NCBI GenBank assembly: GCA_016935885.1
Contig: JAFGQA010000506.1
Span: 1-24,954, forward strand
Length of the DNA: 24,954 nucleotides
Direction: 5' to 3'
Origin: Phycisphaerae bacterium
GTDB taxonomy: Bacteria > Planctomycetota > Phycisphaerae > UBA1845 > UTPLA1
In this document: positions 1 through 24,954 of the stretch, piece by piece
How positions within the stretch are numbered: the first letter of the stretch is position 1
Layout of the letters: every line of letters starts with the position of its first letter
Position numbers and translations under genes: made by a program
The notes under the pieces: model-generated
Told to the model about the DNA's origin: nothing
Databases searched by the model: none
What the model saw: the letters and a program-made list of their open reading frames with translations, nothing else

Positions 1-201
1 CACGTGAAAGACCACATCGAAGAGGCCCGCAGGAAAGAGGGCGGACTCGATCCGGCCATGTTGTCCTACCTTCTGGACCGGGTCCGGGTTGACCGTGTCC
101 CCGACTACGTCCTCGCTCCGCTCGACCTGCAGGATTTCCAGGCCTTTATCGCCAAGCTCCGGCAGACCCTCGCCGGCATGGCGTTTCCTGAACGGGAATG
201 A
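1..201 (+). CDS. C-terminal end of an unidentified protein (partial)
   Basis: The frame is open from the window edge to a TGA at 199-201, giving about 66 residues of what is probably the end of a longer gene. The GTG at position 4 is only the first possible start inside the window and has no visible ribosome binding site. The visible part is hydrophilic and helical-looking, with a Leu/Asp-rich stretch (YVLAPLDLQDFQAF), and has no signal peptide or membrane segment. I do not recognise the family. The stop lies inside the first dispersed repeat, so the last residues may come from repeat sequence. Confidence 0.45.
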   Translation, partial: HVKDHIEEARRKEGGLDPAMLSYLLDRVRVDRVPDYVLAPLDLQDFQAFIAKLRQTLAGMAFPERE

Positions 202-290
202 TGGAATGGTGGAATGTAGGAATGGTGGTGAGCCTCGCTCCTTCCTTCTTCTCCCGCGAATCATCCAATGATCGAATCATCCTCTTCTCC
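194..290 (+). repeat. Dispersed repeat B, copy 1
   Basis: A GGAATGATGGAATGG-type segment runs into GTGAGCCTCGCTCCTTCC and then an AATCATCCAATGATCGAAT-like stretch. The same order occurs at 5838-5933, and the last part recurs inverted at about 24895-24940. It is non-coding and runs over the end of the partial gene at the left edge. Confidence 0.75.
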
Positions 291-301
291 GTGTCCTCCG
301 T

Positions 302-395
302 GGTTCCTCTTCCCTTCTGCGTCTCTTGCGCCTTTCTTGACCTCCGTAGTCCCGACTCGAAGAGGCGGGACGAAGGAGGTTCGCGGTTAACTCTT
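302..395 (+). repeat. Dispersed repeat C, copy 1, with hairpin unit at 341-379
   Basis: A pyrimidine-rich part (GGTTCCTCTTC... GCGTCTCTTGCGCC) is followed by a hairpin and then TTCGCGGTTAACTCTT. It is nearly identical to 4205-4305. The hairpin has an outer stem CCTCC/GGAGG (341-345 with 375-379) and an inner stem GTCCCG/CGGGAC (349-354 with 366-371), separated by GTA on one side and GAA on the other. The end of the repeat supplies the TAA stop and last codons of the minus-strand AbiEi-like gene. Confidence 0.8.
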
Positions 396-1010
396 CCGGG
401 CTTGCCCTGACATGATCTCCTCGAAGCGCTTCTCAACGAGCGTCCCCCGCTGGGCCGACCTTATGCGCCGGATCATCCCACGCGCCTCCCGGATGCTGAA
501 CGTTCGCGGCAATTCAAGTTCGGGCAGGACCCGGAACAGGCGCGTCTTCGCGGGACTGAGGTAAAGCACATCCAGCAGGGACTTCTCGGGCACCGCCATG
601 TTCGCTCCGTCCTCCCCGACCCGTTCGTAGCCGAAGAAGAAAGCGGGGTCCACGTGGTGAATCGAAACGGCTCCCAGCGGGGTTTCGAATCGCCGCGTCC
701 TGGCAACGGAAACCGCATACGTCACGGAAGGAACCTGCGAAATCATCCCGTGGTAGTAAAGCGCACTTTGCAGGGACACGTAGCTTGGAAAGGGCGCCGC
801 GAGATACTGGGGCAGGGCGAGGACCTGGATTCTGTCCCTCGCGCCCCACAGGCCGTGACGGAGGCGCACAATCTCTCCCGCGCGGGAGAGCCTCTCCAGG
901 ACCTTGCTGGCATGCGCGCGCGAAATGCCCAGGCAGGCCGACGCGTCGGCCGTGGTGAACGCCGGCTGACCCATCGCCAGCAACCGCGCCTGTGCCTCGA
1001 TCAGCCTCAT
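387..1010 (-). CDS. AbiEi-family antitoxin-like protein of a type IV toxin-antitoxin pair
   Basis: This 207-residue protein has an N-terminal winged-helix-like region (roughly residues 8-55, including TTADASACLGISRAHASKVL) followed by the body seen in AbiEi-type proteins: a YVSLQSALYYHGM segment, a V-R-RFETPLG-V stretch and an AVPEKSLLDVLYL helix. In that family the protein represses its own operon and neutralises the AbiEii nucleotidyltransferase. The ATG at 1010 overlaps the TGA of the upstream gene (ATGA), so the two are translationally coupled; a longer frame to 1061 would run deep into that gene. The order is toxin then antitoxin, the reverse of most AbiE operons. The C-terminus runs into repeat C, so its last residues may not be original. 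The function is inferred from family resemblance and pairing. Confidence 0.8.
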   Translation of the reverse strand: MRLIEAQARLLAMGQPAFTTADASACLGISRAHASKVLERLSRAGEIVRLRHGLWGARDRIQVLALPQYLAAPFPSYVSLQSALYYHGMISQVPSVTYAVSVARTRRFETPLGAVSIHHVDPAFFFGYERVGEDGANMAVPEKSLLDVLYLSPAKTRLFRVLPELELPRTFSIREARGMIRRIRSAQRGTLVEKRFEEIMSGQARKS

Positions 1011-1768
1011 TTCTCCGCCTCTTCCAGCGCCGCCAGCACCCTCAGCCGCATGGTGTCCCACGTCTCCTCGTCATACAGCGCCTGGTCCTCCGGTGCGAGG
1101 TACGCGAGAACCTGGCCGGCAAAGACATCAAAATCAACCGTCATGAGGTTGTCCCGCGCCGCCCTCGTCTTCGAGCGCAGCTTCTGCGGCAGATCGCCCG
1201 GACTCACGCCCGCGGCCAGGAGGAGATGCAGGTCGAACACATCCCGTGCCTGGACCTGTTTCCGATCGACCAGCGCCTGGACCTTCTGGCGATACGCCAG
1301 CTCTTTGGGGTAGTGGTTGGTCATCAGCGGCTGAAGCCCGTAGGCGGCGATGACGGCCGGGTCGATCGGTTCGAACTTCGCGCCGGCCGCCATGTCCCGG
1401 CGGGAGAACTCGATCTTGGTGGGCAGGGGCCGCTCGATGCGGGGGACGACCAGCCCGAGCTTCCAGCGCTGGGTCGTTTGGGTCTGCTTGTCGTCGTTGA
1501 CGTGTTCGATGCTGATCCCCCGCGCCTGCAGGATCTGGGCGAAGGGGGTGGAGCGGAGGATCCCGTTCACCTTGTCCTTCAGCAGGTGCACGGGCATTTC
1601 CCGGGCATCCAGGTCCATGTCCTCCGAGTAGCGCGGGCTCTTCAGGAAGAACCTGAGGTTGCATCCGCCTTTCAGGGCATAGAACCGCTTGTCCACCTTC
1701 CTGCCCAATTGGGCCAGAAAGAGAAGGTGGAACATCTCCACGTATTGTCTGCCGGTGAATTCGCTCAT
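1007..1768 (-). CDS. AbiEii-family nucleotidyltransferase toxin
   Basis: This 253-residue protein has the nucleotidyltransferase signature of the AbiEii/AbiGii family: LKGGCNLRFF at about residues 32-41 and RYSEDMDLD at 46-54, where the acidic pair should bind metal. A later K-V-ALVDRK...ARDVFDLHLL stretch matches the second conserved block. Family members transfer nucleotides to RNA, tRNA in the best studied cases, and arrest growth unless neutralised. The ATG at 1768 has GAGGGG a few bases upstream, which supports this start. It is the first gene of a two-gene operon and overlaps the AbiEi-like gene by 4 bp. A good sigma70-like promoter and an inverted repeat lie just upstream. The molecular target cannot be read from the sequence. 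Confidence 0.88.
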   Translation of the reverse strand: MSEFTGRQYVEMFHLLFLAQLGRKVDKRFYALKGGCNLRFFLKSPRYSEDMDLDAREMPVHLLKDKVNGILRSTPFAQILQARGISIEHVNDDKQTQTTQRWKLGLVVPRIERPLPTKIEFSRRDMAAGAKFEPIDPAVIAAYGLQPLMTNHYPKELAYRQKVQALVDRKQVQARDVFDLHLLLAAGVSPGDLPQKLRSKTRAARDNLMTVDFDVFAGQVLAYLAPEDQALYDEETWDTMRLRVLAALEEAEK

Positions 1769-1800
1769 ATTTCACCCCTCGCAGATACAATACGTGAAAT
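1769..1800 (-). promoter_or_regulatory. Candidate operator of the first AbiE operon
   Basis: The 7-base arms ATTTCAC (1769-1775) and GTGAAAT (1794-1800) are a perfect inverted repeat separated by 18 bases. They enclose the -10 box and the ribosome binding site. AbiEi proteins are known to bind inverted repeats and repress their own operon. The TTCACGTA/TACGTGAA half-site also occurs next to the second AbiE locus (22955-22971). The regulatory role is inferred. Confidence 0.5.
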
Positions 1801-1815
1801 CGACAGCAGTGTCAA
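1787..1815 (-). promoter_or_regulatory. Sigma70-like promoter of the first AbiE operon
   Basis: On the minus strand, TTGACA (1810-1815) lies 17 bp upstream of TATTGT (1787-1792), about 20 bp before the ATG at 1768. The -35 hexamer is a perfect consensus and the spacing is optimal. Confidence 0.7.
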
Positions 1816-1895
1816 TATCACGAGTTATAGATGTCTACCTGCCAGGAGGGTGCGGGAGCGGCGAAACAGCGTGTGGGGGTGATGTTGATTGTTTG

Positions 1896-1935
1896 CCTGT
1901 CCCCCTGTCTCCCCCTGTCTCTGTCCCCCTGTCTC
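1896..1935. repeat. Short tandem repeat of CCCCCTGTCT units
   Basis: Imperfect head-to-tail copies of a roughly 10-base CCCCCTGTCT unit, immediately before direct repeat A. No gene is visible here. Confidence 0.7.
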
Positions 1936-2072
1936 GAAGAGAAATCTAACCGCGGATTACGCGGATTACGCGAATGAGGCGTTGCAGGGACCGCAGGTCT
2001 GAACAGCGGCCAAGCCAAGTACCAGCCAGGGACGGTGTCTCGCCACAAAGGTCTTCTCACCGCCCCCATCCG
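1935..2072 (+). repeat. Long direct repeat A, copy 1
   Basis: A 138-bp segment from CGAAGAGAAATCTAACCGCGG to CCGCCCCCATCCG matches 3971-4108 with only about five mismatches by eye. The two copies are in the same orientation and flank the ydbH-ynbE-ydbL operon. After this copy the sequence continues directly into CGAAATCCGCG and a pyrimidine-rich tail. In copy 2 that junction is broken by small palindromic insertions. No coding function is apparent; this repeat and its tail fill most of 1816-2233. Confidence 0.85.
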
Positions 2073-2233
2073 CGAAATCCGCGAAATCCGCGGTTCCTCT
2101 TCTCTTCTTTTGCGTCTCTTGCGCCGCGCCCGGAACCGAGACGAGTCGGCGAGGCTCTGGTGCGGGGTTTTTTTCGCGGCTATGTCTTCTCTTCCGTCCG
2201 TGGTCCCGGTGTCCTGGCCCGGAAAGGAAAGGC

Positions 2234-2608
2234 TCAAGGCTTTCTGTACCACTCGCCCTTGTCGTTCTGGAGCATGTGGCCTGACCGGGCCTCACTCGCG
2301 ATCTGGATCGCGCGGCGCTGGCCCACGAGATCCGAGGTGGTACCCGTGCTGGCCGCGATGGCCGCATAGAGTTCCTTCCGGTCAGCGTTCTCGGCCTTCA
2401 CGATATCCTCGCCCCGGCGCTTCTTGGCGACAAACTCGACATAGCCGCGGCTGTTCTCGCCAATGATCGCCTTGTCTTTGAGCTCGTTCAGCGCGGGCAA
2501 CCGGTCGCGGAAGCGGGCCTTCAGCTCCTCGGAGCCCTGGCCGGACGCGCTCAGGCAGAACCCGATCCCGACAAACGACAACAGGAGCAGAGCAAGCACG
2601 CGTTTCAT
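2234..2608 (-). CDS. ydbL: YdbL-like DUF1318 periplasmic protein
   Basis: This 124-residue protein has an N-terminal signal peptide (positive MKR, then ALLLLSFVGIGFCLSASG) and a mature part typical of DUF1318: FRDRLPALNELKDKAIIGENSRGYVEFV followed by AENADRKELYAAIA and an IQIASEARSGHMLQNDKGEWYRK-type end. The ATG at 2608 has GGAGG upstream and overlaps the stop of the ynbE-like gene (ATGA). In Enterobacteria YdbL works with the intermembrane protein YdbH and lipoprotein YnbE in phospholipid movement between inner and outer membrane, and is thought to modulate assembly of the YdbH-YnbE bridge. The same three genes in the same order support the call. Confidence 0.85.
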   Translation of the reverse strand: MKRVLALLLLSFVGIGFCLSASGQGSEELKARFRDRLPALNELKDKAIIGENSRGYVEFVAKKRRGEDIVKAENADRKELYAAIAASTGTTSDLVGQRRAIQIASEARSGHMLQNDKGEWYRKP

Positions 2609-2862
2609 GGTTTGGCCTCCTTCGAAGGGCTTTGTTCTTTCGCCGGTGCGGCAGGGCCCGGCGCCGGAGCCTGCACATCCGAGAAGAAGCTCTCGAGCGC
2701 CTGGTCCACTTTCTGAACCTTGACGTTGACATCGACCGTGACGTGAATCGGACTTACGTCAACCTGGACGGGTTCGACTCTCAGCCTGGCGCAACCTGCC
2801 AGCGCCGAAAAAGCGATCAGAAACAGCAGAACATCGCTTCCCAAACGAACGGTTCTGTTCAC
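2605..2862 (-). CDS. ynbE: YnbE-like outer-membrane lipoprotein
   Basis: This protein of about 85 residues has a lipoprotein signal: hydrophobic VLLFLIAFSA followed by LAGC, with the lipidated cysteine at residue 24. The mature part has the YnbE-type beta-strand segment PIHVTVDVNVKVQKVDQALESFF and then a Pro/Ala/Lys-rich tail, longer than in the short E. coli YnbE. I chose the GTG at 2862 because GGAGG sits 5 bases upstream on the minus strand; the longer frame would overlap ydbH. YnbE is known to pair with the C-terminal end of YdbH by beta-strand stacking at the outer membrane. The gene lies 22 bp after ydbH and overlaps ydbL by 4 bp, so the three are one operon. Confidence 0.8.
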   Translation of the reverse strand: MNRTVRLGSDVLLFLIAFSALAGCARLRVEPVQVDVSPIHVTVDVNVKVQKVDQALESFFSDVQAPAPGPAAPAKEQSPSKEAKP

Positions 2863-2884
2863 GCGCACCTCCGAGCCTGTTTCG

Positions 2885-3928
2885 TCAGTCCTCAAGCAGT
2901 ATACCGACGGCGTGCCCGCTGGAAAGGATATCTTCGATCGAGAGGTCAATGAACCGCAGGTGCAACTCCACGCCGTTCCCGAAGTTCGCATTGCTCTTCT
3001 CCGGCGTCGTGCGGACGAACGTGCGCCGGCGCAGATCGAAGCTGAAGGGAAGCCTTCCTGCAGGCGCTCCGCGGATCTGCAGTTCCACATTCAGCAGGCC
3101 GTTGCTGCTGCTCACGTCGAGCCGGGCCCAGTCGCAGCGGAAGTCCTTGAGCGCCTCCTCGGCGATGCTCACGTACGTGAACCGCGGGTCGGCGGGCGGC
3201 AAGTACTTTGTCAGGAAGCGGTCGCCGTTGACGGCGATACGGCCTGCCTTGCCGGCGGCCGTTTCGAGACGCCCCTGCCCGGCGACCACGCCGTCGCGGA
3301 TCCGGAAGTCGACGCTCCCGCCGAGTTCGCCTGACGCCTCCAGGGGTTCCCAGCCCATCACAGCAAGCAGCGGCTCGATCTCGAGATTCGCGCACCTGAT
3401 GGTTCCTTCCGCTGCCGTACGGTCGGGATCGGCACGCATCTCAAGCGAGAAGGGCATGTGAACGATCGGCCCGACGGTATGAACGCGCACCTCCGAGTTG
3501 CTGACCGTCAACGTTGCGATGGGGAGGAGTCCCGGGGCCGAGACGGCGCCCCCTTCGAAGAGCGGCTCAAGGCCGGCAATCATCAGTTGATCACCGCTGC
3601 GTGCCACGTTGATCTCGACGCCGGACAGATGCACTTCGTCGATCCAGCCTCGAAGCAGTCGCGACGGCGCGTAAACCGCGCACACATGTCCCACGCGCAG
3701 GCTCCGGCTCTCCCGGCCGCGCAGCGTCAGGCGGGCCAGGTCAGCCCGGTGCAGCCCCAACCCGGTTACCTCAACGCCATCCACCCTGAACCCGCCGGCC
3801 CGGAGGCGGCCGACGATGACACGTTGCAGAAGGTACCGCCCGGCAGACGGGCCCACCTTGAGCACAAGCATGATCAGGAGGCACAGGAGAAGAACCGCAG
3901 CGAGGTATCTGCGCATCGGCCGGCTCAT
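2885..3928 (-). CDS. ydbH: Short YdbH-like intermembrane transport protein
   Basis: This 347-residue protein has one N-terminal membrane anchor (about residues 8-26, AAVLLLCLLIMLVLKVG) and a beta-rich body with repeated VxGLxLHRADLxxLTL and LLxVxLQIRG patterns. It ends in the conserved C-terminal block (NGVELHLRFIDLSIEDIL) of the AsmA-like YdbH family. Such proteins form a hydrophobic groove across the periplasm for phospholipid transfer. E. coli YdbH has about 880 residues, so this is less than half the usual length: anchor and C-terminal part are present, most of the middle is missing. The ATG at 3928 (or the one at 3916) precedes the anchor; a longer frame upstream only translates repeat A. 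The ynbE and ydbL homologues downstream strongly support the identity. Confidence 0.78.
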   Translation of the reverse strand: MSRPMRRYLAAVLLLCLLIMLVLKVGPSAGRYLLQRVIVGRLRAGGFRVDGVEVTGLGLHRADLARLTLRGRESRSLRVGHVCAVYAPSRLLRGWIDEVHLSGVEINVARSGDQLMIAGLEPLFEGGAVSAPGLLPIATLTVSNSEVRVHTVGPIVHMPFSLEMRADPDRTAAEGTIRCANLEIEPLLAVMGWEPLEASGELGGSVDFRIRDGVVAGQGRLETAAGKAGRIAVNGDRFLTKYLPPADPRFTYVSIAEEALKDFRCDWARLDVSSSNGLLNVELQIRGAPAGRLPFSFDLRRRTFVRTTPEKSNANFGNGVELHLRFIDLSIEDILSSGHAVGILLED

Positions 3929-3970
3929 GGCGGGATTCTGCCATCCCCGGACGGCAAAAGGAACGACTAC

Positions 3971-4108
3971 CGAAGACAAATCTAACCGCGGATTTCGCGG
4001 ATTACGCGAATGGGGCGTTGCAGGGACCGCAGGTCTGAACAGCGGCCAAGCCAAGTACCAGCCAGGGACGGTGTCCCGCCACAAAGGTCCTCTCACCGCC
4101 CCCATCCG
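3971..4108 (+). repeat. Long direct repeat A, copy 2
   Basis: Second copy of the 138-bp repeat at 1935-2072, about 96 percent identical by eye. It begins just upstream of the ydbH start region. Its downstream continuation differs from copy 1 by inserted hairpin sequences (4106-4131 and about 4157-4199) and then returns to the same CCGCGGTTCCTCTTC tail. Confidence 0.85.
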
Positions 4109-4131
4109 CCTTCGCCCAGAGGCTACGGCGG
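4106..4131. repeat. Small palindromic element with GTA/GAA internal loop (inverted)
   Basis: Outer stem CCGCC/GGCGG (4106-4110 with 4127-4131), inner stem GCC/GGC (4114-4116 with 4121-4123), and TTC and TAC as the unpaired sides. Read on the minus strand these are GTA and GAA, the same architecture as the elements at 341-379, 4160-4199 and 4250-4289. Confidence 0.65.
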
Positions 4132-4159
4132 GACACGTCCGTGTAATCCGCGAAACCTG

Positions 4160-4199
4160 TCCTACGTAGCCGCGAGCGGAGCCGCGCGGCGAAGTAGGA
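4160..4199. repeat. Small palindromic element with GTA/GAA internal loop
   Basis: Outer stem TCCTAC/GTAGGA (4160-4165 with 4194-4199) and inner stem GCCGCG/CGCGGC (4169-4174 with 4185-4190), with GTA on the left and GAA on the right between the stems. It interrupts the tail of direct repeat A: the corresponding place in copy 1 (near 2080-2090) reads CGAAATCCGCGG without it. Confidence 0.75.
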
Positions 4200-4204
4200 T
4201 CCGC

Positions 4205-4305
4205 GGTTCCTCTTCTCTTCTCCTTTTGCGTCTTTTGCGCCTTTCTTGACCTCCGTAGTCCCGACTCGAAGAGGTCGGGACGAAGGAGGTTCGCGGTTAA
4301 CTCTT
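4205..4305 (+). repeat. Dispersed repeat C, copy 2, with hairpin unit at 4250-4289
   Basis: Near-identical to 302-395, including the pyrimidine-rich lead, the hairpin (CCTCC/GGAGG outside, GTCCCG/CGGGAC inside, GTA and GAA loop sides) and the TTCGCGGTTAACTCTT end. Here it is non-coding, while copy 1 overlaps the end of the AbiEi-like gene. Confidence 0.8.
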
Positions 4306-4310
4306 CTCTC

Positions 4311-4374
4311 CCGTTGCCATGTGCAGTGTTGACTGCCCGCCGCCCGCAACACACAATCCCCCGCGGTTCTTGGG
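4311..4374 (+). repeat. Dispersed repeat E, copy 1
   Basis: CCGTTGCCATG, then TTGACTGCCCGCCGCCC, then CACACAATCCCCC and a CGGTxCxTGGG end. It matches 5680-5743 over 64 bases with scattered differences. It is non-coding; with repeat C it fills most of the gap before the first higB-like gene. Confidence 0.7.
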
Positions 4375-4477
4375 CATCGAATTGCGGCGGCGAGATGCTG
4401 TTGCCTGGGGCTGCCTGTGCAAAACCAGGGAGCGGAGATTCCCGGCATGCGCAGAGCGACTGTCGCGATCGGGAAAT

Positions 4478-4493
4478 ACACCAATATTAGTGT
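4478..4493 (+). promoter_or_regulatory. Candidate operator of the first higBA-like operon
   Basis: ACACCAATATTAGTGT is a 16-bp near-perfect palindrome (one mismatched pair) ending 9 bp before the ATG at 4503. It contains a TATTAG that could act as a -10 box. HigA-type antitoxins usually bind a palindrome over their own promoter, so this is the likely autoregulation site; no strong -35 box is seen. Confidence 0.5.
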
Positions 4494-4502
4494 TGACAAG
4501 AC

Positions 4503-4856
4503 ATGGAATTCAGCGTAGAGTTCTATGAGAGTGAAGGGGGAAACAGACCCGTGCAGGACTTCCTTGTGGAACTCAAGACCAGCGATCCCGGTGATTTTGC
4601 CGCCGTCATGGCCGGATTGGAGAAGTTGCGGTATCGCCAATGCCATCGTGAGCCATTGACGAAAGCGCTTGGAGATGGCTTGTTTGAATTGCGGCATGTC
4701 GGGAAGTTGAATACGCGCATCCTCTGGTTCTTCATGAAAGGCAGGAGAATTGTTGCCGTGCATGGCATTCGCAACAAAGGGCAAACCATCCCGGCGGGCG
4801 AAATGGGTACGGCGCGGGCACGGATGCGCGACTGGCGGAGAAGGTTTTACGCATGA
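4503..4856 (+). CDS. HigB/Gp49-like RelE-superfamily toxin
   Basis: This 117-residue basic protein has the Gp49-like HigB pattern: an N-terminal MEFSVEFYESEGGNRPVQDFL segment, a middle LGDGLFELRHVG stretch and the strand pair TRILWFFMKGRRIVAVHGIRNKGQTIP. In this superfamily such proteins are ribosome-dependent mRNA interferases. It is followed by an XRE-type gene with an ATGA overlap at 4853-4856, the toxin-first order typical of HigBA. A palindromic operator candidate ends 9 bp upstream; only a very short leader is possible, so translation may be close to leaderless. Family call from motif and context; the cleavage target is unknown. Confidence 0.85.
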   Translation: MEFSVEFYESEGGNRPVQDFLVELKTSDPGDFAAVMAGLEKLRYRQCHREPLTKALGDGLFELRHVGKLNTRILWFFMKGRRIVAVHGIRNKGQTIPAGEMGTARARMRDWRRRFYA

Positions 4857-5191
4857 AGAAGACCAACTTTGACCGTTTTCTGGAGCAGCAACTGAAGGAT
4901 CCCGTGTTCGCGGAGCGGTTCAAAGCCGCCGGCGTGGCCTGGGATGTGGCCCTGCAGATTGCCGCCCTCCGCGAGAAGGCCGGCCTGTCTCAGAGAGAAC
5001 TCGCGCGCAAACTCAAGACATCGCAACAGAACATCAGCCGGCTTGAATCCCCCTCCTATGAAGGCCATTCCCTCAGCATGTTGCGCCGCGTCGCGCGGGC
5101 GCTGGATGCCGAAGTGAAAGTTACCATCACGGCCGCGCCAAGACCGGCCATGGTGGCCGAATCGCGGGCCAGGTACAGGACCCGGAAATGA
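4853..5191 (+). CDS. HigA-like XRE-family antitoxin
   Basis: This 112-residue protein has an XRE helix-turn-helix at about residues 34-90, with LREKAGLSQRELARKLKTSQQNISRLE as the recognisable core and MLRRVARALDAEVKV as the following helix and strand. The N-terminal part (DRFLEQQLKDPVFAERFKAA) is typical of antitoxins paired with Gp49-like toxins. It would bind the toxin and repress the operon through the upstream palindrome. It overlaps the toxin gene by 4 bp. An ATG at 5188 overlaps its stop, but the frame that follows resembles nothing known and I do not call it. Confidence 0.88.
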   Translation: MKKTNFDRFLEQQLKDPVFAERFKAAGVAWDVALQIAALREKAGLSQRELARKLKTSQQNISRLESPSYEGHSLSMLRRVARALDAEVKVTITAAPRPAMVAESRARYRTRK

Positions 5192-5442
5192 GTCGAGTCC
5201 ACCCTGTCTTCTCGCATCCCAACCTGCCGGACCGCCAGCAGGTCACGCAGTCGCTCGCCGACCAGTTCAATGCCGATGAACGCGTATGGGCCGACCTTGA
5301 ACCGTTGCGTCGTCTCCGGCGGTTGCTGCGTCCCGGGGTGAGCTGCCGGAAGCGTAAACAAGAAGACCTCGCCGACTTCGCCCACGCCCGGCCGCCGAAA
5401 GACTGCGTAGCGCAGTGGGTGATCGAATGACATCCGCATGCC

Positions 5443-5500
5443 CCGCGGCTTGCCCTGCACCGCGCCCCCGAAGGCGGCTCTGGTGCAGGTCCCGTAGTCC
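5443..5500 (+). repeat. Dispersed repeat D, copy 1
   Basis: CCGCGGCTTGCCCTGC ... CCGAAGGCGGCTCTGGTGCAGG and a CCCGTAGTCC end. CCTGCACC (5454-5461) pairs with GGTGCAGG (5482-5489) as a perfect 8-bp stem. It matches 5950-6048, which carries an extra hairpin in the middle. Confidence 0.7.
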
Positions 5501-5519
5501 TGCTTGTCCTCCGTCTTGT

Positions 5520-5566
5520 CCGCCATAGCCCCACGGGCGACGGCGGAAGCCTCTAGGCGAAGGAGG
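5520..5566. repeat. Compound palindromic element
   Basis: The first unit has stem CCGCC/GGCGG (5520-5524 with 5542-5546) around GCC/GGC, with ATA and GAC as internal-loop sides. It is followed by GCC-TCTA-GGC-GAA-GGAGG (5549-5566), the right half of another such element whose left arm CCTCC lies at 5508-5512. This looks like one unit inserted in another. Confidence 0.6.
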
Positions 5567-5679
5567 ATGGTCCTGCAGTCCCTCCATTCCGCTTTGCGTT
5601 TTTCGTGTTTTTTGTGGCCAGCTCTTCTCCTCTTCCATTCGCGTCAATTCGCGTTAATTCGCGGTTCCTCTTCTCCGCG

Positions 5680-5743
5680 CCGTTGCCATGAACGGGGTTG
5701 ACTGCCCGCCGCCCTCACCACACAATCCCCCCCGGTACCTGGG
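5680..5743 (+). repeat. Dispersed repeat E, copy 2
   Basis: Matches 4311-4374 from CCGTTGCCATG through CACACAATCCCCC to the CTGGG end. Non-coding. Confidence 0.7.
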
Positions 5744-5837
5744 AGTGGATTCAATGGCCTCGCCACACGACAAATCGCCGCTCAAACACAAGCCCCTCCG
5801 CCAACCCGGCCAGTCCTTGGAGATCCCGATTCGCGGA

Positions 5838-5933
5838 GGGAATGATGGAATGGTGGAATGTTGGAATGGTGGTGAGCCTCGCTCCTTCCTTCTTCCCTCC
5901 CCCCAATCATCGAATGATCCAATCATCGAATCA
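5838..5933 (+). repeat. Dispersed repeat B, copy 2
   Basis: Same order as 194-290: GGAATGATGGAATGG, GGTGGTGAGCCTCGCTCC, then AATCATCGAATGATCC. The most conserved part is the first 55 bases. Confidence 0.75.
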
Positions 5934-5949
5934 CCGTCTTCTCCGCCGT

Positions 5950-6048
5950 CCGCGGCTTGCCCTGCTCCGCCTGCCCTGAAGCGTGTCGCGGAGCGACTCT
6001 GCTTCAGGGCGCCGCCGAAGTCGGCTCTGGTGCAGGGTCCCGTTGTCC
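5950..6048 (+). repeat. Dispersed repeat D, copy 2, carrying an inserted hairpin
   Basis: Matches 5443-5500 at both ends. Between them is a strong hairpin absent from copy 1: GCCCTGAAGC (5973-5982) pairs with GCTTCAGGGC (6001-6010), and inside it TCGC pairs with GCGA (5986-5989 with 5993-5996). Confidence 0.7.
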
Positions 6049-6221
6049 CGTGGTCTGCCACGCCCCGGCTGGCACGTTCGAGAGACAGCGCAAGAGAGCC
6101 GCGTCTGGGTCTTGAACCCGGACCGCTTCCTCGTCAAGATCCGGCGACTGCCCGAGAGGTTGAACCCAGAGGAAGTCGCGCTCATCGCCGACCGCATGGC
6201 GGTGCACGTGAGGAATCAGTC

Positions 6222-6329
6222 TCCTTAGCGGTGATTTTGGGGCTCGAAAAGAGCTGGTAAGGTGTCAAATCGGGGGTCTTGGCAGCCGTAAGTGGTTGGT
6301 GCTCTGGAGAAAGTCGTGGTCCGACCCCG
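6222..6329 (-). repeat. Repeat F, left copy (inverted)
   Basis: Read on the minus strand this runs GGGGTCGGACCAC ... AGAGCACCAAC, ACTTACG, CCTTAC, CTTTTCG, GCCCC, AAATC, CTAAGGA, the same landmarks in the same order as 21704-21810 on the plus strand, at roughly 75-80 percent identity by eye. Shorter pieces occur at 18994-19050 and 24700-24732. It marks the left edge of the dnd island. Confidence 0.7.
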
Positions 6330-6357
6330 GGACCCAAATGCTGCCTTACGCACATCG

Positions 6358-6387
6358 TTGAGTGCGCTTCTGGGTTCATGATACGAT
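6358..6387 (+). promoter_or_regulatory. Possible promoter of the SNF2-ParB-MBL operon
   Basis: TTGAGT (6358-6363), 18 bp, then TACGAT (6382-6387). Both hexamers match four of six consensus positions, and the start codon at 6434 is about 40 bp after the expected transcription start. Confidence 0.4.
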
Positions 6388-6433
6388 TGCATGGGTTAGC
6401 GTGCGTGGCAGCGACTTGAGTCTGGTGCCGGAT

Positions 6434-8290
6434 ATGAAAGACGTGGAGCACGGTCAGCTGCAGAGGAGGCCGGGGGAATGCGGTATTGACTCGCTTGCAG
6501 GAATGCTGGTGAAGGCAATGACTTATGCGCCTTCAGACCCCGAGACAGCTCTCATGCATGCCCGCAAGTCTGCCGAAGCCATCTGTTCGACTGTTTTGGC
6601 CCGGGAGATCGGAGATCCTGGGAACAATCGGCTGGACAAGCTGATCGAGCTGCTGTCGGACAAGGACAGGGTTCCCGAGCGGGTGAAGATTCCGCTTCGA
6701 GTGATACAGCAGTACGGCAACTATGGAGCCCACTTCCAGGGCGATGAGCACTCCATAACGCGGGCATACATCGACCCATGCCTCGCCGCCCTGATTCACG
6801 TTGCGAATTGGTATTTTCTCGAGTATCTCCGCATGGAAATTCCCGCCGCAGTCGCGGAAGCTAACAACGAGTTCGAGCCGCAGGCCGCCGTTCTTGCAGA
6901 ACCAGAGGTGTCGGTGGACGACCCGGACGGGTTGTCTGCGGAGCTTAAACTGCCAGCCCCTCTCAGGTCTTACCAGTGGGAGGGAGTCAGCTTCCTGGCG
7001 CGAAATACAGCCGCACTCCTAGCCGACGAGATGGGTCTCGGAAAGACGGTCCAGTCGATTGTCGCCCTACGACTACTCCTGCGGCAGTCGCCCTCGGGAA
7101 GAGTCCTTGTGATTACACCGAACGCGCTTGCGTACAACTGGGAACGGGAACTGGCGACCTGGGCGCCGGATTTGGTGGTACGACGGGTGACGGGAACTGC
7201 CGAGGACCGACTGGCAACATACCAACTTCCAATCCAGGTGCTGATTGCGACTTACGAGCAGATCCGGGCGGATGCTCTGGACATGGACCCGGATATCCAC
7301 TTTGACGTTCTTGTGTTGGACGAGGCGCAACGGATCAAGAACCGGCACTCACGAGCAGCGCTGGGGTGCCGAATGCTACGCCGAACACGGGCCTGGATAC
7401 TGACAGGGACACCCCTCGAGAACAGCGTTGAGGACTTGGTATCGCTGTTCGTGCTGCTCTCGCCCGGACTCGTGGATAGCGGGATGCCGCCGGCCGAAGT
7501 GCATCGCCGGATTCAGCCTCATTTCCTTCGCCGGAGAAAGAAGGATGTACTGGCGGAGATGCCACCTATTATCATGCAAGATATGATGTTGGAACTTGCT
7601 GGTGCCCAGGACGCCGCATACACAGATCTCTGGGTGAACCGGCGGACCAGCGCTCGCCAGGAGGGGGTCCCGGTATCTGACCTGGCCCTCTTCGCCCTAC
7701 TCACGAAGCTCAAGCAGCTCTGCAATTACGAACCGACAACCGGGGAGTCCGTGAAGTCAGAGGCTCTCGGGGTAGTCCTGGAGGAATGTACCGAGACGGA
7801 CGACAAGGTGATCGTATTCTCGCAGTATGTTGAAACACTCAAGTTCATTGCAGGCGGGCTGGGAACCTTTGCGTACGACATCTACACTGGCGAACAGTCG
7901 CAGGAAGAGAAGGACGATGTGTTGGCAAGGTTCAGGCAGTTGCCCGGTCCCCGGGCGCTGTTGATGTCGCTCCGTGCCGGCGGTGTCGGGCTCAACATCC
8001 AGGAGGCGTCCACAGTCGTGCTCTTTGATCGTTGGTGGAATCCTGCTGTTGAGAATCAGGCAATACAGCGGGCACATCGATTCGGGCGAACACGGCCGCT
8101 ACATGTCATCCGGTTTCTGGTTGCGGGCACAATCGAGGAGCGGATCGCGGAAGTGCTGAAGGACAAGGAGGCAGATTTCGAGCGCTACATCGAGGGCGCC
8201 GACAATGCGCCAGTGAAGTTGTTCACGCGCGATGAGCTGAGAAAGGTCTTGGCGTTGACGGTGGTTGACACGGATGCACAGCGGGCGTAG
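6434..8290 (+). CDS. SNF2-family helicase with N-terminal DUF4145-like domain
   Basis: This 618-residue protein begins with about 130 residues resembling DUF4145 (AMTYAPSDPETALMHARKSAEAICSTVL ... IQQYGNYGAHF), a HEPN-like helical domain found on many defence proteins. A full SNF2 ATPase follows: Walker A DEMGLGKT at 198-205, DEAQ box at 296-299, LTGTPLENS, then in the second RecA lobe LRAGGVGLNIQEAS, FDRWWNPAVENQAIQRAHRFGR and the TIEERI end. SNF2 proteins translocate on double-stranded DNA. It is the first gene of a tight run with ParB-like, HTH and metallo-beta-lactamase genes upstream of dnd. I chose the ATG at 6434 because it begins the conserved domain; 6362 is in frame but falls in the promoter. 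No strong ribosome binding site is visible. Its role here is not known to me; restriction or remodelling of modified DNA is plausible. Confidence 0.88.
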   Translation: MKDVEHGQLQRRPGECGIDSLAGMLVKAMTYAPSDPETALMHARKSAEAICSTVLAREIGDPGNNRLDKLIELLSDKDRVPERVKIPLRVIQQYGNYGAHFQGDEHSITRAYIDPCLAALIHVANWYFLEYLRMEIPAAVAEANNEFEPQAAVLAEPEVSVDDPDGLSAELKLPAPLRSYQWEGVSFLARNTAALLADEMGLGKTVQSIVALRLLLRQSPSGRVLVITPNALAYNWERELATWAPDLVVRRVTGTAEDRLATYQLPIQVLIATYEQIRADALDMDPDIHFDVLVLDEAQRIKNRHSRAALGCRMLRRTRAWILTGTPLENSVEDLVSLFVLLSPGLVDSGMPPAEVHRRIQPHFLRRRKKDVLAEMPPIIMQDMMLELAGAQDAAYTDLWVNRRTSARQEGVPVSDLALFALLTKLKQLCNYEPTTGESVKSEALGVVLEECTETDDKVIVFSQYVETLKFIAGGLGTFAYDIYTGEQSQEEKDDVLARFRQLPGPRALLMSLRAGGVGLNIQEASTVVLFDRWWNPAVENQAIQRAHRFGRTRPLHVIRFLVAGTIEERIAEVLKDKEADFERYIEGADNAPVKLFTRDELRKVLALTVVDTDAQRA

Positions 8291-8315
8291 TAAGCCCGAT
8301 CTAGGAGGAAGCAAC

Positions 8316-9143
8316 ATGAAGGCGAAGATCGTGGACGTGAAGGAAATCCCGCTAACCAGTCTGGTTATCGGCAAGGGCCAAGTTCGAGTGCGAGATGTGG
8401 GCAAGGAGATCGACGAATTGGCTGCGAGCATAGCCCAGCTCGGCCAACTTGAACCCATTGTGGTTTGCCCGTCCAAGGAGAAGGGCAAATTCGAAATATT
8501 AACCGGCCAACGCCGTTATCTCGCCCACAAACAGATTAGGAAAGATAAAATCATGGCCTGCATCCTCGACCGCGAGGTCGACGAGACAGAGGCCAAGGTG
8601 ATCTCCGTAACGGAGAACTTGGTCCGTCGCGATCTGAACAGAAAGGATCTCATCGACGCCTGCACTGCACTCTACCGGAAGTATGGGTCAATCAAGGATG
8701 TGGCCGATGAGACTGGCCTCCCCTATCCCAAAGTGGCGCTGTATGTGAAGTACGACCGCTTGGAGCCAGAACTGAAGCAGCTCGTGGATGCGAATGAGGT
8801 GGATCTGAAAGTTGCTCTGCGGGCGCAGGATGCGGCGTCTGTCTCGGGTAAGTACAACTCAAAGGAAGCTGTTGTACTGGCGAAAGAACTGGCACAGATG
8901 AGCGGCGCACAGCAGGACCGGGTTGTCAGGAAGCGCGAGGACGATCCGACTGCCGATGTCTCAGATGTCATCGAGGCGGCAAAAACGGGCGAGAAGATCA
9001 CACAGATCGTGGTCACCATCGGAACAGGACTACACCAGTCCCTGAAGCAGTATGCCAAGGATGAGGACACCTCGCTGGACGATGCGGCGTGTTCTTTGAT
9101 TGAGGAGGCCCTGTCCGGCAAGGGTTACGCAACGGGGGAGTGA
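8316..9143 (+). CDS. ParB-like protein (ParB/Srx N-domain plus HTH)
   Basis: This 275-residue protein has the ParB N-terminal domain: IDELAASIAQLGQLEPIVV at 32-50, LTGQRRYLA at 62-70 (the ParB GERR box, with Q for E) and TENLVRRDLN at 99-108. Then come a ParB-type HTH (SIKDVADETGLPYPKVALYVKY) and a Lys/Asp-rich C-terminal part ending in a ribbon-helix-helix-like stretch (HQSLKQYAKDEDTSLDDAACSLIEEAL). ParB-fold proteins bind CTP and slide on DNA, and some relatives are nucleases. The ATG at 8316 has AGGAGGAAG upstream, 25 bp after the helicase stop. It is likely co-transcribed with its neighbours. Its location in a defence cluster argues against a role in chromosome partition. Confidence 0.85.
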   Translation: MKAKIVDVKEIPLTSLVIGKGQVRVRDVGKEIDELAASIAQLGQLEPIVVCPSKEKGKFEILTGQRRYLAHKQIRKDKIMACILDREVDETEAKVISVTENLVRRDLNRKDLIDACTALYRKYGSIKDVADETGLPYPKVALYVKYDRLEPELKQLVDANEVDLKVALRAQDAASVSGKYNSKEAVVLAKELAQMSGAQQDRVVRKREDDPTADVSDVIEAAKTGEKITQIVVTIGTGLHQSLKQYAKDEDTSLDDAACSLIEEALSGKGYATGE

Positions 9144-9856
9144 TGATGCTCCCCGGTCTGACTTCAGAAGAGGCACGCGATCTGCTGCTCTCCGTGGGTA
9201 CTCATCACGGGAAACGCAGGCTGTCTCCTGTTGAAGTTGCCCGGCTTTTCGGCAAGGCCATAGCGTCCGGCGCGACGCCGATGACCTGCGCGCGCTTCGT
9301 GAACCTTACTGGACCTGCGATGATTCCGAGATTCCTCCGCCTTCTCCGGCTCAGTTCCACAATCCAACACCTCGTGGACTGGGGACAAACTGGCTCGACA
9401 TTGGCATTCGCATCGGCGTGGCGCCTCGGCAACCTCAATGAGGACGAGCAGGAGACGGTGGCGAGAGAAGCCATCGCGAATCAGATGGGGAAGGAAGAGG
9501 TGCGCCAGGTCATTCAGCTGAGGAAGCGCTCAAAACGTGGAGTTGAGAAGTGCATCGCAGAAGTCTTACGAATGCGCTCTGTTGTTGATCGGCGTCATGT
9601 GTTCCTGGGCGCCATCACAGACGAGAAAGTCAGGCGGTCCCTCGCTAAGCTCAAACAGAATGATCGGGATGGGCTTATTGCAGCTTCCATGGAGAGCTCG
9701 TATGGCCCCATGCTTAACACGTCTGGCCGGTTGGGGATTGAGCGCTTCACAATCGTAACCGATCAGAATGGCGCGGCGCGGCTCAGAGGTCCGGGCGGTT
9801 CTGATTTCGAGGTGGTCATTAACCGACAACTCGCGGCGAGGGTGGTCAAGGCATGA
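9143..9856 (+). CDS. ParB central-domain (HTH)-like protein lacking the ParB N-domain
   Basis: This protein of about 237 residues has no match I can name outright. Residues 25-120 follow the layout of the ParB/KorB central domain: LSPVEVARLFGKAIASGATPM, then an HTH-like stretch ending in PRFLRLLRLSSTIQHLVDWG, an LAFASAWRLGNL stretch (compare the usual LSFGHARAL) and EREAIANQMGKEEVRQVIQL. No GERR or ENxxR box is present. The start overlaps the ParB-like gene's stop (TGATG), with GGGGGAG just upstream; ATG 9143 or 9146 are equally possible. Its end overlaps the next gene by 4 bp. I infer a DNA-binding or adaptor protein acting with the ParB-like neighbour; the function is unproven. Confidence 0.6.
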   Translation: MMLPGLTSEEARDLLLSVGTHHGKRRLSPVEVARLFGKAIASGATPMTCARFVNLTGPAMIPRFLRLLRLSSTIQHLVDWGQTGSTLAFASAWRLGNLNEDEQETVAREAIANQMGKEEVRQVIQLRKRSKRGVEKCIAEVLRMRSVVDRRHVFLGAITDEKVRRSLAKLKQNDRDGLIAASMESSYGPMLNTSGRLGIERFTIVTDQNGAARLRGPGGSDFEVVINRQLAARVVKA

Positions 9857-10887
9857 ACGATGGAGAGATAGGGGTGACGGCCTCCGGGGTGATTTTGCTG
9901 GGCCCGGACGTGACGTGCGACGGATTCCATCGAGACTACGGCGTCCGTGTTCAGACGCACGTGCACGTGGATCACATGAGCAATTTCGAGACCAGTAAGG
10001 GGCTGCAGGACATCTTCATGAGCGAGGCAACGCTGAAACTCTTGATAGCCGAGTTCAACGCAGACCTTCCTGCGCGCACGGAAACCAACATTGTTGTGCT
10101 TCCTTTCGAACAGTCGCAGCTTGCAGGATCCTCCCACGTGATGCTCCTCCCTTCGGGCCACATGCTTGGTTCTGTGCAAGTATCCGTGGAACTCCAAGAT
10201 GGTCGCCGCGTGGGGTATTCCGGGGACTTCCAGTGGCCGCTCAGTGCAACTATCCAGGTCGACGACTTGGTGCTGGATAGCACATATGGTTCTGAGGAAA
10301 GCGTGCGGCATTACTCACAGGAGGAAGTCGAGCAACAGCTTCTTTGTATAGCGGTCGAGAAACTCAGGCGGGGACCCCTGCACGTCAAGGCTCACCGCGG
10401 CACGGTCCATCGTGGCCTTCAAGTGCTATCGGAGATCTCCGGCTGTGCCTTTCTTGCGAGCCCACGCATGTGCAGGGAAATCGATGTGTACAGGGAGTTC
10501 GGCTGTCCGATTGGCCCCGTTGTGTGCATGAGGTCACCAGAAGCAGTGGGGGCTGTCCAGTCCGGTCGGTTCATTCGCTTTTATGGCACCGGTGACCAAT
10601 TTCCCGTTCAAGTGACTCACGGCACAACCTTGGTTCTGAGCGCATTCAGAACGAACCCTGACAGCCCCGTACTTGAGTACTCTGATCGGGCTCTGAGTAT
10701 CGCTCTCAGCGATCATGCGGATTTTGACGGCACACTGGAGTATATCAAGGCAACCGGGGCGGAGTACGTCGTCACAGACAACTCGCGGGGCGGGCATGCC
10801 GTGGAGCTCGCGAGAGCGATCACCAGACGGCTCGGCATCAGAGCTGAACCGTCGAAATCCGAATCGTCACACGAATGGGGGACGTAA
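9853..10887 (+). CDS. Metallo-beta-lactamase-fold (beta-CASP-like) nuclease
   Basis: This 344-residue protein has the metal ligands of MBL-fold nucleases: THVHVDH with H36, H38, D40 and H41; LPSGHMLGS with H103; YSGDF with D125; the DSTYG box at 142-146 typical of beta-CASP and COG1236-type enzymes; and LSDHADF with H288 near the end. Relatives include CPSF73/SNM1-like nucleases and the exonuclease encoded beside ATP-dependent DNA ligase and Lhr-type helicase in some bacteria. It should be an intracellular DNA or RNA nuclease; there is no signal peptide. ATG 9853 overlaps the previous stop (ATGA), so it is coupled to the HTH gene. Within this cluster it is the best candidate for the cutting enzyme. 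Confidence 0.87.
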   Translation: MNDGEIGVTASGVILLGPDVTCDGFHRDYGVRVQTHVHVDHMSNFETSKGLQDIFMSEATLKLLIAEFNADLPARTETNIVVLPFEQSQLAGSSHVMLLPSGHMLGSVQVSVELQDGRRVGYSGDFQWPLSATIQVDDLVLDSTYGSEESVRHYSQEEVEQQLLCIAVEKLRRGPLHVKAHRGTVHRGLQVLSEISGCAFLASPRMCREIDVYREFGCPIGPVVCMRSPEAVGAVQSGRFIRFYGTGDQFPVQVTHGTTLVLSAFRTNPDSPVLEYSDRALSIALSDHADFDGTLEYIKATGAEYVVTDNSRGGHAVELARAITRRLGIRAEPSKSESSHEWGT

Positions 10888-10988
10888 AAGACGGCGCTCG
10901 GACAGAACTTCCGGTCAGCGACTACTACAAGGATCAGATCCTCGGCGCGGAGACGATCTCGCTGGTGGACACCTGTCCTACTAGTTAG
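10875..10988 (+). pseudogene. Short truncated frame after the MBL gene
   Basis: A 37-residue frame (MGDVKDGARTELPVSDYYKD and onward to a TAG at 10986-10988) begins inside the end of the MBL gene, in the overlapping style of this operon. Its start looks like a genuine N-terminus, and then it stops abruptly near TGGACACCTGTCCTA. I suspect the first codons of a fifth operon gene cut off by an insertion or deletion, but the family is not recognisable. The following 10989-11203 has no gene of normal length. Confidence 0.35.
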
Positions 10989-11203
10989 GGATCCTCAGAC
11001 ACAGAAGCCTTTCGTTGCGCTCTGCCGATGGCAGATGACTGAAGCCGGATAGAAGACACGCAAGAACTTCAAATTCAGCAATCGGAAGGCTGTTCAGGCA
11101 TTCACCGAGATTACTCTGCGTTTCTCGTCCCAACTTGAGGAATAGCGGAGGACAACGGAGATGCTGCGGTGGGATAACCACCGATACTGAGCGGGAACGG
11201 GCA

Positions 11204-12325
11204 ATGGACCTTCGGGGGATTCGAAACTGTTACACGCTCACACCTATGAGGGTGTCCCCTGGAGATTTGCTGCTGGACCCTAACAATCCTCGACTGATCT
11301 CCAGCTCCTTCGAGGAGGGGAGGTATACGCCAGCGAGGATCGCCAGTTCTGAAGTTCAGAATCAGATCTACAACAAGATCAGCAAGTCCGAGTACCATAT
11401 TCAGAAGCTCATCCGTAGCATTGGTGAAAGTGGCTTCCTTCCCGGTCTGGGAGACATGATTGTCCAGTCAGTGAATCGAACCGAAAAGTACCTGGTGATC
11501 GAGGGGAATCGCAGACTAACCGCTATCCGTTTTCTCCTGCTAGACGGCGCACGCCTCGACCCGAAGATCTTGAACTCCATCAAGAAACTCGATGTGAAGC
11601 TCTTTGCGTATGACCCGTCGAGCTCGCTGTCAGAGGAGGAGGTCAAGGATCGTCTGCTTGGCATGATCCACATACAGGGACCGGAAGCCTGGGGCGCAAT
11701 GGAGAAGGCGCATTTCATCTCCAAGAGCTACGAGCGGGAGTACCGACGGCGATTTCCAAGATCGGAACCAACGTACAAGGCGGCAGTCGCTCGGGAAGTG
11801 GCGAAACTCTATAGCGACTCCCTGGGCAAGATATGGCGTCATCTCGCGGTGTACAGAGTCTTTGAGCAGCTCAAGGCGGGTCACTACGAAGTTCGAGCCG
11901 ACCACTACTCCTTGTTGGACATGGTGCTGTCCAAGAGAGATCTGCGGCGAAGCTACTTTGGTTTCGATGAGGGTGTTCTTCAGTTCTCGAAGCAGGGGCT
12001 TTCGCGCTTCAACCGGCTCTGTGCGGAGTCCAAATGCCCTGTGCACGACCCGCAGCGGTTTAGGCATTTTCACTTCGTCTTCGTTCATGGTACTGAACAG
12101 GACCTCAGGGACATTGAGACGAAGAGATTCCTTGTGCAGGATGTTAGGGAGAAGGTGGAAGCCCGCGCGTGCAAGAAGCAATTCACCGACTCGCTCCAAA
12201 GTGTTGCGGGACTGCTGAAGGATCTCGACATCAAAGACTACCAGGGATACGCGAAGGAGGACCTGCTCATACAGAGGATCTGCAGACTGGTCGAAAAGAA
12301 ACTGAAGCGGATCTTCAAGGGGTAG
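11204..12325 (+). CDS. Second ParB-like domain protein
   Basis: This 373-residue protein starts with a ParB/Srx-like domain: LLLDPNNPRL at 22-31, a helix IQKLIRSIGESGFLP, then YLVIEGNRRLTAIRFLL at 96-112, where EGNRR replaces GERR. The rest (about 250 residues) is Arg/Lys/Glu-rich and helical (EYRRRFPRSEPTYKAAVARE, HYSLLDMVLSKRDLR), and I recognise no further domain. The ATG at 11204 lies at the start of the homologous region, with AGCGGGAACGGG upstream; the longer frame from 11135 is less likely. It stands alone, 316 bp after the MBL gene and 165 bp before dndB. Similar stand-alone ParB-domain proteins occur beside DNA-modification systems, but its role here is inferred from position only. 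Confidence 0.72.
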   Translation: MDLRGIRNCYTLTPMRVSPGDLLLDPNNPRLISSSFEEGRYTPARIASSEVQNQIYNKISKSEYHIQKLIRSIGESGFLPGLGDMIVQSVNRTEKYLVIEGNRRLTAIRFLLLDGARLDPKILNSIKKLDVKLFAYDPSSSLSEEEVKDRLLGMIHIQGPEAWGAMEKAHFISKSYEREYRRRFPRSEPTYKAAVAREVAKLYSDSLGKIWRHLAVYRVFEQLKAGHYEVRADHYSLLDMVLSKRDLRRSYFGFDEGVLQFSKQGLSRFNRLCAESKCPVHDPQRFRHFHFVFVHGTEQDLRDIETKRFLVQDVREKVEARACKKQFTDSLQSVAGLLKDLDIKDYQGYAKEDLLIQRICRLVEKKLKRIFKG

Positions 12326-12420
12326 TCGGCAGAAAAGACGGACAATGACTCCATTTCGGTCGCAGCGACGACCGGCTTGTCGGTCTAGCAGAACGTCGCG
12401 CGACTGTCGTGCTCAAGAAC

Positions 12421-12465
12421 TGGAAGTATCTTGAGACTATCTGGAAGTTTACCTGTTGACTTCCA
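12421..12465 (+). promoter_or_regulatory. TGGAAGT repeat array, candidate DndB operator
   Basis: TGGAAGT occurs at 12421-12427 and 12442-12448, exactly 21 bp apart (two helical turns), and its inverse ACTTCCA at 12459-12465. The last two form a perfect inverted repeat with a 10-base spacer that covers the -35 box of the predicted dndB promoter. DndB homologues have been reported to repress their own dnd operons, so autoregulation is the natural reading. Confidence 0.5.
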
Positions 12466-12483
12466 TCGCTGCTTGGCTATCCT
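12456..12483 (+). promoter_or_regulatory. Predicted promoter of the dndBCDEA operon
   Basis: TTGACT (12456-12461), 16 bp, TATCCT (12478-12483), with the dndB ATG at 12491. Transcription would begin almost at the start codon, which fits the lack of a ribosome binding site there (leaderless mRNA). Confidence 0.5.
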
Positions 12484-12490
12484 CACAATC

Positions 12491-13600
12491 ATGAAGCTCG
12501 CCGAGGCACAGGATTTTGCATATTCATTTCCCGCCATCCGTGGCGTCCAGGCTGGGCGCGAGTTCTATGTGACCATGTGCCCCATGGAGTATGTGCCGCG
12601 CCTTTTCAACGTGCCCGACACCGACCTTCTACCGGAACTTCGCGCTCAGCGGGCGCTGAACAAGAGCCGGATTCCAGCCATCGCCCGCTACATTCTGGAC
12701 AATCCCAAGTCATACGTCTTCTCGTCCTTGACCGCCTCAATTGATGGTAGTGTTGTTTTCTCGCCTTCGGGCGAGGATCAGGTCAGCCGCAAGCTGGGGA
12801 CACTCTGCGTTCCGATGAACGCGAGGATACTGATCAACGATGGCCAACACCGCCGCGCCGCGATTCTCCGAGCCTTGGAGGAGAATCCGGCGCTCAGGTA
12901 TGACGCCATCTCGATTGTGTTCTTTGTAGATTCAGGACTTGCGCGCAGCCAGCAGATGTTCGCGGACCTGAACCGCTATGCGATTCGCCCAACCAAGTCG
13001 CTGGGTATTCTCTACGACCATCGAGATCCAATGGCACACCTGGCACATGAAGTGTCGCACGAAGTTCCCGTCTTTCGTGACATGACCGAGAAGGCCAGAA
13101 GTACAATCTCTAACCGGTCCAGGAAGCTCTTCACGCTGAGCAGCATCTACCAAGCGACACGGAGGCTTCTGAACAAGAAAGATGGCGAGCCGGTGACGCC
13201 CAAGGACAAGGCGTTGGCTGTCGCATTTTGGGCGGAGGTGTCTCGTCAGATCCCAGATTGGCAGGCCGCGGCAGACCGCAAGCTTTCACCTAGCGAACTC
13301 CGCGCCGACTGCGTACATGCGCATGGGGTCGCCCTGCAAGCGCTGGCAATCGCTGGTACTGCGCTGATTGCAGAACAGCCACGACAGTGGCAGAGGAAGC
13401 TGACTCGGTTGCGGAAGATCGATTGGTCGCGGAGCAATGCCGCGCTGTGGGAAGGGCGGGCGCTTATTGGGGGCCGCCTCAACAAGGCCCAGAACAATGT
13501 GATTCTCACCGCAAATGTCATCAAGCGGCAGCTCGGGCTTCGGTTGTCGCCGAGCGAGGAGAAAGTTGAGCACCTCTATGGTAAAGCGGGCAGAGCATAG
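12491..13600 (+). CDS. dndB: DndB-like DNA sulfur modification regulator (DGQHR family)
   Basis: This 369-residue protein has the DndB/DGQHR signature INDGQHRRAAI at 115-125, an upstream block with ARYILDNPKSYVFSSLTASI (about 65-84), and QQMFADLNRYAIRPTKSL after it. DndB is not needed for sulfur insertion itself; it affects the frequency and pattern of phosphorothioate sites and acts as a repressor of dnd genes in some hosts. I use the ATG at 12491, which begins the conserved region; the frame extends to 12431, but that part covers the predicted promoter. Its end overlaps dndC by 23 bp. It is the first gene of a compact plus-strand run dndB-C-D-E-A. Confidence 0.9.
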   Translation: MKLAEAQDFAYSFPAIRGVQAGREFYVTMCPMEYVPRLFNVPDTDLLPELRAQRALNKSRIPAIARYILDNPKSYVFSSLTASIDGSVVFSPSGEDQVSRKLGTLCVPMNARILINDGQHRRAAILRALEENPALRYDAISIVFFVDSGLARSQQMFADLNRYAIRPTKSLGILYDHRDPMAHLAHEVSHEVPVFRDMTEKARSTISNRSRKLFTLSSIYQATRRLLNKKDGEPVTPKDKALAVAFWAEVSRQIPDWQAAADRKLSPSELRADCVHAHGVALQALAIAGTALIAEQPRQWQRKLTRLRKIDWSRSNAALWEGRALIGGRLNKAQNNVILTANVIKRQLGLRLSPSEEKVEHLYGKAGRA

Positions 13601-15068
13601 AAGCGATGTTGTGAGGCCGAACCACCCCGCGCTGACGCGGGAGTCTCTGGATGCCTGCCTTGAACTGATCCGCCAGCAGTATCTTTCGGATGGTCAGCCC
13701 TGGGTCATCGGCTACAGCGGCGGCAAGGACTCCACCTGCGTACTGCAGCTGGCGTGGTGTGCCTTGGCAGAGTTGCCATCCCCGAAGCTGACCAAACCGG
13801 TCTATGTGATCACGTCAGACACTTTTGTGGAGAGTCCTGCGGTAGAGCGGCACCTTGCCGCCTCGCTCGATTTGATCAATGCTGGCAGCAGAAAGGCCGG
13901 GCTGCCAATTGTGGCTCATGTAGTTGGGCCAACCGTGGATGATTCATTCTGGGTCAACCTCATTGGGCGCGGGTACCCGGCGCCGTACAGCAGTTTCCGA
14001 TGGTGTACGGATCGGATGAAGATTGCGCCGGCTACGGCTTTCATTCGCAGCAAGGTGGCCGAACATGGGGAGGTTACCATATTGCTGGGGGCCAGGAAGG
14101 CTGAGAGCGCAACACGCGCACAAGTAATGAAGCATCGCAAAACGCGCGGTTCTCAGTCGAGGGTCTTCAAACACAGCTCCCTGCCGAATGCGTGGGTCTT
14201 CACGCCGATAGAGGAGTGGTCTACTCAGGATGTCTGGACCTACCTCACGAGCACACCGTGCCCTTGGGGCGGGAACAACAGTGACCTCGTGACCATGTAC
14301 CGCAACGCCCAGGCTGGCGAATGCCCGCTGGTAATCGACAAGTCAACACCGGCATGTGGCGGCGGGCGCTTTGGTTGTTGGGTGTGCACCGTTGTGGATC
14401 GAGATCGCACGATGGAAGCCATGATCGACAACGGCGAGACTTGGCTCCAACCCATGTTGGATTTTCGCAATTGGCTTGCCGCCACAGGTGACGAGAACAC
14501 GGACAAGAGCGCAATCCGGGACTTCAGACGGAGAACAGGAAAAATCCAATTCTTCATCGATGCAGACCGTAAGAGGCAATTGATCCATGGGCCCTTCAAG
14601 TTGGCCTTTCGTGGGCAGATCCTGAAGCGGCTTCTCGACGCGCAGGTGAAGATGCGGAGGATGGGAGCCGACCCCACACCTAAGCTGATCCGTGATGAGG
14701 AGCTGCATCGGATCAGACAGATCTGGCTGCATGAGGAGGGGGATTGGGGAGATTCGCTGCCGGTCATCTATGAGCAGACTATGGGCGAGCGGTTAGAGTG
14801 GCTTAATGACGATTGGTCGGGGATGGGGGGCGCTGAGAAGAAGGTCCTGGAGGAGATTAGCCGGGAATATGGTGTGCCGGATGGCTTGCTTGTCGAACTC
14901 ATGGACAAGGAACGGGAGTTCCACGGCATGAGTCGAAGGGCAGGCGTGTGCGCGGAACTCAGGCGAATTCTGAAGAAGGACTGGAGATCACTGGAGGAGG
15001 CGTGGGCAGGCCAAGAGGTCGCCAGCAAGGACGCACAGGTGGTCGCGGAGGAGCCCAGTGCGCATTAA
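13578..15068 (+). CDS. dndC: DndC, PAPS-reductase-like DNA sulfur transferase
   Basis: This 496-residue protein has the ATP pyrophosphatase P-loop GYSGGKDST at 45-53, as in PAPS reductases and DndC. Cysteines C228, C249, C260, C267 and C270 (CPW, GECP, ACGGG, GCWVC) are suitable for the Fe-S cluster known in this family. An SSFRWCTDRMKI motif lies between. DndC with DndD and DndE activates the DNA backbone and inserts sulfur supplied by DndA. The C-terminal third (charged, helical) is typical of DndC rather than plain PAPS reductase. The ATG at 13578 lies inside the end of dndB; AGGAG occurs further upstream than usual. It overlaps dndD by 11 bp. Confidence 0.95.
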   Translation: MVKRAEHRSDVVRPNHPALTRESLDACLELIRQQYLSDGQPWVIGYSGGKDSTCVLQLAWCALAELPSPKLTKPVYVITSDTFVESPAVERHLAASLDLINAGSRKAGLPIVAHVVGPTVDDSFWVNLIGRGYPAPYSSFRWCTDRMKIAPATAFIRSKVAEHGEVTILLGARKAESATRAQVMKHRKTRGSQSRVFKHSSLPNAWVFTPIEEWSTQDVWTYLTSTPCPWGGNNSDLVTMYRNAQAGECPLVIDKSTPACGGGRFGCWVCTVVDRDRTMEAMIDNGETWLQPMLDFRNWLAATGDENTDKSAIRDFRRRTGKIQFFIDADRKRQLIHGPFKLAFRGQILKRLLDAQVKMRRMGADPTPKLIRDEELHRIRQIWLHEEGDWGDSLPVIYEQTMGERLEWLNDDWSGMGGAEKKVLEEISREYGVPDGLLVELMDKEREFHGMSRRAGVCAELRRILKKDWRSLEEAWAGQEVASKDAQVVAEEPSAH

Positions 15069-17118
15069 TCGTGTAGTCTTGGAGAACTACGGACTGTACT
15101 CGGGTCGGAACGAGCTTGAACTTGCACCACGGTCCAAAGGTGAGTTGTCGCGGCCAATCATTCTGATCGGAGGGATGAATGGTGCGGGCAAAACAACACT
15201 CCTGGACGCTGTGCGGTTGGCACTCTATGGGAAAAGCGCAGTCGGTGACCGGATAAGCGAGAAACGATACCAAGAACACCTGCGGGGTCTTGTGCACCGA
15301 TCGCGGAGTTCTCTGGTGCAATTCGACTTTGCGCGCGTGGGCGTGGACTTCGATCTCGTGTTCAGAGGGACCCGCGAGACCTACTACGTACAACGGTCCT
15401 GGAGCCTGCGGACCGGGGGCAGCGTTGAGGAGAGCCTGCAGGTCTGCAAACATGACGCCGCGTCGCGTAACGGGGACTACAGCACATGGCCGAGCTTGCC
15501 CGATCTAGAACCCGAGCACTGGCAAGCGTTCGTCAGCGATGTTGTGCCAGAACGGCTCTCGCAGCTCTTCTTCTTTGACGGGGAGAAGATAAAGAGCATT
15601 GCAGATGACATCTCGGGAGACAGGGCGATAGCCGGCTCCATACGGTCTCTGCTCGGGCTAGACATCGTCGTTCGGTTGAAGGCTGACCTGACGATCTTGG
15701 CAGCGCGTGAGACAGAAGACCATCTGGATAGGGCCGAGGCTAGCGCCCTCGATCGGGTACTTGCGGAGATCGAGGCGCTGGATGTAGCGGTCGCCACGGA
15801 GGAGCAGAACCGGGCAGAGATCGAGACGGAGATTCGAGGCGCTGAGGGGGAGATCAAGAGGCTCGAACGGCAGCTCCAGGAGCAAGGCGGCGCGTTCGCG
15901 CAGGAGCGACCGCTGAAGCAGGAGCGGCGAAGAGCGCTCGAGGGCGAAATCCAAGACCTACAGCGTAGGATTCGCCTGGAAAGCGAGGGCTTGTTTCCCT
16001 TGGGGCTTTGTCCGGGCGTCGCAAAGGCTCTCGAGAAGCAGATTGACAGTGAAAGTCGGGTTCGGCGGCGGGCGGCTGTGCAAGGGGAGATCCAGGACCT
16101 GCAGGGGAAAATCATCCGGAAGCTCTCAAGAGCCGTCAACCTGCCAGACCCAAGAGGCCGGCGGGAAGCTGTTCAGATCGTGCGGGAGACGGTGGCTGCG
16201 CAGTTGGGGCATGATGAAAGAAGAAGCGCCCGCAACGGCGTGCAGCTTGGTCTTTCGAAGTCAGATGAGGGGCAGATACTCGCCTGGCTCCACGAAGCGC
16301 GCTCGGCTGCCGCGGCTACAGTTCGGCGGCTCTGCCGGGAGATCGAGGCGAAAGAGAGAGAAGCCCAGGAGATCGAACGCCAGCTCAGTCGAGCACCTGA
16401 CCAGATGGTCCTGGCGCCTGTATTCGCTGATCTGAGCGTGCAGAATCAGTTATTGGGGCAGAAACGCGCGGAGTTGAAGGCCCTCGACGAGAGGATAGCC
16501 TCCGCTCGAAATGAGATGGCGGCGAAGGAACGTGAGAGAGAACGACTGATGGCACGAGGCAAGGAGAAGGCTGACGTGCGGAGTCGGCTTGAAGTAGTCG
16601 GGAAAGTGCAGGGCGCCTTGAATCGGTATCTGGCGAGGCTGACAGAGATCAAAGTAGGGGCGCTGTGCCGTGCGGTGACAGAATGCTTCAATCGCCTGTC
16701 GCGGAAAGGGGACCTGCTGCACGGTATCTCAATCGACCCGCAGACGTTCGAGGTGAGACTGCACGGCGCGGAGGGGTATACGATTCCCCGCGGGGAACTG
16801 TCGGCCGGAGAGAAACAGATCCTAGCGATTTCCATCCTGTGGGGGTTGGCTAGGACTTCAGGGCGCCCCCTGCCGGTCATCATTGACACTCCGCTCGGGA
16901 GACTCGACAGCGCCCACAGGATGAACTTGGTGCAGAACTACTTCCCGCATGCCGGGCACCAAGTGGTTCTTCTCTCAACGGATACCGAGGTGGACAGGCA
17001 CTTGTTTGAGGAGATGAAGCCACACATCTCACACTGCTATCACCTGGTGTACGACAAGCAAGAACGGCGGACGTGCGCACGGCAGGAGTATTTCTGGAAG
17101 GAGCACATTCATGCGTGA
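15058..17118 (+). CDS. dndD: DndD, SMC-like ATPase of DNA phosphorothioation
   Basis: This 686-residue SMC/Rad50-like ATPase has Walker A GGMNGAGKTT at 38-47, the ABC signature LSAGEKQ at 581-587 and Walker B VIIDTP at 607-612. Between them are long Glu/Arg-rich coiled coils (roughly 205-310 and 390-530). The FFDGEKI motif around residue 170 is characteristic of DndD and related DNA-modification ATPases. DndD is thought to use ATP to alter DNA structure for sulfur insertion by DndC. It starts with GTG at 15058, with GGAGGAG upstream, inside the end of dndC. Its stop overlaps the dndE start by 8 bp, so the genes are translationally coupled. Confidence 0.95.
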   Translation: MRINRVVLENYGLYSGRNELELAPRSKGELSRPIILIGGMNGAGKTTLLDAVRLALYGKSAVGDRISEKRYQEHLRGLVHRSRSSLVQFDFARVGVDFDLVFRGTRETYYVQRSWSLRTGGSVEESLQVCKHDAASRNGDYSTWPSLPDLEPEHWQAFVSDVVPERLSQLFFFDGEKIKSIADDISGDRAIAGSIRSLLGLDIVVRLKADLTILAARETEDHLDRAEASALDRVLAEIEALDVAVATEEQNRAEIETEIRGAEGEIKRLERQLQEQGGAFAQERPLKQERRRALEGEIQDLQRRIRLESEGLFPLGLCPGVAKALEKQIDSESRVRRRAAVQGEIQDLQGKIIRKLSRAVNLPDPRGRREAVQIVRETVAAQLGHDERRSARNGVQLGLSKSDEGQILAWLHEARSAAAATVRRLCREIEAKEREAQEIERQLSRAPDQMVLAPVFADLSVQNQLLGQKRAELKALDERIASARNEMAAKERERERLMARGKEKADVRSRLEVVGKVQGALNRYLARLTEIKVGALCRAVTECFNRLSRKGDLLHGISIDPQTFEVRLHGAEGYTIPRGELSAGEKQILAISILWGLARTSGRPLPVIIDTPLGRLDSAHRMNLVQNYFPHAGHQVVLLSTDTEVDRHLFEEMKPHISHCYHLVYDKQERRTCARQEYFWKEHIHA

Positions 17119-17527
17119 GCTAGCCCTTCGGAAGATCCCGTTCACCGCAGAATCAGACAACCGGCTGCGAACGCTCAAGGCACGGACGGGACTCGACCGA
17201 AATTACATATGTCGAATGGGATTCTGTCTATCGCTCGAGGAACCAGGAGTACCGACCGCGTCGACAGAGAAAGCGGTGGGGGCTAGGGAAATCGACCGCT
17301 ACACCCTGCTTGGGCAACATGCGCGAGCATATGAGGCGCTTATGCTGGCGTGGATGAACGAGAATAAGGTCAAACCGTCCTCTGCAGGCGGCATCGATGG
17401 GATGTTCGTTGCTCACATGAATCGTGGTGTGGAGATCATGGTCGCGCGCGTTCGCAGTCTGGCGGACCTGGCAGGACTTTTGCCGAAGCAGCGTAATCGG
17501 CGGTCTGGCCTAAGACGGCGAAAGTGA
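17111..17527 (+). CDS. dndE: DndE DNA sulfur modification protein
   Basis: This 138-residue basic protein matches DndE: an N-terminal FTAESDNRLRTLKARTGLDRNYICRMGFCLSLEE pattern, a DRYTLLGQHARAYEALMLAW helix, and HMNRGVEIMVARVRSLADL near the end. Known DndE binds nicked double-stranded DNA and forms part of the sulfur-inserting complex with DndC and DndD. The C-terminal RNRRSGLRRRK tail is very basic. The ATG at 17111 lies inside the end of dndD. It is followed after 9 bp by dndA. Confidence 0.92.
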   Translation: MRELALRKIPFTAESDNRLRTLKARTGLDRNYICRMGFCLSLEEPGVPTASTEKAVGAREIDRYTLLGQHARAYEALMLAWMNENKVKPSSAGGIDGMFVAHMNRGVEIMVARVRSLADLAGLLPKQRNRRSGLRRRK

Positions 17528-17536
17528 GAGGGCATC

Positions 17537-18712
17537 ATGCCCGAAGAGCTGAGATTGCCAGTCTATCTGGACTACCAAGCCACAACGCCGGTGGATCCGC
17601 GCGTGCTCGAGGCCATGACGCCCTACTTCAGCCGGGTCTTCGGCAATGCGGCTTCTAAGAATCACGCCTTCGGTCGGGACGCCCATCGGGCTGTGGAGAC
17701 AGCACGCGAGACTATTGGCGCAGGTCTTCACGCCAAGCCACAGGACATCTGTTTCACCTCCGGAGCGACCGAGGCGATTAACCTGGCCATCAAAGGTGTC
17801 TTCTACGCCCATCGGGACAAGAAGCCTCATTTTGTCACAGTAGTAACTGAACATAAGGCTGTGCTCGATTCCATGAAGCGGATCGAATCTGAAGGGGCGC
17901 AGGTCACGTATCTACGGGCGGATGCGAAGGGGATGCTCGATCCTGCTGCGGTTGCTCAGGCGATCCGCGCCGAGACTATCCTCGTGAGCGTCATGGCCGC
18001 GAACAACGAGATTGGCGTCATCCAGCCGCTCGGCGAGATCGGGAGAGTCTGCCGGGAGCGCGACGTGTTCTTCATGACCGACGCGACGCAGGCGTTCGGC
18101 AAGATCCCGATCGACGTGGAGAAGATGAACATCGACCTCTTGACTTGCTCTGCACACAAGATGTATGGCCCTAAGGGGATCGGAGCGTTGTACTGCCGCA
18201 GAAGCCTGCCGCGCGTGTCCGTGCAGCCGATCATCGATGGCGGAGGTCATGAGCGTGGACTGAGATCGGGCACGCTAAATGTGCCGGGGATAGTTGGGTT
18301 CGCCAAGGCCGTGGAGATCTCGCTTCGCCAGATGAAGGCCGAACAGAGCAGGCTGCGCAGGATGCGTGACAAGTTGTATGAGGAGCTTCATGAGAAACTT
18401 GGCAACATCAAGCTGAACGGTCATCGGGAGCAGCGGCTGGCGGGCAATCTCAACATATGCGTCCCCGGCGTGGCCAGTGAGGCGCTGATTATCGCGCTCT
18501 CGAATGACGTAGCGATCTCCTCCGGCTCCGCCTGCACGACTGCCGCTGTAGTGCCATCGCATGTACTGAAGGCCCTGGGGATGAGTGATGCGAATGTTCA
18601 CTCGTCCATAAGGATTGGGCTCGGGCGGCCGACGACGGAGGCAGAAGTTGATTACGCAGCGAAGCTGGTCGCAGAGGAAGCGATCCGGATACGTGGGTTA
18701 AGGCAGGCGTAA
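17537..18712 (+). CDS. dndA: DndA/IscS-type cysteine desulfurase
   Basis: This 391-residue PLP-dependent class V aminotransferase begins with YLDYQATTPVDPRV, has the PLP lysine in SAHKMYGPKG (K208) and the active cysteine in SSGSACTT (C333). It removes sulfur from cysteine and, in Dnd systems, delivers it to DndC and helps assemble its Fe-S cluster. The ATG at 17537 is preceded by GAGAGGG. In many dnd loci dndA is divergent from dndBCDE or replaced by a housekeeping IscS; here it is the last gene of the operon. The NMSxEGVLLxA-like middle of IscS cannot be checked by eye, so IscS versus DndA rests on context. Confidence 0.93.
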   Translation: MPEELRLPVYLDYQATTPVDPRVLEAMTPYFSRVFGNAASKNHAFGRDAHRAVETARETIGAGLHAKPQDICFTSGATEAINLAIKGVFYAHRDKKPHFVTVVTEHKAVLDSMKRIESEGAQVTYLRADAKGMLDPAAVAQAIRAETILVSVMAANNEIGVIQPLGEIGRVCRERDVFFMTDATQAFGKIPIDVEKMNIDLLTCSAHKMYGPKGIGALYCRRSLPRVSVQPIIDGGGHERGLRSGTLNVPGIVGFAKAVEISLRQMKAEQSRLRRMRDKLYEELHEKLGNIKLNGHREQRLAGNLNICVPGVASEALIIALSNDVAISSGSACTTAAVVPSHVLKALGMSDANVHSSIRIGLGRPTTEAEVDYAAKLVAEEAIRIRGLRQA

Positions 18713-18718
18713 TGCGAC

Positions 18719-18733
18719 CGAGGTCGGACCTCG
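18719..18733. repeat. CGAGGTC/GACCTCG palindrome after dndA
   Basis: Two 7-base arms around a single G, six bases after the dndA stop. It lacks a T-run, so it is not a clear terminator. Related GAGGxCGGACCTCGCT or GGACCCCGCT sequences occur at about 18945, 22705 and 24599, each just after a gene or gene remnant, so it is better seen as a dispersed repeat. Confidence 0.5.
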
Positions 18734-18779
18734 TTAAGTGATTGACGGAAAGAGGGATGCGCAGAATACAAGGGCAGAT

Positions 18780-18935
18780 TCAAAAAGGAAGTGCAACGTC
18801 GGCGTAAAAAACCTCCACAGGTGAGTTGAAGTTCAGGACCTTTCTGGGTCTGTGATTGAGCTTCTTGGCGATGTCCCTCAGTTGTTCATCCGTCACTTGA
18901 GACAACGGTATACCCTTGGGCACGTATCGTCGCAC
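18780..18935 (-). pseudogene. IS30-family transposase C-terminal remnant
   Basis: On the minus strand, the frame ending at the TGA at 18780-18782 reads VPKGIPLSQVTDEQL, then AKKLNHRPRKVLNFNSPVEVF, which is the well-known C-terminal end of IS30-type DDE transposases (N-RPRK-L-F-TP-EVF). Only about 51 residues survive; the upstream part is replaced by GAGGGCGGACCCCGCT and repeat F sequence. It is a dead remnant showing that transposition has occurred at the right edge of the dnd operon. Confidence 0.8.
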
Positions 18936-18993
18936 CAGTCACTCGAGGGCGGACCCCGCTAACGTGTTCTTCGTCAAGGACTTCTCCAAGATT

Positions 18994-19050
18994 CAAAGGC
19001 AGATTCGACCTCTTACAGCCGCTTTTCGGGCTCGGAAATGGCTTCCAAGC
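18994..19050 (+). repeat. Repeat F, partial copy
   Basis: AGATTCGACCTCTTACAGCC, then GCTTTTCGGGCTCGGAAATGG and CTTCCAAG match the second half of 21704-21810. It lies between the IS30 remnant and the DUF429 gene. A GGGTCGGACTGG at about 19074 may be another fragment. Confidence 0.65.
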
Positions 19051-19096
19051 GGTCTCATTGCCTTCATCATCTGGGGTCGGACTGGGGCGGGCCGGA

Positions 19097-19741
19097 TCAG
19101 CAAGCGAAGTCGAATGGATGGGTTGGCGCTTGTGCTTTCACGAGCCACGCTGATTTGCTCTGAGACCATCTCCATGTCGCGAGGGCGGCGGCACATGCCG
19201 CGACCGCATGGTCTGAATCCGCCACGTGGCCCGGTATGCCTTTGACCTGCTGCGTGCTCAGCCACTGGAGCAATTTCTCGCGGCATGAATGCTTTCTGCG
19301 CATGTCTCTGATGTCTGCTACTGGAGCACCGTGCAGCACCATCGCGGCGCTTGGATGCACCTCGACAATTAAGATCGTGGCTGGAAGATATGACAAGGCA
19401 CGCGTCAGAGATATCCCGCGCAAGGTCAGATAAGCCATGCGTGTCATGGTGGGCGCCATGACTGTCCCTGAGCGCAGTCCGGCTTGAATGACCCGCTTCC
19501 TGAGCTCAGTGTCGGCCGGCCGGTCCCCACCGCCGGGATTATATGAAAGAGGTGCGTCAAGTCCGACTAGGACGCAAGCATGCTTGGCCATGTTGCTCAC
19601 GCAGTCGATGATCGCTCTGTCACTGGCCTGTTCAACCAGGTTCTCGAAGATAATGCATTCGGTCTTGTCCTGAAAAACGACTGCGCAGGTGTCCGTCTTA
19701 TTCGCCGGCCCAGAAAGGTCTATGCCGACGATTTTGTTCAC
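19097..19741 (-). CDS. DUF429-family protein (RNase H-like fold)
   Basis: This 214-residue protein opens with VGIDLSGPANKTDTCAVVF, has VLVGLDAPLSYNPGGGDRPADTELRKR in the middle, then ILIVEVHPSAAMVLHG, and ends with ADSDHAVAACAAALATW. This arrangement of Asp/Glu-bearing blocks is that of DUF429, predicted RNase H-like nucleases of unknown function. The start is GTG at 19741, overlapping the stop of the HNH gene (GTGA), with AAGGATAAG upstream; the two are one operon. Pairing with an SRA-HNH-type gene beside a DNA-modification cluster suggests a nucleic-acid processing role, but activity is unproven. Confidence 0.8.
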   Translation of the reverse strand: MNKIVGIDLSGPANKTDTCAVVFQDKTECIIFENLVEQASDRAIIDCVSNMAKHACVLVGLDAPLSYNPGGGDRPADTELRKRVIQAGLRSGTVMAPTMTRMAYLTLRGISLTRALSYLPATILIVEVHPSAAMVLHGAPVADIRDMRRKHSCREKLLQWLSTQQVKGIPGHVADSDHAVAACAAALATWRWSQSKSAWLVKAQAPTHPFDFAC

Positions 19742-20442
19742 TCGATCTTATCCTTCTTCTCTAGATTGTGCCTGGCACACAGAAGCTGGATGTTCTCTGC
19801 CTTCAGCGATGTCCCGCCCTTGGAAAATGGCAGGATGTGGTCGAAGTGCAGGTTGTCCCTGCTTCCGCAGATGACGCATTTCCCGCCGTCGCGTTTGTAG
19901 ACCTCTAACATTATGCGCGAGGGGATCACGCGGTTGTGAGGCAAGTCGCTCCTGGGATGCGCACGCTTTCGGCCAGTTGTGGCACGTTGCTCGGTCAGTT
20001 CGAGGCGGAATTTGAAGACCTTTCTTCCTCCGCTGTCCTCCTGCCACGCGTCGACAAGCTTGAACATGCCGTTGTACACCCAGATCCCGGACTTGATCTT
20101 CTCGTAGACCTTCACCAGGTCGGCTTCGGCACCATGATCTTTGTGCATCTTCGCCGCTTTGTGGAACTTGCCGTTCTCAGTCAGAGAGCCGCCAGGATTG
20201 AACATCGGTTGGTCCGCGTTCTTGGGATACGGTCCACCGGGTTGCCTCGGAATGTCGTGCCCTTCGTAGATCAGGGTCTTGCCATCGTCTTCAACGCGAT
20301 CGGCATACGGGGCGTTCTTCCGAAGGCTCATCAGGATGATGCTGGGCCCGCCATGCAATCGGAAATTCATGCCGCGCTGCAGATTGACTCCCTCCTCGCT
20401 GCACATTTCGAGGTAGTGGATGATCTGGCCGGGGGTGAACAT
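19738..20442 (-). CDS. HNH endonuclease with N-terminal SRA/YDG-like domain
   Basis: This 234-residue protein has two parts. Residues about 20-150 (GVNLQRGMNFRLHGG, YADRVEDDGKTLIYEGHD, KVYEKIKSGIWVYNGMFKLVDAW, KVFKFRLEL) look like the SRA/YDG fold, which reads modified bases by base flipping. Residues about 178-230 form an HNH nuclease: CVIC at 189-192, FDH at 200-202, KGG, and LLCARHN with C222 and H225. SRA-HNH proteins are typically modification-dependent (type IV) restriction enzymes. The ATG at 20442 begins the conserved part; the in-frame extension to 20643 translates repeat-like sequence. No ribosome binding site is obvious. It overlaps the DUF429 gene by 4 bp. The modification recognised cannot be read from sequence. 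Confidence 0.8.
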   Translation of the reverse strand: MFTPGQIIHYLEMCSEEGVNLQRGMNFRLHGGPSIILMSLRKNAPYADRVEDDGKTLIYEGHDIPRQPGGPYPKNADQPMFNPGGSLTENGKFHKAAKMHKDHGAEADLVKVYEKIKSGIWVYNGMFKLVDAWQEDSGGRKVFKFRLELTEQRATTGRKRAHPRSDLPHNRVIPSRIMLEVYKRDGGKCVICGSRDNLHFDHILPFSKGGTSLKAENIQLLCARHNLEKKDKIE

Positions 20443-20572
20443 GGGGGTGAAATTGGAAACGTGAAACTGGAAACTGGAGTGCTCCGCGTCCTGTTTCTGC
20501 CTTCTCCGTGCCCTCTGTGGTGCGTCTCTTCTTTTGCGTCTTTTGCGTTTTTTCGCGGTTACTCTTCCGCCG

Positions 20573-20803
20573 TCATTCCTCTCCGAGTAACCACCCCGTT
20601 GAGACAGCGAGGACCTTGGCGAGAGCCTTGACTTCAAAGTCATAGACTCGCCGCATGCCGTTCTCGATTTTCGAGATGCCGGCGCGGTCGATCTGGATGC
20701 CGAGGCGAGCGAGGCGGGCGGAGACTTGGTCTTGAGAGAGGGGAGTGTACTTGGTGCGAGCCAGGCGGACGCGGGAGCCGACTATGTTCTTCACTTTGGC
20801 CAT
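20573..20803 (-). CDS. Small XRE-family transcriptional regulator
   Basis: This 76-residue protein is almost entirely one XRE helix-turn-helix: VGSRVRLARTKYTPLSQDQVSARLARLGIQIDRAGISKIENG followed by VKALAKVLAVSTGWLLGEE. The ATG at 20803 is the only sensible start; the ribosome binding site is weak. It lies 130 bp upstream of the HNH gene on the same strand, separated by a T-rich CTTTTGCGTCTTTTGCG-type repeat, so it may be a separate gene or the controller of that operon. Similar small XRE proteins act as C-proteins in restriction systems; that role is inferred. GAACAGG inverted repeats lie upstream. Confidence 0.8.
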   Translation of the reverse strand: MAKVKNIVGSRVRLARTKYTPLSQDQVSARLARLGIQIDRAGISKIENGMRRVYDFEVKALAKVLAVSTGWLLGEE

Positions 20804-20815
20804 GGGTGCGTCCAG

Positions 20816-20846
20816 ATGGCTAATGGCTGATGGCTGATGGCGGATG
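20816..20846. repeat. Short tandem repeat of TGGCTGATGG-type units
   Basis: Imperfect repeats of TGGCTAATGGCTGATGGCTG immediately upstream of the XRE gene. No function is assigned. Confidence 0.6.
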
Positions 20847-20867
20847 GGCCTTCGGTCTGTGCTGGTT

Positions 20868-20937
20868 CCTGTTCTATTTCAGAACAGGGGCCAGGATAGC
20901 AGGAGGCGGGGGAGAGAGTGTTCCAGATCAGAACAGG
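20868..20937 (-). promoter_or_regulatory. Two GAACAGG inverted-repeat sites upstream of the XRE gene
   Basis: CCTGTTCT (20868-20875) and AGAACAGG (20881-20888) are a perfect 8-bp inverted repeat with a 5-base loop. A second, looser site has TGTTC (20919-20923) and GAACAGG (20931-20937). They lie 65-135 bp upstream of the XRE start, where operators for a small regulator would be expected. I see no strong promoter hexamers near them. Confidence 0.4.
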
Positions 20938-21015
20938 AGGAATGGCCGCGAAAAACACGAAAAGGCACGAAAAGCGGAAGAGGAGAAGAGAAGAGGAACC
21001 GCGGATTTCGCGGAT
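20938..21015. repeat. Purine-rich dispersed repeat (GAAAAACACGAAAAGGCACG type)
   Basis: GGCCGCGAAAAACACG, GAAAAGGCACGAAAAG, AGAGGAACCGCGGATTTCGC and GGATTACGCGGG. It is the reverse complement of the pyrimidine-rich stretches near 310-335, 2090-2125, 4205-4240 and 20515-20560, and similar to 24785-24885. It is non-coding. Confidence 0.6.
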
Positions 21016-21163
21016 TACGCGGGTTGGAGGAGGGGGGTGGAGGGAGGACCTGCGGTCGGGGCTCCAACGGGACTGGATCAGGCACTAAGGATGGGGGCCG
21101 CCGCTCGACAGCAGACGGGCGATCCGGTATAGGCTGAGAGGTCGTGACTGAAGTCAGGGTGTC

Positions 21164-21898
21164 ATGGTCAGGCATGAGATAGTGCTGGGTTGGCTCGCTT
21201 TGCTCCTGGGCATGGCTGCGGGGGCGCGGGCGGACGTGCGCGTCTGGACGTCTGTATCAGGCGCGAAGGTCACGGCGGAGTTCGTCGAGAAGCAGGGCGA
21301 CTTCGTCGTGCTCAGGGGCGAGAACGGCAAGGACCTCAAGATCGGCCTGGAGAAGCTGAGCGAGGCGGACCGCAGTTTCGTCCGGGAACTGCTCGGCGAG
21401 GTTGAGCCCACACCCGAGGCCGCGGAGCATCCGGTCGGCCGGATCATCAAGGATGTCGCCTGCGAGGAAGAGCCGGAGTGGTCCTACCTGCTGTACCTGC
21501 CGCGCGCATACAAGCCGGACCGCAAGTGGCCGGTGCTCTACATCCTCGGGCCGATGGGCGGGTCGGAATACGACGTCCAGCGCTACGTGAAGGGGGCGGA
21601 ACTGAACGGCTGGATCCTGGCCATGTCCACCCAGCGCCGGAACAATTTCGACCGCTCGGGCGAGGCGGTGCGCGCGATGGACCATCACGTGCATGGCAGT
21701 CGCGGGGTCGGACCACAGGTTTCCTTAGAGCACCAACAACTTACGACGACGAAAACGGCAGATTCGACCCCTTACAGCCGCTTTTCGGGCCCCGAAATCG
21801 CTTCTAAGGACTCTCTCGGCAGTGTCTTTGGCATCGCCGTGGCCTGGCGGGGGGACCCACGAAGCACAAGCAACACATATCTCGCAGGCAGCTCTTGA
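21164..21898 (+). pseudogene. Truncated secreted SHD1-domain / esterase-like protein
   Basis: The frame begins with a signal peptide (MVRHEIVLGWLALLLGMAAGARA) and an SHD1 (SLA1-homology) domain, VWTSVSGAKVTAEFVEKQGDFVVLRGENGKDLKIGLEKLSEAD, common in secreted proteins of Planctomycetes and Verrucomicrobia. Next comes the start of an alpha/beta-hydrolase-like part (YLLYLPRAYKPDRKWPVLYILG, then GWILAMSTQRRNNFDRSGEAV). About residue 180 the coding pattern ends where repeat F begins (21704), and the remaining residues only translate the repeat. The catalytic serine region of an esterase is therefore missing and the gene is probably dead. The stop at 21896-21898 lies in the promoter of the next operon. 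Confidence 0.72.
21704..21810 (+). repeat. Repeat F, right copy
   Basis: GGGGTCGGACCACAGG ... AGAGCACCAACAACTTACG ... CCCCTTACAGCCGCTTTTCGG ... AAATCGCTTCTAAGGA. Inverted relative to 6222-6329. It truncates the SHD1 gene and marks the right edge of the region containing dnd and the SRA-HNH genes. Confidence 0.7.
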
Positions 21899-21926
21899 CG
21901 ATATGTCGTATCTGACATATTGTCAA
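21895..21926 (+). promoter_or_regulatory. Promoter and 32-bp dyad operator of the second higBA-like operon
   Basis: TTGACG (21895-21900), exactly 17 bp, TATTGT (21918-21923), with ATG at 21930. The same bases form a dyad: TTGAC, one base, ATATGTC, a 6-base centre, GACATAT, one base, GTCAA. All 24 arm bases pair. The operator therefore covers both promoter boxes, as expected for tight autorepression by the HigA-like protein. Confidence 0.8.
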
Positions 21927-21929
21927 TCT

Positions 21930-22268
21930 ATGAGTCCGGGAGACAAACCCCTGGTCTGGCGCAGCGGTGAAGTGAAAACGCCCCCGTTCTCACGGGAGGC
22001 GCGGGTCGAAGCGGGATATCGGCTGAGATTGCTCCAGAAGGGCGAAAGCCTGGGGCTGCCGCATTCGCGGCCGATGCCTTCGATCGGTAAGCGGTGTCAT
22101 GAATTGCGCATCAAAGACGCAGGCGCGACCTGGAGGATTATCTACAGAATCGACGATGATGCGATTGTGATCCTGGAGATCTTCGACAAGAACACAAACA
22201 AGACACCCACATGGGTCATCGATAATTGCAGAAGACGTATAAAGCAGTACGATCGCGACCTTACATAG
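21930..22268 (+). CDS. RelE/HigB-type (Gp49-like) toxin
   Basis: This 112-residue protein has the phage-Gp49-like toxin core: GYRLRLLQKGESLGLPHSRPMPSIGKRCHELRI followed by ATWRIIYRIDDDAIVILEIFDKNTNKTP and a basic end (NCRRRIKQYDRD). The ATG at 21930 is chosen because earlier in-frame ATGs (21822, 21903) lie in repeat F or inside the promoter. Family members cleave mRNA on the ribosome. With the XRE gene 9 bp downstream it forms a HigBA-like operon; leader length from the predicted start site is nearly zero. It is not closely similar to the toxin at 4503-4856, so the two pairs look independently acquired. Confidence 0.85.
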   Translation: MSPGDKPLVWRSGEVKTPPFSREARVEAGYRLRLLQKGESLGLPHSRPMPSIGKRCHELRIKDAGATWRIIYRIDDDAIVILEIFDKNTNKTPTWVIDNCRRRIKQYDRDLT

Positions 22269-22276
22269 GAATACGG

Positions 22277-22684
22277 ATGATGAAAACCGTCAAGCGGCAG
22301 AAGTTGGAGTCCAAAGGCTGGAAGGTCGGCACGGCCTATGACTTGCTGGGGCTGAGTGACGAAGAGGCGATGCTGATTGATCTCAAGATTCATGTGAGCG
22401 AAGGCCTGCGGAAGCTTCGTCGCAAGAGGCGCGTGACACAGGAACAACTTGCAGATGCGCTGTGTTCCAGCCAATCCCGGGTGGCCAAAATGGAGGCTGG
22501 GGATCCTTCAGTCTCTCTGGACCTCCTGGCCCGGGCCTGTTTCAAGCTCGGGGCGACGAGCAGAGAGTTGGAGAGGATGATGTCCGGACAGAACCGTAGA
22601 CCCCTCAGCATCGTGGCCGAGAAAAGGGCTTCGTACACCACAGCACGCCATGCTTCGCGACCTCGAGCCAAAGCCAAGAAGTAG
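22277..22684 (+). CDS. XRE-family antitoxin of the second HigBA-like pair
   Basis: This 135-residue protein starts with a GWKVGTAYDLLGLSDEEAMLIDLKIHVSEGLRKLR segment typical of antitoxins paired with Gp49-like toxins. The XRE HTH follows (about residues 50-95: VTQEQLADALCSSQSRVAKMEAGDPSVSLDLLARACFKLG), then a basic Arg/Lys-rich tail. ATG 22277 has AGGA 6 bases upstream; ATG 22280 is equally possible. It would bind the 32-bp dyad over the promoter. Confidence 0.87.
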   Translation: MMKTVKRQKLESKGWKVGTAYDLLGLSDEEAMLIDLKIHVSEGLRKLRRKRRVTQEQLADALCSSQSRVAKMEAGDPSVSLDLLARACFKLGATSRELERMMSGQNRRPLSIVAEKRASYTTARHASRPRAKAKK

Positions 22685-22954
22685 CCGTAGGCGGGTTGGA
22701 GCGGCGACCGAGGGCGGACCTCGCTCACATCTTCTTGGGGCAGAGAGGGACAGGCAAGTAGTAGGAAGATGGGGGACAGGCAAGTAGTGCGCAAGTAGTG
22801 CGCGGAGTCCGCGGTTCCCATTCCATCAGTGGGCATTAGTGCGAATTAGTGGTTGCCCCTCTCTGGACGGACGAGACAAGGTCTGATTTGGCCATTTTTC
22901 TTGTGGTGTTTGGTGCTTGCATCCCGCCGCGCAATCTCGTTTCATATGCATAGA
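22685..22954. other. Intergenic stretch with short tandem repeats
   Basis: It holds a CCGAGGGCGGACCTCGCT copy (about 22707-22726), three GCAAGTAGT copies between 22755 and 22800 (two preceded by ACAG), a CCGCGGTTCCCATTCC stretch and AGTGGGCATTAGTGCGAATTAG-like repeats. No gene is visible. Confidence 0.6.
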
Positions 22955-22971
22955 TTCACGTTATACGTGAA
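22955..22971. promoter_or_regulatory. Candidate operator of the second AbiE operon
   Basis: TTCACGTTATACGTGAA is a 17-bp near-perfect palindrome ending 3 bp before the ATG at 22975. Its half-site TACGTGAA is shared with the promoter region of the first AbiE operon (near 1791-1798). It leaves no room for a normal ribosome binding site. Confidence 0.55.
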
Positions 22972-22974
22972 CTT

Positions 22975-23769
22975 ATGAGAACGAAACGAAACATGGGAAT
23001 CGAGTTTGTAAGGGAACTTCTGCGCCGCGGATACGGCACATTCTCCCGTGAGACCGCCGCCAAGAAACTGGGCGGAGGTCCCAGCCTGAGCAACAAGCTG
23101 GCGCGGCTGGCGGATTCCGGCTGGATCATGCCAATCGGGCGGGGTTTCTACGCTGTAATCGAGCCCGGCAATCAGGGATACGGCTTCGCGCCTCCGCAAG
23201 CCTTCCTGGACGATTGGGCGAAGCATCGCGGATTCCAGTACTACGTGGGCGGAATCAGCGCGGCGGAAATCCACGGCGCGGCGCACCAGCGCCCACAGAC
23301 CTACCAAGTCGTTGTGGATCGCGCCCTCCGCCCGTTCCGGTACGGCGATCTGCGCATTTCCTTCTTCAGGAAAACGCCGATTACGGATCACATGTGGGTG
23401 CAGAAAAGCACCCCCACGGGATATCTCCGGGTCAGTACGCCCGAGACGACCGCCTATGACCTGCTGTTTCTTCCGCGTGCGTGCCGGTCCTTGAGCCGGG
23501 TCGCCACGATTTTCGTGGAGCTTGGCGAGGCCATGAAGGGTCCCGCGCTGGCTGGCCTCTGCGCGATGGACTGCGAGACCATACCGCTTCAGAGATTGGG
23601 ATGGTTGCTGGACCGCACGGGCTGGAAGAAGCTCACCGGCAAACTGCACGACGCCTTGAAGCAACGAAAGCCGCAGTGGCGCGTGCTGGACCCGCGGCTG
23701 CCGGAGGAAGGGAAACGAAACGATCGCTGGCACATCGTCGAAAACACCGACGTGGAGCCGGATATCTGA
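22975..23769 (+). CDS. AbiEi-family antitoxin of a type IV toxin-antitoxin pair
   Basis: This 264-residue protein has an N-terminal winged-helix domain (about 10-60: LLRRGYGTFSRETAAKKLGGGPSLSNKLARLADSGWIMPIGRGFYAVI) and the AbiEi body with FQYYVGGISAAEIHGAAHQ, FRYGDLRISFF and VSTPETTAYDLLFLPRA. In the family the N-domain binds operator DNA and the rest neutralises AbiEii. The ATG at 22975 follows directly on a palindrome, and translation is probably leaderless or weakly initiated. Order (antitoxin then toxin) is the usual one. It is about 57 residues longer than the AbiEi-like protein at 387-1010 and clearly not a recent duplicate. Confidence 0.88.
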   Translation: MRTKRNMGIEFVRELLRRGYGTFSRETAAKKLGGGPSLSNKLARLADSGWIMPIGRGFYAVIEPGNQGYGFAPPQAFLDDWAKHRGFQYYVGGISAAEIHGAAHQRPQTYQVVVDRALRPFRYGDLRISFFRKTPITDHMWVQKSTPTGYLRVSTPETTAYDLLFLPRACRSLSRVATIFVELGEAMKGPALAGLCAMDCETIPLQRLGWLLDRTGWKKLTGKLHDALKQRKPQWRVLDPRLPEEGKRNDRWHIVENTDVEPDI

Positions 23770-23784
23770 TGGTCGGGAACGGGC

Positions 23785-24615
23785 ATGATACCTGAGAACT
23801 ACCTGCGCGAATGGAAGGAACAGGCGCCGTGGAAGACCGACGGCATGGTGGAGCAGGATCTCATTATCTGCCGGAGCCTTGTGGCGCTCTTCTCCGAGCC
23901 CGTCCTGTCCAAGCACCTGGCATTTCGAGGGGGCACCGCACTTCACAAGCTCCACCTCGCACCGGCCAGCCGTTACTCCGAGGATATTGACCTGGTGCAG
24001 GTTGTCGGCGGTCCCATCGGGCATATCTTCGATGCCCTCCGCAGGGCCCTGGGAGATCTCCTGGGCAAGCCTCAGCGAAAACAAGGACCGGGTGTGGTTA
24101 CGGTCACCTACAAGATGGCCGCAACGAGCGCCGCCTCGCAAACACTTCGGCTCAAGGTGGAAATCAATTCGCGTGAGCACTTCGCCGTGCTGGGCGTGAC
24201 ATCGAGCGCGCTCAGTGTCTCATCTCGATGGTTCTCGGGTTCGGCCAACATCCCGACCTATTGCATCGAGGAGCTGCTGGGCACGAAGCTCCGCGCCATG
24301 TATCAACGGCGGAAAGGTCGCGACCTCTTTGATCTCTGGCTGGGGTTATCTCAAGGGAAAGCCAATCCGGAGCTGATAGGCAGGTGTTTCCACCGCTACA
24401 TGGCCGCTTCGGATCTCCGGGTGAGTGCTCGTGAATACCAGTTGAGCATGGAGCCGAAGCTGGTTCATCCGGACTTTGTATACGATACGGACGACCTTCT
24501 CAGGCCCGGGGTCAACTTCGACCTGCCCGCGGCGTATGCGGTGGTCGAGCGGGAGATCATCAGCCGCCTGGATGCCTTTCGGGACGAGGGCTACGCCGAG
24601 GCCGGACCTCGCTGA
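23785..24615 (+). CDS. AbiEii-family nucleotidyltransferase toxin
   Basis: This 276-residue protein has the AbiEii signature FRGGTALHKLHL at 47-58, then SRYSEDIDLV at 62-71, and the second block ELLGTKLRAMYQRRKGRDLFDLW. The glycines and acidic residues of the nucleotidyltransferase active site are all present, so the enzyme is probably active. It starts 15 bp after the AbiEi gene, with GGGAACGGG upstream. The last residues (AEAGPR) come from a GAGGCCGGACCTCGCT dispersed repeat, so the original C-terminus may have been altered. The family adds nucleotides to RNA and stops growth. Confidence 0.9.
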   Translation: MIPENYLREWKEQAPWKTDGMVEQDLIICRSLVALFSEPVLSKHLAFRGGTALHKLHLAPASRYSEDIDLVQVVGGPIGHIFDALRRALGDLLGKPQRKQGPGVVTVTYKMAATSAASQTLRLKVEINSREHFAVLGVTSSALSVSSRWFSGSANIPTYCIEELLGTKLRAMYQRRKGRDLFDLWLGLSQGKANPELIGRCFHRYMAASDLRVSAREYQLSMEPKLVHPDFVYDTDDLLRPGVNFDLPAAYAVVEREIISRLDAFRDEGYAEAGPR

Positions 24616-24954
24616 CATTCTCTCGGTCAAGTGCTCGCCGGAAATCCAAGCGCTTGAAAAGGGCCTTTCCGCCGCAGGCGGATCAGCCAAAGGCTGACGA
24701 GCCGCTTTTCGGGCCTGGAAATCGCTTCTAAGAGGTGCCCACGAAACACCCCGCATCAGAGCCTGCGTCACGGTGCGTGGCAGGCGCGAAAGGACACGGA
24801 AGAGGAGAAGAGGTAGCTACGAAAGGCACGAAAAGGAGAAGGCAAGAGAAGATCTGGCCGCGAAAGAACGCAAAAGACACAAAAGGGGAACGAAGGATGA
24901 TTGGATAATTGGATGATTCGATGATTCGGGGGAGAGAGAAGGGCCAGAGCGGAG
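24616..24954. other. Terminal intergenic region made of dispersed repeats
   Basis: No gene is visible. In order it holds a double small palindrome (TCCGCC/GGCGGA near 24669-24682 and AGCC/GGCT near 24686-24695), a repeat F fragment (24700-24732), a purine-rich GAAAGGCACGAAAAGG tract (about 24785-24890) and an inverted repeat B fragment (GATGATTGGATAATTGGATG, about 24895-24940). Confidence 0.6.

Follow-up and report, generated by a model that had tools for sequence, protein, structure and literature searches.

Many dnd clusters lack dndFGH, which raises the question of how DNA is restricted in their hosts; the portions of PMC10853773 cited here count DndFGH in 806 of the 3416 taxa whose modification genes have a neighbouring nuclease. 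The same question arose in a window (the whole stretch of DNA analysed, 24,954 nucleotides) from a Phycisphaerae bacterium, in which the dnd genes lie downstream of genes for SNF2, ParB, HTH and metallo-beta-lactamase (MBL) proteins. We consider it likely that this SNF2-ParB-HTH-MBL set, hereafter the module, serves DNA phosphorothioation (PT) systems as a transferable effector (restriction) unit and that its four genes form a restriction arm of a new kind. The window has the following features:

6434-8290, + strand: SNF2-family ATPase with N-terminal DUF4145, putative DNA translocase (PF00176, 147.6 bits; cut-off 24.9)
8316-9143, + strand: ParB-family protein with CTPase-type N domain and HTH, putative CTP-dependent clamp (ParB_N, 51.5 bits)
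9146-9856, + strand: ParB-HTH-like adaptor without CTPase domain, with a small C-terminal alpha/beta domain
9853-10887, + strand: putative metallo-beta-lactamase/beta-CASP nuclease
11204-12325, + strand: second ParB/Srx-like gene, accessory (PADLOC PDC-M38A 63.8 bits, PD-Lambda-5_A 35 bits)
12491-13600, + strand: dndB (TIGR03233, 492.1 bits; cut-off 328)
13578-15068, + strand: dndC, PT sulfurtransferase (TIGR03183, 544 bits; cut-off 290.4)
15058-17118, + strand: dndD, ABC ATPase (TIGR03185, 519.4 bits; cut-off 245.85)
17111-17527, + strand: dndE (TIGR03184, 72.7 bits; cut-off 71.85; PF08870, 70.8 bits)
17537-18712, + strand: dndA/iscS-type cysteine desulfurase (PADLOC DndA, 538 bits)
19738-20643, - strand: SRA-HNH gene, second candidate nuclease (PF01844, 31.2 bits; cut-off 21.4)

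The dndB-C-D-E-A genes of the original prediction are intact with all frames open, lie where they had been placed, and follow a tight SNF2-ParB-HTH-MBL block whose coordinates likewise agreed. DndC, DndD and DndE scored above the curated NCBIfam cut-offs and are encoded in one operon with overlapping genes. DndC carried a C-terminal Sp-DndD domain (PF20306, 27.4 bits; Pfam cut-off 27.2), and the cysteine desulfurase fell under both relevant NCBIfam cut-offs (TIGR03235 (DndA), 428.5 against 480 bits; TIGR02006 (IscS), 499.2 against 643.2 bits). As had been claimed, dndFGH was absent among the window proteins scanned: no dndF, dndG or dndH model was listed for 20 proteins in PADLOC (best 25 families for SNF2 and DndD) or for 11 proteins in NCBIfam.

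Alignments indicated that the SNF2 Walker motifs, the ParB nucleotide-binding motifs and the MBL metal ligands are all kept. The SNF2 Walker A motif G-L-G-K-T was found in 35 of 36 alignment rows (one row was gapped), the closest solved chain by sequence was the snf2/rad54-family helicase 1z63, and the window protein additionally matched PF00271 (75.8 bits) and DUF4145 (PF13643, 28.3 bits; Pfam cut-off 23.1). The DUF4145-SNF2 architecture predicted for the window was borne out, but an extension of DUF4145 length was seen in the window SNF2 only, with 221 residues ahead of Walker A, whereas no other row exceeded 163 (L016). Identity with Zorya ZorD, DISARM DrmD or DpdE was ruled out, the similarity being confined to the helicase domain (136.9, 83.1 and 80.3 bits against NCBIfam cut-offs of 1500, 950 and 500 bits, respectively). 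The window ParB exceeded the cut-offs of ParB_N (26.3, Pfam) and TIGR00180 (73.6 bits; cut-off 58.45, NCBIfam) and could be aligned with Noc/Spo0J. Across 45 rows, the G-Q-R-R residues were kept in 44-45 and those of E-N-L-x-R in 41-44, so that, by alignment, the module ParB has a ParB/Noc N domain with the G-x-R-R and E-N-L-x-R motifs. It resembles the CTP-dependent ParB/Noc clamps in its N domain, its HTH and its mostly kept motif residues, but lies in a nuclease operon, and the parS consensus had no match in the window at up to 3 mismatches.

The HTH protein (HTH_ParB, 21.4 bits) and the MBL protein (Lactamase_B_2, 21.5 bits) scored under their Pfam cut-offs of 22.6 and 27, respectively, and both were assigned from predicted folds. 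No ParB CTPase domain is present in the HTH protein, which leaves the module with one candidate clamp and not the two DNA clamps originally proposed. Structure prediction gives the MBL protein an MBL-beta-CASP fold, and its metal ligands were invariant in 45 of 45 rows. It shares fold and ligands with SNM1/Artemis, CPSF73/archaeal CPSF and TIGR04122, but stayed below the cut-offs of the curated MBL-beta-CASP families that it matched (TIGR04122, 49.4 bits; NCBIfam cut-off 325) and forms its own, PT-linked group. Viral contigs searched with the MBL alignment yielded 17 pattern matches with no relative among them, and plasmid records searched with MBL and HTH gave no match.

A genome scan seeded with MBL yielded 78 loci, whose flanks were read over up to 10 kb for PT genes. 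ParB, HTH and MBL occurred together in 44 of these loci, 35 of which also had SNF2, and two of the nine lacking it were cut by the contig start; the module core is ParB-HTH-MBL, with SNF2 as the usual motor. The block is more than a chance arrangement, recurring at 44 loci spread over 11 named phyla. A PT sulfurtransferase (DndC or SspD) was found in the flanks read of 38 of the 44 module loci compared to 0 of the 34 other MBL loci, the PT partners being DndC with a DndI/SspE-like DUF262-HNH protein (24 loci), DndCDE (9) or Ssp (5). Among the module loci without either sulfurtransferase, contigs ended close by in L022, L034 and L043, and another PT-linked or possibly PT-linked gene was present in L004, L025 and L069. 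The PT context switched at least four times on the best ParB-HTH-MBL tree. The coupling to sulfur modification inferred originally is supported by this linkage across three PT machineries, and the block is not one that usually occurs without PT genes. The second ParB-like gene, which had been counted with the set, had 101 homologues among the matches listed and was rejected as a module member, being the best match of no ORF in the 78 loci. AbiE genes on both flanks of the window cluster would fit an unrelated defence system that merely resides with PT genes in defence islands; we judge such hitch-hiking highly unlikely from the PT linkage counts, the three machineries and the alternation with PT-restriction genes described below.

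In 24 module loci, DndC was adjoined by neither DndD nor DndE, and DndD above the cut-off was absent from 21 of the 23 searched genomes of such loci. This could place the module on the modification side, where it would target, open or maintain sulfur-insertion sites or repair PT-site damage, with DNA targeting provided by ParB, HTH or SNF2. We regard that role as unlikely, since the module also lies beside DndCDE and SspA-B-C-D sets (L003, L039), which modify DNA without such a module. In addition, within the sequence read around them, L105 and L129 pair short DndC with DUF262-HNH but have no module, so the module is not obligate for this pair, and the genes that take turns with the module in Poribacteria are those of restriction, not those of modification. 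For the short DndC, no solved relative was found at E 0.001.

Across 84 Poribacteria genomes, HTH was detected in 6 and dndC in 27, and all 6 fell within the 27 (P = 7e-4). Of 26 full-length-dndC loci, 23 passed a rule set without regard to the outcome, under which 8 kb or more had to be read on the effector side. Each carried exactly one effector, namely the module (6 loci), SBD-HNH (8) or Pbe restriction genes (9); the probability of so clean a split was 6e-8 with margins fixed and kinship uncorrected. On short contigs, L118 and L125 had SBD-HNH, and no effector was seen in the equally short L119. The effector label changed at least 11 times (module versus rest, 6) on the best dndC tree, whose resolution is weak, with good support for 10 of its 26 inner branches. 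One effector per locus together with these changes makes the module look interchangeable with PT-restriction genes in Poribacteria. The alternatives match models named for PT restriction: in 8 of 8 scanned, NF045808 gave 131-142 bits against a cut-off of 180, which it did not reach; on the Pbe side, TIGR04095 reached 567 of 600 bits in L126, and in both L126 and L117 PADLOC PbeA scored about 820 bits. PbeABCD/TIGR04095 occupies the same side of the Poribacteria dnd genes, and PbeA is helicase-like; however, PbeC is an ABC ATPase and PbeA a restriction enzyme, no module gene was seen in the 9 Pbe loci, and the 11 NCBIfam matches of the window SNF2 did not include TIGR04095. A lone ParB was kept beside SBD-HNH in L106. 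A common chromosomal site of the effectors was only partly shown: 3 of 6 module loci and 14 of 19 other Poribacteria loci had a flank marker of any kind, and 2 of 6 and 10 of 19, respectively, had one of the stricter markers, F357 or F751. The module is a conserved block, tied to three PT machineries and exchanged at the Poribacteria dnd locus.

The original claim that the module stands in place of dndFGH holds only in the form of this interchangeability in Poribacteria; elsewhere the module coexists with other PT-linked nucleases (DUF262-HNH in 24 loci, SBD-HNH in L001, L010 and L038), and in the window with SRA-HNH. The module may therefore act as a second arm beside another nuclease and is not necessarily the only one. 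A neighbouring enzyme (DndI/SspE-like, SBD-HNH or SRA-HNH) could even be the true restriction enzyme, leaving the module a back-up or suicide role, possibly as an RNase, upon failure of the main PT system. The MBL fold searches, in which RNA enzymes (CPSF, Integrator, RNase J) ranked above DNA enzymes (Artemis, SNM1A), point the same way, as does the view, expressed in portions of PMC10853773, of some dnd-linked nucleases as back-ups. We give a back-up function slightly less weight than the improbable modification role: the module was the sole effector seen on the effector side of 6 Poribacteria loci, and ParB and SNF2 suggest DNA as the substrate. Moreover, a His marking RNA-cutting beta-CASP members, expected 20-22 residues after H288, was absent from the MBL protein, which has T308 (42 of 45 rows) and D309 (44 of 45) instead.

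As the restriction unit that we favour, the module might work as follows. The ParB protein would act as a nucleotide-gated clamp that loads onto DNA, the HTH protein would join it to the MBL nuclease and read DNA, and SNF2 would travel along or remodel the DNA. PT marks on self DNA would halt the complex, unload it or leave it untriggered, and unmarked (phage) DNA would be degraded by the MBL-beta-CASP nuclease. We only tentatively suggest that a nucleotide-gated ParB sliding clamp has become the sensor of self and non-self in an R-M system, with PT marks governing its loading or spreading, and that it drives MBL on unmarked DNA through the HTH adaptor and SNF2 and plugs into DndCDE, Ssp and a minimal DndC-only chemistry; one effector would suit all three because it would read the mark itself.

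Known PT effectors share parts of this plan. DndFGH, the restriction partner of DndABCDE, is likewise a multi-gene, DNA-bound ensemble of ATPase and nuclease, but has HerA/FtsK and REase domains (portions of PMC10853773) where the module has SNF2, ParB and MBL, and no DndF, DndG or DndH profile was found in the four module proteins (NCBIfam; PADLOC, best 25 of 43 families for SNF2). SspE/DndI (DUF262-DUF1524) also couples a ParB-superfamily nucleotide-binding domain with a nuclease, but as one DUF262-HNH protein (portions of PMC11662687), whereas in the module the ParB (with HTH) and the MBL nuclease are proteins of their own; the window module had no Pfam match for DUF262 fused to a DUF1524 HNH. 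SBD-HNH and SRA-HNH restriction enzymes of the ScoMcrA kind (see PMC7461809) are PT-linked nucleases, SBD-HNH on the same side in Poribacteria, but are lone HNH proteins without motor, clamp or MBL.

No description of the module was found in open-licence PMC papers, in agreement with the original remark that no named system with this gene set was known; the main text of PMC10853773 lacks the terms "MBL", "metallo" and "lactamase", and that of PMC12839542 lacks "MBL" and "lactamase". The module offers a defined four-gene restriction candidate compatible with three PT machineries, and Poribacteria provide a natural experiment in which it trades places with PT-restriction genes. If the proposal is true, a PT restriction system would, within that literature, contain an MBL-beta-CASP nuclease and a ParB-clamp-type effector for the first time.

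The module is rare even among dndC genomes. In Gammaproteobacteria, dndC above the cut-off occurred anywhere in the genome in 8 of 369, seed included, a background frequency that favours the linkage described above, and the module was at 0 of the 7 non-seed dndC loci read. The HTH profile matched 106 of 392 Planctomycetota genomes at E 0.001, with one full-strength match (265 bits, the genome of L001 itself) followed by 64.5 bits; most remaining matches are taken for putative ordinary ParB proteins. Across the 43 module genomes, which are not independent and include many incomplete MAGs, TIGR03237 was the dndFGH profile searched and matched none; the profile itself is functional (1286.6 bits in 1 of 299 Pseudomonadota).

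Downstream of dndA, the window holds two genes overlooked originally, the SRA-HNH gene and a DUF429 gene. The former is convergent with the dnd genes, scored 29.0 bits with PF02182 (cut-off 30.7) and was not significantly similar to the SBD-HNH of L107. Inverted repeats of at least 10 bases, up to 60 bases apart, were absent from the gaps between MBL and the second ParB-like gene and between the latter and dndB; two inverted-repeat pairs lie upstream of the module.

All ten genes of the original prediction were intact, positioned as predicted and read in one common direction. The set upstream of dndB-C-D-E-A comprised an SNF2 protein with DUF4145, a ParB, a ParB-HTH-like protein (HTH) and a metallo-beta-lactamase/beta-CASP protein (MBL). 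Neighbouring genes overlapped or almost touched within ParB-HTH-MBL, as they did within dndB-C-D-E-A; the second ParB-like gene (11204-12325) was set apart. Curated cut-offs were passed by dndB, C, D and E, and the cysteine desulfurase reached neither the DndA nor the IscS cut-off. PADLOC returned zero matches for HTH and MBL, and for ParB two weak matches to type II enzymes (19 and 16.6 bits). The dndF, dndG and dndH models were not among the matches listed for the window proteins scanned, in agreement with the predicted absence of dndFGH. The surroundings contained the following features:

387-1768, minus strand: AbiEi/AbiEii pair, left of the cluster
23785-24615, plus strand: another AbiEii copy (335 bits), right of the cluster
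19097-20643, minus strand: SRA-HNH gene overlapping the DUF429 gene that follows it (PADLOC PDC-S44, 38 bits), both convergent with dndA
195-228 and 5839-5931: GGAATG-type 8-base tandem repeats, one of the two places upstream of the module
21164-21898, plus strand: SHD1-domain protein

Because AbiE genes lie on both sides, the cluster sits inside a defence island. SHD1-domain proteins are common in Planctomycetota, a clue to the host. The SRA-HNH/DUF429 pair is a candidate second phosphorothioation (PT)-linked nuclease unit of the window, absent from the original prediction; its SRA-HNH gave no alignment with the L107 SBD-HNH (L numbers denote loci from other genomes). Nucleases of the wHTH-SRA-HNH type have precedent as neighbours of dnd genes: PMC10853773 counts them in 698 taxa.

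An alignment of 19 MBL relatives was scanned against one genome per species (84,980 species). The scan matched 112 stretches, 84 of them relatives, and the best 80 of these 84 gave 78 distinct loci. Of the 78 loci, 44 (spanning 11 named phyla) had HTH and ParB genes upstream of MBL and on its strand; 35 of these 44 had SNF2 as well. Median spacing was 3 bases for ParB-HTH and -17 for HTH-MBL (longest open frames overlapping); at L023, 3.9 kb separates HTH from MBL. The ParB-HTH partner was absent from all 34 other MBL loci (26 archaeal and 8 bacterial, the matched parts being 24-44% identical), which were used as controls. Contigs of at least 5 kb carried 48 HTH homologues in the protein database (the window's included), and 20 of these paired by identical contig size with an MBL homologue among the best 120 of 1134. 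In Mycobacterium sp. MFM001 (L011:6159-8606), an SMC/RecN-like ATPase upstream of ParB-HTH-MBL occupies the SNF2 position. In the neighbourhoods of a related archaeal MBL-beta-CASP group (L045-L068 and L070, ~27-32% identity), neither a ParB/HTH partner nor DndC/SspD was found.

The module is linked to PT and is not tied to one machinery. As the original prediction implied, its homologues do not usually occur apart from PT genes: within flanks of up to 10 kb per side, often less, DndC or SspD was near 38/44 module loci, compared with 0/34 control loci. The most frequent context, in 24 loci, combined a DUF262-DUF1524 gene with a DndC that lacked DndD/E; 9 loci had DndCDE and 5 had Ssp (L041 being placed from an SspD-like gene alone). 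The Ssp context was assigned in L003 from SspC (1043.7 bits) and SspD (361.2 bits), in L039 from DUF4007 (258.8 bits), and in the others by phmmer. The one DUF262-DUF1524 gene scanned, from L017, has the domain order given for SspE and DndI in PMC11662687. DndD exceeded its cut-off in 2 of 23 searched genomes with the DndC plus DUF262-DUF1524 context. Among the six module loci with neither DndC nor SspD in their flanks, a PT-associated methyltransferase adjoins the module in L004 (TIGR04096, 528.7 bits), dndA adjoins it in L025 (contig beginning 0.5 kb upstream of SNF2), and L069 has dndA and a weak SspD-like match (31.4 bits); contigs end close to the module in L022, L034 and L043, the last with a GmrSD_N gene (121.6 bits). 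The three contexts require at least four switches on the best ParB-HTH-MBL tree, where the long branches L041, L043, L038 and L011 are of uncertain placement; the module therefore seems to have moved between PT machineries. At one of the control loci (L076:8636-12689), a broken MBL has dndD/dndE pieces on one side and SBD-HNH on the other, apparently a decayed module.

Among 84 Poribacteria genomes, the HTH profile matched 6 (236-256 bits) and dndC matched 27; all 6 were within the 27, with HTH and dndC on the same contigs. We examined all 27 dndC neighbourhoods, 26 with full-length dndC plus the short DndC type of L105, which has a PbeC-like ATPase (PADLOC). The dndE side extended at least 8 kb in 23 of the 26 and carried exactly one of module (6), SBD-HNH (8) or Pbe (9) per locus (P 6e-8 for a split this clean, margins fixed and kinship ignored). 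The three other loci, with ~1 kb on that side, had SBD-HNH (L118, L125) or nothing (L119). SBD-HNH was assigned by phmmer with the L001 gene as query; 8 of 8 scanned (of 10) matched NF045808, 'phosphorothioated DNA-binding restriction endonuclease', at 131-142 bits, below the cut-off of 180. Pbe was assigned by phmmer with L126 genes as queries (L108 on PbeC alone); PbeA reached ~820 bits in the two loci scanned with PADLOC (L126, L117), and L126 matched TIGR04095, 'DNA phosphorothioation system restriction enzyme', at 567 bits (cut-off 600). On the best dndC tree, the effector label must have changed at least 11 times, and a label of module versus rest at least 6 times; this tree is weakly resolved, and its well-supported branches alone gave at least 4 for the module. 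Label clustering over all 27 loci was not above shuffles. Of the flank markers towards dndC, at least one of four was present in 3/6 module loci versus 14/19 others, and of the stricter two in 2/6 versus 10/19. The module was convergent with dndE in four of its six loci and co-directional in two. These results indicate that the module trades places with PT-restriction genes at Poribacteria dnd loci. At L106:3063-4928, a lone module-type ParB (296 bits) lies beside SBD-HNH in a dnd locus without HTH or MBL, a possible half-completed effector exchange.

The proposal that the module stands in place of dndFGH holds only as an interchange with other PT-restriction genes in Poribacteria; outside those loci, other nucleases coexist with the module: DUF262-HNH in 24 loci, SBD-HNH in L001, L010 and L038, and SRA-HNH in the window. 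The module may therefore be one of several arms. TIGR03237, the one dndFGH profile run on these genomes, matched 0/43 module genomes (L010 genome left out) and, as positive control, 1 of 299 Pseudomonadota genomes (1286.6 bits). With a single profile and a good many incomplete MAGs among the 43, this zero lends weak support.

No published description of the SNF2-ParB-HTH-MBL set was found in searches of the main text of open-licence PMC papers, so its novelty is provisional. The set was not found in the passages covered of PMC12839542, PMC3710099 and PMC8569181, and the nucleases near Dnd modification genes in those of PMC10853773 are HKD, HNH, REase, URI, HEPN and PIN, with MBL not among them. 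We regard the module as a real, recurrent PT-linked effector module, undescribed in the literature searched. Restriction is the best reading of its putative function and a fairly probable one; the detailed clamp mechanism is putative.

The module is rare and not a constant companion of DndC. dndC exceeded its cut-off in 8 of 369 Gammaproteobacteria genomes, including the module-bearing seed, and the module was found at none of the other 7 dndC loci (7-19.5 kb each). It is no required part of the short DndC + DUF262-HNH pair, because L105 and L129 carry this pair without it. L105, L127 and L128, also lacking the module, combine a short DndC, a PbeC/DndD-like ATPase and a 508-528 aa gene (HerA/DndH-like in L105, the one scanned), which is another DndC-centred arrangement.
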